This document shows, piece after piece, positions 1-64,000 of a stretch of 64,000 nt of DNA. A program made the position numbers and the translations under genes. This DNA is from Roseateles koreensis (GTDB lineage Bacteria; Pseudomonadota; Gammaproteobacteria; Burkholderiales; Burkholderiaceae_C), in assembly GCF_028595305.1 (NCBI RefSeq), contig NZ_JAQQXS010000003.1:1-64000 (forward strand), given 5' to 3'. The notes beneath the pieces are model-generated. The model ran no database searches. It saw only the letters and a program-made list of their open reading frames with translations, and was not told the origin of the DNA. Within the stretch, counting starts at the first letter, position 1, and each line of letters begins with the position of its first letter.

Positions 1-112
1 CCACTTTGTGACGCATCCGCATGAGATTGCACGTCACTTTGTGTGCGGCATGTGCAACCCGCCTGCCCGCGCCGGTAAGGGCCGTGCCTCGGGTTCCATC
101 CAGATGCATTGA
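1..112 (+). CDS. flhC: 3' end of a second flhC copy (partial, runs off the window)
   Basis: The window opens inside a reading frame that encodes the last 36 residues of FlhC, including HPHEIARHFVCGMCNPPARA, which carries the second half of the Cys-x2-Cys zinc-binding pair, and stops at TGA 110-112. It is base-for-base identical to the end of the intact flhC at 1820-2356. The upstream part lies outside the window, so whether this is a complete gene cannot be seen. The identity continues 9 bases past the stop, which points to a recent duplication or an assembly duplicate. Confidence 0.85.
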   Translation, partial: HFVTHPHEIARHFVCGMCNPPARAGKGRASGSIQMH

Positions 113-121
113 GCACAGGGC
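1..121 (+). repeat. Direct repeat, copy A (flhC 3' end)
   Basis: Bases 1-121 match 2245-2365 exactly. The match breaks at 122, 9 bases after the flhC stop codon. It is cut by the window edge on the left, so the true repeat is longer than 121 bp. Confidence 0.95.
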
Positions 122-159
122 TGATCGACCCGAAGAGCCGCTGCGTGAAAGGCGAGCCC

Positions 160-1191
160 GTGTTTCGATTGGCGCTGGTGGTGATTGCCCGCAATGAGTC
201 CGCTCATATTGGGCGTTTGCTCCACAGCGTGAAACCCTGGGTGGACGAGATGCTGGTGTTGGACACCGGCTCGACGGACGACACCCGGCGTGTGGCCGCT
301 GCCGCTGGTGCGCGGGTGGCTGACTTCATCTGGTGTGACGATTTTTCAGTGGCACGCAACCGTGCGCTGGAATTGGCCGATGCCGATTGGCATCTGGTGC
401 TGGACGCCGATGAATGGCTGATTGCCGGGGGCGAAACCCTGGCCGCCTTGCGTCAGCAAGCGCCCACCTTTGTCGGCACCCTGGACTTGCTGGACCATTT
501 CAATGACGGGCAAGCCCGTGTGGCCCGGTCCCGCCTGTCCCGCGTCTTGCCGGGTGCCGTGCGTTATGGTGGGCGTGTGCATGAGCAACCGTTGCATGCC
601 TTGCCGGTTCAGGCATTGAATTTACAAGTGGGCCACGACGGCTATTTGCCCGATCGCCTGGCCCAGAAAAAGGGCCGCAACAAGGCCTTGCTGGCGCAGG
701 CGCTGGCCCAAAACCCCAAGGACGCCTATCTGCATTACCAGATGGGCAAAGATCTTTCTGTTTACGACGACTACGCCAACGCCGAATTCCATTTTGGTCA
801 AGCCGCTGAACTGGCGCGTACCGACAGCGCCTGGTGGCTGGACTTGGTGGCGCGCCGCCTGTTCGGGCTCAAACAGCTCAAACAGCATGCGCTGGCCGTT
901 CAATGGGCGCAGACCCAACTGGATATTTGCGCTGAATCGCCCGACTTCTTCTTCGCGCTGGGCGATTTGCTGCTGGATTGGGCGGCGGACGAGCCCGCTG
1001 AGGCTGACAGTTTGCTTCCCGTGATTGAGGACGCCTGGCGCCGCTGCCTTGAAATTGGCGAGCGTCCCGACCTCAGCGGTGCCGTCGCCGGACGCGGTAG
1101 CCATCTGGCCGCCCACAATCTCGCCTTGGTACTGGAGGGTACCGGCCGTAGCGTTGAGGCCACTGCATTGCTTCAGGCCTACACCGCTTGA
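160..1191 (+). CDS. Family 2 glycosyltransferase with C-terminal TPR-like helices
   Basis: The product is about 343 aa. The N-terminal GT-A fold shows the family 2 features ALVVIARNES (start of the nucleotide-binding fold), LDTGSTDDT, and a DxD-type LDADEW near residue 80 that would hold the metal and sugar nucleotide. From about residue 190 on, it is a helical TPR-like region (YLHYQMGKDL, FALGDLLLDW). The frame is open back to a TTG at 109 that overlaps the flhC stop, but I chose GTG 160 because an AAGGCGAG ribosome site precedes it and the conserved fold starts there. It lies between two flhC copies, so a role in glycosylating flagellin or a surface polymer is possible, but this is only context. 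No membrane segment is evident. Confidence 0.8.
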   Translation: MFRLALVVIARNESAHIGRLLHSVKPWVDEMLVLDTGSTDDTRRVAAAAGARVADFIWCDDFSVARNRALELADADWHLVLDADEWLIAGGETLAALRQQAPTFVGTLDLLDHFNDGQARVARSRLSRVLPGAVRYGGRVHEQPLHALPVQALNLQVGHDGYLPDRLAQKKGRNKALLAQALAQNPKDAYLHYQMGKDLSVYDDYANAEFHFGQAAELARTDSAWWLDLVARRLFGLKQLKQHALAVQWAQTQLDICAESPDFFFALGDLLLDWAADEPAEADSLLPVIEDAWRRCLEIGERPDLSGAVAGRGSHLAAHNLALVLEGTGRSVEATALLQAYTA

Positions 1192-1467
1192 ATCGAGCGT
1201 TAGAGGCCGGGCGATGGCCTCAAGAGCGACGGAAGGCCCTGAACAAGGGCATGCCGGCCCACCGCACCCCCGCGCTGTGAAGACTTGAATTGGGCTGGGA
1301 AGCCCGGTTTGCCCGTCGCTTGTAGGAAGAAGCCTGACAAGGGAAGGGGAGAAAAGAGGACTTCAGGGACGGAAAAGCGCCGATGTTGGGGATTAGTTCT
1401 GGTCTTCACAATTCGTTTCAAGTTGATACGCAATTGAAACCGAACAGATTTTCACCGGAGCCGCCAA
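1192..1467 (+). promoter_or_regulatory. flhDC upstream region with a GTTTCAA / TTGAAAC dyad
   Basis: This 276-bp gap has no gene. It should hold the promoter of the flhDC master operon. The clearest element is a perfect dyad, GTTTCAA-N12-TTGAAAC, at 1415-1440, ending 27 bases before the flhD start, so it is either an operator or a 5' UTR hairpin. The flhD ribosome site CCGGAG is at about 1455-1460. No convincing sigma-70 hexamer pair can be singled out by eye. A short AGGCC/GGCCT hairpin near 1202-1222 could end the upstream gene but has no T-run. Confidence 0.4.
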
Positions 1468-1791
1468 ATGAACGCAGACCAAATCCTCGCCGAGATCCGT
1501 GAAGCCAACCTGAACTACCTGATGTTGGCGCAAAGTCTGATTCGTCAGGACCCGGAGCAAGCCCTGTATCGCCTGGGTATTTCGGAAGACACGGCGACGC
1601 TGATTGCCACGCTGAGCCCGGCACAGCTGATGAAGATTGCGTCCGGCAACACGCTGCTGTGCCGCTTCCGCATGGACGACGACCTGGTGTGGGGTCTGCT
1701 GACCAGCCACGGCAAGTCGGCTGCAAACGACGGCGTGTCACGTCTGCACGCATCCATCTTGATGGCCGGGCGCCACCAAGAAGCAGCTTAA
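1468..1791 (+). CDS. flhD: Flagellar transcriptional regulator FlhD
   Basis: The product is 107 aa, the usual FlhD length. FlhD pairs with FlhC as the FlhD4C2 complex that activates class II flagellar promoters. The N-terminal helical dimer region (ILAEIREANLNYLMLAQSLIRQD) and the HTH-like C-terminal part fit the family. ATG 1468 has a CCGGAG site upstream. flhC starts 28 bp after the stop, so the two are an operon. Targets visible in this window would include the class II flg and flh operons. Confidence 0.95.
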   Translation: MNADQILAEIREANLNYLMLAQSLIRQDPEQALYRLGISEDTATLIATLSPAQLMKIASGNTLLCRFRMDDDLVWGLLTSHGKSAANDGVSRLHASILMAGRHQEAA

Positions 1792-1819
1792 GCAAAACCA
1801 ATAAAACCGAGACACCATC

Positions 1820-2356
1820 ATGCGCAACAAAAGCATCCTGACCGAAGCCCGCCAGATCGAACGTGCGGTGACCCTGATCAACCTGGGCGCGCGCTTGCAG
1901 GTGCTGGAGTCGGAGACAGACATGTCTTACGAGCGGCTGTTGCGCCTGTACAAGGAAGTGTCGGGCAAGAGCCCAAGCAAGGGCCAACTGCCGTTTTCGA
2001 CGGACTGGTTCATGACCTGGCAGCCCAATATCCACGCCTCGCTGTTCTTGAACGTGCACGAGTATTTGAACAAGGTGTCGGAGTTGGACGAGATTGACGC
2101 CGTCATCAAGGCTTACCAGCTGTACCAAGAGCAAACGCAGGCGCAAGGCCTGGAGGCCATGCTGTCGGTGACCCGTGCCTGGCGCCTGGTGAAGTTCATT
2201 GATAACGGCATGCTCACCATGACCAAGTGTTCCACCTGCGGCGGCCACTTTGTGACGCATCCGCATGAGATTGCACGTCACTTTGTGTGCGGCATGTGCA
2301 ACCCGCCTGCCCGCGCCGGTAAGGGCCGTGCCTCGGGTTCCATCCAGATGCATTGA
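1820..2356 (+). CDS. flhC: Flagellar transcriptional regulator FlhC
   Basis: The product is 178 aa. FlhC is the DNA-binding partner of FlhD in the master regulator. The C-terminal part has the zinc site as two Cys pairs, CSTCGG and CGMCNP, about 20 residues apart, which is diagnostic for FlhC. The basic tail AGKGRASGSIQMH follows. It is cotranscribed with flhD. Its last 112 bp are duplicated exactly at the left edge of the window. Confidence 0.95.
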   Translation: MRNKSILTEARQIERAVTLINLGARLQVLESETDMSYERLLRLYKEVSGKSPSKGQLPFSTDWFMTWQPNIHASLFLNVHEYLNKVSELDEIDAVIKAYQLYQEQTQAQGLEAMLSVTRAWRLVKFIDNGMLTMTKCSTCGGHFVTHPHEIARHFVCGMCNPPARAGKGRASGSIQMH

Positions 2357-2365
2357 GCACAGGGC
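2245..2365 (+). repeat. Direct repeat, copy B (flhC 3' end)
   Basis: This is the partner of bases 1-121, in the same orientation, 2244 bp downstream. Recombination between the copies would delete or duplicate the glycosyltransferase and flhD. Confidence 0.95.
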
Positions 2366-2412
2366 ACGCTCGCCGCCTTCATCCGACTTTGCCCGGTTCA
2401 AGCGTTTCAGCT

Positions 2413-3156
2413 ATGCCTTTGCTGCGCTGGCCTGTGCCTGCCCTGCTGAGTTGGGGCTTGGCCTGGGGCTTGTTTCTGGCCCTACGCACTGCGGGCCTGG
2501 CGGCATGGATGGCCATGGCCTTGGCTGCGGGCTTGGGGCTGGCCCTGGCCTTTTTGCAGGCACCGCGTTGGCGCCGCCTGATGGTGGCGGGGGGCTTCCC
2601 GTTGTCTTTGCTGGTCAGCGCACATTCGCTGGATCTGCCGGCTTGGGCCTGGCTATTGCCCTTGGTTTTGCTGGCCTTGGCCTATCCGCGCCGCAGCTGG
2701 GCTGATGCGCCCTTATTTCCGACGCCCAAGAATGCCTTGCAAGGCCTGGGCGAGCTGGCGCCATTGCCTCAGCTGCCCACTCAGGCCCGCATCCTGGATG
2801 CGGGCTGCGGCCTGGGGCACGGCCTGCGCGAGTTGCACCGTGCCTACCCGCAAGCGCGAGTCGAGGGTATTGAGTGGAGTCTGCTGCTGGCCCTGCTGGC
2901 GCGCTTGCGCTGCCCCTGGGCCCACGTCTCACGCGGTGATATGTGGGCGCAGGACTGGCAGCCGTTTCAAATGGTCTATGTGTTCCAGCGACCTGAGTCC
3001 ATGGACCGGGTTTGGGCCAAGGCAAGAAAAGAGTTGGCGCCGGAGGCTTGGTTGGTGAGTCTGGATTTCGAGATTCATGGGCAGGGCGCGCTGGCCAGCA
3101 TGGCATTGCCGCGTGGCCACTGCTTGTGGGTCTACCGCGTGCCACGCCAAGATTGA
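2413..3156 (+). CDS. Membrane-anchored class I SAM-dependent methyltransferase
   Basis: The product is about 247 aa from ATG 2413. The N-terminal 90 residues are several Leu/Ala-rich membrane segments (LLSWGLAWGLFLALRTAGLA and following). The soluble part has a good SAM-binding motif I, ILDAGCGLGHGLRELH, near residue 128, followed by an acidic VEGIEW motif II. The substrate is not evident. An upstream TTG at 2353 overlaps the flhC stop and would add 20 poorly conserved-looking residues, so I set it aside. It sits between flhC and motA, which may indicate a motility-related role, unproven. Confidence 0.75.
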   Translation: MPLLRWPVPALLSWGLAWGLFLALRTAGLAAWMAMALAAGLGLALAFLQAPRWRRLMVAGGFPLSLLVSAHSLDLPAWAWLLPLVLLALAYPRRSWADAPLFPTPKNALQGLGELAPLPQLPTQARILDAGCGLGHGLRELHRAYPQARVEGIEWSLLLALLARLRCPWAHVSRGDMWAQDWQPFQMVYVFQRPESMDRVWAKARKELAPEAWLVSLDFEIHGQGALASMALPRGHCLWVYRVPRQD

Positions 3157-3227
3157 AGGCAAGGCCTTGAAAGCCGGGGCAAAGTCGGCTTCTTGCGGCG
3201 ATTGGCTGCCCCTGCGTACGGGCAAAC

Positions 3228-3254
3228 TCAAGAGCGTCGGTGAAGGGCCGATAT
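3228..3254 (+). promoter_or_regulatory. FliA (sigma-28) promoter for motAB
   Basis: The site reads TCAAGAGC, an 11-base spacer, then GCCGATAT. The consensus is TAAAGTTT-N11-GCCGATAA. The -10 element matches 7 of 8 bases. It ends 28 bp before the motA ATG, so motAB should be a late gene set controlled by the FliA encoded at 28312. Confidence 0.75.
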
Positions 3255-3282
3255 GGCTGCTTAAGTCTCTATAGAAAACACC

Positions 3283-4140
3283 ATGTTCGTCATCATTGGT
3301 TGGCTCATCGCGCTCGGTTGCATTTTCGGTGTCTATATTGCCCACGGCGGCAATATTGGCGTGATCTTGCATGCCTTGCCCTTCGAGATGATCACCATCT
3401 TCGGCGCCGCTGCGGGCGCATTTCTGGCCAATAACCAGATGAAGGTGGTCAAGTCGTCCATGAAGGGGCTGGGCGCGTGCTTCAAGGGCAGCAAATTCAG
3501 CAAGGCTCGTTATATGGAGCTGTTGGCGTTGATGTACGACATTTTGCAAAAGGCCCGCAAGGAGGGCCTGATGTCCATCGAAAAAGATGTGGAAGATCCG
3601 CACTCTTCGCCGCTGTTTCAAAAATATCCGGCGGTCGGCAATGACCACCACGTGACCGACTTCATAACGGATTACCTGCGCATGATGGTGTCTGGCAATC
3701 TCAATGCCCATGAGATCGAGTCCTTGATGGACGCCGAAATCGACACCCACCACGCCGAGGAGCATGCCGCCGTGGCCGCCATTGCCCGGCTGGCCGGCGG
3801 CTTGCCCGCCTTCGGCATCGTCGCCGCCGTGCTGGGTGTGGTGAACACCATGGGCTCGGTGGGCCAGCCCCCAGCGGTGCTGGGCGGCATGATCGGCTCC
3901 GCACTGGTGGGCACGTTCTTGGGCATTTTGCTGGCCTACGGCTTTGTTGAGCCCTTGGGTGGCCTGCTGGAGCAGAAGGTCGAGGACGCCGGCAAAGAAT
4001 TGCAATGCATCAAGACCACCTTGCTCGCCAGCATGCAGGGCTACGCCCCCCAGGTGGCCATTGAATTTGGCCGCAAGGTGCTGTACTCGGGCGACCGGCC
4101 CACCTTCAGTGAGCTGGAAGCTCACGTGAAGAAGAAGTAA
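3283..4140 (+). CDS. motA: Flagellar motor stator protein MotA
   Basis: The product is 285 aa. MotA forms, with MotB, the proton-driven stator at the inner membrane. Two N-terminal membrane segments (MFVIIGWLIALGCIFGVYIA and an ALPFEMITIFGAAAGAFLA stretch) are followed by a large cytoplasmic loop with charged residues, then two more segments around PAFGIVAAVLGVVNTMG and ALVGTFLGILLAYGFVEPL. This is the normal MotA layout. motB follows after 123 bp. Confidence 0.95.
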   Translation: MFVIIGWLIALGCIFGVYIAHGGNIGVILHALPFEMITIFGAAAGAFLANNQMKVVKSSMKGLGACFKGSKFSKARYMELLALMYDILQKARKEGLMSIEKDVEDPHSSPLFQKYPAVGNDHHVTDFITDYLRMMVSGNLNAHEIESLMDAEIDTHHAEEHAAVAAIARLAGGLPAFGIVAAVLGVVNTMGSVGQPPAVLGGMIGSALVGTFLGILLAYGFVEPLGGLLEQKVEDAGKELQCIKTTLLASMQGYAPQVAIEFGRKVLYSGDRPTFSELEAHVKKK

Positions 4141-4178
4141 GCGCGATGAGCCGCAGCAAGATGCCGTGGATCGAAGTG

Positions 4179-4258
4179 GGTGGGCCTGCCGCTGGGCCGC
4201 TCCCAGGGCGGGATGCGCCCCCTTGGGGGGCAGGAGCCGTAATCGGCGACGTGGGGGC
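4179..4258. repeat. Extragenic palindromic (REP-like) element between motA and motB
   Basis: The motA-motB gap holds GC-rich nested palindromes: GGGCCGCTCCCAGGGCGG followed by GCCCCCTTGGGGGGC at 4217-4231. From memory, very similar elements are scattered through Comamonadaceae intergenic regions. It ends just before the motB start, so it could attenuate or stabilise the motAB message and alter the MotA:MotB ratio (inference). Confidence 0.6.
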
Positions 4259-4263
4259 TTGTT

Positions 4264-5232
4264 ATGGCTGGTGACGCCAAGAAGCTGCAGCCCATCATCA
4301 TCAAAAAGATCAAGAAGGGCGGCCATGCGGCGCATGGCGGTGCCTGGAAGATCGCCTATGCCGACTTCGTGACGGCCATGATGGCCTTCTTCTTGTTGAT
4401 GTGGCTACTGGGTTCCACCACCGAAGGTGACAAAAAAGGCATCGCAGACTACTTTGGCTCGCCGTTGAAGATCGCCATGCAGGGCGGGTCTGGCTCGGGA
4501 GACTCATCCAGCGTGGTCAAAGGCGGGGGTAAAGACCTGAGCCGGGAAACTGGCCAGGTGAAATCCGGCGAGACCGAGGCGCAAAAGCGAACCTTCAATC
4601 TGCGCGCACTCAAAGAAGAGCAGCGCAAGGCCGAGAAAGCCCGACTCGAGCAACTCAAGACCAAGGTGGAAGATGTGCTTGCCAACAATGCCAAGCTGGC
4701 ATCGCTCGGTGGTCAAATTCGCCTGGACATGACCAAAGAAGGCCTGCGCATCCAAATTGTCGACGAAGGCAATCGCCCCATGTTTGACAGCGGCAGTGCA
4801 GTTGTGAAACCCTATATGCGCGAGTTGCTGAGAGAGCTTGGCAACGTGCTGTCCGAGGTACCTAACCGTTTGACGTTGGAGGGCCACACCGATGCGCAAC
4901 CGTTCCCAGGTGGAGATCGGGGATACAGCAATTGGGAACTGTCGGCGGACCGTGCGAATGCGTCCCGGCGCGAGTTGATCCTAGGCGGCTTGCCGGATTC
5001 GCGCACCTTGCGTGTGCAGGGCTTGGCATCCAGCAAACTGCTGGACAGCAAGCAGCCTGAGAGTCCGATCAATCGGCGCATTAGCATCATTGTCATGAAT
5101 CGCGATGCTGAAGATGCCGTGTTGAAAAATCTGCCCGATGAAGAGGCAGAGCCCGAAGCCAAGGCCGACGCAACCGGGGGCAGTGCTGAACTTGCGAAAA
5201 ATCCCTCAAGTTTAAAAACCATTCCCCGATAA
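4264..5232 (+). CDS. motB: Flagellar motor stator protein MotB
   Basis: The product is 322 aa. There is a short basic cytoplasmic start, one membrane helix (about residues 34-53) with the proton-carrying Asp at residue 34 ([10 protein letters not shown]), then a plug/linker. The OmpA-like peptidoglycan-binding domain at about residues 150-270 includes LEGHTDAQP and [10 protein letters not shown]. The C-terminal 45 residues are a low-complexity Glu/Ala tail. The stop codon overlaps the -10 element of the cheY promoter. Confidence 0.95.
5206..5232 (+). promoter_or_regulatory. FliA (sigma-28) promoter for cheYZ
   Basis: The site reads TCAAGTTT, 11 bases, then CCCGATAA, close to the sigma-28 consensus in both boxes with the exact spacing. 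It lies in the last codons of motB, with the -10 box ending at the motB stop, 26 bp before cheY. cheYZ can therefore be transcribed without motAB. Confidence 0.8.
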
Positions 5233-5258
5233 AACCATTTAGCCCAGAGAGGATTGCC

Positions 5259-5651
5259 ATGAGCGCAGACATGAAATTTTTGGTTGTCGACGACTTTTCC
5301 ACCATGCGGCGCATCGTGCGCGGCTTGCTGAAGGAAATCGGCTACAACAATTGCGAAGAAGCCGAAGACGGTGTCGAGGCCCTGAACATGCTCAAGCAGA
5401 GCAAGTTCGACTTCGTGGTGAGCGACATCAACATGCCCAATATGACGGGCTTCGAATTGCTCAAGGCCATCAAGGAAGATCCCAACCTCAAACACCTGCC
5501 GGTGTTGATGGTGACAGCCGAGGCCCGCAAGGAAGACATTGTTTTGGCCGCCCAGTCCGGCGCAGCTGGCTACATCGTCAAACCCTTCACCAAGGCCACC
5601 TTGGAGGAGAAGGTTCAGAAGATCATGCAAAAACTGGCCGCAGCGGCCTAA
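5259..5651 (+). CDS. cheY: Chemotaxis response regulator CheY
   Basis: The product is 130 aa, a single receiver domain. The acidic pair D11-D12, phospho-acceptor D56 (VVSDINMPN), a Thr near residue 86 (VTAEA) and the Lys of IVKPFT are all present. Phospho-CheY binds the FliM switch to change rotation. AGAGAGGA precedes the ATG. cheZ follows after 13 bp. Its cognate kinase CheA is not encoded in this window. Confidence 0.95.
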
Positions 5652-5664
5652 CTGGGAGTAGGCC

Positions 5665-6300
5665 ATGCAAATGGAAGAGCTTGCAAAATTGGGACAAGGC
5701 GCCGAACCCTTGGTGGTGTCGCCGGAGGTGTTCCAGCAGATCGGTTCGATCACCCGCGTCTTGCATGACACCATGCAGCAGTTGGGGGTGATGCCCAAAC
5801 TGCAAATTGCGACGGATGGTTTGCCCGACGCACGCAGTCGTTTGAGCTATATCGCCACCAAAACTGCTGAGGCCGCCAACAAGGTGCTGAACTCGGTGGA
5901 TGAGGCCAAGGCCGATCACGCCTACATCTCAGCCGCAACCCGGGCCATGGCGGATGCCATTGTGGCCGACCCGGTCAAGGCCGTGGCCAGCGGCGCGGTG
6001 TTGAATTTTGTCAAAGAAGTTGAAGCCCGAACGGCGCGCATCGACGCACACCTCACCGACATCATGATGTCGCAGGACTTTCACGACCTGACCGGCCAAG
6101 TGGTCGCCAAGGTGGTGACCCTGGCCAATGATCTGGAAGACAGCCTGGTTAAATTGCTGGTGTCGGTAGTGCCGCCCGAGCAACGCGAAAAGGTGGATCC
6201 CAATATTCTGCAAGGCCCCGTGGTCAACCCCGAAGGCCGCACCGATGTGGTGGCCGACCAAGGTGAGGTGGACGATTTGCTGGCCAGCCTCGGCTTCTGA
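5665..6300 (+). CDS. cheZ: CheY-P phosphatase CheZ
   Basis: The product is 211 aa. CheZ dephosphorylates CheY-P. The signature QDFHDLTGQVV (near residue 135) contains the catalytic Gln. The end LLASLGF is the CheY-binding tail common to the family. The gene is last in the motAB-cheYZ unit and is followed 22 bp later by a strong terminator. Confidence 0.95.
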   Translation: MQMEELAKLGQGAEPLVVSPEVFQQIGSITRVLHDTMQQLGVMPKLQIATDGLPDARSRLSYIATKTAEAANKVLNSVDEAKADHAYISAATRAMADAIVADPVKAVASGAVLNFVKEVEARTARIDAHLTDIMMSQDFHDLTGQVVAKVVTLANDLEDSLVKLLVSVVPPEQREKVDPNILQGPVVNPEGRTDVVADQGEVDDLLASLGF

Positions 6301-6322
6301 TCAGCCCCGGCTGATGCCCTTG

Positions 6323-6346
6323 AAAACCCGCTGCGGCGGGTTTTTT
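6323..6346. terminator. Rho-independent terminator after cheZ
   Basis: A 9-bp perfect stem AAAACCCGC / GCGGGTTTT with a TGCG loop, followed by T-run 6341-6346. The A-run on the other arm makes it potentially bidirectional, and it closes the convergent TetR gene too: the TetR stop codon begins at the last T of the run. Confidence 0.9.
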
Positions 6347-7092
6347 CACGTCTTTGGCGCCCGTGGCGTTAGCAATTCGCACAGCAATGCGGCTTGGGCT
6401 TGCCGGGCATCGGCAAAAGACCCGGGCTGCAACTGGGTCCCCTCGTCAGGCGGCTTGGCACCGAGGGGCTGCGCTTCAGTGGCTTGTTGTACCACCGTGT
6501 AGACGATGGGCGCCAGCACCAACCAGGGGTTTGCGCGCAGGCTGGAGTCACGGCAGAGGCCCCGTGCGACTGCTTGTTGCAGCAATTGCGAGATTTGCCC
6601 GGCGAGTGAATTCATGGTGTCGTAGCGCCACCGGGCCACGGCCTCGGGCAGGCGATGGCTTTCGGCAATCAAAAGCCTTGCGGTGGCCACCGCTTCGGGG
6701 TGCGACAGCATCTCGTAGAGCGGGGCGAGCAATTGCCCAACCAGGGTGTCGGCCGTGTCCGCCTGGTTCAACAATGCCGCAACATCCAGTACAGGGATCT
6801 GCATGGACCGTTTGAGCAGGGCCTCGAACACCTCGTCCTTGCTGGAGAAATGGGCATAGAACCCGCTTTTTGAAAGGCCTGCGCGGCGCGCAATGTCGTC
6901 AATGCGGGTGGCCTTGTAGCCCTGGGCTGAAAATTCGTGAAGTGCCGCATCGAGGATCAAGGGCACCCGGGCATCGGGTGTCAGCCGGCGTCGGCGCAGC
7001 CGGGATGGCTCGTCTTGGGCTTGGGCCGTGGGGTGCGTGCTGTTCGCCATGCGCGGTGCCGCCTCTTGAAACGGGCGGTTGTTTGTCGTCAA
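6346..7092 (-). CDS. TetR-family transcriptional regulator
   Basis: The product is up to 248 aa; a second ATG at 7050 would give 234 aa and may be the true start. The HTH spans about residues 45-90, with ILDAALHEFSAQGYKATRID and IARRAGLSKSGFYAHFSSKDE, typical of TetR. The C-terminal ligand domain is not assignable. It is divergent from the efflux operon at 7280, so it most likely represses it and itself through the 188-bp shared region. Its stop codon sits in the cheZ terminator, marking the left edge of the accessory block. Confidence 0.85.
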   Translation of the reverse strand: MTTNNRPFQEAAPRMANSTHPTAQAQDEPSRLRRRRLTPDARVPLILDAALHEFSAQGYKATRIDDIARRAGLSKSGFYAHFSSKDEVFEALLKRSMQIPVLDVAALLNQADTADTLVGQLLAPLYEMLSHPEAVATARLLIAESHRLPEAVARWRYDTMNSLAGQISQLLQQAVARGLCRDSSLRANPWLVLAPIVYTVVQQATEAQPLGAKPPDEGTQLQPGSFADARQAQAALLCELLTPRAPKT

Positions 7093-7205
7093 TGTCTGAA
7101 GTGTAGAAGTGTCGCGGTATTGAATGCACTAAAAACCCGCGGGTCGTTAGTTGTATTGATTTGGATCAAACGCTGGGGCTTTGGCTCTGTCCAGAATCCA
7201 GGATA

Positions 7206-7244
7206 ACCCTGTAGTTAACGCCTTAGCTGAGCGGTAACCAGGGT
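7206..7244. promoter_or_regulatory. Candidate TetR operator dyad upstream of the efflux operon
   Basis: Between the divergent TetR and OMF genes is an extended dyad. The left arm is ACCCTG-TA-GTTAACGC and the right arm is GCGGTAAC-CAGGGT, around a 9-base centre, with one mismatch and a 2-base bulge. It ends 35 bp before the OMF start. This is where an autoregulated repressor site would be expected. The dyad is seen directly; the function is inferred. Confidence 0.45.
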
Positions 7245-7279
7245 GTCCTGATCTGTACCGCGCCCCGGAGTTTCAGCCC

Positions 7280-8770
7280 ATGCCCCTTCAAATTCGACCG
7301 CCTGCAACTGCATTGATGGCAGGCCTTTGCCTGGCATTGGCGGGCTGCACGAGCCTGGCGCCGGCCTATCAGTCGCCAGAGGCGCTAATGCCAGATCGTT
7401 ACGGTGACCAAGCGAACGACGCCAGCTCGCCTGTGCTTGAGGGGGATTGGCGCAGCTTTTTCACCGACCCCGCGCAGCAGGCCTTGATTGAGCGGGCCTT
7501 GGCCAATAACCACGATTTGCGTTTGGCGGTCTTGCGGGTGGGGCAGGCCCAGGCTGCGTATGGCATTCAGCGGGCTGATGGGCTGCCCACGTTGGGCGCG
7601 GGCTTTGACGCCACGCGAGCCCGCGTGCCGGGCGACTTGAACCTCACCGGGCGGCCTTTGCTGGGCAATCAGATTCAGCTGGGCGTGGGTTTCAACAGCT
7701 GGGAGTTGGATTTTTGGGGGCGCGTGCGCAGCCTCAATGAGGCGGCACTGCAGTCTTATCTGGCCACCGACGCCGCGCGCGAGGCGGTGCGGCTGAGTGT
7801 GATTGTCCAAACCGCGAACAGCGACCTTGCGCTGCGTGAGCTGGATGAGCGCCTGGCCCTGGCGCGCCGCACCTCGGCCAGCCGGGAAGAGTCCCTGCGC
7901 ATCTTCAAACGCCGCGAGGCTCTGGGCGCCACCTCCAAGTTGGAGTTGACGCAGGTGGAGTTGCTGGCGCAGCAAGCCAGCGCCTTGGTGGACCAACTCG
8001 CCCAGGCGCGCGAGATGCAGGCGCATGCCTTGGCCTTGCTTGTTGGCGGTGGTGGTGGTGGCGGCGAGGTGGCGCCGGCACTGTCCACTGCGCGGCTGGA
8101 CGACTTGGCGGCGTTTGCCGAGATTCAGCCCGGCCTGCCTTCGGCCTTGCTGGTGCGGCGCCCCGACATCGTGGCGGCTGAACATGGCTTGCGCGCTGCC
8201 CATGCCAATATCGGCGCGGCCAAGGCGAATTTTTTCCCTCGTATCGCCTTGACGGGCTCCTGGGGCACGGCGAGTGCTGAACTTGAAGGCCTGTTCAAGA
8301 CCGGCAGCAATGCCTGGAGTCTGGCGCCCAGCGTGGCTTTGCCGTTGTTCGACAGCGGTCGTCGACAGTCGGCGCTGGACCTTGCCGAGTTGCGACGTGA
8401 CGAGGCGCTTGTGCGGTATGAGCAGACGGTTCAAGCCGCGTTTCGCGATGTGTCCGACGCCTTGTCTGCCCGCCATTGGCTGGCCGTGCAGGTCACGACA
8501 CTTCGCGCCACGCAGTCGTTTCAGCGGGAGCGCGCGCGCCTGGCCAAATTGCGCTACGACAGTGGTGCGGTGCGCTATCTGGAGGTGCTGGACGCTGAAC
8601 GGGAGTTGATGTCGGTTGAACAGCAATTGGTGCAAGCGCGCCGCGCTCAGTTGTCTGCCCAAGCGTCTTTGTATGCCGCCTTGGGCGGGGCGCTCCCGGC
8701 CCCGCGGCCTGAATCTTCAACCGCCGGCCCTGCGCCGAGCCCGGCGGCTTCACCGCTTGTCAAAAACTAA
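7280..8770 (+). CDS. NodT-family outer-membrane efflux lipoprotein
   Basis: The product is 496 aa. The signal peptide ends in the lipobox LAGC (residues 20-23), so it is lipid-anchored. Two TolC-like repeats follow (first around LANNHDLRLAVLRVGQAQAAYG, second around RRPDIVAAEHGLRAAHANIGAAKA), with the NodT hallmarks FFPRIALTGSWG and ALPLFDSGRR. A run of seven glycines (near residue 255) separates the halves. It forms the outer-membrane duct for the HlyD/ABC genes that follow at 4 bp. Confidence 0.9.
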   Translation: MPLQIRPPATALMAGLCLALAGCTSLAPAYQSPEALMPDRYGDQANDASSPVLEGDWRSFFTDPAQQALIERALANNHDLRLAVLRVGQAQAAYGIQRADGLPTLGAGFDATRARVPGDLNLTGRPLLGNQIQLGVGFNSWELDFWGRVRSLNEAALQSYLATDAAREAVRLSVIVQTANSDLALRELDERLALARRTSASREESLRIFKRREALGATSKLELTQVELLAQQASALVDQLAQAREMQAHALALLVGGGGGGGEVAPALSTARLDDLAAFAEIQPGLPSALLVRRPDIVAAEHGLRAAHANIGAAKANFFPRIALTGSWGTASAELEGLFKTGSNAWSLAPSVALPLFDSGRRQSALDLAELRRDEALVRYEQTVQAAFRDVSDALSARHWLAVQVTTLRATQSFQRERARLAKLRYDSGAVRYLEVLDAERELMSVEQQLVQARRAQLSAQASLYAALGGALPAPRPESSTAGPAPSPAASPLVKN

Positions 8771-8773
8771 GAG

Positions 8774-9850
8774 ATGCCCATGAACGCAGGACTCAGAAAA
8801 GTTGCACCGCTGGTGCTGGTATTGGTGCTTGCCGGGCTGGGCTATCTGGCGTGGGCCGGTCGGCGTGACGCGAATGCGGTGCCGGGCCTGGTCAGCGGCA
8901 ATGGCCGTGTCGAGGCCACCGAGGTGGACGTGGCCACCAAGCTGCCGGGGAGGGTAGAGAACATCTTTGCCGCTGAAGGCGACTTTGTCCATGCCGGCCA
9001 GCCTTTGGCGCAGATGCAGGTTGAGAGCCTGCAGGCCCAGCACGACGAGGCCCTGGCACGACAGCAGCAGGCCCTGCATGCGGTGGCCGGCGCCGAGGCG
9101 CAGGTGGCCTTGCGCCAAGCCGACCAGCAGGCCGCGCAGGCCCTGGTGCTGCAGCGCGAGAGCGAGTTGGACGCAGCGCAGCGCCGCTTGGCCCGTTCTG
9201 AAACCCTGGCCGGCGAGGGCGCATCTTCAGGCCAGGAGTTGGACGACGACCGGGCCCGCGTGCGCAGCACCCAAGCCGCCCTTGTCGCCACCCGCGCCCA
9301 AGTCAAGGCGGCCGAAGCCGCCGTGGTGGCCGCCGCCGCCCAGGTGACCGGCGCGAAATCCGCTGTCACCGCCAGTGAAGCGAGCGTGGCCCGGGTGGAC
9401 GTGGACTTGCGTGACAGCGTGCTCAAAGCGCCGCGCGACGGGCGCGTGCAATACCGGGTGGCGCAAGCCGGCGAGGTGCTGGGTGGCGGCGCCAAAGTGC
9501 TGAACCTGGTCGACCTGTCAGACGTGTCCATGACCTTTTTTTTGCCCGAGGCCATGGCAGGCAAAGTGGCGCTGGGCAGCGAGGTGCGCATTATTTTGGA
9601 CGCCGCGCCGCAGTACGTGATTCCGGCCAAAATTTCTTACGTGGCCAGCACGGCGCAGTTCACCCCCAAGACGGTGGAGACGGCCAGCGAGCGGCAAAAA
9701 CTGATGTTCCGCGTCAAGGCGCAGATCGACCGGGACTTGCTGCAGAAGCATTTGCAACAAGTCAAGACCGGCTTGCCCGGCGTGGCCTGGGTGAAGCTTG
9801 ACGCTCAAGCCACTTGGCCGGATCGCCTGAGCGTGAAGGTGGCGCCGTGA
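8774..9850 (+). CDS. HlyD-family membrane fusion protein
   Basis: The product is 358 aa. It has an N-terminal membrane anchor ([17 protein letters not shown]), a first lipoyl half ([20 protein letters not shown]), then a long Ala/Gln-rich coiled-coil hairpin (about residues 80-210), the second lipoyl half ([20 protein letters not shown]), and beta-barrel and membrane-proximal parts. The arrangement resembles E. coli YhiI, the adaptor of the RbbA/YhhJ ABC system. The stop overlaps the next start (GTGA), so the genes are translationally coupled. Confidence 0.9.
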
Positions 9851-12612
9851 CGCCAGAACCGAGCGGTGCGGCGCCGGTCGTTCGCCTGCACCATGTGTTT
9901 CTGCGTTACGCGCGGGCAACCGTGCTGGACGACATCACCCTGGACCTGCCTGCGGGCCGCATGATCGGTCTGATCGGGCCTGACGGTGTGGGCAAGTCCA
10001 GCCTGTTGTCCTTGCTGTCCGGGGCGCGTGCTGTGCAGGAGGGGCGGGTTGAGGCTCTCGGTGGCGACATGGCCAGCAAGGCCCATCGCGATGCGGTGTG
10101 CCCGCGCATTGCCTATATGCCGCAAGGCCTGGGCCGCAATCTGTACCCCACCTTGTCGGTGGAAGAGAACCTGCAGTTTTTTGCCCGGCTGTTTGGCCAT
10201 CACGCGGCGGAGCGGCGGCGGCGCATTGATGAGTTGACTCGCAGCACGGGCCTGCATGAATTTCTCAGTCGCCCGGCGGGAAAGTTGTCGGGTGGCATGA
10301 AGCAGAAGCTGGGCTTGTGCTGCGCCTTGATTCACGACCCCGACTTGCTGATTCTGGACGAACCTACTACCGGGGTGGACCCGTTGGCGCGCGCGCAGTT
10401 CTGGGACCTGATCGCCCGCATTCGCCAGAGCCGCCCTGCGATGAGTGTGCTGGTGGCCACGGCCTATATGGACGAGGCGGAGCGCTTCGACGTGCTGCTG
10501 GCCATGGACGCCGGCAGGGTGTTGGCCACGGGCACGCCGCAGGAGTTGCTGGCTCGCACGGCCACGGCGTCGCTGGAAGAGGCCTTCATTCAACTCTTGC
10601 CTGAGGAAAAACGGCGCGACTATGCGCCGGTGGTGATCCCGCCCTTGCAGGCCGGCGGCGAGGCGGAGATTGCGATTGAAGCCCGCAACCTGAGCATGCA
10701 GTTTGGCCAGTTCAAGGCCGTGAATCAGGTGAACTTTCGTATTCGGCGGGGCGAGATTTTTGGCTTTCTGGGCTCCAATGGTTGCGGCAAGTCAACCACC
10801 ATGAAGATGCTCACAGGCTTGTTGCCGGCAACGGCTGGTGAGGCCAGCTTGTTTGGCAAACCGGTGGATCCCAAGGACATCGACACCCGCAGGCGGGTGG
10901 GCTATATGTCGCAGGCGTTTTCGCTGTACAGCGAGTTGAGCGTGCGGCAAAACCTGGTGCTGCATGCCCAGTTGTTTCATGTGGCCGCGGCGGAAATCCC
11001 CGCGCGGGTCGATGAACTCGCCCAGCGTTTTGGTCTGCAGGAGGTGCTGGACAGCTTGCCCGAGGCCTTGCCCCTGGGCATGCGCCAACGCCTGTCTTTG
11101 GCCGTGGCCATGGCCCACAAGCCGGAGTTGCTGATTCTTGACGAGCCCACCTCGGGGGTCGACCCGATTGCGCGAGATAACTTCTGGCGGCTGTTGATCG
11201 AGCTCTCGCGCCGCGACCGGGTGACGATCTTCATCTCCACCCATTTCATGAACGAAGCCGCCCGCTGCGACCGCATCTCCATGATGCATGCAGGGCAGGT
11301 GCTGGACAGCGACACCCCGGCTGCGTTGGTCGCCAAACGCGGCGCGCAAACGCTGGAGCAGGCCTTCATTGGCTACCTGGTCGAGGCCAGTGGGAGCGGG
11401 GATGCGGGCGTGCCGCCCCCCGAAACGGCGCTAATCCTTGAATCGACCCAAGCGCCGACCCAGGCGCTGACGCGGCTTCGGCATTCACGCTTCAGCTTGC
11501 AGCGGCTGTTCAGCTATATGTGGCGTGAAGCCTTGGAGTTGCGCCGCGACGGAGTGCGCGCCACCATGGCCCTGGGCGGCTCGTTGCTGCTGATGTTTGT
11601 GATCGGCTACGGCATCAGCCTCGACGTGCAGGATTTGCGTTATGCCGTGCTGGACCGCGACCAGACGAGCTTGAGCGAGAACTACGCCTTGAACCTGGCC
11701 GGCTCGCGTTATTTCATCGAGCAGCCCGCGATCAGCGACTACGAGAGCCTGGACCGGCGCATGCGCAGCGGCGAGTTGTCCCTGGCCATCGAGATCCCGC
11801 CCGGTTTTGCGCGTGACGTGCTGCGCCAGCGGCCGGTGCAGATCGGCGTCTGGCTGGACGGCGCCATGCCCACCCGTGCGGAAACGGTGCGCGGCTACGT
11901 GATGGGTATTCACCAGCAATGGCTGATGGCGCAGGCGCGTGAACGGTTGGGCCTGCGCAATTTCGGCAACGTCCGCATCGAGACCCGCTACCGCTACAAC
12001 CCGGATGTGAAGAGCCTGCCGGCCATGGTGCCCGCGGTGATTCCGCTCCTCTTGCTGATGCTGCCGGCCATGCTCACCGCGCTTGCCGTGGTGCGTGAAA
12101 AGGAGATGGGCTCCATCATCAACCTGTATGTGACGCCGGTGACCCGGGCCGAGTTTTTGCTCGGCAAACAGCTGCCCTATGTGGCCTTGGCGATGTTGAA
12201 CTTTTTGCTCATGAGCCTGCTGGCGGTGACGGTGTTTGGAGTGCCCATCACGGGCAGTTATCCCGCTCTGTTGCTAGCGGCGCTGATCTTCAGCGTTAGC
12301 GCCACGGGCATGGGGCTGTTGGGCTCGGCGGTGACGCGCAGTCAGATCGCGGCGATCTTCATCACGGTGCTGGCCACCATCATCCCGGCGGTTCAGTTTG
12401 CCGGGCTGATCAATCCGGTGTCTTCGCTGGAAGGGGTGGGGCGCTTCATTGGCGAGATTTATCCGGTCAGCTATATGTTCAATATCAGCCGCGGGGTGTT
12501 CAGCAAGGGCCTGGGCCTGGCCGACGTGCAGGGTGCGCTGTGGCCCATGGCCTTGTCGGCGCCGGTGATCATTGGCGCCGCCATTGCGCTGTTGAAAAAG
12601 CAGGAGCGTTGA
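9847..12612 (+). CDS. RbbA-like ABC transporter: two ATPase domains fused to an ABC-2 permease
   Basis: The product is 921 aa from GTG 9847, which overlaps the hlyD stop. NBD1 (about 10-235) has GPDGVGKSS, signature [11 protein letters not shown] and [16 protein letters not shown]2 (about 280-510) has [11 protein letters not shown] and [13 protein letters not shown], but its signature is LPLGMRQR in place of LSGGQ. The C-terminal half (about 560-920) is an ABC-2 permease: one helix, a large extracytoplasmic domain, then five helices. The fusion matches E. coli RbbA/YhiH. With OMF, HlyD and the next permease it should make a tripartite exporter of unknown substrate. Confidence 0.9.
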
Positions 12613-12613
12613 G

Positions 12614-13741
12614 ATGCGCCGTCACCTTGCAAACATCTACCGCCTGGGCGTGAAGGAGTTGTGGAGCCTGTGGCGTGACCCCATGATGCTGGCGCTGATC
12701 GTCTACGCCTTCACGGTGGCGATTTATACCGCCGCCACCGCCATGCCGGAGACCCTGCACAAGGCCCCCATCGCCATCGTGGACGAAGACGGCTCGCCCT
12801 TGGCCTCGCGCATTGCCGCCGCCTTCTACCCGCCGCAATTTCTGCCACCGGACATGATCACGCCGGCCGAGATGGACCGGGGCATGGACGCGGGCCGCTA
12901 CACCTTTGTGCTGGACATTCCGCCGAATTTCCAGCGCGACGTGCTGGCCAGGCGCCCCGCTGAAGTCCAGCTCAACGTCGACGCCACTCGCATGAGCCAA
13001 GCCTTCAGCGGCAGCGGTTATGTGCAGCAGATTGTGTCCTCGGAAATCACTGAATTCGTGCAGCACTACCGGGGCAGCAGCACGCCGCCGGTGGACTTGG
13101 CGGTGCGTGCCCGCTTCAACCCCACGCTGGAGCAATTCTGGTTTGGCGGCTTGATGGAGATCATCAACAACGTGACCATGCTGTCCATCATCCTGACCGG
13201 CGCGGCGCTGATCCGTGAGCGCGAGCACGGCACCATCGAGCATCTGTTGGTCATGCCGGTGTCACCGACTGAAATCATGCTGGCCAAAGTGTGGTCGATG
13301 GGCTTGGTGGTGCTGATCGCGGCGGCCATCTCGCTCACCTGGGTGGTGCAGGGCGTGTTGCGAGTACCGGTGGAGGGCTCGGTGGGATTGTTTTTGCTTG
13401 GGGCGGCTTTGCATTTGTTTGCCACCAGTGCCATGGCCATTTTTTTGGCCACGGTGGCGCGCAGCATGCCGCAGTTCGGCCTCTTGATGATCTTGGTGCT
13501 GATCCCGCTGCAGTTGCTCTCTGGCGGCGTGACGCCGCGGGAGAGCATGCCGGCGCTGGTTCAGACCCTGATGCTGGCCGCGCCCACCACGCATTTTGTC
13601 GAACTGGGGCAGGCCATTTTGTACCGCGGTGCGGGGCTGGAGGTGGTGTGGAAACAGTTTCTTGCCTTGATCGGCATCGGCACGGTGATGTTCAGCCTGT
13701 CGCTGGCGCGGTTCAGAAGAACCATCGGCCAGATGGCTTGA
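12614..13741 (+). CDS. ABC-2 type permease (YhhJ-like)
   Basis: The product is 375 aa. One N-terminal helix (DPMMLALIVYAFTVAIYTA) is followed by a roughly 150-residue extracytoplasmic domain (IAIVDEDGSPLASRI onward), then five to six helices containing the ABC-2 motif REREHGTIEHLLVMPVSP. It starts 1 bp after the RbbA-like gene and would form the second half-permease, as YhhJ does beside RbbA. It closes the efflux operon unless phaC, 36 bp downstream, is read through. Confidence 0.9.
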   Translation: MRRHLANIYRLGVKELWSLWRDPMMLALIVYAFTVAIYTAATAMPETLHKAPIAIVDEDGSPLASRIAAAFYPPQFLPPDMITPAEMDRGMDAGRYTFVLDIPPNFQRDVLARRPAEVQLNVDATRMSQAFSGSGYVQQIVSSEITEFVQHYRGSSTPPVDLAVRARFNPTLEQFWFGGLMEIINNVTMLSIILTGAALIREREHGTIEHLLVMPVSPTEIMLAKVWSMGLVVLIAAAISLTWVVQGVLRVPVEGSVGLFLLGAALHLFATSAMAIFLATVARSMPQFGLLMILVLIPLQLLSGGVTPRESMPALVQTLMLAAPTTHFVELGQAILYRGAGLEVVWKQFLALIGIGTVMFSLSLARFRRTIGQMA

Positions 13742-13777
13742 GTGCGGTTTGAAAAATTGGCTTGAAAGGATGAGTTT

Positions 13778-15643
13778 GTGACTGAGTTTTCCGGTACAAA
13801 AAAAGCATCGTCCCGCCGCAAAGCGGCGCCCAGCGTTCCCGCTGAAACCGTGCCGATGATGCCTGTGGAAACGGCCTCGCCGTGCCCGCCGTGTGCACCC
13901 GTCCCCAGCGCCAAGATGTCGGCGCCCGAGGCCTTGGACCGGGCTGTGCACATGCAAATGGGGCGCCTGACGCAAGGCCTTTCACCCGCTGCCCTGTTGG
14001 GGGCCTGGGCCGATTGGGCCGCGCACCTGAGCTTTGCGCCGGGCAAACAAATGACCTTGGCCGCAGTGGCGGCGCGCAAGACGGGCCGTTTGGCCAAAAT
14101 GGCCCTGCGCCCCCCGGAGCCGCAAGGCGAGCCTGGCCAGCCCTGCATCGAGCCGCTGCCTCAAGACAAACGGTTTGCCGCGCCTGAGTGGCAACAGTGG
14201 CCGTTCAACCTGATCTATCAATCGTTCTTGCTGAACCAGCAATGGTGGCACCGCGCCACGACCGGGGTGCATGGTGTCAGCCGCCACCATGAGGAGATGG
14301 TGAGCTTCGCCGCTCGGCAGTGGCTGGACATGGTGTCGCCCTCCAATTTTCTATTCAGCAATCCTGAACTGCTGAGTGAAACGGCCAAAACCGGCGGGGG
14401 CAATTTGTGGCAGGGCGCACGCAATTGGTTTGAAGACGCGTTGAAGTTAAGCACGGGCAAGTCACCGGCCGGCACGGAGCACTTTCGCCCGGGGCATGAG
14501 TTGGCCGTGACGCCGGGCAAGGTGGTGTTTCGCAACCACTTGATCGAGTTGATCCAATATTCGCCGCAGACCGAAACCGTGTTTGCCACGCCGGTGCTGG
14601 TGGTGCCCTCGTGGATCTTGAAGTACTACATCCTCGATCTCTCGCCGTCCAATTCGCTGGTGCGCTATCTGGTGGGCCAGGGGCACACCGTGTTCATGGT
14701 GTCGTGGCGCAATCCGGACGAGAGCGACCGCGGCCTGGACATGGACGACTACCTGCTGGACGGCGTGATGGCCGCCATCAATGCGGTCACTACACTTGTG
14801 CCGGGCAATGCCGTGCAGGGATTGGGTTACTGCCTGGGCGGCACGCTCTTGTCGATTGCGGCGGCCAAGATGGCGCGCGACGGCGACTTGCGCCTCAAGA
14901 CCCTGAGCCTGCTGGCCTCGCAACTTGATTTCAGCGAACCTGGCGATCTCGCCCTGTTCATCGACGAAAGCCAGCTGGCTTATCTCGACGATGTGATGTC
15001 TGCCCAAGGCTATCTGGACGGCAAGCAGATGGGCGGCGCCTTCGCCATGCTCAACAGCCGCGACCTGGTGTTCTCGCGCATGGTGCACGACTACCTGATG
15101 GGCGCCCGCCAGCCGGTGACCGACCTCACGGCCTGGAATGCGGATGCCACCCGCATGCCGTTCCGCCAGCACAGTCACTATCTGCACAGCCTTTATCTCC
15201 AGAATGAGCTGGCACAGGGTAACTACAAGGTGCAGGGGCGGCCGGTGGCGTTGGCGGACATCCGCGTGCCAGTGTTTTGTCTGGGCACCCAGCGGGACAC
15301 TGTCTCACCCTGGCACTCTGTCTACAAGATCAAGTTGCTGACTGACACCCCGCTGACTTTTTGCCTGTGCAGCGGCGGGCACAACGTGGGTGTGGTGTGT
15401 CCGCCCGACGGTGCCGGACGGCGCAGCTATCAAATCGCCAACACCGTGCCGGGTGGGCGTTACGTGGACCCTGACACCTGGCAAGCCACCACGCCGGTGC
15501 AGCAGGGCTCATGGTGGCCCGCCTGGGAGGGCTGGCTGCGTGAGCAGGCCGGCACGCAGGTCACCCCGCCACCGCTGGGTAATGCCGACGCAGGCTACGC
15601 GGTGCTGGACGATGCACCAGGGCGTTATGTACTGATGGCTTGA
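13778..15643 (+). CDS. phaC: Poly(3-hydroxyalkanoate) synthase, class I-like
   Basis: The product is 621 aa from GTG 13778, preceded by AAAGGA; an ATG 8 bases upstream stops after three codons. PHA synthase polymerises (R)-3-hydroxyacyl-CoA on the granule surface. The PHBC_N-type N-terminal segment is followed by the synthase alpha/beta-hydrolase core with lipase-box-like GYCLGG. The triad is Cys352, Asp507 (RDTVSPW) and His535 (SGGHNVG). No phaA, phaB or phasin gene is adjacent, so it is a stand-alone synthase beside an efflux operon. A decayed IS/TonB segment begins 6 bp after its stop. Confidence 0.92.
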   Translation: MTEFSGTKKASSRRKAAPSVPAETVPMMPVETASPCPPCAPVPSAKMSAPEALDRAVHMQMGRLTQGLSPAALLGAWADWAAHLSFAPGKQMTLAAVAARKTGRLAKMALRPPEPQGEPGQPCIEPLPQDKRFAAPEWQQWPFNLIYQSFLLNQQWWHRATTGVHGVSRHHEEMVSFAARQWLDMVSPSNFLFSNPELLSETAKTGGGNLWQGARNWFEDALKLSTGKSPAGTEHFRPGHELAVTPGKVVFRNHLIELIQYSPQTETVFATPVLVVPSWILKYYILDLSPSNSLVRYLVGQGHTVFMVSWRNPDESDRGLDMDDYLLDGVMAAINAVTTLVPGNAVQGLGYCLGGTLLSIAAAKMARDGDLRLKTLSLLASQLDFSEPGDLALFIDESQLAYLDDVMSAQGYLDGKQMGGAFAMLNSRDLVFSRMVHDYLMGARQPVTDLTAWNADATRMPFRQHSHYLHSLYLQNELAQGNYKVQGRPVALADIRVPVFCLGTQRDTVSPWHSVYKIKLLTDTPLTFCLCSGGHNVGVVCPPDGAGRRSYQIANTVPGGRYVDPDTWQATTPVQQGSWWPAWEGWLREQAGTQVTPPPLGNADAGYAVLDDAPGRYVLMA

Positions 15644-15649
15644 GGGGTT

Positions 15650-15877
15650 CTCGGTGCCCCCATACTGCTTGTCCTTGCGGATCACATCGCCTCGCAGCAC
15701 AACTCGCAAGTTGTTAGCAACCGGGAAGCGGTATTGCACACTGGCATTGCCGGTGACTTTTGGCACGTAGGGTGCCCGGTTGCCAACGTCGGAGGGTGTT
15801 GCGTCAAATTGCTTGATCAACTTGCGTTTGCGTTGCGACAGTGCATCGCCCTCGCTCTGAGCAATGGCGTCGGGGAC
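15650..15877 (-). pseudogene. Internal fragment of a TonB-dependent receptor gene
   Basis: Read on the minus strand, the frame gives VPDAIAQSEGDALSQRKRK, then FDATPSDVGNRAPYVPKVTG, NASVQYRFPV and VVLRGDVIRKDKQYGGTEN. The NRAPYVPKVTGNASVQY type of motif is characteristic of late beta-strands of TonB-dependent siderophore or organic-compound receptors. Homology stops at both ends: on the left against phaC, on the right against a transposase remnant. About 76 codons of a gene normally over 650 codons survive, so it is a relic. Confidence 0.65.
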
Positions 15878-16122
15878 CTCCCGGCCTCGTACATCGCTGA
15901 GAACAGCGTGCCCATCTTCGTCAACGCCTCATTGGCCATCACGCGGATCGAGCGCAGCGGATGTTCGGCAGGAACGAAGTCCTCCAACTTGCGCCCCGTG
16001 GATAGGCTCTCGGTGAAGGTATCGGCGCCGCGCATGGGTCTCGTTGAAATCGGGTCGTCAAATTATCGAGGCTGCCGACTGTGCGCCCATCGCGCCGCGA
16101 CGGCATTTCAGCAGCCTGTTAG
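15878..16122 (-). mobile_element. IS5-type insertion sequence remnant (5' end, truncated transposase)
   Basis: A transposase start at 16035 reads MRGADTFTESLSTGRK, LEDFVPAEHPLRSIRV and MANEALTKMGTLFSAMYEAG, the N-terminus typical of IS5-type (DUF772) transposases. It breaks off into the TonB fragment after about 53 codons. Upstream of the start is a leader shared with 22195-22226. The element ends at 16105-16122 with ATTTCAGCAGCCTGTTAG, the reverse complement of the terminus at 22006. This is the left bracket of the catabolic island. Confidence 0.75.
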
Positions 16123-17195
16123 GTGGTGCGGTGGGTGAGAGCATGCTTCCCGGCCTCTGCGTTTGTACGCTCGTACTGCGCTCTGTCATGCCGTGGACTA
16201 CTTCCGGTCCACCGCCGATATGCGGAAGAAAAAGCACTCTGGTTGGCATAGCCGAGCATGAGGCTAATCTGCGCCAATGAAAAGTTCCGCCCTCTGACCC
16301 ATTCGGTCGCCCTCGCATGCCGGTATTCATCCTGGATTTCTGCGAACGATGTGCTGTGTTCCAGTAGCCGCCTGTGCAGCGTGCGAGGGTGTAGATGCAA
16401 AAATTCAGCAATGCTGTCGCGCGTGCAACTGCCTGTAGACAACAGTTGCGCCGTCAACCGCCTGGTGACAACCACCACATCCGATTCTGCCTGCAGGCGT
16501 TCTTGCTGGAGGTATGCTTGTATGATTGATGTATAGGCGCTATCGCGAATCACCGTCTGCGCCTTCAGCAAGTGTGGGTCAAAGAATATGGCATTGCGCG
16601 ACATGCTGAATCGCACCGGGCAGTCAAAAAACTGCTGCGCCAACTTCATTGAGCCAATGGGTGCGTGCTGAACATTCACCTCCCGAATCTTCAGAGCATT
16701 CACCCCTGACGTCAGCGACAGGTATTGGTAGATACGGCACAAACTCAGTTCGACCATTTGCGGGCCACAGCCCGACCTGGGTCTGGGGATGTAGGCGATG
16801 CTCCCCGATTCGTCTGTGTCAACGCTGCCGGGATCTATGTCCAGGTAATAGGCGTTCGAATGAATCGAAATGTTCATCTGAATGGCGTGACAGGCATCTC
16901 CGACGGTGTCGCTGAGGCGGGCGACCAACCCTACCGCACCCAAATACTCAAGATTCTTCAACCTGCCCAATTGAATACCCAAGTCCGGTCGCTTCCACTC
17001 CAACGCGCAGGTTTCTAAAAGCCCCACCGCAGCGGAGTAAGGAATGATGGCCTGGGGGTCATTGAGTACTTCCACCGTCAGCCCGAAACGCGCCAACATC
17101 GGTGCCAGAGGTTGATGAATGGATTGCGCAAATTGCTCTAGCCCGTTCAGCGTCCTGGGATGCGTGAAATAGTCGGTATTGGCTGTCTTTTTCAT
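16119..17195 (-). CDS. AraC-family transcriptional regulator (Arabinose_bd-type N-terminus)
   Basis: The product is 358 aa. The N-terminal 200 residues look like the Arabinose_bd-type ligand domain found in OruR-like regulators. The C-terminal 90 are a double HTH: RDSIAEFLHLHPRTLHRRLL and FSLAQISLMLGYANQSAFSS, followed by AYRRWTGSSPRHDR. The gene is divergent from the amidohydrolase, which suggests it activates the island in response to its substrate. The last codon is TAA at 16119-16121, inside the IS terminus, so the insertion supplied or replaced the original stop; the final few residues may not be native. Confidence 0.88.
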   Translation of the reverse strand: MKKTANTDYFTHPRTLNGLEQFAQSIHQPLAPMLARFGLTVEVLNDPQAIIPYSAAVGLLETCALEWKRPDLGIQLGRLKNLEYLGAVGLVARLSDTVGDACHAIQMNISIHSNAYYLDIDPGSVDTDESGSIAYIPRPRSGCGPQMVELSLCRIYQYLSLTSGVNALKIREVNVQHAPIGSMKLAQQFFDCPVRFSMSRNAIFFDPHLLKAQTVIRDSAYTSIIQAYLQQERLQAESDVVVVTRRLTAQLLSTGSCTRDSIAEFLHLHPRTLHRRLLEHSTSFAEIQDEYRHARATEWVRGRNFSLAQISLMLGYANQSAFSSAYRRWTGSSPRHDRAQYERTNAEAGKHALTHRTT

Positions 17196-17398
17196 GGGAG
17201 GCAGATCACTTCAGGCGGTGCGATTTGCCGGATTATGTCCTCAATTCATAAATTTTTGTCTCGTATTCGTAAGTATTGGGCGCGGCAAATCCATACCATC
17301 GGCCCACAAGTTCAAGGGGGGGGTAGGGCGAGTGTGTCGCCTGTACCTTCAGGACATAAAAAAGATTTCACGAACTATTTCAACAATAGGAGACATTC
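17196..17398 (+). promoter_or_regulatory. Divergent control region of the catabolic island
   Basis: This 203-bp stretch between the AraC-type regulator and the amidohydrolase has no gene. It is AT-richer than its surroundings (for example TCATAAATTTTTGTC at about 17245) and should contain both promoters and the regulator's binding sites. AATAGGAGA at 17384-17392 is the ribosome site for ATG 17399. I could not pick out a clear direct repeat. Confidence 0.45.
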
Positions 17399-19297
17399 AT
17401 GAACTTTTTACGAACCACCGTCGCAAGCGCAGCGGTCATGACTTGCTTTGCGGGTGTAGCACTGGCCCAGAGCGAGCCCGCAACGATCTTTACCGCCAAG
17501 AAGATCATTACGATGGAGCACAGCAACCCCGAGGCGCAAGCGGTGGCGGTTCTCGGCAAGCGCATCGTCAGTGTTGGCTCGTTGGCCCAAGTCAAAGTAG
17601 CACTCGGCGATAAGCCTTTTGTCATGAACGAGACGTTCAAGGATCAGGTCATCATGCCGGGCCTGATTGAACAGCACGTGCACCCCATGCTGGTGTCGCT
17701 AACGCTCAACACGGACGTTATCTCCACGGAAGACTGGGATCTGCCAACCCGCACCTACCCAGCGGCAAAAAATCCTGAGCAGTACATGAAGATGTTGACG
17801 GCGTACTCTGAATCCAAGAGTGATCCGCAGGAATGGCTGTATTCATGGGGTTATCACAAGTTGTGGCATGGCAACTTGACACGCGCCGATCTGGACAAGA
17901 TCAGCACCACGCGCCCCATTGCCGTCATTCACCGGTCAGCGCATGAAGTCATTTTGAACAGTGTGGCCATGAAGACACTGGGCCTGGATGAAAGCGCCAT
18001 GCGTGGGAAGGGCGTTGCCAGTGAGCAATACAACTGGGACGAAGGCCATTGGTGGGAAACCGGTTCATTCGAATTGGTCGTACCCAAGTTGATGAAGTTC
18101 ATGGCTGCTCCAGCCCGCCTCAAGGCGGGCCATGACCTCTTCATCGAAATCAACAAGATGAATGGCGTCACATCCTTTAACGATCCCGGCGTCATCCTGG
18201 CACCAGGATTGATTGGCATGTACAAGGCCATGTTCAATGCGCCGGATGTGCCTTTTTACAGCTCTTTCATCGGTGAAACAAAGCACCAGGTGTACGAAGG
18301 GATGACAGACGCCGAAGCGCTTGCAGATACGGAAAAACTGCACAACAGCCTGCCCGATGGCGGTAAGGCCACTTTCCTGAAGAAGCAGATCAAACTGTAT
18401 GCGGATGGCGCAATCGTGTCGTTACTCATGCAAATGAATGATGGCTATTCAGATGGCCACAAAGGCGAGTGGATCCTGACGCCAGAGCAACTGGACAAAA
18501 TCAGCAAACCCTACTGGGACGCTGGCTACCAGTTGCACGTTCATGCGACGGGTGATGGCGGCGTAGACGCGGTGCTGAACATGGTCGAGAAACGCATGCG
18601 TGAAAACCCACGCGCTGACCACCGGACGGTGCTGGTGCACTTTGCCAACTCCACCGAAGCGCAGATTGACCGCATTGCCCGCCTGGGCGTCATTGTGAGT
18701 GCCAATCCCTATTACCCGGTGGGCTTTGCCGACAAGTTCAGCAAATCTAGCCTGGGCAAGGAACGCGCGGACAACATGGTCCGTGCCCAGTCGGTCATTC
18801 GTCGTGGCCTGCACCTGTCGCTGCATACGGATGCTCCCATTGCACCCATGGGCCCACTGTACCTCGCATGGGCTGCCGTCAATCGGACGACTCTGGATGG
18901 GCGACTCGTGGCACCCGAACAGCGTATCAGCGTGGACGATGCTCTGCGCGCCGTGACGATTGAGGCGGCCTATTCCCTGCGCCAGGAAAATGACTTGGGC
19001 AGCATTGCTGTGGGCAAAATCGCGAACTTCTCGGTACTGGGACAGGACCCCTACAAGGTCAAACCAATGACCATCAAGGACATCCCTATCCGGGCCTCGG
19101 TGTTTGAAGGCCGTGTTTTTCCGATTGCCCAAAGGGACAAGAAGCCCTCTAAAACGGCATCGGCGCCAGCCGCACCCTTTGCCAAATTGATGGCCGCCCT
19201 GGAGCGCAATGGCCCCCATGGCGATATCTGCGACGTCAATAAATTATTGATGGTTGCATTTGCAAAGGCTGAAGCAGAGCGGGCAACCACGCAGTAA
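17399..19297 (+). CDS. Exported metal-dependent amidohydrolase (YtcJ / Amidohydro_3 type)
   Basis: The product is 632 aa. Signal peptide MNFLRTTVASAAVMTCFAGVALA is cleaved after Ala23, so it acts in the periplasm or outside. An N-terminal urease-like beta-sandwich leads to MPGLIEQHVHP with the metal HxH at 93 and 95. Later come YQLHVHATGDGG, RTVLVHFANS and LSLHTDAPIAPMG, which supply further metal and catalytic residues, then the sandwich closing strand IAVGKIANFSVLG. A roughly 50-residue C-terminal extension is extra to the core. The family cleaves amides, carbamates and related bonds; the substrate is unknown. It is the first gene of a likely operon with a transporter and a CoA ligase. Confidence 0.88.
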   Translation: MNFLRTTVASAAVMTCFAGVALAQSEPATIFTAKKIITMEHSNPEAQAVAVLGKRIVSVGSLAQVKVALGDKPFVMNETFKDQVIMPGLIEQHVHPMLVSLTLNTDVISTEDWDLPTRTYPAAKNPEQYMKMLTAYSESKSDPQEWLYSWGYHKLWHGNLTRADLDKISTTRPIAVIHRSAHEVILNSVAMKTLGLDESAMRGKGVASEQYNWDEGHWWETGSFELVVPKLMKFMAAPARLKAGHDLFIEINKMNGVTSFNDPGVILAPGLIGMYKAMFNAPDVPFYSSFIGETKHQVYEGMTDAEALADTEKLHNSLPDGGKATFLKKQIKLYADGAIVSLLMQMNDGYSDGHKGEWILTPEQLDKISKPYWDAGYQLHVHATGDGGVDAVLNMVEKRMRENPRADHRTVLVHFANSTEAQIDRIARLGVIVSANPYYPVGFADKFSKSSLGKERADNMVRAQSVIRRGLHLSLHTDAPIAPMGPLYLAWAAVNRTTLDGRLVAPEQRISVDDALRAVTIEAAYSLRQENDLGSIAVGKIANFSVLGQDPYKVKPMTIKDIPIRASVFEGRVFPIAQRDKKPSKTASAPAAPFAKLMAALERNGPHGDICDVNKLLMVAFAKAEAERATTQ

Positions 19298-19400
19298 GCG
19301 CTGCGACCGCGCCAGTGCTTGCACTGGCGCAACCCAATGCAGGACCTCACCTGACCATTGGGGCGAACTAATACCCAAAATAATTTTACGGAGATACCTC

Positions 19401-20267
19401 ATGCAAGGTGAAATTGTCACGACTGTATTGCTACCAGCCATACTGGCCTTCATCATGTTCTCGCTTGGACTGGGTCTTACGCTGGGCGATTTTCGGCGCA
19501 TCATTGTGCAGCCGCGTGCCCTGCTGGTAGGCGTGTTCTGCCATTTTGTCTTGCTACCAGTGGTGTGCTATCTCATGGTGACCGCCTTTGGCGTCACCGG
19601 CGCGTTTGCCGTAGGTTTCATGATCATTGCCTCGTGCCCCACCGGCAGTACATCGAACATGCTGACCTATCTCGCACGTGGTGACGTGGCGCTTGCCGTC
19701 AGCTTTACCGCAGTGGCCAGCGTCATGACCATGTTCACACTGCCCTTTATTGTGGCGTGGTCGCTCAACACATTCATGGGCACGCAACAGACAGTGCAAG
19801 TACCCGTCTCCATGATGATGGGGCAGATTTTCATGTTGCTCGCTGTGCCGGTGGCAACTGGCATGGTGGTGCGCCATGTCTGGCCCGAAGGAACGAAACG
19901 TCGCGAGCCTGTGGCAACCCGCATTGCGACGGTTCTCTTCATCATCATTCTGGTGCTGGCCATCGCCAAAAACTGGACTCTGCTGCGCGATAACTTCACC
20001 ACGCTGGCACCCTTTGCTGTGGGCTTGAACCTGGTCATGCTGGCGATAGGATTTCTGGTGGCTTGGATAGCGCGCCTGTCGCGCAAACAGTCCGTCACCC
20101 TGGGCATTGAGACGGCCATGCAGAACGCAACATTGGCGCTGGTGATCTCCAGTACCGTGCTCAAGCAGGACGCTATGGCGGTTCCGGGTGCGCTGTATGG
20201 CGTACTGATGTATGCGGGTGGCTTGCTGTTCGCGGCCCTGATGCGCCGCTTTGTGAACAAAGACTGA
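19401..20267 (+). CDS. BASS-family (bile acid:Na+ symporter type) transporter
   Basis: The product is about 288 aa from ATG 19401, which has ACGGAGAT upstream; the frame is open further left but has no membrane logic there. About nine to ten hydrophobic segments are visible. The family's conserved centre is present: FMIIASCPTGSTSNMLTYLARGDVALAVS (residues about 75-103, broken here only by length), where the Pro/Gly/Ser/Asn stretch binds sodium, and GIETAMQNATLALVIS near residue 240. It would import an organic anion with Na+. It begins 103 bp after the amidohydrolase, same strand. Confidence 0.85.
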   Translation: MQGEIVTTVLLPAILAFIMFSLGLGLTLGDFRRIIVQPRALLVGVFCHFVLLPVVCYLMVTAFGVTGAFAVGFMIIASCPTGSTSNMLTYLARGDVALAVSFTAVASVMTMFTLPFIVAWSLNTFMGTQQTVQVPVSMMMGQIFMLLAVPVATGMVVRHVWPEGTKRREPVATRIATVLFIIILVLAIAKNWTLLRDNFTTLAPFAVGLNLVMLAIGFLVAWIARLSRKQSVTLGIETAMQNATLALVISSTVLKQDAMAVPGALYGVLMYAGGLLFAALMRRFVNKD

Positions 20268-20336
20268 GCAAACCAGCTCAACAGCAAGGCCTGCCCATTT
20301 CTGCCATTTTTGACCCTAAACACAGAGAGCACACGC

Positions 20337-21971
20337 ATGAATGCGAGACACTGGACCCGCAGCTACGGCACCATTCCACTAGAGATCAATCCGGATCGCT
20401 ACCCCAGCGTCACCGCGATGATGGATGAGGCGATGGTGCAGTATGCCGACCAAGTGGCCTTCAACTGCTTTGGCAAAACGTTGACCTACGCGCAGGTGGA
20501 CCAACTCTCTGCGGCCTTTTGCGCTTACTTGCAGCATACGGTGGGCATCAAGAAGGGCGACCGTGTGGCCGTCATGCTGCCCAATCTGGCGGCCTTTCCG
20601 CTGGCGCTGCTGGGCATCATCCGTGCTGGTGCGGTGCAAGTGAATGTGAACCCGCTGTACACGCCGCGTGAACTGGAACACCAGCTCACCGACGCGGGTT
20701 GCGATGCCATCGTTATCTTCACCGGTTCGACGCCCACGCTGGGCGAGATCATCGGCAAGACCCACCTCAAGTCCGTGTTGACGGTGGGCCTTGGCGATGG
20801 CTTGGGTGCCCAGCTACCCAGCCCGGCGGTGGACGCACGACTGACGCAGGCGGTGCCCTTCACGACCGCCTTGGCCGAAGGTGCCAAGTTGGAGCGTGTG
20901 CCGGTGAGCCTGACGGGTGCCGACACTTTGTTCCTGCAATACACCGGCGGAACCACGGGACTGTCCAAAGGTGCCACGTTGTCGCATCGCAACCTAGTGG
21001 CCAACACCGAGCAGTTCAAGGCCTTTATGGCTGGCGCCATGCGCCCGGCCGAAGAGGTGGTGGTTACCGCCGTGCCGCTGTACCACATCATGGCTTTGAT
21101 GGGCAATTTCCTGTCCTACTTCTCCATCGGGGCGGAGAACTGGCTGGTGGCCAATCCTCGTGACATGGATGGTTTTGTTGCCACGCTCAAGGCTGCGCGG
21201 CCCAGCGTGTTCGTTGGCGTGAACACGCTCTACCAGGGCCTGACCCTGCACCCTGGGTTGAAAGAGGTTGATTGGTCTCGCCTGCGCTTGAGTGCGGGTG
21301 GCGGTGCGGCCGTGGTGGGGGTGACTTCTGACCGCTGGAAAGCCATTACAGGCAATTTCATCCGCGAAGGCTACGGCCTGTCCGAAACCAGCCCGATACT
21401 GTCCTTCAACCCCTTGTCCATCGATGACTTCTCGGGCTCTACCGGCCTGCCGGCGCCATCCACTGACGTCAAGCTACTGGACGATGATGGCCACGAGGTG
21501 GCCTTGGGAGAGGCCGGCGAAGTGTGCGCCAAGGGCCCCCAAGTGATGAGTGGCTACTGGCGCAAGCCTGAGGCCAATGTCGACGCATTCACGCCCGACG
21601 GCTATTTCAAGACCGGCGATGTGGGCGTGTTCGACGAGCGAGGCTTCTTAAAGATCGTCGACCGCAAGAAGGACATGATCCTGGTGTCGGGCTTTAACGT
21701 ATACCCCAATGATGTGGAAGCTGTGGCCAGCGCCTGCCCGGGAGTGGCCGAATGTGCCTGCATTGGCGTCCCAGATGACAAGACGGGCGAAGCCGTCATG
21801 CTGTACATCGTCAAAACCCCGGAAGCGACCTTGACCGCCGAAGAAGTCAGGGCGTACTGCCGCAGGGAGTTGACCGCTTACAAGGTCCCCAAGCAGGTGG
21901 CGTTTCTCGCTTCACTGCCCAAATCAGCGGTCGGAAAAATATTGCGACGTGATCTGCGCACCGCAGCTTGA
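20337..21971 (+). CDS. Acyl-CoA synthetase (FadD-like AMP-binding enzyme)
   Basis: The product is 544 aa from ATG 20337 (GAGAG ribosome site); an upstream ATG 27 bases earlier is less well placed. ANL superfamily motifs are in order: AMP-binding YTGGTTGLSKGAT at about 205, GYGLSETSP at about 345, the YFKTGDVGVFDERGFLKIVDRKKDMI hinge region, and the C-terminal catalytic Lys in LPKSAVGKILRRDLR. It makes an acyl-CoA from a carboxylic acid, ATP and CoA. The chain type cannot be read from the sequence. It lies last in the island operon, 69 bp after the transporter. Confidence 0.88.
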   Translation: MNARHWTRSYGTIPLEINPDRYPSVTAMMDEAMVQYADQVAFNCFGKTLTYAQVDQLSAAFCAYLQHTVGIKKGDRVAVMLPNLAAFPLALLGIIRAGAVQVNVNPLYTPRELEHQLTDAGCDAIVIFTGSTPTLGEIIGKTHLKSVLTVGLGDGLGAQLPSPAVDARLTQAVPFTTALAEGAKLERVPVSLTGADTLFLQYTGGTTGLSKGATLSHRNLVANTEQFKAFMAGAMRPAEEVVVTAVPLYHIMALMGNFLSYFSIGAENWLVANPRDMDGFVATLKAARPSVFVGVNTLYQGLTLHPGLKEVDWSRLRLSAGGGAAVVGVTSDRWKAITGNFIREGYGLSETSPILSFNPLSIDDFSGSTGLPAPSTDVKLLDDDGHEVALGEAGEVCAKGPQVMSGYWRKPEANVDAFTPDGYFKTGDVGVFDERGFLKIVDRKKDMILVSGFNVYPNDVEAVASACPGVAECACIGVPDDKTGEAVMLYIVKTPEATLTAEEVRAYCRRELTAYKVPKQVAFLASLPKSAVGKILRRDLRTAA

Positions 21972-22005
21972 GTTTTCATTCAGAGGGCGCTACGCGAATT
22001 CCTCA

Positions 22006-22226
22006 CTAACAGGCTGCTGAAATACGGACCCGAATCGCAGCCTCGTTCAGCCCGTCCGGGAGCCGGTACTGATCTTTTCGTCATGCCGGATATCGAGCTC
22101 AGAATCCCTTGATTTCGGGCTGTTTCGCAGGCCTTCACCGCCGATTTCCTTCATTGCGCACCCAGTTGAAGGCGGCCGTGTTCAGCATGAACAGCATGTG
22201 TCTCGTTGAAATCTGGTCGTCAAATT
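22006..22226 (-). mobile_element. Internally deleted IS5-type remnant (right bracket of island)
   Basis: It begins with CTAACAGGCTGCTGAAAT at 22006-22023, the exact inverse of the terminus at 16105-16122. On the minus strand a leader at 22195-22226 matches that of the left remnant (30 of 32 bases) and leads to an ATG at 22197, but what follows (MLFMLNTAAFNWVRNEGNRR, stop at 22135) resembles the C-terminal end of a transposase (consensus like TAAAYNLVR). So the middle of the transposase is gone and both ends are fused. The outer terminus on the right is missing. Confidence 0.7.
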
Positions 22227-22345
22227 TCGACATGCCGGGCTGGAACTGGATTGAACTCACTGTCTTGTGGGGGAGAGGCGCCCGCTCGACGGCGTATCCC
22301 TATCAATAGCGCGGATCACCGCCAATTTCCCGGCCCTTATCGGGC
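22227..22345. other. Short unassigned stretch before the flhB promoter
   Basis: No gene is visible. This 119-bp piece separates the IS remnant from the sigma-28-like site. A hairpin CCCGGCCCTTATCGGG at about 22330-22344 resembles a weak stem. The native upstream sequence of flhB resumes somewhere here. Confidence 0.4.
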
Positions 22346-22372
22346 TTAAGTTTTTCGGGCGGCGGCCAACAA
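22346..22372 (+). promoter_or_regulatory. Sigma-28-like promoter upstream of flhB
   Basis: TTAAGTTT, 11 bases, then GCCAACAA. The -35 box has 7 of 8 consensus bases and the spacing is exact; the -10 box is weaker. It ends 43 bp before the flhB ATG. The accessory block cuts flhB off from cheZ, so flhBAFG-fliA needs a promoter here; if real, FliA would feed back on its own operon. Confidence 0.5.
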
Positions 22373-22415
22373 TGGCGTGGCGAGCAAGAAGCAGGCTCGC
22401 ATCTACGCATTCATC

Positions 22416-23615
22416 ATGGCCGACCAAGACGCACAAGACAGGAATTTACCGGCCTCCGCCAAGAAGATCAAAAGATCTCGGGAAGAAGGCCAGCTGCCGC
22501 GTTCGCGTGATTTGCCCCATTTCGCCATGATGGTTGCGGGCGGCGCCATTCTCAGCGTGGGCGGCCCCAGCGTGGTGGATCAGTTGCAAGGCATGCTGAC
22601 CCACGCACTGAGTTTTGACGCGCAATTGCTGGCCCGCCCTGGCTTCATGGGCGAGCATCTGTGGGCGCTGACGCTGAACTTTTTCCAGATCATGTTGCCC
22701 ATCGTGGGCGTGCTGATGGCGGTGGGCGTGCTGAGCAATATCGCGTCGGGCGGCTGGAACTGGACGATGAAGCCGTTGACCCCCAATTTTTCCCACCTCA
22801 ACCCCCTGACCGGCTTTGCCCGCCTGGTGAGCGGGCAGGGCATGGGGCAGGCGGCCAAGGCCGTGGCGCTGGCTTTGGTGCTGGGCACCATTGGCGCCAT
22901 GGTATTGAAAGACCGCATGGCTGCTTACGTGGGCATCATGTCGGTGCCTTTGCCGGCCGCCTTGGCCTACGCTGGCCAGCAATTGATGAGCGGTATGGCC
23001 TTGCTGGCGATTGCCCTGGCCTTGTTTGCTGTCATTGACGTGCCCCTGCAGCGCCAGTTGTACATGCGGCGCATGCGCATGACCCGCGAAGAGGTTAAGC
23101 AGGAAATGAAAGAAAACGAAGGCAATATGGAAATGAAGGGCCGCATGCGTGCCCGGATGCGCGAGATGGCCAAGCGCCGCATGCTGGCCGCCGTGCCCTC
23201 GGCTGATCTGGTGGTGATGAACCCCACCCACTACGCCGTGGCCCTCAAATACGACGACAAGCAGATGGCCGCCCCCAAGGTGGTGGCCAAGGGTGCCGAT
23301 TTGCTGGCGATGAAGATTCGCGACTTGGCCAAGGACGCCAAGGTGCCGGTGCTGCAGTCGCCGGTGTTGGCGCGTGCGCTGTATGCGCATGCCGAGGTTG
23401 ATCGGGAAATTCCGGCCGTGCTGTTCGGCGCGGTGGCGCAGGTGCTGGCCTATGTGTACCAACTCAAGCAGGCAATGGCGAACCGAAGCGCCGCGCCGGC
23501 GCAGCCCGATCCACAGGTGCCGCCGGAGCTGGACCCGCACAACAAGCCGGGTTGGCGCGAGTCCCATCCGGTGGATGAGGAAGAGCAAGACGATTTCCTG
23601 GGAGCTGAAGCATGA
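22416..23615 (+). CDS. flhB: Flagellar type III export switch protein FlhB
   Basis: The product is 399 aa from ATG 22416. FlhB is an inner-membrane part of the export gate and switches substrates from rod/hook to filament. It has a basic N-terminus (KKIKRSREEGQLPRSRD), four membrane segments, and the cytoplasmic domain with the self-cleavage motif NPTH at Asn269, the same numbering as in Salmonella. The Pro-rich C-terminal tail ends in DDFLGAEA. An in-frame ATG at 22377 is set aside because the family starts at MADQDAQD. It overlaps flhA by 4 bp. Confidence 0.95.
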   Translation: MADQDAQDRNLPASAKKIKRSREEGQLPRSRDLPHFAMMVAGGAILSVGGPSVVDQLQGMLTHALSFDAQLLARPGFMGEHLWALTLNFFQIMLPIVGVLMAVGVLSNIASGGWNWTMKPLTPNFSHLNPLTGFARLVSGQGMGQAAKAVALALVLGTIGAMVLKDRMAAYVGIMSVPLPAALAYAGQQLMSGMALLAIALALFAVIDVPLQRQLYMRRMRMTREEVKQEMKENEGNMEMKGRMRARMREMAKRRMLAAVPSADLVVMNPTHYAVALKYDDKQMAAPKVVAKGADLLAMKIRDLAKDAKVPVLQSPVLARALYAHAEVDREIPAVLFGAVAQVLAYVYQLKQAMANRSAAPAQPDPQVPPELDPHNKPGWRESHPVDEEEQDDFLGAEA

Positions 23616-25714
23616 ACCCGCTGATTTCCCGCCTGCAAGCCATTCTGGGGCCCCGCGCCGCCGTGCTGAGCGCCTTGGGCGCGCCCATCGCCGTGTGCAT
23701 GGTGTTGGGCATGATGGTGTTGCCCCTGCCGCCTTTTGCGTTGGACCTGATGTTCACCTTCAACATCGCCATGGCGGTGATGGTGATGATGGTGGCCTCC
23801 AGCATGGTGCGTCCGCTGGACTTCGCAGCCTTCCCGACGGTGCTGCTGCTGACCACCTTGCTGCGCCTGTCGCTGAATGTGGCTTCTACCCGCGTGGTGC
23901 TGCTGGAAGGGCATACCGGCACCGGTGCTGCGGGCAAGGTGATTGAGGCCTTTGGCCACTTCTTGATTGGTGGCAACTTTGCCGTTGGCCTGATCGTGTT
24001 TGCGATTCTGGTGGTGATCAACTTTATCGTGGTCACCAAGGGTGCGGAGCGTATTGCTGAAGTCGGCGCGCGCTTCACCCTGGACGCCATGCCCGGCAAG
24101 CAAATGGCGGTGGACGCCGACCTGAATGCCGGCTTGATCGACGAGAAAGAAGCCAAACGCCGCCGGGCCGAGTTGGGCGACGAGGCCGACTTTTTCGGTT
24201 CCATGGACGGTGCCAGCAAGTTCGTGCGTGGCGACGCGGTGGCCGGCATCTTGATTCTGGTCATCAATATCGTGGGCGGTTTCATCATCGGTGTGGCCCA
24301 ACATGGGCTGTCCGCCGGGCAGGCCGCCAACTCCTACATCTTGCTGGCCGTGGGCGATGCGCTGGTGGCGCAGGTGCCCGCCTTGCTGATCTCGGTCGCG
24401 GCCGCTATGGTTGTGTCGCGGGTGGGTACCGACAAAGACATTGGCAGCCAGATCGGCAAGCAGGTGTTTGGCTCTGCCAAGTCCTTGGCCATCACGGCGG
24501 GGGTGATCGGCCTGCTGGGTTTGATTCCAGGCATGCCCCATGTCGTGTTTTTGCTGATGTCGGGTGGCATGGGCTATTTGGCTTGGTGGCTGCGCAACAA
24601 ACAACAACTGGCCGCCGCGCAGGCGCAGCAGGCTGCACAGGTCAGCCCGACGGCCGCCCCTACCGACGCCAATGCTGAGGCCAGTTGGGACGATCTGGTG
24701 CCCGTGGACACGCTGGGCCTGGAGGTGGGCTACCGCCTGATCGCCCTGGTGGATAAGTCGAGAGAGGGTGATCTTCTCAGTCGAATCAAGGGTGTTAGGC
24801 GCAAGTTCGCGCAAGAAGTCGGCTTTTTGCCGCCATCCGTTCACATTCGTGACAACCTGGAGCTGCGCCCCAGCCAGTACCGCCTCTCGCTGCGCGGTGC
24901 TGTGATCGGCGAGGCGGAGGCCTTCCCAGGCATGTGGCTGGCCATCAACCCCGGCCATGCTACTCAGAAGCTGATAGGTACCTCCACCACCGATCCAGCC
25001 TTTGGCCTGCCGGCGGTGTGGATTGATGACCGGCAGAAGGAAATGGCGCAAATGGCCGGATTTACCGTGGTTGATTGCTCGACCGTGATTGCCACGCATC
25101 TTTCACACTTGATGCAAGTCCACGCAGGCAAGTTGCTGGGCCGTGTGGAGACCCAGGCGCTGGTGGAACACCTGACCAAACAAGCGCCTCAACTGATTGA
25201 AGACGTGATACCCAAAATGCTCGGCATCGCTTCACTGCAAAAAGTTCTGCAGCTCTTATTGGAAGAGGGCGTGCACATCCGTGACATGCGCTCCATCGTG
25301 GAGAGCGTGGCGGAGAACGCTGCCAGCGTGACCGACCCGGCCGAGCTGGCCCGCCGCATCCGCATGCACATCGCCCCGGCCATCGTGCAGCAGATCTACG
25401 GCCCGGTGAAGGAGCTGGACGTTATCGCCCTGGAGCCCGAGCTGGAGCGCCTGGTCACCCAGGCCTTGAATTCCCCCCACGGCGCTGCCCTGGACCCTGG
25501 TGTGGCCGACACGTTGGCCCGCAGCGCTGCAGAAACCGCCCAAGCCCAGGAAGATCGCGGCGTGCCGGCCTGCCTGCTGGTGCCTGACCTGATCCGCGCG
25601 CCGATGGCCCGCCTGTTGCGCCGCGCCGCGCCCCGCCTGAAAGTGCTGGGCCACAGCGAAATTCCTGAAACTCATTCGATCCGCATCGGTTCCATCATCG
25701 GGGGCACAGCATGA
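23612..25714 (+). CDS. flhA: Flagellar export gate protein FlhA
   Basis: The product is 700 aa, the usual length. FlhA is the nonameric export channel and chaperone-docking protein. The N-terminal half has eight membrane segments with the conserved FHIPEP-type loop region (RPLDFAAFPTVLLLTTLLRLSLNVASTR, seen at about residue 69) and the acidic KEAKRRRAELGDEADFFGSMDGA loop. The C-terminal cytoplasmic domain starts near residue 360. Start and stop overlap flhB and flhF by 4 bp each (ATGA), indicating coupled translation. Confidence 0.96.
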   Translation: MNPLISRLQAILGPRAAVLSALGAPIAVCMVLGMMVLPLPPFALDLMFTFNIAMAVMVMMVASSMVRPLDFAAFPTVLLLTTLLRLSLNVASTRVVLLEGHTGTGAAGKVIEAFGHFLIGGNFAVGLIVFAILVVINFIVVTKGAERIAEVGARFTLDAMPGKQMAVDADLNAGLIDEKEAKRRRAELGDEADFFGSMDGASKFVRGDAVAGILILVINIVGGFIIGVAQHGLSAGQAANSYILLAVGDALVAQVPALLISVAAAMVVSRVGTDKDIGSQIGKQVFGSAKSLAITAGVIGLLGLIPGMPHVVFLLMSGGMGYLAWWLRNKQQLAAAQAQQAAQVSPTAAPTDANAEASWDDLVPVDTLGLEVGYRLIALVDKSREGDLLSRIKGVRRKFAQEVGFLPPSVHIRDNLELRPSQYRLSLRGAVIGEAEAFPGMWLAINPGHATQKLIGTSTTDPAFGLPAVWIDDRQKEMAQMAGFTVVDCSTVIATHLSHLMQVHAGKLLGRVETQALVEHLTKQAPQLIEDVIPKMLGIASLQKVLQLLLEEGVHIRDMRSIVESVAENAASVTDPAELARRIRMHIAPAIVQQIYGPVKELDVIALEPELERLVTQALNSPHGAALDPGVADTLARSAAETAQAQEDRGVPACLLVPDLIRAPMARLLRRAAPRLKVLGHSEIPETHSIRIGSIIGGTA

Positions 25715-27441
25715 ATGTGAAACGCTTCACCGCCCGCAATTCCCGTGAAGCCATGGCGCTGGTGCGCAAGGCTTTCGGTGACGACGCGGTTGTCTTGTCC
25801 AACAAGCCCTGCGCCGAAGGCGTCGAGGTGCTGGCCATGGCCCCCGAAGGTATGTCTCAGATTGAACGTGTGGCTGCCAGCGCACCCCGTGTCAGTTCGC
25901 CTGGCCGAGTGCAGGCGCGCCCCGCTGGTGCGCCCAATACCGTGCAAGCAGCTGGCGTGTCTTCTGGCTCGGTAGCCGGAGCATCTAGCAACCGCAGTTT
26001 TGCAGCCCGTACGGGGCAATCGAACGGCCAGGTGCCTCGCAGCGAGCCGACCTTCGGCTATACGGATCCCGTGGATGACGTGGGCCATGATGTTGAAACT
26101 CTGGCGATGAGCACCTTGTCCTTCCAGGACTATGTGCGTGAGCGCGTGCTCAAGCGTCGCCAGGCTGAAATTGATGGTTTGCCCGATCCCTTGGCCGCAC
26201 AGCCCGAGCCGGAGCCTGAAGCGATGGGCGTCAGTTCTTTGGCGGCCGCCCGGCAGCAGCGCGCGCAGGCCGCTTTGCAAGCCATGCAACCCCGCCGTGC
26301 TGCCGCTCAGGCACCGGCTGCGCCGATTGCACGCCAGGCACCGTCTGCGCCGCCTGTGCTGCGCGACGAAATCCGCGTGCCGGCAGCGGGCACCCGTGAC
26401 TTGGCAGGCTTGGGCGAATTGCCCGATTTGCCCGGCCGCGGCCGCCGTGATCAGCAAGACATGATGAACGAGCTGCGCTCGATGAAGGGCTTGATCGAAG
26501 AGCGCTTCGGCGCGCTGGCCTTCATGGAAAAGCTGCAGCGCCAGCCCATGCAGGCCCGCCTCACCCAGAAGATGCTGGAAGTGGGTTTCTCGCCCGCCCT
26601 GGTGCGCAAGCTTGTGGAAGGCTGCCCTAACGAATTCAAGCCCGCCAAACCCGGCCAAGCCGGTCAAGCTGGCGAAGCCGCGGATGAAACCAGTTGGGCC
26701 GCCCACGTGCTGTCGCGCAACCTGATCACCGACGACATGAACCCGCCGTTGGAAGAGCAGGGCGGCGTGTTCGCCCTGATCGGCTCCACCGGCGTGGGCA
26801 AGACCACCACCACCGCCAAGCTGGCCGCGGCCTTCGCCACGCGCCATGGCGCTTCGCAATTGGGGTTGATCACGCTGGACGCCTACCGGGTGGGTGCCCA
26901 TGAGCAACTGCGCGCCTACGGCCGCATCCTGGGCGTGCCGGTGCATACCGCGCACGACCGCAGCTCGCTGGAAGACTTGCTGGACCTGCTCTCGGCCAAG
27001 AAAATGGTTTTGATCGACACGGCAGGCATGGCCCAGCGCGACAGCCGCACCCATGAGTTGCTGGAAATGCTGGCCCATCGCAGCATCGCCAAGATTTTGG
27101 TGGTCAACGCCGCCCAGCAAGGCGAGACGATTGAAGACGTGGTGACAGCATGGCGAGCCAACGACTGCCATGGCGTCGTGCTCTCCAAGATCGATGAGGC
27201 TGTCAAGCTAGCCCCGGCACTGGACACCCTGATCCGCCACAAGCTCAAGGTGCTGGGCGTGACCAACGGCCAGCGCGTGCCTGAAGACTGGCACCGCCTG
27301 TCGGCACAGGCCTTGGTGCAACGTGCCCTGCGCAGTGCCGCCGTTGGCGCCTGGCGCATGGACAGCGCCGACGTGAATCTGATTTTCGCCGGGAGCCCCG
27401 CGCTTGCCTCCCGCCATGCCGCCGCAATGGGCACGCACTAA
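25711..27441 (+). CDS. flhF: SRP-type GTPase FlhF
   Basis: The product is 576 aa. FlhF sets the number and polar placement of flagella. The N-terminal B domain (MNVKRFTARNSREAMALVRKAFG) is followed by a long low-complexity Ala/Pro/Gln linker (about 60-235), then the NG GTPase: P-loop GSTGVGKTTTT with Lys364, LDAYRVGAHEQLRAYG, and DTAGMAQRD. The GTPase motifs are intact. It overlaps flhA by 4 bp and precedes its regulator FlhG by 18 bp. Confidence 0.95.
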   Translation: MNVKRFTARNSREAMALVRKAFGDDAVVLSNKPCAEGVEVLAMAPEGMSQIERVAASAPRVSSPGRVQARPAGAPNTVQAAGVSSGSVAGASSNRSFAARTGQSNGQVPRSEPTFGYTDPVDDVGHDVETLAMSTLSFQDYVRERVLKRRQAEIDGLPDPLAAQPEPEPEAMGVSSLAAARQQRAQAALQAMQPRRAAAQAPAAPIARQAPSAPPVLRDEIRVPAAGTRDLAGLGELPDLPGRGRRDQQDMMNELRSMKGLIEERFGALAFMEKLQRQPMQARLTQKMLEVGFSPALVRKLVEGCPNEFKPAKPGQAGQAGEAADETSWAAHVLSRNLITDDMNPPLEEQGGVFALIGSTGVGKTTTTAKLAAAFATRHGASQLGLITLDAYRVGAHEQLRAYGRILGVPVHTAHDRSSLEDLLDLLSAKKMVLIDTAGMAQRDSRTHELLEMLAHRSIAKILVVNAAQQGETIEDVVTAWRANDCHGVVLSKIDEAVKLAPALDTLIRHKLKVLGVTNGQRVPEDWHRLSAQALVQRALRSAAVGAWRMDSADVNLIFAGSPALASRHAAAMGTH

Positions 27442-27459
27442 CAAGTTCCAGGACATCTC

Positions 27460-28296
27460 ATGATGCGCGACTTCACTCCCCAAGCACTTGCGCCGCAGGA
27501 TCAGGCTCACGGCCTGCGCCGCTTGTTCGCCACCTCGCGGGTGCGTTTCATCCCCGTGGTCAGCAACCCGCATGTGATGGGTGCTGGCGTTTTGCTGGAA
27601 GGCCTTTGCGCAGCGTTCGCTGAACTCGGCCTGCACACATTGGTGGTCGATGCAGGTGAATCGGCGCCGGTGCCTTCCGAGCTGGCCTCAGTGGACCTCG
27701 GGGCGTGCGTGGAGATGCTCTCTAAGGATGTGTCTTACCTCGCTGCACGCGGCTTGCCGATGCGCTACATCAACGCCAAGGGTTCCGCCGCCCAGTTTCT
27801 GGAAGTTGTGACAGATGCTGCGCCGCAGGCCGATGTGGTCTTGCTGCACGCCAGCGCCGCCGAACTGGCGCGCGTGGTGGCCCTGCGTGAAGTGCGCCCT
27901 GTGCTGCTCGCCGACACCGATTCCAACAGCGTCACCCACGCCTACGCCGGCATGAAGTGGCTGGCGGGCCGGGCCGGTTTGATGGTGTACAGCCTCTTGC
28001 TGGCGTGCTCGCCGCAACTGCGTCTTTCAGACCGCATCGCGGCCCAACTCAGCAGCTGCGCTGACGGCTTTTTGGGCGCCGTGCTGCGCGACTGGGCGTG
28101 CCTGGACCCGCGCACACCGTCCAGCGCTCCGATTTCTGCCGAGATTCGCCACATGGCCCGTGAGTTGTTGATGGCGGCCCCTCCGGGAGCCGCTTTGGAA
28201 GCCTCGATCGACGCGAGCCCCCTGCGCCCGCCCGTCCCAACGAGCTTCCGCAAGCCCGCCGCACCGGCCCGTGCGGCTTTGGCCACCTCCTATTGA
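27460..28296 (+). CDS. flhG: Divergent FlhG/FleN-like protein lacking a Walker A motif
   Basis: The product is 278 aa. Position (flhF-X-fliA) and fold point to FlhG, the MinD-like ATPase that limits flagellar number by stimulating FlhF. The N-terminal FlhF-activating motif DQAxxLR is present (D14-R20, DQAHGLR). Where the P-loop KGGVGKT should be, residues 33-44 read VVSNPHVMGAGV, with no lysine, although the following VVDAGE and hydrophobic strands keep the MinD pattern. ATP binding is therefore doubtful. The C-terminal 50 residues are Pro/Ala-rich and lack an obvious amphipathic membrane helix. Confidence 0.8.
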   Translation: MMRDFTPQALAPQDQAHGLRRLFATSRVRFIPVVSNPHVMGAGVLLEGLCAAFAELGLHTLVVDAGESAPVPSELASVDLGACVEMLSKDVSYLAARGLPMRYINAKGSAAQFLEVVTDAAPQADVVLLHASAAELARVVALREVRPVLLADTDSNSVTHAYAGMKWLAGRAGLMVYSLLLACSPQLRLSDRIAAQLSSCADGFLGAVLRDWACLDPRTPSSAPISAEIRHMARELLMAAPPGAALEASIDASPLRPPVPTSFRKPAAPARAALATSY

Positions 28297-28311
28297 CCGC
28301 CGCTGGAGCTG

Positions 28312-29028
28312 ATGATGTATACCGCCAAAGGTCGACTCGACAATTCCTCCCTCATCAAGCAATACAGCCCACTGGTGCGCCGCCTGGCCCATCAGATGAT
28401 CGCCAAACTGCCTGCCAATATCGAAATCGACGACCTCATCCAGGTCGGCCTGATCGGTTTGACCGACGCGCTTTCGCGCTTCGACGTGGGTCAGGGCGTG
28501 CAGTTCGAGACGTTTGCCACCCAGCGTATTCGCGGCGCCATGCTTGACGAGCTGCGCGGCGGCGACTGGATGAGCCGTGGCACGCGCCGCCAGCAACGCG
28601 ACATCGAGAGTGCCGTACGCAAGCTGGAGCAAAAGCTTGGCCGCGCGCCTGCGGAGAGCGAAATCGCCGCGGAAATGGGTGTCAGCCTGGCCGACTACCA
28701 GGACTTGTTGGGCAAGGTGCGCGGCACCCAACTGGTGTACCTGGAAGACATGTCGGGCGACGAAGGCGACGAGGACTTTCTGGATCGCCATGTGGCCGAC
28801 CACAGCAATAACCCCATGCTCAAGCTGCAGGACCACCGCATGCGCGAAGCACTGGTGGCCGCCATCAAGAATCTGCCCGAGCGCGAGCAATTCATGATGA
28901 GCATGTACTACGAGCACGACATGAATCTGAAAGAGATTGCCGTGGTTTTGAAGGTAACCGAGTCGCGTGTCTGCCAACTGCACAGCCAGGCGATTGCACG
29001 CCTGCGCGTCAAACTGCGGGACTGGTGA
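28312..29028 (+). CDS. fliA: Flagellar sigma factor FliA (sigma-28)
   Basis: The product is 238 aa. It directs RNA polymerase to late flagellar and chemotaxis promoters, and is held by FlgM (54431). Region 2 is in ANIEIDDLIQVGLIGLTDAL and FETFATQRIRGAMLDELRGGDW; region 4 HTH is MNLKEIAVVLKVTESRVCQLHSQAIARLR. The start is one of two adjacent ATGs after CTGGAGC. It is last in flhBAFG-fliA. Its target sites are visible before motA, cheY, flgM and, more weakly, flhB. Confidence 0.96.
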   Translation: MMYTAKGRLDNSSLIKQYSPLVRRLAHQMIAKLPANIEIDDLIQVGLIGLTDALSRFDVGQGVQFETFATQRIRGAMLDELRGGDWMSRGTRRQQRDIESAVRKLEQKLGRAPAESEIAAEMGVSLADYQDLLGKVRGTQLVYLEDMSGDEGDEDFLDRHVADHSNNPMLKLQDHRMREALVAAIKNLPEREQFMMSMYYEHDMNLKEIAVVLKVTESRVCQLHSQAIARLRVKLRDW

Positions 29029-29086
29029 CACGCCCGGTCTTCAAAAAACGTGCGGATGAACCTGCCAAGATTCTGGAGGAGATCAC

Positions 29087-30469
29087 ATGTTCGGATGGGG
29101 CCAACGCGCATGGCGGCAAAAAAATACAGGCCCGACGCCTGAAACGGATCACAAAAACGCCGAGCCACAAGAGAATCTGGCGCAACCCATCTTGCTCAGG
29201 CTGGTTGGCCACTTGGCCAACTCAGTGTCCAAGGTTGGCAAGAATGCCGCCGAGGTGCGCGGCGTTCTGGAAGACACGCAAAAGGTTGTGGAGTCTCAGG
29301 CCCAATGCATGGCCGCTTTGTCGATCGATTTGGCAGAGGTGCGCAACGCACAGCAGGCCATCAGTGCGGCCACGTCTCAAACGGGTGGCGCGGTAGTCCG
29401 GGCGCGTCAAGCTCTGGAAAACATCGGCCAAGAAGTCGGCGAAATTGTTCAGACCCTGAGCCAAGTGTCGGACGCCGCTTCACAAATTACCAGAATTGCC
29501 CTGCAAACCCGGTTGGTGGCGTTCAATGCCTCGGTCGAGGCGAAACGTGCAGGCGATGCCGGTCGCAGTTTTGGGGTGGTGGCCGATGCGGTCAAGGATC
29601 TGGCAGCCCAGGTCGAACTTTCCAGTAAATCCATCATGGGGACGGTTGCGGCGCTGGATGCCCGTGTCAATGCCTTCAGCCGCGAACTGGTTGCTGCAGA
29701 TTCCTCACAAGTCAAGAAGAGTGTGATCCACCAAGCCTTCGCTGACGTCGAGTCGGATGTGGCACGCATCGAAAAGTCAGCCCAAAACAGCGACAGCACC
29801 AGCTTGTCGCTCGCCGAGTGCGTCAATGCGCTGGCGGTGGAAGTGCAGACGGCGAAACGCAATCTGTCGGAGTCGCTGGCCTGCAGTGACCGGCTCTTGA
29901 CGATGTCCGAAGAGCTGATTGAGGAAATCGCTGAATCGGGCGTTGAAGTGGACGATGCTCTTTTCATCAGGGCGGCCCAAGACGCCGCGGCGACCATCGC
30001 CCAGCAGCTTGAAGCGGCGCTGCGCTCCTCGAAAATCACCCCGCCTCAGCTTTTTGATCAAAACTATCAGCCTATCCCCGGCACTGAACCGCCTCAATTC
30101 CAGACGCAATTCGTGCCCTTGGCGGACCGATTGTTGCCCCCAATTCAGGAGCCGGTACTGGCGCTCGACAAACGCATTGTGTTTTGCATTGCCGTTGACC
30201 ATAACGGTTATGTACCGGTGCATAACAACCAGTACTGTCAGCCTCAGCGCCCGGGCGATGTGGTCTGGAATACTGCCAATAGCCGCTATCGCCGCATCTT
30301 CAACGACCGGACTGGCTTGGCTTCGGCACGCAACGAGCGACCCTTCTTGTTGCAAACCTATCGCCGCGACATGGGCGGCGGCCGCTTCGTGTTGCTGAAG
30401 GAGGTCTCAGCGCCCATCATGGTTGCGGGGCGGCACTGGGGCGGCGTGCGGTTGGCTTTCAGCTTCTGA
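29087..30469 (+). CDS. Soluble methyl-accepting-chemotaxis-like protein with C-terminal sensor
   Basis: The product is 460 aa from ATG 29087 (GGAGGAG). There is no membrane segment. Residues about 60-290 are a long coiled coil with the receptor hairpin FNASVEAKRAGDAGRSFG, VVADAVKDLA. Compared with Tsr, the tip keeps the Asn, Glu and Arg equivalent to 381, 385 and 388, but Glu391 is Asp and Glu402 is Ala. The C-terminal 120 residues (IVFCIAVDHNGYVPVHNNQY to GGVRLAFSF) look like the PAS/cache-like sensor of cytoplasmic MCPs with reversed order. It lies 58 bp after fliA and may be the last gene of that operon. Confidence 0.8.
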   Translation: MFGWGQRAWRQKNTGPTPETDHKNAEPQENLAQPILLRLVGHLANSVSKVGKNAAEVRGVLEDTQKVVESQAQCMAALSIDLAEVRNAQQAISAATSQTGGAVVRARQALENIGQEVGEIVQTLSQVSDAASQITRIALQTRLVAFNASVEAKRAGDAGRSFGVVADAVKDLAAQVELSSKSIMGTVAALDARVNAFSRELVAADSSQVKKSVIHQAFADVESDVARIEKSAQNSDSTSLSLAECVNALAVEVQTAKRNLSESLACSDRLLTMSEELIEEIAESGVEVDDALFIRAAQDAAATIAQQLEAALRSSKITPPQLFDQNYQPIPGTEPPQFQTQFVPLADRLLPPIQEPVLALDKRIVFCIAVDHNGYVPVHNNQYCQPQRPGDVVWNTANSRYRRIFNDRTGLASARNERPFLLQTYRRDMGGGRFVLLKEVSAPIMVAGRHWGGVRLAFSF

Positions 30470-30541
30470 GGCTATCGACACACGCTGAGCCGGCACCGAA
30501 GGCGTGTGGCCGCAGGTTCGTGGCGAAGGTCTGACGTCAGT

Positions 30542-32479
30542 TCAAGGCGCCACGCAAGCACGATTCTTTCCGGTGTGCTTGGCTTCATACAAGGCCACGT
30601 CGGCGCGGTCGAGTGCGGCTTCCAGGGATTCACCGGGGCGGTACAAAGTGACGCCGGCTGAAAAGGTGACAAACACGTCTTTGCCTTCGTGCATGAACAG
30701 GCTGGCGGAGAGGGCGCGTTGCAGGCGTTGCAAGACGGCTTGCGCCTCGTCGACCGGGGTGCGGGGCAGCATCAGCACGAACTCTTCTCCACCGTAGCGG
30801 GCCACCAGATCCCCGGGGCGCAGGGAGGCTGACACCCGTTCGGCCAGGGATTTCAGGGCGATGTCGCCCGCGCCATGGCCCAGCGTGTCGTTAAGCTTCT
30901 TGAAGTTGTCGATGTCCAGCAGGGCCAGGGCGATGCGCTGATGGTCGGCGTTTGCGTCGGTTCCAGTGCCTGCCCCAACAATGGCTCCTTCAGCGGTGCC
31001 GCTTTCGCGTTCGAGTTTGGCTTGTTCGGTGGCGAAAGCCGCCAGCAGGCCGCGCCGGTTGGCGATTTGCGTGAGTTGGTCGGTCTGCACCTCGTTGGAG
31101 AGTCGCAGCAGATCGTTTTCAAGCGACTCAACGCGGCGGGTCAGTGCGCTGGCCTTTTCGTGTTCGTGGCTGAGGCGCTCTTGCGTCTTTTTGACGAGCG
31201 ATTGCACGCTGCGGCTCTCGCTCACCATCTCGCGGACCACGCCGGCGAGACTCTCCAAGCTGTCGGCTTTTTCGATCACTTCGGCATAGCGGCCGACGCT
31301 GGTTTGGAAGCGGTCGGTGTGCTCGCCCAATTCGCCCAGTTCCGCCAGCATCTGGTGAATCATGGACTTGAGCGAGTCACGGGCCTTGCGGCGGTCGTCG
31401 CGCAGGATGCGTTGGCGCTCCCGGGTGTTGACCAGCAGTTCACTGACGGTGCGCACCCCGCGGCCACTCAAGCCTTGCTCGAGCGTGTTGTTCATTGCCT
31501 CGCACTGGCCGCGCGCCCAAGAGTCGTCTTCAGCCAAGTCGACCAGGCTGGCACTGAGTTCACGGCACAACTGCCCCAGCTCGACAAACATGTGCTGGCG
31601 ATGGTCCAGCATGTGCCGAGCCCGTTGGCACAGCTGCTCCATGTGGGCGGCAGACTCGGCTGTTGTGCCGAGCCTCAGCAATTGCTGCTGTGCGGTCTTC
31701 AACTCGGCCATCAACTCGTCGGCATAGCGTTCGGGGCTTTGCAGCGCGTGTTGAACGGTCTCGTGCAGGCTGTTGCCGATGTGGGGCCAGTGCTGGAGCT
31801 CAGGGGAGGTTGGCGCCAGTGGCGTAGCTTGTGCCGGCGGTGTAGTGCCTGCGGGACTGGGGTTCAGTGCTGACTCGTCGCCGAAATCGCTCAGGCCCAA
31901 ATCTTCATCCATGAAGAACTGGCTGGGCGTGCCGCCTGCGTCGTCCGTGGTGGCGATGTTGGCGTCGGCAACGTCCGAGTCCCAACTGGCGACCAGCTGT
32001 TGCAGTCGTTTGACCAGACGCTGGCTGTCGCTGCGGTTACCTTCAAGCACCCGTTGCAGGCCGTCCTTCTTGCGGGCGACGGTCCACTGACGTCCACCGC
32101 GCTCAAGGCCCCGGACCAGGCGTTCAAGCACTTGCGCCAGGGCGTCCGCCTGGGCGCCGGGGCTGGAGGTTTGCTGCAGTCGCTCAACTTGCCGCAGGGC
32201 ATCGTCCCAGCGTGTTTCACGTAGACAGACCTGAAGATCGAGGCGCGCCTGATTGCTGCTAACGCCCAGGGTCAGCAGCTTGGACATCAAGGTCTGTACG
32301 CGCTCGGGCAGTGCGGCCGGGGCGGGTTCCGTGCCGGACTCCACCGCGTAGGCGCGGGCGTAATTTTCGGGCGTCGGCTCCAATTGGGCTTGTGCCAGTC
32401 GCAGAAACGCCGCTTTGGCAATCTGCGCGCTGGTGGCGCCGGCAGGCGCACGGGCGGTCGGGGTGCGACGCTCGTCCAT
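30542..32479 (-). CDS. Diguanylate cyclase (GGDEF) with long helical N-terminus
   Basis: The product is 645 aa. The first 460 residues are helical with no membrane segment and no recognised sensor; a coiled coil of about 60 residues leads into the GGDEF domain. Active site YGGEEFVLML is intact, and an inhibitory I-site RxxD (RPGD) sits five residues before it, so the enzyme should make c-di-GMP and be product-inhibited. It is 13 bp downstream of the REC-GGDEF-EAL gene and probably in its operon. The C-terminal end reads VALYEAKHTGKNR, as expected. Confidence 0.92.
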   Translation of the reverse strand: MDERRTPTARAPAGATSAQIAKAAFLRLAQAQLEPTPENYARAYAVESGTEPAPAALPERVQTLMSKLLTLGVSSNQARLDLQVCLRETRWDDALRQVERLQQTSSPGAQADALAQVLERLVRGLERGGRQWTVARKKDGLQRVLEGNRSDSQRLVKRLQQLVASWDSDVADANIATTDDAGGTPSQFFMDEDLGLSDFGDESALNPSPAGTTPPAQATPLAPTSPELQHWPHIGNSLHETVQHALQSPERYADELMAELKTAQQQLLRLGTTAESAAHMEQLCQRARHMLDHRQHMFVELGQLCRELSASLVDLAEDDSWARGQCEAMNNTLEQGLSGRGVRTVSELLVNTRERQRILRDDRRKARDSLKSMIHQMLAELGELGEHTDRFQTSVGRYAEVIEKADSLESLAGVVREMVSESRSVQSLVKKTQERLSHEHEKASALTRRVESLENDLLRLSNEVQTDQLTQIANRRGLLAAFATEQAKLERESGTAEGAIVGAGTGTDANADHQRIALALLDIDNFKKLNDTLGHGAGDIALKSLAERVSASLRPGDLVARYGGEEFVLMLPRTPVDEAQAVLQRLQRALSASLFMHEGKDVFVTFSAGVTLYRPGESLEAALDRADVALYEAKHTGKNRACVAP

Positions 32480-32492
32480 AGATGGGCTTCCT

Positions 32493-34808
32493 TCAGCGTT
32501 GCCCGCCGGGTGGGCGCAACAGGCCGAGTTGTTGGGTCAGGTCAGATGCCTCGGCGTCGATCAGGCTGGCATCGGCGTCGGCACGGGCAATCCAGGGCGC
32601 CTTGCGCGGCAGCACGGTCTGCGAAAGCCAGAGCTCCACCTCTTCGGGGGGGAGTGGCTTGGCAAACAAAAAGCCTTGCATCAAGCTGCATCCCAGGCGG
32701 TGAAGGACATCCATCTGCCGCAGGGTTTCAACGCCTTCGGCGATCACGCGCAAGCCCATGGCGCGGGCCAGCGCGATGATGGCGGTGACCACGGCTGAGC
32801 TTTGCGGTGTGATGCCCAGGTCGCGCACGAAGGTGCGGTCGATCTTGACCTCAGAGATGGGCAGGGTGGTCAGATAGGCGAGCGAGGAGTAGCCGGTGCC
32901 GAAGTCGTCAATGGAGATTTCAACGCCGACTTCGTTGAGACGGTGCAGCGCCGGGATGACGTTCTGCAGGTCTTTCATCAGGTTGTTTTCGGTGATTTCC
33001 AGCTGGATCGAGCGATGCGGTACGCCATAGGCGCTGACGCACTGGTGAATGTGTTCAACCAAATCGGAGCGCTCGAACATGCGGCTCGGCAGATTCACGG
33101 CGATGGAATCGGCGAAGCCGAAATTCAGTTGCCAGATCTTGGCTTGCCGGGCGGCCTCTTTGAGTGCCCATTCAGACAGCGGCACGATCAAGCCGGTTTC
33201 TTCCGCCAGCGGAATGAAGTCGCCCGGGGGCACAAGCTTGTCGCCACGCCGCCAGCGCATGAGCGCCTCGGCACCCACCATGCGGGCGCCTCGCACGTCC
33301 ACTTTGGGCTGGTAATGCAGGACGATTTCACCGCGCTCCAGCGCCTTGTGCAGGGCCGTTTCAAGCTCCAACTTTTCGCGGCCTTGGCCCGCCAACTGCG
33401 GGGTGTAGAGCGCCGAGGCGTTGCGCCCTTGCGATTTCACCGCATACATCGCCACATCGGAGTTGCGCAGCAGATCGGCCATGGTCTGACCGTTGCGGGG
33501 GTAGATGGCGATGCCCACGCTGGCGGTGACAAAGCACTCTTGGCCGGCGATGAAGATGGGCTCGCGCAGGGATTCGAGAACGCGCTCGGCCACGCGCTCG
33601 GCGTCGCGTTCGTCGTTGATTTCAGGCAGCAAGGCGACAAACTCGTCGCCGCCCAGGCGGCCCACGGCCTCCAGGGTGCGGTGGGAGCGCCCGCCGATGG
33701 TTTCCAGCATGCCTTCCATGACTTGATCGGAGTGGCGCACACAGGCGCGCAGGCGTCGACCTACCTCGATCAGCAACTCGTCACCGGCCTGGTGGCCCAG
33801 GGTGTCGTTGATGATCTTGAAGCGGTCCAGGTCGATCAGCAGCAAACCAACCTCGTGGCCGCCGCGGCGGGCCTGTTCGATGGCGCGTTCAACGCGCCAG
33901 ATCAGTTGGCGCCGGTTGGGCAAGCCGGTGAGGGCGTCGAAATGGGCGAGTTGACGGATGCGGTCTTCCGCGTGGCGGCGGTCGGTTACGTCTTGCAGCA
34001 CGCCGGTGTAGCCACTGGCATTGCCTTGCTCGTTGAACTCGGGCTCGGCCTCGATATGAACGACCCGCTGCCGCCCGTCCAGCAGCGTCACGGGCAGATC
34101 GGTGACCAGCACGGAGTTGTGCGCGAGCACATCACGCAGCAGGCGCAGGAACAGCACCCGTTCTTCGTGGGGCACCATGCGCATCACGCCGATGAAGTCG
34201 AGGTGGTCGTGAGGCCCGCGGCCGAAGACGCGCAGCGCTTCCGTTGCCAAATGAAAGCCCCGCTGTTGTTGCCACTCGAAGCTGCCCATCCGGGCCAAAT
34301 CTTGCGCCCGGGCCAGCTTGGCTTTGCTGCGTTCGAGTTCAATGCGGGTGCGCGAGGAGCGCAGCAAATAGCGCAGGCGCCCGGCGAGCAAACTCCATTG
34401 GGGGGTTTTGACGAAAAAGTCAGTGGCCCCGACCTGGTAGGCCAGGTTGATCGAAGCCTCGTCATCCAGGCCCGTCAGCATCAGCACGGGTGAGGACTCA
34501 AAACCTGGCAGCTCACGCAGGCGGCGGCAGGTTTCAAAGCCGTCCATTTCGGGCATGATGGCGTCGAGCACGATGATGTCGGGCGAGCTGTCAGCCATCC
34601 GAAGCAAGGCGTCTGGCCCATTGCAAGCGGTAATCAGTTCGAAGCCGCGTTGGCTCAAAGCAGCGGCGGTCAGCAGCAGATTGACTTCGTCGTCGTCCAC
34701 CAGCAAGACCTTGGGCTGGGCAGGCACGCCGTCATCCAGCCCGTGCGAGTCGGTGCCCGGTGCGCTGGTGCTCATGGCAGTGCCTACGATTGTGCCAACT
34801 GGATTCAT
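32493..34808 (-). CDS. Response regulator with REC-PAS-GGDEF-EAL domains
   Basis: The product is 771 aa; ATG 34808 overlaps the HPt stop (ATGA), so coupled translation supports this start over Met12. The REC domain (33-150) has VDDDE and phospho-acceptor Asp82 (VLDAIMPEMDG). A PAS-like segment spans about 175-285. The GGDEF domain (about 290-470) has RLGGDEF, and the EAL domain (about 485-735) has EALMRW, ITENNL and DDFGTGYSS. Both catalytic sites look intact, so it could make or break c-di-GMP under phosphorylation control. Confidence 0.93.
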   Translation of the reverse strand: MNPVGTIVGTAMSTSAPGTDSHGLDDGVPAQPKVLLVDDDEVNLLLTAAALSQRGFELITACNGPDALLRMADSSPDIIVLDAIMPEMDGFETCRRLRELPGFESSPVLMLTGLDDEASINLAYQVGATDFFVKTPQWSLLAGRLRYLLRSSRTRIELERSKAKLARAQDLARMGSFEWQQQRGFHLATEALRVFGRGPHDHLDFIGVMRMVPHEERVLFLRLLRDVLAHNSVLVTDLPVTLLDGRQRVVHIEAEPEFNEQGNASGYTGVLQDVTDRRHAEDRIRQLAHFDALTGLPNRRQLIWRVERAIEQARRGGHEVGLLLIDLDRFKIINDTLGHQAGDELLIEVGRRLRACVRHSDQVMEGMLETIGGRSHRTLEAVGRLGGDEFVALLPEINDERDAERVAERVLESLREPIFIAGQECFVTASVGIAIYPRNGQTMADLLRNSDVAMYAVKSQGRNASALYTPQLAGQGREKLELETALHKALERGEIVLHYQPKVDVRGARMVGAEALMRWRRGDKLVPPGDFIPLAEETGLIVPLSEWALKEAARQAKIWQLNFGFADSIAVNLPSRMFERSDLVEHIHQCVSAYGVPHRSIQLEITENNLMKDLQNVIPALHRLNEVGVEISIDDFGTGYSSLAYLTTLPISEVKIDRTFVRDLGITPQSSAVVTAIIALARAMGLRVIAEGVETLRQMDVLHRLGCSLMQGFLFAKPLPPEEVELWLSQTVLPRKAPWIARADADASLIDAEASDLTQQLGLLRPPGGQR

Positions 34809-35317
34809 TGCTGACCCGATAAAAGCGCCATCAAGGCCTGTTTTACTTGTGCGAGGGATTCAAGCATAAGGTCGAGCTGCTTGTCTATGCCGGCGGTTTG
34901 GCCGTCGCGCACCATCAGCTCAACGCCCGCGCAAATTTCTGACAACTGCAAGGCCCCCAGGCTCGCGGACGAGGATTTGAGGGTGTGACTCACGTGGCGG
35001 ATGACGTTCAAGTCAGGTGAGGCATCGCGGGCGCGAATCAAGTCAGGGACCATGCGATCCAGCGACTTCAAATAGGCGTCGATGACACGCTCCACCAACT
35101 TATTGCTGCCGTCCGGGTCCAACTCGTGCAGGCGCTCCATGGCCACGGGGTCCAGGCAGGCGCCCGCATCGGCGCAGGCAACGCCGCTTGGCGAAAGCTC
35201 GGGACCGAGTGACATGACATCTCCCTCAAGTGGCTGTGGCGCACAGTCATCACAGCGATCCGCGCTGCTGATGCTGTCGTCAAGCGGTGGAGTGTCTGGC
35301 AAAGAGCGCGTCTGCAT
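34805..35317 (-). CDS. HPt phosphotransfer protein
   Basis: The product is 170 aa. The C-terminal 110 residues form an HPt domain with HTLKSSSASLGA; His111 is the likely phosphate carrier (family motif HxLKGSS, with Ser in place of Gly). The N-terminal 50 residues are low complexity with several Cys. The gene overlaps the REC-GGDEF-EAL gene by 4 bp, so phosphate probably passes from this protein to Asp82 of that regulator. A divergent kinase starts 293 bp away. Confidence 0.88.
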   Translation of the reverse strand: MQTRSLPDTPPLDDSISSADRCDDCAPQPLEGDVMSLGPELSPSGVACADAGACLDPVAMERLHELDPDGSNKLVERVIDAYLKSLDRMVPDLIRARDASPDLNVIRHVSHTLKSSSASLGALQLSEICAGVELMVRDGQTAGIDKQLDLMLESLAQVKQALMALLSGQQ

Positions 35318-35609
35318 GTTGAGAAGAACGTTTCGGGCGTTAAATTGTTGCGACTTTGGTCCTCGGTTGCCAGTGCTGCCGATGGTTCAAGCCGCCTCGT
35401 CGCTTGAGGACAAGTTCTTAGTCTGCAATGTAGCCTGAGACGGCCTCCCCCATCATGATCATGGTCAGATGAATTCCCGGCGTTTTAGGGGGCTTTTCCC
35501 AGAGGCTGAGAAATTGGCTGAATCTCATGTGAAACGTCGGTGAAATCGCACTGCACAGGGGCGTAAAACTCGCCTGATGTGGTGCTGTGCATCTTTACAA
35601 TGCCCAGCC
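35318..35609. promoter_or_regulatory. Divergent intergenic region between HPt and histidine kinase genes
   Basis: This 292-bp stretch has no gene. It should carry the outward promoters of the HPt/c-di-GMP operon (minus) and the kinase (plus). ATCATGATCATGGTCAG near 35453 is a small palindromic stretch. No confident promoter hexamers could be assigned by eye. Confidence 0.35.
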
Positions 35610-37091
35610 ATGAACAGTGCCAGTGATGCCCAAAACACCGTGTATACCAAGCCGGGGGTACTCACGGTATGGGGCTGTCTACTGGCCCTTGCAGCATTTT
35701 TGCCTGGCGTCGTGGCGTGGGTGCTGGTTCAAAATTCAAGCAGTGCAGTGGCAGCGGAGTGGGCGGGCAAGATTTTGCTGGTGTGGTCCTGCCTGCTGGC
35801 GCTGGGGGGGGCAGCCGGTTTGGCAGCGTGGGTCAGCCGGCGCTTCACGCTTCAGACGCAGGCTGCGCAGTTGCAGGCGCTGCGTGCGCAAGACCTCAGG
35901 CGGCTGAAGTTGTTGCAGTTGCAGGGCGATACCTTGTGGCGCAGTGACGCCGAGCACCGCTTGCTGAATGAACCGACCGCTGCGCCTGCCATGCCCTTGT
36001 GGCATCGCTGGGGACTGTTGAGCCCGTGCGGCCTTGACGTTAGGGTTGATGGGGCTGAAGGCGCAGGCGCGCGGGTGGCTGATGCGCCTGCCTTGCAGCG
36101 ATTGCTTCGCCAGCAAGGCCCTGAGTTGGATTGCCGTGTGCGTGAATTGGGTGCGGAGTCTGCGCCGAGTTGGCGGTGGGTGGCGCTGGCCTGTTGGGAC
36201 GCCCAAGGACGTTTTGGTGGCTACGAGGGGGTATCGATTCCTTGCACCTCGGCCGAGGTGGCTGGCGTACAGGGTGATGCCAGCATGGGAGGCGGCCCGG
36301 CGGCGGGCAGTGCCAGCCTGCTTGGCAGCTTGGCCGACGCGGCGCAATTGCAGATGGCCACAGAGTTGAAGGCCCAGATGCACGCCCAGATGCAGGCGCA
36401 AGCCTTTGAAGCCCAGGAGCAGGCCTCGTTCAGCTATACCGTGTCGCACGATCTGCGGGCGCCGCTGCGGGTGGTGGAGGGTTTTGCGCGCATCCTCAAA
36501 GAAGACTATGGCCGCTTGCTCGATCGCATCGGTAATGATCACCTGGACCGCGTCATGGGTGCGGCGTCAAGAATGAACAGCATGATCGATTCGCTGCTTT
36601 CCTTGAGCCAGCTTTCATCGCAACCCTTGGCGCGTCAACCGGTCAATTTGTCGCAAATGGCGGAATTTGTTCTGGACGAGTTGCAGCGCGCCACGCCGCA
36701 GCGGCGGGTCAGCCTGCATGTGCAGCCCCAGATGCTGGCGCACGGCGATCCCACCTTGCTGCGGCTGGTGCTGGAGAACTTGCTGGGCAACGCCTGGAAG
36801 TACAGCAGCAAGTGCGAGCAGGCAGAAATTCGTTTCGAGGCGCAACGGGACGAAACGGCTGACGCCCCGTGGATTTATCGGGTCAGCGACAACGGCGCGG
36901 GCTTTGACATGCGCTTTGCCGACCGCTTGTTTGGCGTGTTCCAGCGCCTGCACAGCGCCAGCGACTTTCAGGGGACCGGCGTGGGCTTGGCATCAGTGCG
37001 GCGCATCGTCCGCCGCCACGGGGGTGAAATCTGGGCCGAGTCTGAGGTGGGTGCGGGCGCTCGCTTCTACTTCACACTGCCGGGGGGCTGA
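35610..37091 (+). CDS. Membrane-bound sensor histidine kinase
   Basis: The product is about 493 aa from ATG 35610; the frame opens 33 bp earlier but with an implausible Cys-rich start. It has two N-terminal membrane helices (VWGCLLALAAFLPGVVAWVL and ILLVWSCLLALGGAAGLAAW) with a very short loop, then a variable region and a coiled coil. The phospho-His is in VSHDLRAPL, and the ATPase has N-box NLLGNAWKYS, G1 DNGAGFD and G2 GTGVGLAS. This is a classic HisKA/HATPase pair with no receiver. It is divergent from the HPt gene, a likely but unproven partner. Confidence 0.9.
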   Translation: MNSASDAQNTVYTKPGVLTVWGCLLALAAFLPGVVAWVLVQNSSSAVAAEWAGKILLVWSCLLALGGAAGLAAWVSRRFTLQTQAAQLQALRAQDLRRLKLLQLQGDTLWRSDAEHRLLNEPTAAPAMPLWHRWGLLSPCGLDVRVDGAEGAGARVADAPALQRLLRQQGPELDCRVRELGAESAPSWRWVALACWDAQGRFGGYEGVSIPCTSAEVAGVQGDASMGGGPAAGSASLLGSLADAAQLQMATELKAQMHAQMQAQAFEAQEQASFSYTVSHDLRAPLRVVEGFARILKEDYGRLLDRIGNDHLDRVMGAASRMNSMIDSLLSLSQLSSQPLARQPVNLSQMAEFVLDELQRATPQRRVSLHVQPQMLAHGDPTLLRLVLENLLGNAWKYSSKCEQAEIRFEAQRDETADAPWIYRVSDNGAGFDMRFADRLFGVFQRLHSASDFQGTGVGLASVRRIVRRHGGEIWAESEVGAGARFYFTLPGG

Positions 37092-37105
37092 GATCGCCCT
37101 GAGGG

Positions 37106-37139
37106 CTTGTTGCTGCGGGTGCCCTTGCCCGGCAACAAG
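37106..37139. terminator. Inverted repeat between convergent kinase and ANTAR genes
   Basis: CTTGTTGC-TG-CGGG pairs with CCCG-GCAACAAG with a 2-base bulge and an 8-base loop. It sits in the 58-bp gap between two convergent genes. There is no long T-run, so if it terminates it is a weak or factor-assisted terminator. Confidence 0.5.
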
Positions 37140-37149
37140 TTCTAAGCCC

Positions 37150-37779
37150 TTACTTGAGCGACGCCGGCAAGGCCAAGAGTTCGGTGGCTTCTACCAGGCG
37201 CCGGGCCGAGTCGTCCAGGCTGCGGCTTTCGTTCTCGCACAGCGCTTGCAGGCGCGAGAGGGCCTGCAAGCGTGACAAAGAGTAGCGGTGCATCAAGATG
37301 CCCACCGCCATGGCGCTCACTTGATCGAGTACATCAGCAGGGGATGTCGCGATTGTGGCTGCGGCCGTCCCGATCATGGGGGGCGTGGCGATTGACGCAG
37401 TGGGTGAACTCCCGCGTTTGGCGAACGCGGCTTCCACCGCGGGAACAATCTGGTGGATGTCCAGCGGCTTGACCAGATAGGCCACCGCGCCCAGCTCCTT
37501 CACCTTGGCCACGGTTTCATCGTCGGCAAAGGCGGACAAGAACATGAAGGGAATCTGCAGGTATTCGCGCAGATAGGCCGCCACGTCAAACCCGCTCATG
37601 CCTTCCATGCGAATGTCGAGCAAAGCGAGCTCTGGCCGGTGCTCGCGCGCCAACAAAATGGCGTCGTCGCCATTGTCGGCATCGATGACTTCAAAGCCGG
37701 CCTGGGCCAGACCATAGGTCAAAGTTGCCAGTACCAGCCGGTCATCGTCAACCACCAGAATCTTGCCCTTGCTGCTCAC
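37150..37779 (-). CDS. Response regulator with ANTAR RNA-binding output
   Basis: The product is 209 aa. The receiver (1-125) has VVDDDR, phospho-acceptor Asp55 (LLDIRMEG) and Lys in YLVKPLD. After a Ser/Thr/Pro linker, the C-terminal 55 residues (AVGILMHRYSLSRLQALSRL and following) match the three-helix ANTAR fold, which binds hairpins in nascent RNA and blocks termination. It lies directly downstream of the HisKA_2-type kinase on the same strand, 113 bp away, the same pairing as EutW-EutV. Confidence 0.88.
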   Translation of the reverse strand: MSSKGKILVVDDDRLVLATLTYGLAQAGFEVIDADNGDDAILLAREHRPELALLDIRMEGMSGFDVAAYLREYLQIPFMFLSAFADDETVAKVKELGAVAYLVKPLDIHQIVPAVEAAFAKRGSSPTASIATPPMIGTAAATIATSPADVLDQVSAMAVGILMHRYSLSRLQALSRLQALCENESRSLDDSARRLVEATELLALPASLK

Positions 37780-37892
37780 CGTTGGAGGTCCTGTGCTGGA
37801 AGGTGGCCGACGGACAGCGTCGGCCTTGTGCTTGTCATTGTCGCTGAATCCAAGCCTGCCCTTGTGGGTGGGGTCTGCGTGGAACCCCGCAT

Positions 37893-40800
37893 CTAAGGGG
37901 CGTTATTGAGGCTCACACTAGGGGGGTACAGGTCTACACGGCAGACCACGTGGTCATCGCGCTGGCTGAGCGTCAACACGGCCGTGCGTCGGGGCAACAG
38001 CGCACGCACTAGGCCCAGGCCGGATACACCCCCGGGCACGAGGGCGAGATTGAAGTCGGGCGGCAAGTGGCCGGGGTTGATGATTTCCACCGCCACATGG
38101 TCACGCTCGCAGATCAAGGTGCATTGCACATTGCTGTTGGGACTGTGTTTGATGGCGTTGGTCAGCAACTCGTTGAGGGTCAGGGCGATGGGAATCGATT
38201 CGGCCTCAGGGAGTGCCCAGGCATAGGACTGTTCGGCCGTTTCTCCCTCGACTTGCGTGTTGATCTGGCGCCCGGACATGCGTTGAACCGAGCCGATGAT
38301 GGCCTCCATCACGCGTCGCACCATCAGCGGGCCGGAGCTGCCGACCTGCAGGCCATAGACCTGGGCGATGGCGTGCACTTGGCCCACCGCCTCGCTGATC
38401 ACCGGCGCCACCTCGGGGCGGCGTGCCGCAATCTGTTGCAGCAGGCCGGCCACGCCTTGCAGATTGTTCTTGATGCGGTGGTGCACTTCACGCACCAGCA
38501 ATTCGCGCTGCGAGATGGCGGCCTGCAGGCGGGCTTCTTCTGCAGCCCGGTGTTCGGTCACGTCGCTGGCCACCAGCAGCAGTTGCTCGGGGGCACCGTC
38601 GGCGTTGGCGTCAGCGCCGTCGGTGGTGCCCGCCAGATGCAAGAAGCGGGCATCCCAGACCCGAATCTGTTCGTCCGAACCCAAGCGGTATTCGCGTTGG
38701 GTGACTGCGCCGGCTTGCAGGGCCTCCAGCATGTCGCGGCGGATGACTTCGCCTTGCTCCCGGCCGAACAGATCTTCTGGGGTGGCGCCCAGCAGCTCGG
38801 CTTCGTGGCGTCCGGCCAGAGTCGCTGCAGCCTGGTTGATTTGGACCACTTGCAGGGATTTTGCGTCGTGCAAGCTGATGGCGAGCGGTGCGGCCTCAAT
38901 GATGCGAGACAATGAGGCTTGCGCCTGCTGGGTTTGGGCCTCGGCTTGCCGGCGGCGATCAATGTCCAGCAGCGCATAGGTGAGTTGGCGCCCGCTGCTG
39001 CGCGAGCCCGTCACCACGGCATTGCCCACCACCCAGAACTCACGCCCGTCCCGCGCCTTCAGGCGGCACTCAAAGGCCTCGGTTTCGCCCTCCGTGAGTT
39101 CGTCCAGGTAGTGCGTCTGGCGAAAGGGGTGATCGGGATCGGGTGTGGCCACCATGCTCATGGGCTGGCCGGCAAACTCGCTCAAATCGGCGCCGAACAT
39201 GCGGCGGGCGGAGCGGTTCATCCATTCAATGCCACCCCGGCCCACCGTCACGATGCCTACCAGCACCGAGTCGAGCACCGCGCGCTCTCGTTCGGTCTGC
39301 AGCATCAAGGACTGTTGGGCGCGCCAGCGGTCATCCACATTCACAAAGGTGGCGATCAGGCCTTCGTCCGGGGCGCCGGGGCGCATCACCCGTTTGCTGA
39401 TCTGCATCCACAGCATGGAGCCATCACGCCGACGCACACGGCGCTCACCTCGCCACAGGCCTTGGCGTTGCAAGTCGGCCTGCACCAAGTCGTTGTGGTG
39501 TTTGAACTCTTGTGGGTCTTCAAACAGCTCTGCGTGAGCTAAGCCGCCGAGTTCGTTGATGCGGTAACCGGTCAGTGCAGCCAAGGCGTCATTCGCCCGC
39601 GCAATGCGGCCGTCACGCAGAATGGCGATGCCCACGTCAGAGAGGCTGAACATCATTTCACGGTCCTGCACCAGGGCTTCCAGCTCGGCTTGCTGGGTTT
39701 TCAACCGGCTGATGTCGCTGATGACGGCAATGGTTTCACTGCGGGTAGGGCGGGTGCTGGCATCGCTGGTCGCCTCCTGGGGATGAACGCGGCGCAGGCT
39801 CAGTGACAACCAGCGCGGGGTCATGGCCTCGCTGCCGACTTGCAGAAATTCGGCATCGAAGGTCTGCAGTTCTTCCAGTTGCTCCAGGGCTTTTTGCACT
39901 TGGTCCGACAATTCGGGCAGGGCGCCGAACATCTGAGCCACTGTCGTGCCTGCGGGCATGGCTTCGGTCAGACCTAGCATTTGCTCGAACCCGTGGTTGC
40001 AACGCTGCAATTTGTCGCCGCGAAAATAGGCCAAACCCAGCCCCGCCCCGTCCATGATGGTGCGCAGCTCATGCAGCAACTGCTCGCTGCGGTTCTCCGC
40101 CTGCGCTTGGGCGGTCACATCTAGGGTCACCACCGAGGTGGTGCGTTGGCCTGAATTGAGTTGGCCGGGTTCAACGCGGGTCAGCAGCCACCGCCTGCCC
40201 AATTCAGGGTGTCGCACCGCGTAACGTACTTCGACGCGGTCGCCCTTTTTGAGCGCACGTTGAAGACGCTCAAACTCCGGCAGCGAGGCCGGCTCGACCA
40301 TGTCGCGCCCAACGCCTTGCAGGCCGGTGAGCGTGTTGCGGCGGCTGTCGGCCTGGCCTTTGGCGCTCTTGCTGCTGCGGGGGCGAAGCCAGCCGGCGTC
40401 TTGCGCGAACGTGGCCAGGCCCACGCTGGCGGTGTCCATCAGTGCATCCATTTGCTGGTAGGCCAGATCGCGCTCCTGGTCAGAGCTGCGGTCTTCCAAA
40501 ATGGCCATGAAGCGTCGTGGCAAGCTGCGGCTGGACGAGGCGGCGTCAAGGGCTTGAATGCGCCCGGTGAACCAGCGTGTGCGGCCCGTCGGGTCAATCA
40601 GGCTGGCCTGCGTCTGGATGCAGTTACGGGCGTGCCGGAGTGCTTCTGACGGATGCTTTTGCGCCCAGCTCAGCAATACTTGCAAGGCGGGATCGGCTTG
40701 CTGGAGCGTCACGGGTTGCTCCAGGCAGAGTTCAGCAAAGGCGGTGTTGCTGCGCAGCAGCAGGCCGGTTTCGTCGAACAGCACCATGGGCAGCGGGCTC

Positions 40801-41453
40801 AAGGCCAGCCAGTGCCCCAATTCGGCTTGGCTGCGCTCGATCTGCTCACGCAGCACCTGTTCGCGCAGGGCGGCGTCGCTGCCTGGATGGGGGTGCGGGG
40901 GCTGAGGCGCCTGATGTGGTTGTTGATGTTGCTGCGGGCTGCTGGCAGGCTCGTCCCGCGTGACTTCGGGGGACACTGTGTTTTGTGCGCTGGGTGGGCT
41001 TGTGCGTGCTGCTGGCTCCTGCGGCGGTTTGCCGGTGCGTTTGCCCATGCTCACCCGGGCCTTGTCCTCCATCTTGAGGTGCAAGAGCCAGCAGACGGGC
41101 TGCTTGTCGTGAGGTTGGCAGGGCAGCAGGTTCAGCGTGGTGCGCTGGCCCCCGTCCAGCTTGAGCCCAGGTGCCGGTGGGCCGCGGCGCCCTTCCAGCA
41201 GGGCCCGGCTGGCCAACCGCAGCCAGTCGCCGAGGCGGCCACCATGGCTGGTTTGCAGGGCGTGGAGGGGCTTGCCTTGCTGGAGCAAAGCCAGTGCGCT
41301 GGGGTTGGCCTCCAGCAACTCCAGCTCTTCTCCCAACAAGAAAACGGGGTCGCTGATCAAGCTCAGCAAGCCCTGCATTGCCACCAAATCTTGGGGCAGC
41401 AGGGAAAGTTGGCTGAGCGGCGACATCGATAGAGGGTGCGAAGAGTGCGGCAT
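37893..41453 (-). CDS. Cytoplasmic multi-PAS sensor kinase of the HisKA_2 type
   Basis: The product is about 1186 aa from ATG 41453; the frame is open to 41558 but that would overlap the HDOD gene by 32 bp, and no start has a strong ribosome site. By repeat pattern I count about seven PAS-like modules (each beginning like LISDPVFLLGEELELLEANP, MDTASVGLATF, MDGAGLGLAYF, LSDVGIAIL, LDSVLVGIVTV, IEAAPLAISLH). The kinase core is REVHHRIKNNLQ with the His pair at about 991-992, HisKA_2 type, then an ATPase with TLNELLTNAIKHS. No membrane helix. It pairs with the ANTAR regulator downstream. Confidence 0.88.
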   Translation of the reverse strand: MPHSSHPLSMSPLSQLSLLPQDLVAMQGLLSLISDPVFLLGEELELLEANPSALALLQQGKPLHALQTSHGGRLGDWLRLASRALLEGRRGPPAPGLKLDGGQRTTLNLLPCQPHDKQPVCWLLHLKMEDKARVSMGKRTGKPPQEPAARTSPPSAQNTVSPEVTRDEPASSPQQHQQPHQAPQPPHPHPGSDAALREQVLREQIERSQAELGHWLALSPLPMVLFDETGLLLRSNTAFAELCLEQPVTLQQADPALQVLLSWAQKHPSEALRHARNCIQTQASLIDPTGRTRWFTGRIQALDAASSSRSLPRRFMAILEDRSSDQERDLAYQQMDALMDTASVGLATFAQDAGWLRPRSSKSAKGQADSRRNTLTGLQGVGRDMVEPASLPEFERLQRALKKGDRVEVRYAVRHPELGRRWLLTRVEPGQLNSGQRTTSVVTLDVTAQAQAENRSEQLLHELRTIMDGAGLGLAYFRGDKLQRCNHGFEQMLGLTEAMPAGTTVAQMFGALPELSDQVQKALEQLEELQTFDAEFLQVGSEAMTPRWLSLSLRRVHPQEATSDASTRPTRSETIAVISDISRLKTQQAELEALVQDREMMFSLSDVGIAILRDGRIARANDALAALTGYRINELGGLAHAELFEDPQEFKHHNDLVQADLQRQGLWRGERRVRRRDGSMLWMQISKRVMRPGAPDEGLIATFVNVDDRWRAQQSLMLQTERERAVLDSVLVGIVTVGRGGIEWMNRSARRMFGADLSEFAGQPMSMVATPDPDHPFRQTHYLDELTEGETEAFECRLKARDGREFWVVGNAVVTGSRSSGRQLTYALLDIDRRRQAEAQTQQAQASLSRIIEAAPLAISLHDAKSLQVVQINQAAATLAGRHEAELLGATPEDLFGREQGEVIRRDMLEALQAGAVTQREYRLGSDEQIRVWDARFLHLAGTTDGADANADGAPEQLLLVASDVTEHRAAEEARLQAAISQRELLVREVHHRIKNNLQGVAGLLQQIAARRPEVAPVISEAVGQVHAIAQVYGLQVGSSGPLMVRRVMEAIIGSVQRMSGRQINTQVEGETAEQSYAWALPEAESIPIALTLNELLTNAIKHSPNSNVQCTLICERDHVAVEIINPGHLPPDFNLALVPGGVSGLGLVRALLPRRTAVLTLSQRDDHVVCRVDLYPPSVSLNNAP

Positions 41454-41526
41454 TGCGGCGGAGTTTACGGCCCGAGCTCGCAAGGTACTGATTGGGACGC
41501 ACATACCGCGATGTACGAGGCAGTCT

Positions 41527-42711
41527 TCACTCCAGTTGCGCCGCTTTGGCCAGGGCACGCAGCACGCATTGGTTGATCTCTTCAGCGCCCAGCATCAATT
41601 GCTCCGCCGCGCTGCGGAAGTCATACACCGACTCGTTCTCGATGGCGTGCACCAATTCAAGATAGGGCTGGTAGGGCCCGTTGCCGTCGACCAGGGCCTG
41701 GCGCACCCGCTCGGGCATAGGAATGGATTGCAGCAACTTGGAGAACGGCTGCTTGAGCATGTGGTCCAGCAGCGAGAACAGGCCGCAGATGAACATTTCG
41801 TCCCGCAACTCGTTGTCGCTCATGCTCTTGGCCAATTCTTCCATCAGCAAGCCGCGCCGCAGGGCACCGTACATGATGGGGCGCATGCTGTGGTCTTTGC
41901 TCGCTGTGGTGAGCAGCAAGGCCAGCCAGCGCTTTAAGCGGGGGTAACCCAGCAGCATGATGGCGTGGCGGAAGGAGGACACCTCCACTGGCAGCCCGAA
42001 AGCGGCCGAGTTGAGGTAGCGCAGCAGCTTGAACGCCAGGCTGGGGTCACGTTTGAGGGTTTGCTCCAACCGCTCAATGTCCTCGTCCTGGTCCACCCTG
42101 GACATCAGCTCGACAATCACCTGTAGGTCCGCCTGGATTTCGCTCTTGGGCGATCCTGGCGCTTGTTCATAAGCGCCTTGCATGGGCCAGCCCAGCACGC
42201 CTTCGGCGCCGCGTTTGAAGGCGGCATCAATGGCCTCGCTGGTGCGCAGGCCTGAGATCAGGCGCGCAAGGCGGGGCGTGCCGGCGGGCACGGTCAGGCT
42301 GGCTTCGCCTTCGTCCAGCACATTGAACTTGAAGCACGCCTCCAACTCCGGCGCCAGCGCTTGGGCCGGTGCGCCTTTGAGCAGAAGTGTGACACCCGTC
42401 GCCTTCAGTCGTTGCAGATGCGGTGCCAATTCGGCGTCGCCCGCCATGAAGGCGGGCACTTCGATCAGGATATTGGGACTGGGCTGGGCTTGCAGCAATT
42501 CACTCAGCAAGGCTTCGTTGAGCACGTTGAGTACCATGCGACCGCCACTGGCGGGCCAAATTTCGGCCATGCCGGCCAGCACCTCGTCGGCGGCCAGCTT
42601 GGCATCGGGGCGCAGGGGCATCAAGGTCAACCGGGTGGCGGTAACCATGCGCTGACGGTCGATCAGGGGTGAAAAGCCAAGCGCAACCGCGCCCAAAAAA
42701 GAATAGTTCAT
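41527..42711 (-). CDS. HDOD-domain protein with degenerate EAL domain (YuxH type)
   Basis: The product is 394 aa. The N-terminal part (1-180) has the fold of an EAL domain but no EAL motif and no catalytic acids, so it is probably a c-di-GMP sensor or structural module. The C-terminal HDOD domain spans about 195-390: LEQTLKRDPSLAFKLLRYLN, SAAFGLPVEVSSFRHAIMLLG. This architecture is known from CdgJ/YuxH-like proteins that affect motility. It lies between the flg cluster and the PAS kinase, all on the minus strand. Confidence 0.85.
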   Translation of the reverse strand: MNYSFLGAVALGFSPLIDRQRMVTATRLTLMPLRPDAKLAADEVLAGMAEIWPASGGRMVLNVLNEALLSELLQAQPSPNILIEVPAFMAGDAELAPHLQRLKATGVTLLLKGAPAQALAPELEACFKFNVLDEGEASLTVPAGTPRLARLISGLRTSEAIDAAFKRGAEGVLGWPMQGAYEQAPGSPKSEIQADLQVIVELMSRVDQDEDIERLEQTLKRDPSLAFKLLRYLNSAAFGLPVEVSSFRHAIMLLGYPRLKRWLALLLTTASKDHSMRPIMYGALRRGLLMEELAKSMSDNELRDEMFICGLFSLLDHMLKQPFSKLLQSIPMPERVRQALVDGNGPYQPYLELVHAIENESVYDFRSAAEQLMLGAEEINQCVLRALAKAAQLE

Positions 42712-42736
42712 GTGGCCTGGGCTGTTGGAGAGGGGG

Positions 42737-43951
42737 TCAACCGGAGATGTACTGGAACATGTTCATGCGCTGGACCATGGCGTAGGTCTTGAGCGCGGTG
42801 TCATAGCCGGACTGCTGGTTCTGGAAATTCGAAATGCCTTGGGTCATGTCCAAGTCTTCCGCGGCCGATTGTTCGGACTTGCTGTAGAGCTTGATGGCCG
42901 ACAACCGGCTTTCGGAGTTGTCCAGATTATTCATTTGTTCGCCCACCTGAGTCCGTGCATTTTGCAAGTTACTCATCACTGAATCCAAATCACGAATCCG
43001 TGCTGAATTGGACTGCGAGATCTGTGCCTGACCTCGCAAGGGCGTTTTCAGATCTGCCACCGCGCGGTCCAGTACATCAAAGACCTTGAGGGAATGGGTG
43101 GACGGCGCAACGGTGAAGCTGTCGCCGTCCACCGGTGCGCCGGAGATGGTGAATGCCATGCCGTCAGCTGAAATGGCTTTGCCCGGTGTGTAGGGGCCGG
43201 AAATCACGGAGGTGCCCAGCGTGGTGTCGTTCACCGAGTAGCTCTGCGCCGCCGGCGCGGTGCCGGTGATCTGGATGGTGTAGTCGTGCCCGGTGAGCAG
43301 GCTGGGGTCGGTGACCCGGCCGCCGTCAATCCAGCCTTTGGCGGGGTTGCCGGTGTTGGCATTGGGCGCGTCGGCGGTCACATAACTGCCATTGCCCGTG
43401 GCGGCTTGCTCCCAGGCTTGTTGCCCGTTGACGCTCAGCGGGTATTTGTCCATATTGCCGGTCTGGATGGTGCCCGGTACACCCGTGAAGCTCACGCCGC
43501 CGTTCTGGTCCAAAAAAGGCGGTGTGCTGGAGCCCTGGCCGGCGAACAGATAGCCGCCCGAGCCGTCGGGCCGATTGGCAATCGTCAGCAATTGGTCACG
43601 CAAGCCGGCGATTTTGGTGGCCAGGCCCGCACGCTCGGTGTCCGTGTAGCTGGCATTGCCGGCGGCGACCATGGCCTCGCGCACCTGTTGCAGGATTTCG
43701 TTGGAGTCGCCCAGCGCCGATTCACTGAGCGTCATGCTGTTGCGGCTGGCCTCCAGGGCGCGCTGGTTGGCGTCCACCCGGTCGATGGAGACCATGGCGC
43801 GCTCGGCACGCGCAGCGCCTGTTGGATCGTCGCTGGCTTGGGAAATTTTTTTGCCCGAGGTGAGTTGCTGCTGCGTGTCTTGCAGTTGCTGTTGCCGGCG
43901 CTGCAGGTTGGCAATGCTGGCGTCGAAGGCGCTGGCGGTTGAAACTCGCAT
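42737..43951 (-). CDS. flgL: Flagellar hook-filament junction protein FlgL (HAP3)
   Basis: The product is 404 aa. The N-terminal flagellin-like helical domain (MRVSTASAFDASIANLQRRQ, then SGKKISQASDDPTGAARA) and the C-terminal helix (AEDLDMTQGISNFQNQQSGY) form the D0/D1 coiled coils; the middle is the variable exposed domain. It joins the filament to FlgK. It is the last gene of flgBCDEFGHIJKL, 33 bp after flgK. Confidence 0.94.
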   Translation of the reverse strand: MRVSTASAFDASIANLQRRQQQLQDTQQQLTSGKKISQASDDPTGAARAERAMVSIDRVDANQRALEASRNSMTLSESALGDSNEILQQVREAMVAAGNASYTDTERAGLATKIAGLRDQLLTIANRPDGSGGYLFAGQGSSTPPFLDQNGGVSFTGVPGTIQTGNMDKYPLSVNGQQAWEQAATGNGSYVTADAPNANTGNPAKGWIDGGRVTDPSLLTGHDYTIQITGTAPAAQSYSVNDTTLGTSVISGPYTPGKAISADGMAFTISGAPVDGDSFTVAPSTHSLKVFDVLDRAVADLKTPLRGQAQISQSNSARIRDLDSVMSNLQNARTQVGEQMNNLDNSESRLSAIKLYSKSEQSAAEDLDMTQGISNFQNQQSGYDTALKTYAMVQRMNMFQYISG

Positions 43952-43984
43952 GATGGTCTTCCTTGATCGTCTTTACTGGTCGAC

Positions 43985-45982
43985 TTACTGGCCGGCCAAC
44001 TTGAGCAGTTGGTCGAACATGCTCTGGGCTGCCTGCAACACCTTGGCTGCGGCTTGGTAGCCTTGCTGGTACTGCATCAGGCGTGAGGCTTCTTCGTCCA
44101 GGTTGACACCGGACTGGCTGGATTTGTCGGCGTCCGCATTGGCGGCCACGGTGGTGGAAACGCCGGAGAGATAGGTGGCTCCCTGCACGCGCGAGCCAAT
44201 GTCGCTCATCGCCGTGGCGTAGGCGTCGTTGATGGTGCTGCCCAACGCCATGCTGCCGTCCGGCTGTAGTCGTTGACCGACAAAGGTCTCGGTCTGGATG
44301 TTCAGCATGGCCTTGGCGTTGCCGTTGTTGGCGGACGGAAACTTAGTGGCCGCCACGGTAATGTTGTCGCCCGAACGTGGCACGCCATTGAGATTGAGCT
44401 CAAACCCCAGGTCGATCGGCGGGCTGGCGTTGGGTTGGTTGCCGATGGCTTGGCCCGCGCCCCAACTGCTGCTGTAGGAGCTGCCGTCAGCCAGGGTCAG
44501 GGTGTACAGCACCTTGTTGGCATCGGCCGGGTCGGCGCCGCCGAAGGCGAGGCTCATCGGCAGTTTGGTCGCGTCGAATTTGCTGTTGACCGCGTAGATC
44601 GAGTCAATGGTGGCCGTGCCTTTGTTGTTGACATCCGTGGTGGCGGCCAGCGGTGAGGCGGCGGCAATGCCACTGGTCTGGTCCAGTGCGCGCTTCATGT
44701 TCAAGGCCGCGGCGGCCACCGGTTCAAGCTTGAATGTATCCCCCGAGGAGGGTGCTGCACCGCTGAAGTTGATTCTGAAGCCGTCCACGGTGTCGCCGTC
44801 CACCACGGTCCGCTTCACGCCGTCGCTCAGGCGAGTGAGTTGGTAGCTGCCCGCTGCGCCGCTGGGGTCGGCCTCCAACTTGTACGAACTGGCCTGCAGT
44901 TGCTTGGCGTCCGTGATGGTCATGTTGACATTCGAGGTGAATGTCCCGTCCGGGTTGCGCAGGTTGGTGTTTGCCGGCAAGGCCCGTGGGGCGCCAAAGG
45001 TAAAGAGGGGCGCGCCCTTGCCCGGAGGGTTGGACAAGTCCAGCCCAAGCGCCTGCTGGTCGTTGATGCGCGTGGCCAGGGCGGCGGACATCTGGCCCAA
45101 CATGTTTTGGGCGTCTTTCAGGTCTTTGTTCTGATACTGCAGCAGGGCGGTGATCGAGCCGCCGGTCAAGATGCTGGCGTCCAACGCACGCGGGCCGGTG
45201 GTTTCACTGATGCTGACCGTGGCGGCATTGTTGTCGTAGGGGTCGGCGGTGACCGAGAGCTTTTGGGCGTTGTTGCCCAGCACCAGGCGTTGCCCGCCGC
45301 CGATGAAAACGCCCAGGGTGCCGTCGTTGGAGGGCAGGGTCGTGACTTGAACGTACTCGCTCAGCTGGGAAATCAACTGGTCGCGCTTGTCCAGCAAATC
45401 GTTGGGCGATTGCCCGGTGCCGTTGGCGGCGGCGATTTGGTTGTTGGCCGCGGCGATCTGTGCGCTGAGCTCGTTGACGACGGAGACATTGGCCTTCAAA
45501 TCACTGACCACGCCGGCCTGCATGTCCACCAGTTGCTGACCCGCATTGGAGAAGCGGGCTGCCACTTCAGAGGCACTGCCCAGCACCACCTGACGGGCCG
45601 AGGGGTCGGCCGGGCGGCTGGCCACGTCTACCATGGAGTTGAGAAACTGGCTGATCGAATGCCCGATGCCGGTGTCGCCAGGCGGAAACAATTTTTCCAA
45701 CTGGCCCAGCGAGGTGGCACGCGTCGAGTCCATGGTGGCCGTGGACTTGGTGCTGGCCGCTTGTTTGGTTAAAAACTCGTTGTAGGAGCGTTGCACGGTC
45801 TGCACCGTGACGCCTTTGCCGAAATAGCCCGCGCCAGTGAACTGCCCGTCAGGCGTGGTCAAGACGACGGACTGGCGCGAATAGCCGGGTGTATTGGCGT
45901 TGGCAATGTTCTGGCCCACCGTCTGCAACGCAGCCTGGTTGGCGAACATCGCCTGCACACCGATGGACAGCAATGAACTCAT
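43985..45982 (-). CDS. flgK: Flagellar hook-associated protein FlgK (HAP1)
   Basis: The product is 665 aa, somewhat longer than the Salmonella protein (about 550). The N-terminal signature GVQAMFANQAALQTVGQNIA followed by NANTPGYSRQSV and the C-terminal SGVNLDEEASRLMQYQQGYQ with AAAKVLQAAQ are both clear. The extra length is in the central exposed region. It joins hook to filament. It starts 34 bp after flgJ. Confidence 0.95.
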   Translation of the reverse strand: MSSLLSIGVQAMFANQAALQTVGQNIANANTPGYSRQSVVLTTPDGQFTGAGYFGKGVTVQTVQRSYNEFLTKQAASTKSTATMDSTRATSLGQLEKLFPPGDTGIGHSISQFLNSMVDVASRPADPSARQVVLGSASEVAARFSNAGQQLVDMQAGVVSDLKANVSVVNELSAQIAAANNQIAAANGTGQSPNDLLDKRDQLISQLSEYVQVTTLPSNDGTLGVFIGGGQRLVLGNNAQKLSVTADPYDNNAATVSISETTGPRALDASILTGGSITALLQYQNKDLKDAQNMLGQMSAALATRINDQQALGLDLSNPPGKGAPLFTFGAPRALPANTNLRNPDGTFTSNVNMTITDAKQLQASSYKLEADPSGAAGSYQLTRLSDGVKRTVVDGDTVDGFRINFSGAAPSSGDTFKLEPVAAAALNMKRALDQTSGIAAASPLAATTDVNNKGTATIDSIYAVNSKFDATKLPMSLAFGGADPADANKVLYTLTLADGSSYSSSWGAGQAIGNQPNASPPIDLGFELNLNGVPRSGDNITVAATKFPSANNGNAKAMLNIQTETFVGQRLQPDGSMALGSTINDAYATAMSDIGSRVQGATYLSGVSTTVAANADADKSSQSGVNLDEEASRLMQYQQGYQAAAKVLQAAQSMFDQLLKLAGQ

Positions 45983-46016
45983 GCGTCAGATCCTCATGAC
46001 TCTGGGGTGACGTCGA

Positions 46017-46904
46017 TCAGGCCAGGGCGCGTTGCACACGCACCGTGGTGTTGATGACTTGGGCCAGCTTTTCGGCGTACTGGGGATCGGTGGCGTAGCC
46101 GGCCTTTTGCAGGCCACGGGCAAAGCCTTCGGCGCTACCGGTGCGCGCCTGCGCCACCACATTGCGGTAACGGTCGTTGTTGCCAATCAGCTTGGCGTAG
46201 TCTTGAAATGCCTCGGCGTAGCTGCCGTAGGCGCGAAATTTGGCGGTGACTTTCTGCGCCTTGCCGTCAATCACCTCGGTGGTCTGCACCTCGGCCACCT
46301 TGCCAGTCCAGCCCGGCGTGGCCTTGATGCCGAAGACGTTGTAGGACGGTGTGCCGTCCTTGGCGATGATTTCGCGCTTGCCCCAACCCGATTCATGCGC
46401 GGCCTGCGCCAGCATGAAGCTGGCGGGGATGCCGGTCGAAGCTTCAGCGGCCTTGGCGGCGCTGTCGTGTTTCTGGATGAAGCTCTGCACGTGCGGCGCA
46501 ATGCCCTTCTTGGCCAGGGCGGGCAGGGGCTGCAAGGTGGTATTGCTCGCATCGGTCTTGTCGCTGATACCCATCTGGCGCTGCAGCTGACGGGCAATCG
46601 CGTCTGACAGACCGCCGGGCAGGCCGGTCATCTTGCCGGCGAACTGGGTGTCCAGCATCTCGGTGCCCATCTGGCTACCGGGGTTGTCCAGCATGCCGGT
46701 GGACATGGTCGAGGCGCGCATGCTTTTCATCACCTCCTGCATGAACAGCGACTCGAATTGCTTGGCCGTTTCGCGGATGTTCGATTTGGGGTCGCGTGCC
46801 GCCGCCGACCGCAGCGATTCGATGCTGCGGTTGTCGGTGCCGATATTGGATGCGCCCAGGGTGCTGCCCATATTGGCAGCCAGGGCGGCGGTAGAGATTG
46901 CCAT
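46017..46904 (-). CDS. flgJ: Bifunctional rod-assembly / peptidoglycan hydrolase FlgJ
   Basis: The product is 295 aa. The N-terminal rod-capping domain (ETAKQFESLFMQEVMKSMRA) is joined to a C-terminal glucosaminidase-type domain with ASFMLAQAAHESGWGKREI, whose Glu is catalytic, and YNVFGIKATPGW. It opens the peptidoglycan for rod growth. It is 1 bp from flgI. Confidence 0.95.
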   Translation of the reverse strand: MAISTAALAANMGSTLGASNIGTDNRSIESLRSAAARDPKSNIRETAKQFESLFMQEVMKSMRASTMSTGMLDNPGSQMGTEMLDTQFAGKMTGLPGGLSDAIARQLQRQMGISDKTDASNTTLQPLPALAKKGIAPHVQSFIQKHDSAAKAAEASTGIPASFMLAQAAHESGWGKREIIAKDGTPSYNVFGIKATPGWTGKVAEVQTTEVIDGKAQKVTAKFRAYGSYAEAFQDYAKLIGNNDRYRNVVAQARTGSAEGFARGLQKAGYATDPQYAEKLAQVINTTVRVQRALA

Positions 46905-46905
46905 G

Positions 46906-48039
46906 TCAGATCACCTCAAGCTCGGCGTTCAGCGCGCCGGCGCTTTTCATCGCCTGCAGAATGGCCAAGAGGTCTTGTGGTGTGGCGCCCAGGGAATTGA
47001 GCGCCTTCACCACCTCCGCTAACTTGACCCCGGCAGGCAGCTGAATCAACGAGCCGGGTTCTTGCTTGATCGAGATATCGGTTTTTTCCGTCACAGTGGT
47101 CTGGCCACCCGAGAAGGCATTGGGCTGGCTCACCACGGGGGTCGAGCTGATGGTGACCGACAAACTGCCATGCGCCACCGCACAGGGCGACAACGTGACG
47201 GCTTGGTTCATCACCACCGAGCCGGTGCGGGCATTGATGACAATGCGGGCCGCCGGGTCGCTGAGCTCCAGCGGGAGGTTTTCCATATCGGCGAGAAAAC
47301 TCACGCGTTCATCCGGGTTGCTGGGGGCGCGCACCCGCACGACACGGCCGTCCACAGCTTGGGCAACACCAGCCCCTTTGGCCCGGTTGATGGCCAGGGC
47401 CACTGCGCGGGCGGTGTTGTAGTCGGCCGCGTTCAGGTCCAGCTGAATGAAGTCGCCGTTTTGCAGCGGTGTGGCGACTGAGCGCTCCACGCTGGCGCCT
47501 GCGGGAATGCGGCCGGCCGACAAATGGTTGATCTGCACTTTGGAGCCCCCGGCGGAGGCGCCGGCGCCGCCCACGATCAGATTGCCCTGCGCCATGGCGT
47601 AGACCTGGCCATCGGCGCCGCGCAAGGGCGTGGAGATCAGCGTGCCGCCACGCAGGCTCTTGGCATTGCCCACCGACGACACGTTGATGTCGAGTTGCTG
47701 GCCGGGTTGTGCGAAGGCGGGCAGGGAGGCCGTGACCATGACGGCGGCGATATTGCGCGGCTGCATGGTGATGCCCGGGGGCAGCATCACGCCAAACTGC
47801 TGCAGCATGGCGGTCAGGCTTTGGCCGGTGTAGGGGGCTTGGGTGGTTTGGTCGCCCGTGCCGTCCAGGCCAACGACCAGACCATAGCCGGTCAAGGAGT
47901 TGCTGCGCACGCCCTGGACCGAGGCGACTTCTTTGATGCGGGCGGCGACGGCGTTTTCAACCCATCCCAACAGGCCGGCACACAGCGCCAGGGTCAGGGC
48001 CAGCGTGTTGCGAAGGAGGTGAGATGAGGTGGTTTGCAT
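46906..48039 (-). CDS. flgI: Flagellar P-ring protein FlgI
   Basis: The product is about 377 aa from ATG 48039; a TTG at 48051 would add four residues. A signal peptide ending near VENAVAA leads to RIKEVASVQGVRSNSLTGYGLVVGLDGTGDQ, the FlgI start in abbreviated form, and the end ELEVI is typical. It forms the periplasmic P ring around the rod. Signal peptide and order agree with the family. Confidence 0.94.
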   Translation of the reverse strand: MQTTSSHLLRNTLALTLALCAGLLGWVENAVAARIKEVASVQGVRSNSLTGYGLVVGLDGTGDQTTQAPYTGQSLTAMLQQFGVMLPPGITMQPRNIAAVMVTASLPAFAQPGQQLDINVSSVGNAKSLRGGTLISTPLRGADGQVYAMAQGNLIVGGAGASAGGSKVQINHLSAGRIPAGASVERSVATPLQNGDFIQLDLNAADYNTARAVALAINRAKGAGVAQAVDGRVVRVRAPSNPDERVSFLADMENLPLELSDPAARIVINARTGSVVMNQAVTLSPCAVAHGSLSVTISSTPVVSQPNAFSGGQTTVTEKTDISIKQEPGSLIQLPAGVKLAEVVKALNSLGATPQDLLAILQAMKSAGALNAELEVI

Positions 48040-48082
48040 GATGGTCGGCAAGAGGGACTCTTGCGACCGATTCTGCGCAAAC

Positions 48083-48778
48083 TTAAGTTGGTGAAAGGTT
48101 CAAAAAGAAGCGCGACAACCAGCCTATTCCGTGCGCATCAGAGGTGGCGCCGCGGCCACGCTGCTCAATGCGCACATTCGCCACCGATGCCGAAGGCACG
48201 ACATTGCCCTGCGCAATGGCGCGCGGATCGACCTGGCCCGAAAAGCGCAGAACATCGACGTTGTGGTTCACGCCGATCTGCTTTTCACCGGTGATGATCA
48301 AGTGCCCGTTGGGCAGCACGGCCGTGACTACGGCGGTGATGCTGCCAGAGAAATCGTTGGTGTTTTCGTTCGTGCCCTTGCCCGCGGCCGTTGTGGTGGA
48401 ACTGGCCGTGGTAGAAGCGTTGCTGAACGCGCTGGGGCTGATGAATGGCACGGCCGAGACGCTGCCCGACAGCGTGCCGCTCTTGTTGAGCGCGCTGGTG
48501 GAGCTTTGGCTGGCGGTGACCTTTTCGACAATCTGAATCGTCACCGTGTCGCCCACCAGCCGCGCACGGTGGTCCTCGAACAAAGGCCGGTAACTGACCG
48601 ATTGGTAGATCGAGCCATTGTTGGGCGCCAGATTGGGTGCCGGCGGCAGGTTCACGACCGGTGTGTACTGCAGATCGACCCGTGGCTCGGGATAGATCGT
48701 GCCGCAGGCAGCCAGGGCGGCCGACAGCAGGGCGGTGGCAAGGGTGATGGCGGAACGCTTGGCGGGCAGGATGTTCAT
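48083..48778 (-). CDS. flgH: Flagellar L-ring lipoprotein FlgH
   Basis: The product is 231 aa. The signal peptide ends with lipobox LAAC (SAALAACGTIYPEP), so it is lipid-anchored in the outer membrane. Conserved FlgH stretches include SLYQ-like SIYQSVSYRPLFEDHRARLVGD, TVTIQIVEKVTASQSSTSAL and NGHLIITGEKQIGVN. It builds the L ring. It starts 2 bp after flgG stops. Confidence 0.95.
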   Translation of the reverse strand: MNILPAKRSAITLATALLSAALAACGTIYPEPRVDLQYTPVVNLPPAPNLAPNNGSIYQSVSYRPLFEDHRARLVGDTVTIQIVEKVTASQSSTSALNKSGTLSGSVSAVPFISPSAFSNASTTASSTTTAAGKGTNENTNDFSGSITAVVTAVLPNGHLIITGEKQIGVNHNVDVLRFSGQVDPRAIAQGNVVPSASVANVRIEQRGRGATSDAHGIGWLSRFFLNLSPT

Positions 48779-48780
48779 GA

Positions 48781-49563
48781 TCAGATCTGGGCGAGTTTTT
48801 GCAGCATCTGATCCGAGGTTTGCACCGCCTTTGAGTTCAGCTCATAGGCGCGCTGGGTCTGGATCATGGAGACCAGTTCTTCCACCACATTGACGTTGGA
48901 GGTTTCAACAAAACCTTGCTGCAGCGCTCCCAGGCCGTTGGCATTGGGCGCGCCGGTGTTGGGCGTGCCCGACGAGGCGGTTTCAGTGAATAGGTTCTGG
49001 CCCTTGGGGTCCAGGCCGGCCGGATTGACAAAGTTGGCCAGCTGAATCTGACCAAGCGTTTGCGGCGTGGCCGAACTGGGCACCGTGATGCTGACCGTGC
49101 CATCGTTGCCGATGGTCACGCTCTGCGCGTTGTTGGGAATGGTGATGCCGGGCAGCACGGTGTATCCATTGCTGGTCACGATCTGCCCCGCCGCGTCGAG
49201 CTGGAAGGAGCCGTCCCGCGTGTAGGCTGTGGTGCCATCGGGCTGCTGGATTTGAAAGAAGCCGTTGCCCTTGATCGCGAGGTCCAAATTGTTGGTGGTC
49301 TGCTGCAGGCTGCCCTGGCTGTAGATGCGCGAGGTGGCAACCGGGCGCACCCCCAAGCCGACCTGCAGGCCGGTGGGCAACTGCGTCTGCTCGGTGGTGT
49401 TGGCGCCGCTTTGCCGAAGGTTTTGATAAATCAAGTCCTCAAACACGGCGTGCGAGCGCTTGTAGCCGTTGGTGCCGACATTGGCCAGGTTGTTGGAGAT
49501 GGTGTCCAGCTGGGTTTGCTGGGCCTCCATGCCGGTCTTGGCAATCCAGAGTGAGCGGATCAT
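48781..49563 (-). CDS. flgG: Distal rod protein FlgG
   Basis: The product is 260 aa, the standard length. N-terminal [20 protein letters not shown] and [20 protein letters not shown] and C-terminal [35 protein letters not shown] are the FlgG rod signatures. It forms the distal rod. The gap to flgF is 12 bp. Confidence 0.96.
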
Positions 49564-49575
49564 GGTGGGTTTCCT

Positions 49576-50301
49576 TTAACTTGAACCAAGCAATTTGGCC
49601 GATTGCTGACCCTGGGTCTGTGCAATCTGCAGGAGCTTCATCTGCTGTTCGAATTGGCGGGCTGCGGCAATCATGCTGACCATGGTTTCGACCGGGCTGA
49701 CGTTGGAGCCTTCCAGTGCGCCGTCTTGCACGCGGGCGGCGGGGTCGGCGGGCAGATCGCCGTCGGCGGCGCGAAACAAGCCGTCGGTACCACGCGTTAG
49801 CGGCCCCTCGGGGGTGACCAACTTGAGTTTGCCGATGGAGGTAGGCCGGCCGGTGGGGGTTTTGGCGGTGACCGTGCCGTCATTGCCGATGGTCAACTCG
49901 CTGTCGGGCGGCACGTTGATGGCGCCGCCGTCGCCCTGCACCTGCAGGCCATTGCGCAGCACCAGCAAGCCTTCGGAGTTGACGTCCAGCGCGCCGGCCT
50001 TGGTGTAGGCCTCGGTACCGTCCAGCCCCTGCACGGCCAACCAAGCCTTGTCCTTCATCGCGACGTCGAGATTGCGGCCCGTAGCCATGATGGCGCCCGG
50101 GTCGGGGTTGTAGCCGGTAGTGGTTTCCAGCGCATAGGCGCGTGTGCTCGCGCCGCCGCCGTTGACGGGCACCGCGCGAAACGCCTGCAACTCGGCCCGA
50201 AAGCCGTTGGTGGACACGTTTGCAAGGTTGTTGGCCAGGGTGTCCTGTCGTTGCATGGAGGCTTTGGCGCCCGCCATCGACAGGTAAATCATGCGGTCCA
50301 T
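49576..50301 (-). CDS. flgF: Proximal rod protein FlgF
   Basis: The product is 241 aa. MDRMIYLSMAGAKASMQRQD and TLANNLANVSTNGFRAELQA at the start and EGSNVSPVETMVSMIAAARQ at the end are FlgF/FlgG-type rod signatures; DRMIYLSMAGA is typical of FlgF. It forms part of the proximal rod with FlgB and FlgC. Confidence 0.95.
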   Translation of the reverse strand: MDRMIYLSMAGAKASMQRQDTLANNLANVSTNGFRAELQAFRAVPVNGGGASTRAYALETTTGYNPDPGAIMATGRNLDVAMKDKAWLAVQGLDGTEAYTKAGALDVNSEGLLVLRNGLQVQGDGGAINVPPDSELTIGNDGTVTAKTPTGRPTSIGKLKLVTPEGPLTRGTDGLFRAADGDLPADPAARVQDGALEGSNVSPVETMVSMIAAARQFEQQMKLLQIAQTQGQQSAKLLGSS

Positions 50302-50335
50302 GGCACCTCCTGCTCAGCGTGTGGGTGGTGCATCA

Positions 50336-51643
50336 TCAACGCAGGTTGACGATGGTCTGCAGCACCTGGTCCTGGGTTTTGATCGACTGCGCATTGGCCT
50401 GATAGGCGCGCTGGGCAGTCACCATATTCACCAGTTCGGCGGTCAGGTCGACGTTGGATTCTTCCAGGGCGCCCGACTGCAGCTTGCCCATATTGCCGTC
50501 GCCTGGCACGCCCACCACTGCATCGCCCGAGGCGAAGGTGCGGGCCCAAACGTTGCCGCCCATGGGCTGCAAGCCTTGCGGGTTGCGGAAGCTGGCGAGT
50601 TCCACCTGGCCGGCGGGCTTGGACTGTCCGTTGGAGTAACGCGCCATCACGACGCCACCGGAGTCGATCTGGATGCCGGAGAGCTGGCCTGGCGCATAGC
50701 CGTTCTGCGTCAAATTGGTCACGGCGAAGCTGGAGCCGTTTTCGCTGGCCCCGGTCATGTCGAAGGCCACGCCGGTGATGGGCAAGGTGTCGGCGCCCGC
50801 GGCGTTTTTTCCGGCCGGAATTTCCATGTCCACACTGGTGGTGGGCGCAATGGGTGCACCGCCGTTGGCTGAGAAGGTCACCGTGCTCCAGGGCGTTGTG
50901 GGGTTGCCGAAGGCGTCGGTGCCAATGGCGTTGCCGCTTGAATCGGTTGTGAAATTGGCGCCATTGGCGGTGGCAAAGATGTTCCAGGTGGTGCTGCCGT
51001 CTGCCGCGGTCGCCGCCTTTTGAAAGTACAGCGTCACGGCCACGTCCTGGCCCTTGGCGTCATAGGCGGTGAGGGAGGTGGCGTTGTTGTAGGTCAGCGG
51101 GCTTTTCAGGTCGATGCCACCTGCAGCCGGCGTGGTGACCGCAGCGCGTGAATCCAGATTGAATTCGGTCGTGACCTTGCTGGTCACCTGCGGTGCAATG
51201 CCCGAGGTGGGCAGCTTCAATGCCTGCGCCAAACCTGGCTGGATGGTGCCGGAGCCGTCTGCCGGATAGCCCAGCAACTGCAACTGATTGTTATTGACGA
51301 TATAACCATTGCGGTCCACTTTGAATTGGCCGTTGCGGCTGTACTCGACGGGGCTCTTGCCGTCGCTGAGCTGAAAAAAGCCGCCGCCGTTGATCGCAAG
51401 GTCCATCGGGCTGCTGGTTGTGGTGATATTGCCCTGCGTGAATTGCTGTGCCACCGACGCCAAGCTGGTACCGATGCCGACGTTGTTGGTGCCGGCGCCT
51501 GTCAGCGCGCCCGCATAGACGTCTTGAAATTCAGCGCGCGATGACTTCGCCCCGTAGGTGCTGGAGTTGGCGATGTTGTTACCAATGACGTCCAGATTTT
51601 TGCTGGATGCGTTGAGACCGGAAAGACCTTGTTGGAAGCTCAT
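50336..51643 (-). CDS. flgE: Flagellar hook protein FlgE
   Basis: The product is 435 aa. N-terminal MSFQQGLSGLNASSKNLDVI and GNNIANSSTYGAKSSRAEFQ and C-terminal ESNVDLTAELVNMVTAQRAY, QANAQSIKTQDQVLQTIVNL are hook signatures. The middle has repeated Thr/Gly-rich exposed domains. It polymerises into the hook under FlgD capping. Confidence 0.96.
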   Translation of the reverse strand: MSFQQGLSGLNASSKNLDVIGNNIANSSTYGAKSSRAEFQDVYAGALTGAGTNNVGIGTSLASVAQQFTQGNITTTSSPMDLAINGGGFFQLSDGKSPVEYSRNGQFKVDRNGYIVNNNQLQLLGYPADGSGTIQPGLAQALKLPTSGIAPQVTSKVTTEFNLDSRAAVTTPAAGGIDLKSPLTYNNATSLTAYDAKGQDVAVTLYFQKAATAADGSTTWNIFATANGANFTTDSSGNAIGTDAFGNPTTPWSTVTFSANGGAPIAPTTSVDMEIPAGKNAAGADTLPITGVAFDMTGASENGSSFAVTNLTQNGYAPGQLSGIQIDSGGVVMARYSNGQSKPAGQVELASFRNPQGLQPMGGNVWARTFASGDAVVGVPGDGNMGKLQSGALEESNVDLTAELVNMVTAQRAYQANAQSIKTQDQVLQTIVNLR

Positions 51644-51697
51644 GATGAATCCTGTGTGCGCTAGTGCTTGTACGGGCGGGGCGGCTGGGGTTGCGGG

Positions 51698-52372
51698 TCA
51701 GTCGACGGTGCTGACCTTGCTGTAGTCGGTCAAGCCGGCGTTTTGCAGTTCCAGTTGCAAGGTGGTGCCACTGGTGTTGACGGCCACGACCTTGTCCTGG
51801 GCGTAGGTGGTGCTGGTGACGGGCGCTGAGCCATTGGTGGCGGTGATGCGGAAGGTGTAGGCCGCTGTGGTGTCGAGCGTGGAGGGCGGTGTCCAGGTGA
51901 AGTTCTGGCGGCCCTTGCCCTCGGCGCCGAGTTGCTGGGTGTCGACCACGACACCGGCGCTGTTCAGCACGTCCAGCTTGACGGCGTTGGCCGATGAACT
52001 CAGGTCATAACTGCCTTTGCCAGCGCCACTGCTCAGATTGAGTTGGTTGCCTGCAAAGCTGACCGTGCGGCCCACCAGGGAGACGCTTTGCAGCGCCTGC
52101 ATCTGGTTGAACTGCGAGCCCAGCGACTTCATCGTGGTGTCCAAGGTGCTGATGCCGCTCACCGTCTGGATTTGCGCCATCTGGCTGGTCACCTGGGCAT
52201 TGTCCATGGGGTTCATGGGGTCTTGGTTCTTCATCTGCGCCACCAGCAGCTTTAAAAAGCGATCCTGCGTGTCCGCCGCCGTGGTGGTGGTGCCGGTGCC
52301 TGAGGACGTGGAGGTGGCCGTGGCCGCCGTGCCCGTCTTGCTCGTGGTGGTGTTGAGGGTGGTGAAGTCCAT
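51698..52372 (-). CDS. flgD: Hook-capping protein FlgD
   Basis: The product is 224 aa. After a low-complexity Thr/Ser start comes the conserved DRFLKLLVAQMKNQDPMNPM, DNAQVTSQMAQIQTVSGIST. The C-terminal part contains the FlgD Ig-like domain (AYTFRITATNGS). It caps the growing hook and is shed. It lies 54 bp before flgE. Confidence 0.95.
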   Translation of the reverse strand: MDFTTLNTTTSKTGTAATATSTSSGTGTTTTAADTQDRFLKLLVAQMKNQDPMNPMDNAQVTSQMAQIQTVSGISTLDTTMKSLGSQFNQMQALQSVSLVGRTVSFAGNQLNLSSGAGKGSYDLSSSANAVKLDVLNSAGVVVDTQQLGAEGKGRQNFTWTPPSTLDTTAAYTFRITATNGSAPVTSTTYAQDKVVAVNTSGTTLQLELQNAGLTDYSKVSTVD

Positions 52373-52428
52373 GGCGGGCTCTCGGTTTGGGTGCGGTGTT
52401 TGCGCGGTTCAGAGCGGTTCAGTACCGA

Positions 52429-52845
52429 TCAAGACTGTCCGAGCTGCAGGGTCTTGAGCAACAGGCTCTTGGCTGTGCTCATGACCTCGATATTGTTTTG
52501 GTAGGAGCGCGAGGCCGAGATCATGTTGACCATCTCTTCCACCGTGTTGACGTTGCTGTAGGTCACGTAGCCGTCGGCATCGGCTTGTGGGTGCTTGGGG
52601 TCGAGCACCTTGCGGCCGGGTGTCTGGTCTTCGCTGATATTGCTGACACGGACGCCAGCGGCAGCCAGGTCGTTGCCCGCCCCCACCAAGGCGGTTTGAA
52701 ACACCACTTGGCGGGCCTTGTAGGGCTGGCCATCGGGCCCGGCCACGGTGTCGGCATTGGCCAAATTGCTGGCCACCACATTGAGCCGCTGGCTTTGGGC
52801 GCTGACCGCGCTGCCGGCGACGTTGAAAATTTGAAACATCGACAT
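52429..52845 (-). CDS. flgC: Proximal rod protein FlgC
   Basis: The product is 138 aa. [39 protein letters not shown] and [20 protein letters not shown] are FlgC signatures. It forms the proximal rod with FlgB. It follows flgB by 24 bp. Confidence 0.96.
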
Positions 52846-52869
52846 GGTCTTGCTCCTTCAGCCCAAGGC

Positions 52870-53292
52870 TCAGGCCGCGTTGGGCGACTTCATGGCGTCC
52901 AGTGCAAAACGCACCGAACTGTTGATGAAGCGCAGCGTGGCCTCGTATTTGACCGAGTTGTCTGCAAAGCTGGCACGTTCGCGATCCATATCGACTGAGT
53001 TGCTGTCCAGATTGGTTTGCGCTGAAGTGGAATACAGCAAGTCGGTGTCGCTGCGTGAGCCGGCTGGCGGTGTGATGTGGCCGCTTTGTGTCGTGGCCAG
53101 GGCGCCGGGCTGACCCGCTGAAGGGGTGGCAGAAGTGGCGTCGAGCAAGGCCTTGGAGAAATTCATGTCGCGGGCCTGGTAGCCCGGGGTGTCCGCATTG
53201 GCGATATTGCTGGCGAGCATGCGTTGGCGCTCCGACCGCAAGGCCAGGGCCTGGGTCTGAAAATTCAACGTGTCAGTCAATCGGTTCAGCAT
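52870..53292 (-). CDS. flgB: Proximal rod protein FlgB
   Basis: The product is 140 aa from ATG 53292, which has AAGGAG 7 bases upstream; an ATG 24 bases earlier is rejected for that reason and because the family starts at MLNRLTDTLNF. LRSERQRMLASNIANADTPG and YQARDMNFSKAL are the rod-protein N-terminal signature. It is the first gene of flgBCDEFGHIJKL. Confidence 0.95.
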   Translation of the reverse strand: MLNRLTDTLNFQTQALALRSERQRMLASNIANADTPGYQARDMNFSKALLDATSATPSAGQPGALATTQSGHITPPAGSRSDTDLLYSTSAQTNLDSNSVDMDRERASFADNSVKYEATLRFINSSVRFALDAMKSPNAA

Positions 53293-53480
53293 GGTGCGAC
53301 TCCTTCCATTCATCATTCGGCGTGCAGTGCGGCAGGCGACAAGCCTGAGGCGGAATGCGGGCCCATGACGATGTGACTGGATTGTGTTTTCCGTCGCAGC
53401 AAAACATTAGCGGGAATAGCAGCACCTTTGCTGCGCAATTCGAGCTTAGGCGCGTTGCCGGGCGGGTCTAAAGTTCAGCC
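53293..53480. promoter_or_regulatory. Divergent flgB / flgA control region
   Basis: This 188-bp stretch between divergent class II genes should carry the FlhDC-dependent promoters of both. I see no sigma-28 pattern with correct spacing here, consistent with class II control. FlhDC boxes are too degenerate to place by eye. Confidence 0.4.
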
Positions 53481-54305
53481 ATGTTTCAAATTCGCCCTCA
53501 ATCCACAGCGCATGTCGGCCTCACCGTCGCACAGCGTGTGCTAGAGCTTTGTGCCGGGCTGGTGATGGCTTTTGCCGTGATCTGGATGGCGGTTCAGCAG
53601 GCGGAAGCACAGACACAAATGCAGATGCAGGCACCGACACAAGACGTCGGGGCGGCCGCTGGATTGAGCCTTGACTTGATGAACCAGGTGCAGCAAATGG
53701 CCACGAGCGGCGCCCATGCGGGCATGCCGGGCGATGCAAAATCTCAAGCTCGCATCGAGGTGGAGGTGGGCAAGCTGGATCCGCGCCTCAGGTTGGCGCC
53801 CTGCAACCAGATTCAACCCTATCTGCCCGCCGGTCTCCAGATGTGGGGCCGCACGCGTATCGGCCTGCGCTGCCTGGCGGGAGCGTCGCGGTGGAATGTG
53901 AGCGTGCCGGTGCGGGTCAAGGTGTATGCCAAGGCCATTGTGGCGATCGACCCCCTGGCTGCGGGGACGCCGTTGACTCAAGCGCAGCTGGCTTTGGCCG
54001 AAATAGACATAGCGGCCGAGCCTGGCGCGGTGTTCAATGACCCCGCTGCCTTGGAGGGCCGGACCTTGCTGAAGCCCTTGGCTGCCGGTGAGGCGGTGCG
54101 CAATAGCGCGCTGAAGCAGCGGCAAGTCTTTGCCGCCGGTGACAGGGTAACGGTCATGGCAACCGGTGCCGGCTATGCTGTAGCTGGCGAAGGCCAGGCG
54201 CTGAGCGCGGGGGTTGAAGGACAGAATGTCAAGATTCAATTCGAAAACGGCCGGGTCGTAACAGGCCGGGCGATTGCAGAACGGCGCGTCGAGGTGCTCA
54301 TGTGA
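53481..54305 (+). CDS. flgA: Flagellar P-ring assembly chaperone FlgA
   Basis: The product is 274 aa, longer than usual because of an extended N-terminus. A hydrophobic export signal (LELCAGLVMAFAVIWMAVQQ) precedes a Gln/Met-rich stretch. The SAF-type domain follows: AIDPLAAGTPLTQAQLALAE, EGRTLLKPLAAGEAVRNSAL, and VTVMATGAGYAVAGEGQALS. It helps FlgI polymerise in the periplasm. It is divergent from flgB, upstream of flgM. Confidence 0.93.
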   Translation: MFQIRPQSTAHVGLTVAQRVLELCAGLVMAFAVIWMAVQQAEAQTQMQMQAPTQDVGAAAGLSLDLMNQVQQMATSGAHAGMPGDAKSQARIEVEVGKLDPRLRLAPCNQIQPYLPAGLQMWGRTRIGLRCLAGASRWNVSVPVRVKVYAKAIVAIDPLAAGTPLTQAQLALAEIDIAAEPGAVFNDPAALEGRTLLKPLAAGEAVRNSALKQRQVFAAGDRVTVMATGAGYAVAGEGQALSAGVEGQNVKIQFENGRVVTGRAIAERRVEVLM

Positions 54306-54353
54306 GCGACTCTCGCTGCGATGGATTTGTCCAAAATTTGCTGTTGAAAGTCC

Positions 54354-54380
54354 TAAAGGTTTCGTGTTTCGGGTCGATAC
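54354..54380 (+). promoter_or_regulatory. FliA (sigma-28) promoter for flgMN
   Basis: TAAAGGTT, 11 bases, then GTCGATAC, close to the consensus with exact spacing. It ends 50 bp before the flgM start at 54431. Late expression of the anti-sigma factor under FliA is the standard feedback loop. Confidence 0.75.
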
Positions 54381-54430
54381 ACCGGATAACGTAGTGAGGT
54401 TGGGGCCCGCCCCAGCCTATGGAGAACATC

Positions 54431-54760
54431 ATGAAGATCGCTAACAGCCCAGACATTGCCGCGACAGCGCTCGGGACGGAGAAATCCGCCTCAGGCACGT
54501 CCGGACGTGCCACGGCGACTGGACAAGGTGCCGTGCAGGGGGGCAGCAAAGCCCCGCAGGCCAGCGCCACCATTCAGTTGTCGAGTACGGCCACCAAATT
54601 GTTGCAAGGCGTTGCGGATGACGGCAGCTTCGATACGGCCAAGGTTGACCGCATCTCGCAGGCCATCACAGACGGCAAGTTCACCGTCAATGCGGAAGCC
54701 GTTGCCGACAAGCTGATCGCCAATGCACAGGAATTGATGGGACGGATGTCAGCGCATTGA
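54431..54760 (+). CDS. flgM: Anti-sigma-28 factor FlgM
   Basis: The product is 109 aa from ATG 54431, with GGAGAA just upstream; an ATG 12 bases earlier overlaps that ribosome site. FlgM binds FliA until the hook is finished and is then exported. The N-terminus is Ser/Gly/Ala-rich and disordered, while the C-terminal FliA-binding part reads FDTAKVDRISQAITDGKFTV, NAEAVADKLIANAQEL. Confidence 0.94.
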   Translation: MKIANSPDIAATALGTEKSASGTSGRATATGQGAVQGGSKAPQASATIQLSSTATKLLQGVADDGSFDTAKVDRISQAITDGKFTVNAEAVADKLIANAQELMGRMSAH

Positions 54761-54879
54761 GGCGCAACCCGCCTTGACGGGTCGGTCGGCTTGCCGTGCT
54801 GATCCAGCCCTGACAAACAACCCGGTGCGCCGCAAGGCGCGGACCGAAGCATTCTCAACGCCTGACGGCGGGGATAGCC

Positions 54880-55281
54880 ATGCAAGTTTTGCCGCATTCC
54901 GATACAACAACCGCTGAGCTGAGTGCTCAACTTGAGCAGCCGCTGATGGAGGTTGAGTCTTGCCTGAATCTGCTGGGTGAAGCGTTGTTGCGCCGCGATA
55001 CGCTCGCCATCGAGCAAAACGCTGCCAAGCTCCACCAAGCCCTGGCTCAGGCCATTTCTGCGTTCAGCGAAGCCGCCCGAAATGGTTCTGTGCCGCCTCA
55101 TCTGCGTCATCGTTTGGTTCAGGCAGGTGGCCGGGTCGCCGCGCAGCGTGAATCCCTGGCGCGCGCGACGGCCGCCCTGGACCGTGCGATTGATGTGCTG
55201 ATGCCCGGTGACACCACGGGCCTGTATTCGGCGCTGGGCAAGAATGAGCGCAAGATCCTGGGGGGATCGATTCAGGCCTGA
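54880..55281 (+). CDS. flgN: Flagellar export chaperone FlgN
   Basis: The product is 133 aa. It is mostly helical with little sequence signature, but position right after flgM, length, and segments like LEQPLMEVESCLNLLGEALL and REDTL-type helices fit FlgN, the chaperone for FlgK and FlgL. The gap of 119 bp after flgM is longer than usual. A terminator follows. Confidence 0.88.
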   Translation: MQVLPHSDTTTAELSAQLEQPLMEVESCLNLLGEALLRRDTLAIEQNAAKLHQALAQAISAFSEAARNGSVPPHLRHRLVQAGGRVAAQRESLARATAALDRAIDVLMPGDTTGLYSALGKNERKILGGSIQA

Positions 55282-55322
55282 TGTTTGAATTGAGCGTTGA
55301 GCTCGACAGCGCTCCCCCCTAC

Positions 55323-55346
55323 AAAAGCCACGCTCGCGTGGCTTTT
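55323..55346. terminator. Rho-independent bidirectional terminator after flgN
   Basis: A 10-bp perfect stem AAAAGCCACG / CGTGGCTTTT with a CTCG loop and T-rich flank on both strands. It serves flgMN (plus) and the DUF1841 gene (minus), whose stop codon starts at 55352. Confidence 0.92.
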
Positions 55347-55351
55347 TGCTT

Positions 55352-55783
55352 TCAGCGCGTGGCTTTGCGGCTCACGCAATCCAGGTAGGCGTGGCCGTCC
55401 GGTGGCAGGCCGCTGCGCTGCGAGGCCCAGATCATCTCGCCCAGGCAGTCCATGGCCGCATGGTGGGCTTCATGCAGAGAGTTACGCTTGGCGGCGAGCA
55501 GGTCGACGGCCTGGCGGATCCCATGCGGCTGGTCAATCGAGTGTTGCTCGCTGATGGTCAGGTGCATGGATAAGTGCAAAAACGGGTTGGTGCGGCCTTC
55601 TTCGACGCTGTAGACGGCGGCGAGTGCGGCGGCTTCATCGGCCAGCTCCGCGTGATATTCAGGGTGCTCCTGAATCCAGTCGGCCGCAATCACCTCCATG
55701 GGGATCAGCGGCGCCCCTTCGCGCAGCTTGCGGTAGGTGCTGCAGAAAAAACGGCGAACTTCGAGTTGGGACGGTGCAAACAT
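55352..55783 (-). CDS. DUF1841 family protein
   Basis: The product is 143 aa from ATG 55783 (MFAPSQLEVRRFFCSTYRKL), the family's usual start; the longer frame to 55834 overlaps kefC. The conserved parts are IAADWIQEHPEYHAELAD, FLHLSMHLTISEQHSIDQP and HDxMxCLGExxW-like HAAMDCLGEMIWASQRSGLP. Function is unknown; the family is widespread in betaproteobacteria. The His-rich HLSMHLTISEQHS stretch may bind metal (inference). Confidence 0.88.
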   Translation of the reverse strand: MFAPSQLEVRRFFCSTYRKLREGAPLIPMEVIAADWIQEHPEYHAELADEAAALAAVYSVEEGRTNPFLHLSMHLTISEQHSIDQPHGIRQAVDLLAAKRNSLHEAHHAAMDCLGEMIWASQRSGLPPDGHAYLDCVSRKATR

Positions 55784-55827
55784 GCCCGTATTGTCGCTGC
55801 TACCGATTGGGCCTACGTGCGTTGGGC

Positions 55828-57645
55828 TTACCAACCGTCGGGCGGCGGCGCGGCACGGCGCCGTTCGCGGTCAGCACGCTCCTGCGCGAACAGACCCTCC
55901 AGCTGCGCGCGGCCTTGTTTGGCTTGCGCCATCAGGGCCGCTCGGTCGCGCGCAATCGGCACATAGCTTTCGATCTGCGCCAGGTTGTGCTGCCGGAATC
56001 GCCAGGCCAGATTACGGGCGGCATGCGGCTGCAGCCCCAGCAACTCCAGCACGCTGCGGGCGCTCATCAAGGCGGCGTCCAGGGTTTCCCGTTCGATCAG
56101 GGTGACGCCCAACTCGCGCAGCCGGTAGAAATGCTGCACATTGCGGGCACGCGCCACCACCTGGAGTTGCGGAAAGTGGGCGCGGGCCAGCTCCGCGATC
56201 GTCAGGCTCTGCGCGACATCGTCGACCGCGAGCACCAGAATCTTCGCCTCTGCCGCACCGGCACTGCGCAGCAGGTCCAGGCGGGTGGCATCGCCGAAAA
56301 ACACGCGCCAGCCGAATTGGCGCATCACGTCGATCATCTCCGCATCCTGGTCCAGCACGGTGGCCTCGAAACCGTTGGCGTACAGCATGCGGCCGACGAT
56401 TTGGCCATAGCGGCCAAAGCCCGCAATGATGATGGGCGACGGGCTCGGTGGTTCGGGCGTCGGACCTTTGGCCGCCGCGCGGCGCGTCAGGCGCGGCATC
56501 AGGCGCCGGTCGGTGAGTGACAGCAGCAAAGGCGTGCAGGCCAGCGACAGGGCTACGGCGGCGACCAGGGCCGAGTGCTGGGTGGCGTCGATCAGGCCGG
56601 ACGATTGCGCCAGCTGGAACACCACAAAACCAAATTCCCCGCCTTGGGCCAGCAGGATGACAAAGGCCGGACGCTCCAGCAGTGGAATCTTCATCCAACC
56701 GGCCATCAGGGTCAACAGCAGGCTCTTGAGCATCAGCAGGGCCGCCAGCAAGCCCAGCACCTGTGTGGGGTGGGTGAGCAGCACGCGCAGGTCCAGGCCC
56801 ATGCCTACGGCGATGAAGAACAGGCCCAGCAGCAATCCCTTGAACGGTTCCAGGTCGGTTTCCAGCTCACGCCGGTATTCGCTGTCAGCCAGCAGCACGC
56901 CGGCCAGAAAGGCGCCCAGTGCCATCGACAGCCCAACACTGTGCATCAGCGCCGCAGTCCCCAGCACCAGCAGCAGGGCTGCAGCGGTGAAGATCTCTGG
57001 CGTCTTGCTGCGTGCAATCCAGCGCAGCGCCGGCCGCAGGGCCAGGCGTCCGCCGAAGACGATCGCCAGCACCATGCCCAGCGCCTTGGCGGCCTGCCAG
57101 CCGCTGGAGTCCGCGGTGTTGGGCACGCTGGCCGCCACGATAGGCACCAGGGCCAGCACCGGGATGGCGGCGATGTCCTGCAGCAGGGCCACGCTGAGGA
57201 TGGCTTCGCCGGCCGTGGTGCGACCGAGGTTGCGCTCAGCCAGCACCGCCATGGCCACGGCGGTCGACGACATGGCCAACCCCAGGCTGACGATCAGGGC
57301 CAGCCGCCAGGGAATTCCGAGCAGCAGCGCGAGGGCCAGCAGCAGTGCGGTACACCCCAGCAGCTGCAGCGAACCCCAGCCAAAAATCGGCCGCCGCAGG
57401 GCCCACAGTCGCTTGGGCTCAAGCTCCAGGCCGACCAGGAACATCATCAGCACCACGCCGAATTCGGCGACTTCCAGAATCGTTGCCGGCGCGCTCACCA
57501 GCCCCAGCACTGCCGGGCCGATCAGCACTCCCGCCACCAGGTAGCCGAGGATGGCCCCCAGGCGCAGCCACCGGGCCAGGGGGACGGCCAAAACCGCCGC
57601 AGCGAGAAACACCAACGGCAGTTGCAGTAAGTTGTGTTCGGGCAT
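55828..57645 (-). CDS. Glutathione-regulated-type K+/H+ antiporter (KefC/KefB family)
   Basis: The product is 605 aa. Twelve or so membrane segments of the CPA2 antiporter make up residues 1-390 (LGYLVAGVLIGP, VLMMFLVGLELEP, LAQGGEFGFVVFQLA). A TrkA-N Rossmann domain follows from about 410, IIIAGFGRYGQIVGRMLYAN, and a Gln/Arg-rich tail ends it. KefC exports K+ in response to electrophiles. It starts 1 bp after its KefF-type partner, same strand. Confidence 0.92.
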   Translation of the reverse strand: MPEHNLLQLPLVFLAAAVLAVPLARWLRLGAILGYLVAGVLIGPAVLGLVSAPATILEVAEFGVVLMMFLVGLELEPKRLWALRRPIFGWGSLQLLGCTALLLALALLLGIPWRLALIVSLGLAMSSTAVAMAVLAERNLGRTTAGEAILSVALLQDIAAIPVLALVPIVAASVPNTADSSGWQAAKALGMVLAIVFGGRLALRPALRWIARSKTPEIFTAAALLLVLGTAALMHSVGLSMALGAFLAGVLLADSEYRRELETDLEPFKGLLLGLFFIAVGMGLDLRVLLTHPTQVLGLLAALLMLKSLLLTLMAGWMKIPLLERPAFVILLAQGGEFGFVVFQLAQSSGLIDATQHSALVAAVALSLACTPLLLSLTDRRLMPRLTRRAAAKGPTPEPPSPSPIIIAGFGRYGQIVGRMLYANGFEATVLDQDAEMIDVMRQFGWRVFFGDATRLDLLRSAGAAEAKILVLAVDDVAQSLTIAELARAHFPQLQVVARARNVQHFYRLRELGVTLIERETLDAALMSARSVLELLGLQPHAARNLAWRFRQHNLAQIESYVPIARDRAALMAQAKQGRAQLEGLFAQERADRERRRAAPPPDGW

Positions 57646-57646
57646 G

Positions 57647-58297
57647 TCAGGCGACCTCGTCGTTGAGCGGTCCGAACAGGGGCATGGGCAGGGGGCTGAA
57701 GAGTGCGGGGCGGGCGTCCAGATCGATCTCGGGCGGCAATGGCCGTGCGTCCTGCTGCCCGTAGTTCAGCAATTGCTGCACAAACTCGAGCGCATGCTGG
57801 TGCAGCTCGGCCTCGCTGTAGCGGTGGGCGCCATAAAGCAGGCGCGGCGGGTGGTAATGCATGCCGCAAAGCCGGGCAATCTGGGCGTAGGGCAGCAGAA
57901 ACTGTTCCAGCGCATGGCCGTGGTGGCCGCTGGCGCTGTACGCCTCGGGCGAGCCGCCGGCGGAGGTGACCAACCACAGCGTCTTGCCCCGCAGGGCCTG
58001 CCCGCCCGGGCCGTAGGCCCAGCCGAATTGCAGCACCTCGTCAACCCACAGTTTCAGCAGCGCGGGCATGCCGTACCAATGCAGCGGGTGCAGCAGCACC
58101 AGGGTGTCGGCCTCCGCCAGGGCTTGGCGTTCGGCGGCGGTGTCGATGGCGTAGTCGGGGTACAGCTGGTACAGGTCACGCAGCGTGATGGGCGTGTTGC
58201 CGGCTTGTTGTGCTGCTCGTACGGCTCGCACAATCGCTTGCGTCACGCGCGACTGCGCCAAATCAGGGTGGGCCAGAAGGAGAGTGATGCGAGTCAT
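57647..58297 (-). CDS. KefF-like NAD(P)H:quinone oxidoreductase
   Basis: The product is 216 aa, slightly longer than KefF/KefG (about 180). Flavodoxin-like features: ITLLLAHPDLAQSRVTQAIV, VLLHPLHWYGMPALLKLWVD, and LRGKTLWLVTSAGGSPEAYS. These flavoproteins bind and activate KefC/KefB. The tight coupling to the antiporter supports that role. Confidence 0.9.
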   Translation of the reverse strand: MTRITLLLAHPDLAQSRVTQAIVRAVRAAQQAGNTPITLRDLYQLYPDYAIDTAAERQALAEADTLVLLHPLHWYGMPALLKLWVDEVLQFGWAYGPGGQALRGKTLWLVTSAGGSPEAYSASGHHGHALEQFLLPYAQIARLCGMHYHPPRLLYGAHRYSEAELHQHALEFVQQLLNYGQQDARPLPPEIDLDARPALFSPLPMPLFGPLNDEVA

Positions 58298-58381
58298 GCC
58301 TGCAAGCCTACCTCACGGCAAGCCCGAGCGAATGGCGGCAAGCTACCATTGCGATCGAGTGACTTTGAAGAAGGAAGCGTC

Positions 58382-59011
58382 ATGCCCGTGATTCTGGTTG
58401 CCAATCCCAAAGGTGGCGTTGGCAAAAGCACCTTGGCCACCAATATTGCGGGCGGCCTGGCTTGGCGTGGCCATCAAGTCATGCTGGGTGATGTGGACAA
58501 GCAGCAGTCCTCCCGCCGATGGCTGGCGCAGCGCCCGGCGCAGCTGCCTTGGATTCAAGGCTGGGATTTTGAAGGCGACCTGACCGTCAAGCCACCCAAA
58601 GGGGTCACCCATGTGGTGATCGATACGCCTGCGGGCTTGGATGGCAAAAAGCTCAAAGCCCTTTGCAAGTTGGCAGACAAGATCATCATCCCGCTGCAGC
58701 CCAGCATGTTCGACATCCAGGCCAGCTTTGATTTCGTGCGCCAGCTGCAAGAGCAAGAGCACAAGAAGCACTTTCCGACCCTGGGCCTGGTGGGCATGCG
58801 GGTGAAAGAGGGCACCTTGTCACTGGACCAGCTCCAGCAGTTTCTGCCCCGCATGAATGTGCCGTTGATCGGTTTCCTGCGTGACACGCAGAACTATGTG
58901 CAACTGGCCGCGCGCGGCTTGACGCTGTGGGACGTGGCACCGAGCCGGGTCGAGCGTGATCTGCAGCAATGGTCCCCTTTGATGACTTGGCTGGAGCAAC
59001 GGGATGCGTGA
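58382..59011 (+). CDS. Orphan ParA/MinD-family ATPase
   Basis: The product is 209 aa from ATG 58382, with AAGGAAG upstream. Deviant Walker A ANPKGGVGKSTLA (residues 7-19), GDVDKQQSS and the Walker B-like HVVIDTPAGLDG are intact. It is short, without an N-terminal HTH and with no parB nearby, so it belongs to the orphan ParA type that positions cargo other than plasmids or chromosomes. The stop overlaps the MaoC gene by 8 bp. Cargo unknown. Confidence 0.9.
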   Translation: MPVILVANPKGGVGKSTLATNIAGGLAWRGHQVMLGDVDKQQSSRRWLAQRPAQLPWIQGWDFEGDLTVKPPKGVTHVVIDTPAGLDGKKLKALCKLADKIIIPLQPSMFDIQASFDFVRQLQEQEHKKHFPTLGLVGMRVKEGTLSLDQLQQFLPRMNVPLIGFLRDTQNYVQLAARGLTLWDVAPSRVERDLQQWSPLMTWLEQRDA

Positions 59012-59456
59012 GTTTGAAACCTTGGCCGAATTGGCCGGTTGTGTGGGGCAAGAAATCGGTGTGAGCGACTGGGTGTTGGTCGATCAGGCGCGCATTCAGC
59101 AATTTGCGGATGCCACCGAAGACCAGCAATGGATTCACACCGACCCGCAGCGGGCGGTGGCCGGTCCTTTCGGCGCCACCATTGCGCACGGTTTTCTGAC
59201 CCTGAGTTTGTTGCCGCGGTTCTTTGAAACTGGCTTTCGTGTGAAGTCCGTTCGCATGGGCATCAACTATGGCTTGGGCCGCGTGCGGTTTCCGGCTCCG
59301 GTTCCGGTGGGCAGTCGCTTGCGGGGCCATTTCAAGCTGAAGACGCTGGAGCCTGTGGACGGTGGCGTGCAGCTCACGGTTGTCGTCACGGTCGAGCGTG
59401 AGGGGTCGGAGCGCCCCGTGTGCATTGCCGAGTCATTGACCCGCCAGTATGAATAG
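59004..59456 (+). CDS. MaoC-like (R)-specific enoyl-CoA hydratase
   Basis: The product is 150 aa, a single hot-dog fold. The hydratase-2 motif FADATEDQQWIHTDPQRA, GPFGATIAHGFLTLSLLP has the catalytic Asp and His with the usual 5-residue spacing. It hydrates trans-2-enoyl-CoA to (R)-3-hydroxyacyl-CoA, the substrate of PHA synthases such as that at 13778. It overlaps the ParA gene by 8 bp, so it is translationally coupled. Confidence 0.88.
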   Translation: MREFETLAELAGCVGQEIGVSDWVLVDQARIQQFADATEDQQWIHTDPQRAVAGPFGATIAHGFLTLSLLPRFFETGFRVKSVRMGINYGLGRVRFPAPVPVGSRLRGHFKLKTLEPVDGGVQLTVVVTVEREGSERPVCIAESLTRQYE

Positions 59457-59476
59457 GCCGGGCACAAGGCAAGACG

Positions 59477-60235
59477 ATGCCCATTGATTTCGGCCGCCGC
59501 CTGACCGGCCCGGACCGTTCGGTCGGGGCCAACCGGCAATTGGGCTGGACGCTCGCCTTCATCGCGGGCGCGACCAATGCGGGCGCTTTTTTGGCTGTCA
59601 AGCAATACACCTCGCACATGACGGGCATGGTGTCGTCGCTGGCGGATTCATTGGTGCTGGGCGACTTTGCTGTGGCGGCCGGTGCTTTTGGGGCCCTCAT
59701 TTCTTTTCTGATGGGTGCGGCTTGTTGTGCGATCTTGATCAACTTTGCGAGGCGACATCAGCTGCGCAGCCAGTTCGCCATGCCCTTGCTGCTGGAGGCC
59801 TTGTTGTTGTTGCTGTTCGGGTTGATCGGCGCGCAGTTGTCGACCGTGCGCGGCCTTTTCGTGTCGGTCACGGTCATGCTGCTGTGCTTCATGATGGGCT
59901 TGCAGAACGCGGTGATCACCAAGGTCTCACGGGCAGAAATCCGGACCACCCACGTCACGGGTCTCGTTACCGACATCGGCATCGAATTGGGCAAGTTGCT
60001 GTACTGGAATCGGCTACAGGTCGACCCTGCCTTGCACGTGTTTGCCGACCGCGCGCGGCTGCGTGTGTTGTTGCTGTTGGTGTTGGCCTTTCTCGCGGGC
60101 GGTCTTGTGGGTGCGCTGGGGTTTCAGCGCCTGGGCTATGCCATGACTTTGCCCTTGTCCCTGATTTTGGTGTTGCTGGCGAGTGTTCCGGTGGTCGATG
60201 ACGTGCGTGCGGGCCTTGCGGGGCGTGGCCCTTGA
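59477..60235 (+). CDS. DUF1275 (YoaK-like) membrane protein
   Basis: The product is 252 aa. Six or so membrane segments with the family's LGWTLAFIAGATNAGAFLA, VKQYTSHMTGMVSSLADSLV and GLQNAVITKVSRAEIRTTHV, TGLVTDIGIELGK motifs. Function is unknown. It begins 20 bp after the MaoC gene, same strand. Confidence 0.88.
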   Translation: MPIDFGRRLTGPDRSVGANRQLGWTLAFIAGATNAGAFLAVKQYTSHMTGMVSSLADSLVLGDFAVAAGAFGALISFLMGAACCAILINFARRHQLRSQFAMPLLLEALLLLLFGLIGAQLSTVRGLFVSVTVMLLCFMMGLQNAVITKVSRAEIRTTHVTGLVTDIGIELGKLLYWNRLQVDPALHVFADRARLRVLLLLVLAFLAGGLVGALGFQRLGYAMTLPLSLILVLLASVPVVDDVRAGLAGRGP

Positions 60236-60284
60236 CCTATCATCGGCGCCATTGAGGGCCAGGCCCCCGTGACGAAGGGCGCGA

Positions 60285-61022
60285 ATGAGGGTGTTGCTGA
60301 TTGACGATCATCCTTTGATCTTGTCCGCATTGAAGGTCTTGATCGAAGGCTTCGATAAAGGGATTCAGGTGGAGCTGGCGGAAAGTGCCGCAGAGGCACG
60401 CCAGATGCTTCAAACCCATCAGCAGGTTGATCTGGTCTTGCTCGACCTTCAGTTGGGCGACGCCAACGGTTTTGATGTGCTGGACGAGTTGCGGCTGAGC
60501 TACCCGGACTTGCCGGTGGTGGTCATCTCGGGCTCTGAACTCGCCACGGACGCCATCCGCGCCATCGATCAAGGCGCCATGGGCTTCATCCCCAAACGCC
60601 ATAGCTGCGAGTTGCTGGCGCAGGCTTTGCAACTGGTGATGAGTGGCGGCATTTATGTGCCCGCGCTGAATTTGGATGATGACGCCGCGCTGGACGGCGC
60701 CGGCCCTTCGGCCGCACCGTCTTTCGTGCGAGGCTGCCCTGAAGAGTTTTTGGCCCCGAGTGCGCAGACCCGCATCGACTTGGCCAGTTTGTCGCTGACC
60801 CGTCGGCAAACCGATGTGCTGGCCTTGCTATTGCAGGGCAAGCCCAACAAATTGATCGCGCGTGACTTGGGGCTGTCGGTTGAAACCATCAAGGACCATG
60901 TGGCCGCGGTGCTGAAGGCCTTGGGCGTGGGCACGCGAACGCAGGCCGTGCTGGCGGTGGGGCTACGGGCTCATCCGGCGGCGGGCCCGCTCTTTCTGAG
61001 CTGGAAGCGCGATCCGTCTTGA
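60285..61022 (+). CDS. NarL/FixJ-family response regulator
   Basis: The product is 245 aa. Receiver (1-120) with DDHP at 7-10 and phospho-acceptor Asp54 (LLDLQLGDANG); a spacer of about 45 residues; then a LuxR HTH, LSLTRRQTDVLALLLQGKPN, KLIARDLGLSVETIKDHVAA. No kinase gene is adjacent, so it is an orphan. It is convergent with scpA. Confidence 0.92.
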   Translation: MRVLLIDDHPLILSALKVLIEGFDKGIQVELAESAAEARQMLQTHQQVDLVLLDLQLGDANGFDVLDELRLSYPDLPVVVISGSELATDAIRAIDQGAMGFIPKRHSCELLAQALQLVMSGGIYVPALNLDDDAALDGAGPSAAPSFVRGCPEEFLAPSAQTRIDLASLSLTRRQTDVLALLLQGKPNKLIARDLGLSVETIKDHVAAVLKALGVGTRTQAVLAVGLRAHPAAGPLFLSWKRDPS

Positions 61023-61082
61023 TCTGGCCTCATTGGGCGCGATGAGGGCTTGCCTGGCGCAAGCGCTGAGCTTCAAAAATCC

Positions 61083-61943
61083 TCAACTGGGCTGGTAGGC
61101 GAGTCGCACATAGATGGGGGCGAAGGCCTCGGCCTGGGTGATTTCCAGCAAGCGCTCCCGCGCCAGCTCCAGCATGGCGATGAAGGTCACCACCAGCACG
61201 GCTTGCCCCCGGCTCACATCGAACAAATGCTCGAACTCGACGAAGCGTTTGCCCTGTAGGCGGCGCAGCACGATACTCATGTGCTCGCGCACAGAGAGTT
61301 GCTCGCGAGTGATGCGGTGGTGCTGGTTCAGCTTCGCGCGTTTGAGAATGTCCAGCCAGGCTTCGCGCAAATCATTGGCGTCGACGTCGGGAAAGCGCGG
61401 CTGCAGTGACTGCTCGATGTGCACCTGCGCACGCTGAAAATCCCGGCCCAGCACCGGCAGGGCGTCGAGCCTGGCGGCGGCGAGTTTGATTTGCTCATAT
61501 TCCAGCAATCGCCGCACCAGTTCGGCACGCGGGTCTTCGGGTTCGCTGCCGTCGTCGGTTTTCTTGGGCGGCAGCAACATGCGGGACTTGATCTCGATCA
61601 GCATGGCGGCCATCAGCAGGTATTCGCTCGCCAACTCGAGGTTGTGCTTGCGCAGTTGATCGACGTAGCTAAGGTACTGCCGCGTGACGTCAGCCAGCGG
61701 AATGTCCAAGATATTGAAATTCTGGCGCCGGATCAGGTACAGCAGCAGATCCAGCGGCCCCTGGAATGCTTCGAGAAACACCTCCAGCGCATCGGGTGGG
61801 ATGTAGAGATCCAGCGGCATTTGAAACAGCGGCTCGCCATACAGGCGGGCCACTGCGACGCTGTCCACGGTATCGGGCAGGCCCGTTACCTCTTGTTCGG
61901 CCTCAGCCAATGGCGGCAGGCGCAACTCGGCACTGGCGCTCAC
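61083..61943 (-). CDS. scpA: Segregation and condensation protein ScpA
   Basis: The product is 286 aa. ScpA is the kleisin that bridges the SMC ATPase. FLEAFQGPLDLLLYLIRRQN, FNILDIPLADVTRQYLSYVD and ASEYLLMAAMLIEIKSRMLL are its conserved N-terminal block, and the C-terminal winged-helix SMC-binding part ends the protein. scpB is not in the window. It follows the DUF3460 gene by 15 bp. Confidence 0.95.
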   Translation of the reverse strand: MSASAELRLPPLAEAEQEVTGLPDTVDSVAVARLYGEPLFQMPLDLYIPPDALEVFLEAFQGPLDLLLYLIRRQNFNILDIPLADVTRQYLSYVDQLRKHNLELASEYLLMAAMLIEIKSRMLLPPKKTDDGSEPEDPRAELVRRLLEYEQIKLAAARLDALPVLGRDFQRAQVHIEQSLQPRFPDVDANDLREAWLDILKRAKLNQHHRITREQLSVREHMSIVLRRLQGKRFVEFEHLFDVSRGQAVLVVTFIAMLELARERLLEITQAEAFAPIYVRLAYQPS

Positions 61944-61958
61944 AGGGTCGGACCGGTC

Positions 61959-62162
61959 TTACTTGGAGCGGGTCTGGTAGACGTAGGGCTGCTGGGCCAC
62001 GCGCGCGGCGCGGTAGTCGGCCTGGGCGCTGCGGTCCACCGATTTGTCCCACAGCAGGGCGCGGCCGGCCAATTGCTCTTGCTCCAGCGTCGGGCGTTGA
62101 GCCTTCAGTGCATCGATGAAGTTGCTGGCTTCGGACTTGTAGGCTTTCCAGAACAATGGCAT
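61959..62162 (-). CDS. DUF3460 family small protein
   Basis: The product is 67 aa: conserved YKSEASNFIDALKAQRPTLE, RALLWDKSVDRSAQADYRA and a VYQT end. It is found upstream of scpA in many Burkholderiales; function unknown. It is same strand and 15 bp from scpA. Confidence 0.9.
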   Translation of the reverse strand: MPLFWKAYKSEASNFIDALKAQRPTLEQEQLAGRALLWDKSVDRSAQADYRAARVAQQPYVYQTRSK

Positions 62163-62199
62163 GGCAGTGTGGATTCAAGGTGGAGGGCAGAGACACCCA

Positions 62200-63927
62200 T
62201 TATTTTACCGCGGCCTTGGCCGGCGCAATGTGCAGGCGGGTCAGCAGCCAGTCGGATAACTCCGGATAGATGCCCTGGGGGCCCAGCGCCTGCGCCAGCC
62301 CGCCGCGTTCGATCAGGCTGGCGGGCTGTGCATTGAGTCCGCACAGTACCAGTCTTTGCCCTTGGCGCGTCAGCACCTTGTGCAGCTGCCCCAGGGCGTC
62401 CAGGCCGGAGGTGTCCATGGAGATCAGCATCTGCGCATCCAGCACCAGGGTCTGGCATTCGCTGCCCAGCGCTTCCGCCAGGCCTTCCACTTTGCCGACG
62501 GCGCCAAAAAAGAGTGAGCCGTAGAGCTGATAGATGCGGGTATCACGCGCCACAGCGGCGGCCAGGTTGGCGGTGTCCAGCGCCTCAACTTTGAACAAGG
62601 TGCTCATGCGATAGATGAAAAACACGCAGGCCAGCACCAAGCCGACTTCCACCGCCACGGTCAGGTCGAACACCACCGTCAACACAAATGTGCCGAGCAA
62701 AATCGTCCGGTACGGCAGGCTGAAATGGCGCAGGCGCGCAAATTCATGCCATTCGCCCATGTTCCACGCCACCACCAACAAGATTCCCGCCAGCGCGGCC
62801 AACGGGATGTCCGCGGCCAGTGGCGCGGCCACCAACATGATGATCAGCAGGCAGGCGGCATGAACCATGCCAGCCACCGGGCTGCTGCCTCCCGCCCGTA
62901 CATTGGTGACGGTGCGGGCAATGGTGCCGGTGGCCGGGATGCCTCCAAAAAACGGGGCGACGATGTTGGCGATGCCTTGGGCCATCAACTCCTGGTTGGG
63001 ATCGTGGCGCTTAAATTCGGTGAGGTTGTCCGCCACCCGGGCGCAGAGCAGCGATTCAATCGCACCCAGCAGGGCGATAGTTACCGTGGGCATGAACAGC
63101 AGCCGGGCGCCGCTCCAGCTGAATTCGGGCAAGGCAAAATTGGGCAAGCCTTGCGGAATACCGCCAAATCGCGTGCCGATAGTCTCCAACGGCAGCTTGA
63201 GAATTTGGGTGAGCACGGTGGCGCCCACCAGGGCGATGACGGTGCCGGGCAATTGCGACATCCAACGCTTGAGTTGCGGCCCAAGACCCACGGCGGCCCG
63301 GTCCATGGCGTAGGTCTTGGGCCACAGTACGACGATCAACATGCAAGCGCCGCCCACCACCGGTGCCCAGGGCTGGGTGTCCCGCCAATGCGCGCCCAGA
63401 ACGGCCAGCTGGCTGAAGAAGTCTGCCGGCATCTTGGCGATGTTCAGCCCGAGAAAGTCTTTGAGCTGAGACAGGCCAATCAACACTGCGATGCCATTGG
63501 TAAAGCCGATGACGATGCTGACCGGGATGTAGCGCACCAGCGCGCCCAACCGTAGCGCCCCCATGCTCAAAAGCAGAAAGCCCGCCAGGATGGTGGCAAT
63601 GAGCAAGTTACCCAGGCCATACCGTTGCTGGATGCCGTAGATGATGACGATGAACGCGCCGGCGGGCCCGCCGATCTGCACATTGGAGCCGCCCAGGGCC
63701 GAGATCAGAAAGCCCGCGATGATGGCGGTGAACACCCCTTGCTCAGGCTTCACCCCCGAGGCGATGGCGAAGGCCAGGGCCAGGGGCAGCGCTACCACGC
63801 CGACTGTGAAGCCAGCGCCCAGGTCCGCGAGAAAACGGGCGCGCGAGTAGTCTTTCAGCAGGTCCAGCGCGCGGGGCTGGAAGGGGTGCAGGGTGGGCGG
63901 CATGGTCGGAGCAGTTGTTCCGATCAT
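62200..63927 (-). CDS. SulP-family anion transporter with STAS domain
   Basis: The product is 575 aa. About 12-14 membrane segments carry the SulP features ADLGAGFTVGVVALPLALAF, GGSNVQIGGPAGAFIVIIYG and GGIPATGTIARTVTNVRAGG. The C-terminal STAS domain (about 440-560) has SMDTSGLDALGQLHK, with a Ser at the usual regulatory site. The family moves sulfate, bicarbonate or other anions; the substrate is not evident. It is upstream of DUF3460 with 37 bp between. Confidence 0.93.
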   Translation of the reverse strand: MIGTTAPTMPPTLHPFQPRALDLLKDYSRARFLADLGAGFTVGVVALPLALAFAIASGVKPEQGVFTAIIAGFLISALGGSNVQIGGPAGAFIVIIYGIQQRYGLGNLLIATILAGFLLLSMGALRLGALVRYIPVSIVIGFTNGIAVLIGLSQLKDFLGLNIAKMPADFFSQLAVLGAHWRDTQPWAPVVGGACMLIVVLWPKTYAMDRAAVGLGPQLKRWMSQLPGTVIALVGATVLTQILKLPLETIGTRFGGIPQGLPNFALPEFSWSGARLLFMPTVTIALLGAIESLLCARVADNLTEFKRHDPNQELMAQGIANIVAPFFGGIPATGTIARTVTNVRAGGSSPVAGMVHAACLLIIMLVAAPLAADIPLAALAGILLVVAWNMGEWHEFARLRHFSLPYRTILLGTFVLTVVFDLTVAVEVGLVLACVFFIYRMSTLFKVEALDTANLAAAVARDTRIYQLYGSLFFGAVGKVEGLAEALGSECQTLVLDAQMLISMDTSGLDALGQLHKVLTRQGQRLVLCGLNAQPASLIERGGLAQALGPQGIYPELSDWLLTRLHIAPAKAAVK

Positions 63928-64000
63928 TCTGCGCCTGCGCGCGGCTTGCGCTATCCGGGTGGCCCCCGATGTGGGCGGGTTACCGTGGCTTTCATGCGGC

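Follow-up and report, generated by a model that had tools for sequence, protein, structure and literature searches.

Four genes in Roseateles koreensis, bracketed by insertion sequence (IS) remnants, raise the question of whether an exported amidohydrolase, a transporter and an acyl-CoA ligase form one catabolic route under a common regulator, and which compound such a route would serve. The genes lie within a window, i.e. the whole stretch of DNA that was analysed, of 64,000 nucleotides. A preliminary description of this window had placed an island at 16105-22226 and read it as a compact module that hydrolyses a conjugated amide outside the cytoplasm, imports the free acid and activates it.

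Gene content and site of the insert

Four intact open reading frames (ORFs), with the expected domains above the Pfam cut-off, occupy positions 16119-21971. The features of the locus, with the basis of each assignment, are as follows.

6354..22311 (approximate), no strand: whole insert, cheZ to flhB (blastn against genus relatives L114-L119)
15638..15817, minus strand: C-terminal part of a TonB-dependent receptor that adjoins the left IS relic (similarity search)
15809..16118, minus strand: left IS5-family relic (comparison with complete copies)
16119..16122, no strand: left YTAR target site, TTAG on the plus strand and CTAA on the minus strand (sequence and flanks of complete copies)
16119..17195, minus strand: AraC-type regulator, Arabinose_bd (PF12625) and HTH_18 (PF12833) (Pfam)
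17399..19297, plus strand: Amidohydro_3 (PF07969, YtcJ-like) enzyme (Pfam; signal-like N-terminus read by eye)
19401..20267, plus strand: BASS/SBF (PF01758) transporter (Pfam)
20337..21971, plus strand: FadD-like acyl-CoA ligase, 544 aa, PF00501 and PF13193 (Pfam)
22006..22009, no strand: right YTAR target site, CTAA (comparison with complete copies)
22010..22230, minus strand: right IS5-family relic (comparison with complete copies)

The araC gene is divergent from the amidohydrolase, BASS and ligase genes, which follow each other in operon-like order with intergenic gaps of 103 and 69 bases and are probably transcribed together. Promoter-like sites (1 against 3.3 expected) and terminator-like sites (6 against 6.8 expected) were not in excess over chance.

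When the window was compared by blastn with the six genus relatives, homology was found to end at 6300-6358 and to restart at 22308-22336. The four-gene block is real, and the foreign block that contains it is larger than had been described, being the 15.96-kb insert that separates cheZ from flhB. The insert was not found at this site in any of the six relatives; cheZ and flhB are adjacent in four of them and are separated by 0.7 and 1.6 kb in the other two. The island has a lower GC content and a somewhat foreign composition, and two flanking genes match the amidohydrolase gene in their low GC3. The TonB receptor fragment had no Pfam match, and the sole record it matched was a TonB-dependent receptor from a Novosphingobium plasmid (46.7% over 60 aa, E 2e-11). 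A neighbouring phaC gene was considered as a member of the island and rejected, because it lies beyond the IS border, has a host-like GC content and has a product that shares just 29-32% identity with the PhaC-like proteins encoded in the ligase clusters described below.

IS5-family relics at the borders

The 18-bp sequence CTAACAGGCTGCTGAAAT is present in two exact copies in the 64-kb window, at 16105-16122 on the minus strand and 22006-22023 on the plus strand, both facing the island, where 0.01 matches with up to three mismatches are expected from shuffled sequence. Three complete IS5-family copies (Cupriavidus, Caballeronia and Paraburkholderia plasmid copies) were used as reference, and the ends in the window are of the type found there. 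This comparison confirmed that the four genes lie between two decayed IS5-type pieces and that the termini belong to a known type of IS. It also divided what had been taken for an 18-bp terminus: the inward-facing pair is exact, but the IS end proper is 14 bases long (CAGGCTGCTGAAAT) and is preceded by the 4-bp YTAR target site (CTAA), which in the complete copies is TTAG, TTAA or CTAG on either side. The stop codon of araC falls within the left CTAA.

The left relic consists of the 14-bp end (16105-16118), a leader, a transposase N-terminus starting at 16035 that is 68-71% identical to those of the three complete copies, and a C-terminal scrap (15809-15877) in another frame. What is left of the right relic is the 14-bp end, a weakly matching scrap of the transposase C-terminus and a second copy of the leader (22194-22230), with agreement in 35 of 38 aligned columns. 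A leader is thus shared by the two borders, as had been noted; however, in the left relic it lies between the IS end and the transposase start, and it therefore belongs to the IS and does not serve the four genes as a leader.

Inverted ends, YTAR target sites and a related transposase place both copies in the IS5 family, where they differ from complete elements in being internally deleted relics. The relics flank the cargo in the same orientation with their ends facing it, the bracketing arrangement of a composite transposon. When target duplication was sought at the outer ends, these were found to be lost from both relics. Neither internally deleted copy provides a working transposase, and no further match to CTAACAGGCTGCTGAAAT was found in the draft genome of the isolate with one mismatch allowed.

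Relatives of the encoded proteins and recurrence of partial sets

The amidohydrolase (632 aa) scored 187.9 bits with PF07969 against a gathering cut-off of 29.7 bits; the domain covers residues 83-573 and is followed by 59 aa. As judged by motif and spacing, the metal ligands H93, H95, K332, H382, H414 and D478 are kept, as are the catalytic H182 and S180. Its nearest relatives (52-55% identity) are in another bacterial family, and no BASS gene or ligase gene of the island clade was found near them. Two distant uncharacterised hydrolases were matched among solved structures (E<=0.001), and an AlphaFold2 model built from a four-row alignment had a mean pLDDT of 38.7. No relative of the island was found in viral contigs, and phages gave three short matches.

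In a tree of 38 of the 44 extracted amidohydrolase sequences, the window enzyme falls in a clade of 27 rows that are mostly signal-bearing; the tree was built without the nearest-relative loci and without the six sequences of <=480 aa (L007, L008, L009, L017 and the second matches in L031 and L032). The neighbours of the amidohydrolase genes, scanned in part, include DAO/GCV_T genes of the sarcosine/dimethylglycine-dehydrogenase type in at least three of the 37 loci and a gene for an Xsc-like enzyme in at least two. A possible sulfonate link, via a histidinol-dehydrogenase gene near the relative in genome G882, was set aside, as its context resembles that of an ordinary hisD.

The BASS transporter scored above the PF01758 cut-off (120.7 against 24.3 bits) and below the curated cut-off of TIGR00841 (181.5 against 326.3 bits); 'bile acid:sodium symporter' is no more than the name of the family. 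Relatives with 67-72% identity occur in 12 other genomes of the same bacterial family, in clusters that share with the island an AraC regulator of the same domain type. Unlike the island, however, none of the 13 closest-relative loci was found to include an amidohydrolase or an island-clade ligase. Instead, FAD-dehydrogenase and TPP-enzyme genes are present in 11 of the 13, an FMN 2-hydroxyacid dehydrogenase gene in six and an MdlD-like aldehyde dehydrogenase gene in three, which indicates hydroxy or aromatic acids.

The ligase has the AMP-binding domains and scored under the cut-off of the FadD equivalog NF006523 (635.1 against 884 bits). Its relatives (61-72% identity) are likewise in 12 other genomes of the same bacterial family, and PhaC-like and PhaZ-like genes were found in 7 of 19 ligase loci; the one PhaZ-like protein tested, that of locus L102, passes TIGR02240. 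Such a setting suggests fatty or 3-hydroxy fatty acids. In the AraC-ligase-PhaZ-like-MaoC-PhaC-like clusters, one of which is in the R. koreensis genome itself (G000:C1), the ligase is 64-71% identical to that of the island and an AraC gene is present in several; in contrast to the island, the family loci include no amidohydrolase, and BASS is found only in genome G029.

The regulator exceeded the cut-off for both domains (PF12625, 84.2 bits; PF12833, 56.3 bits), with relatives in the plasmids and loci examined just 22-31% identical. In profile searches, with profiles partly made from loci L060, L102, L110 and L141, a regulator of this type was found in 9 of 17 ligase loci and in 11 of 13 BASS loci.

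Each part of the island thus comes from a known family, and the full set was not met again in 37 amidohydrolase, 17 ligase and 13 BASS loci examined by tblastn and profile searches. A ligase of the island clade is absent from 35 of the 37 amidohydrolase loci, and BASS from 36. These counts were taken from tblastn and profiles because longest-ORF calling produced numerous spurious genes where the GC content was high; some profiles were partly built from counted loci (L026, L044, L056, L060, L102, L110, L136, L141 and L147), which inflates their scores. Partial sets were found in three other lineages. Plasmids of Sulfitobacter and Pukyongiella (Rhodobacterales) carry an amidohydrolase (37-39%), from another branch of the tree, and a ligase (58%); genome G029 has AraC, BASS (49%), ligase (70%), PhaC-like and PhaZ-like genes; and G1027 has AraC, two amidohydrolases (38% and 27%) and an SBF protein (28%). 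Their presence in unrelated genomes argues against the genes being unlinked in all relatives. The open-access literature subset, within the text accessible there, held no publication on this gene combination or related substrates apart from work on Ntn-type acylases, which does not imply absence from print.

Proposed route and alternative readings

The reading that we prefer, tentatively, is a mosaic, horizontally assembled catabolic operon for periplasmic N-acyl amide hydrolysis, import of the acid and acyl-CoA formation. The AraC-type activator would sense a ligand and turn on the three divergent genes. The amidohydrolase, presumably exported, would act in the periplasm, where its two-metal centre would cut the amide bond of a compound of the N-acyl amine or N-acyl amino-acid type; the BASS protein would import the freed carboxylate with Na+; and the ligase would convert the acid to an acyl-CoA for beta-oxidation or PHA. 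The acid half may be medium-chain or hydroxylated/aromatic. In favour of this chemistry are the retained metal ligands and catalytic His, and the known activity of other PF07969/YtcJ-like enzymes on N-acyl amides. These include the metallo-bile-salt hydrolases (PMC13081902) and the epsilon-lysine acylases SgELA and SmELA, also metal-dependent amidohydrolases, which act on N-acyl amino acid amides, SmELA producing N-epsilon-lauroyl-lysine (PMC10699109); the comparison with the acylases is one of described activity, and the accessible part of that source describes no linked transporter, ligase or regulator. The IS5-type borders, composition, gene types, gene order and partial-set recurrence agree with the compact catabolic module first proposed, while the lack of a second full set in the loci examined counts against it.

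A real, co-regulated module with other chemistry is possible but less probable. The enzyme would then act on a carbamate, formamide, lactone, deaminable ring or xenobiotic, with the transporter and ligase dealing with the product or working in detoxification. The PF07969 family is chemically broad, its characterised members including deaminases and deformylases (PMC13081902), and the dehydrogenase and TPP-enzyme neighbours of the BASS relatives would also fit. However, the ligase neighbours indicate fatty or 3-hydroxy fatty acids, and the His that polarises the amide carbonyl is retained.

It is unlikely that the genes share no pathway and were trapped by chance between two IS insertions, as neutral or decaying cargo. 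The parts differ in GC and in nearest relatives, the amidohydrolase being closest to proteins of another family and the BASS and ligase reaching ~72% identity within their own, so that the set may lack co-adaptation; the deleted relics, the single occurrence of the full set and the adjoining receptor fragment are also in keeping with such capture. Against it stand the four intact frames, the operon-like order with its intergenic gaps, and the partial sets in three other lineages.

Conjugated bile acids had been listed as a possible substrate class. Secreted PF07969 bile salt hydrolases do exist and are reported predominantly from Desulfovibrionaceae; in one of them, BwBSH1, the metal is bound by H110, H112, K373, H441, H474 and D583, His196 is catalytic with Ser194, the sulfonate contacts include Gln381, Asn443 and His544, and there is an additional C-terminal domain (PMC13081902, a 2026 preprint). 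The island enzyme is similarly signal-bearing, with six metal ligands and with Ser180 and His182 fitting Ser194 and His196 by spacing. Three of the four sulfonate-contact residues are nevertheless replaced, the equivalents of Gln381, Asn443 and His544 being Val340, Thr384 and Tyr439 (placed by spacing to the ligands and not from the BwBSH1 sequence, the His544 position being the least sure), and there is no extra C-terminal domain; the enzyme was therefore rejected as a metallo-bile-salt hydrolase. Hence, a module for conjugated bile acids or steroid-acid conjugates is very improbable, for all that the SBF family name suggests it, as the sulfonate contacts are not kept, the BASS protein is below TIGR00841 and the ligase is far below the steroid-24-oyl-CoA synthetase cut-off (243.2 against 750).

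Beyond the preferred operon for N-acyl amides, a wider and rather doubtful proposal is that the mostly signal-bearing clade hydrolyses N-acyl amines or N-acyl amino acids in the periplasm and that bacteria repeatedly assemble uptake modules around such an enzyme. The recruited partners would be an AraC regulator, a BASS-type importer, an acyl-CoA ligase that takes the acid half, or, for the amine half, an enzyme of the sarcosine/dimethylglycine type or an Xsc-like one. Among the loci examined, the island would then be the fullest acid-side version, and an environmental counterpart of the gut metallo-bile-salt hydrolases.

If the preferred reading is right, a little-known branch of a large metalloenzyme family would be tied to a complete route of cutting outside, import and activation, and a testable gene set would be available for the turnover of lipid-like amides such as surfactants, N-acyl amino acids and conjugated acids. 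The island would also illustrate one way in which genes of different origin can be brought together into such a route between insertion sequences.

The four-gene island and its IS5-family borders

The genes encoding the amidohydrolase, the BASS transporter and the ligase, in that order, are divergent from the gene for the AraC-type regulator.

16119-17195, minus strand, AraC-type regulator gene (PF12625 and PF12833, above the Pfam cut-off)
17399-19297, plus strand, amidohydrolase gene (PF07969, above the Pfam cut-off)
19401-20267, plus strand, BASS transporter gene (PF01758, above the Pfam cut-off)
20337-21971, plus strand, ligase gene (PF00501 and PF13193, above the Pfam cut-off)

Gaps of 103 bases (amidohydrolase-BASS) and 69 bases (BASS-ligase) separate the latter three, and a purine-rich stretch was seen by eye 5' of every gene start. 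Among the NCBIfam models listed (for the ligase, the best 25 of 105), none gave any of the four proteins a score at its curated cut-off. Inspection by eye also revealed a putative signal-like sequence at the N-terminus of the amidohydrolase, ending in a VALA-Q type site. The DNA-binding domain of the AraC protein is whole (Pfam, residues 262-339 of 358), and the left target site contains the araC stop codon.

Two exact copies of an 18-base sequence, at 16105-16122 and 22006-22023, form an inverted repeat (chance expectation, 0.01 matches at ≤3 mismatches); elsewhere the draft genome gave no match when one mismatch was permitted. In complete IS5-family copies carried by plasmids of Cupriavidus, Caballeronia and Paraburkholderia, the ends follow the pattern CAGGYYGCTGAARTAC, with TTAG, TTAA or CTAG on either side. 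As these copies show such ends and flanks, the 18 bases are made up of the target site CTAA and the IS end CAGGCTGCTGAAAT. The preliminary description of four genes between IS5-type borders with inward-facing 18-base termini is sound as regards the Pfam domains, the exact inverted repeat and the relation to IS5-family copies, but its assignment of all 18 bp to the IS terminus needs correction. What survives of the transposase in the left relic is its start, which aligns with residues 1-68 of complete copies at 68-71% identity, and, in another frame, a scrap that matches residues 295-319. The right relic includes one end, a copy of the leader and a weak scrap of the transposase C-terminus (E 0.02-0.05). 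The two relics point the same way, which is the arrangement of a direct composite transposon, and have lost their outer ends.

The insert between cheZ and flhB

The flhB gene is present in 15 of 18 genus genomes, including that of the host, and six of the 14 others were compared (loci L114-L119). In all six, the match with the window ends at 6300-6358, downstream of motB (4264-5226 in the window), and restarts at 22308-22336. The 15.96-kb insert (6354-22311) was found in none of these relatives, and profile searches detected no BASS, ligase or AraC of the island types in L114-L119. The gap between the two matched stretches is 39-96 bases in four relatives; since it is 707 bases in L118 (genome G005) and 1587 bases in L117 (G003), the cheZ-flhB site is itself variable. 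With the two genes adjacent in four of six relatives and 0.7 and 1.6 kb between them in two, the site looks insertion-prone. Outside the island, the insert includes the two IS relics and the following features.

ABC-transporter block (assigned by eye)
PHA synthase (PhaC_N and PHBC_N domains)
15638-15817, TonB-dependent receptor fragment (46.7% identical across 60 aa to a protein from a Novosphingobium plasmid)

The neighbours of this Novosphingobium receptor gene are hydantoinase and racemase genes.

In 500-base steps, the GC content of the island is 0.52-0.63, versus 0.60-0.67 in most flanking steps. GC3 values are 0.65 for araC, 0.68 for the amidohydrolase gene, 0.71 for bass and 0.76 for the ligase gene. 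Set against 15 other window genes (0.68-0.82, two at 0.68), the composition signal of the island is moderate, and the ligase gene looks near-native.

Distribution and linkage of the parts

Genome counts include the host genome unless stated. The top matches to the amidohydrolase in the 17 other genus genomes, found in two of them, were 40% identical. The protein was detected in 6 of 399 family genomes (E≤1e-80), in 2 of 300 order and 11 of 398 phylum genomes (E≤1e-100), and in 9 of 229 genomes of another bacterial family (E≤1e-140, best 55%; host genome not in that sample). The ligase occurred in 13 of 299 family genomes (E≤1e-190; 61-72% identity outside the host), and BASS in 15 of 299 (E≤1e-65), 12 others being 67-72% identical, one 66% over part of its length and one 49%. 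AraC relatives were 22-31% identical in a search limited to plasmids and the loci compared. The four-gene set is, on these data, a mosaic.

The search for the set elsewhere that the preliminary description proposed gave a divided answer. Among 37 amidohydrolase, 17 ligase and 13 BASS loci (3.8-22 kb, some of them truncated at the edge of a contig; two ligase loci are also among the 37), no second full set was revealed by tblastn or by profiles; partial sets were found. Sulfitobacter and Pukyongiella plasmids carry a ligase (58%) and an amidohydrolase (37-39%) with genes for a TRAP transporter, a beta-lactamase-type serine hydrolase, a DMT transporter, TetR and a CobW-like GTPase, and the Pukyongiella locus additionally has MaoC, PhaC-like and PhaZ-like genes. 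Genome G029 includes, within ~8 kb, two AraC genes with BASS (49%), ligase (70%), PhaC-like and PhaZ-like genes. In G1027, from loci picked by amidohydrolase alone, an amidohydrolase gene (38%) is divergent from an AraC gene with the island AraC's domain type, and the locus also encodes another amidohydrolase (27%), which has a putative signal-like start, and an SBF protein (28%) whose gene is convergent. Among the 37 amidohydrolase loci, BASS was present in one and a ligase of the island clade in two, which are small numbers.

Predicted activity and substrate

Secreted PF07969 bile salt hydrolases are described in a 2026 preprint (PMC13081902). As judged by column and spacing, the window amidohydrolase shares with these metallo-enzymes six metal ligands, a catalytic His and, two positions ahead of it, a Ser, but lacks their Gln, Asn and His sulfonate contacts; their extra C-terminal domain is also absent. 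It is therefore probably, from its residues, a two-metal amidase, but is not assigned to the metallo-bile-salt hydrolases; the missing sulfonate contacts weaken the earlier listing of bile-acid conjugates as a possible substrate class. In a 38-row tree of relatives, it falls on a long end branch (0.77) within a set of seven (support 100/99) that otherwise comprises G882, two genomes labelled 'same class' and three actinobacterial MAG sequences. PMC10699109 describes epsilon-lysine acylases, related enzymes of the YtcJ-like type, that act on N-acyl lysine.

Nine of the 38 Amidohydro_3 rows (same-genus L010, L011, L013, L014, L015 and L016, with L054, L063 and L056:6523) have the residues at Ser194, His196, Gln381, Asn443 and His544 of the metallo-bile-salt hydrolase, placed by spacing; in five of these, the first two metal ligands are missing in the extracted frame. 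Either bile-salt-type enzymes are more widespread or these residues are not specific for bile salts.

PhaC-like and PhaZ-like genes accompany the ligase clade in 7 of 19 loci (L027, L101, L102, L105, L106, L108 and L110; L105 and L106 are from the same genome, and query proteins were taken from L102 and L110), and MaoC in 6 of 19. With a score of 297.9 against a cut-off of 250.6, the L102 PhaZ-like protein passes the PHA-depolymerase model TIGR02240; the PhaC-like protein of L102 scores best with class II synthases, under the cut-off (688.5 vs 855.4). Together with an acyl-CoA synthetase named alongside PhaC and PhaZ among Pseudomonas putida granule-associated proteins in PMC2959000, these neighbours point to medium-chain or 3-hydroxy acids. 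The host genome has a second ligase of this clade (64-65%), which belongs to a cluster at L110 5043-11538 (G000:C1) that also includes AraC, PhaZ-like, MaoC and PhaC-like genes. BASS neighbours, namely an FAD dehydrogenase and a TPP enzyme (11 of 13 loci), an FMN 2-hydroxyacid dehydrogenase (6 of 13), and GMC and MdlD-like aldehyde dehydrogenase genes (3 of 13), point to hydroxylated or aromatic acids. A conserved, mandelate-pathway-like cluster of AraC, FAD dehydrogenase, BASS, in some cases FMN dehydrogenase, and TPP enzyme genes recurs among loci L136-L148.

On the amine side, counts are minima, since the scan took in chosen neighbours of the 37 amidohydrolase loci, many of which have no informative neighbour. 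A DAO/FAO_M/GCV_T dehydrogenase, which we take to be of the sarcosine/dimethylglycine type, is encoded near the amidohydrolase relative in at least three, being adjacent on the same strand in L052 (8706-13201) and L053 (8886-13338) and a few genes away in L048 (199-7347), suggesting release of an N-methylated amine. An enzyme nearest to sulfoacetaldehyde acetyltransferase, under the cut-off, is present in at least two loci from actinobacterial MAGs (L019 8012-11833 and L020 2490-6277), where the gene for this TPP enzyme is directly followed by the amidohydrolase gene; an MTTB-family methyltransferase is encoded nearby in L019.

Taken together, the acid-side and amine-side neighbours suggest, by inference, an acyl-amine substrate. 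The general idea of an AraC-controlled module that would hydrolyse an amide outside the cytoplasm, import the acid and activate it is the best reading of the island, and one that we hold tentatively. What is new about the system is how known parts are combined; it is not a new kind of system.
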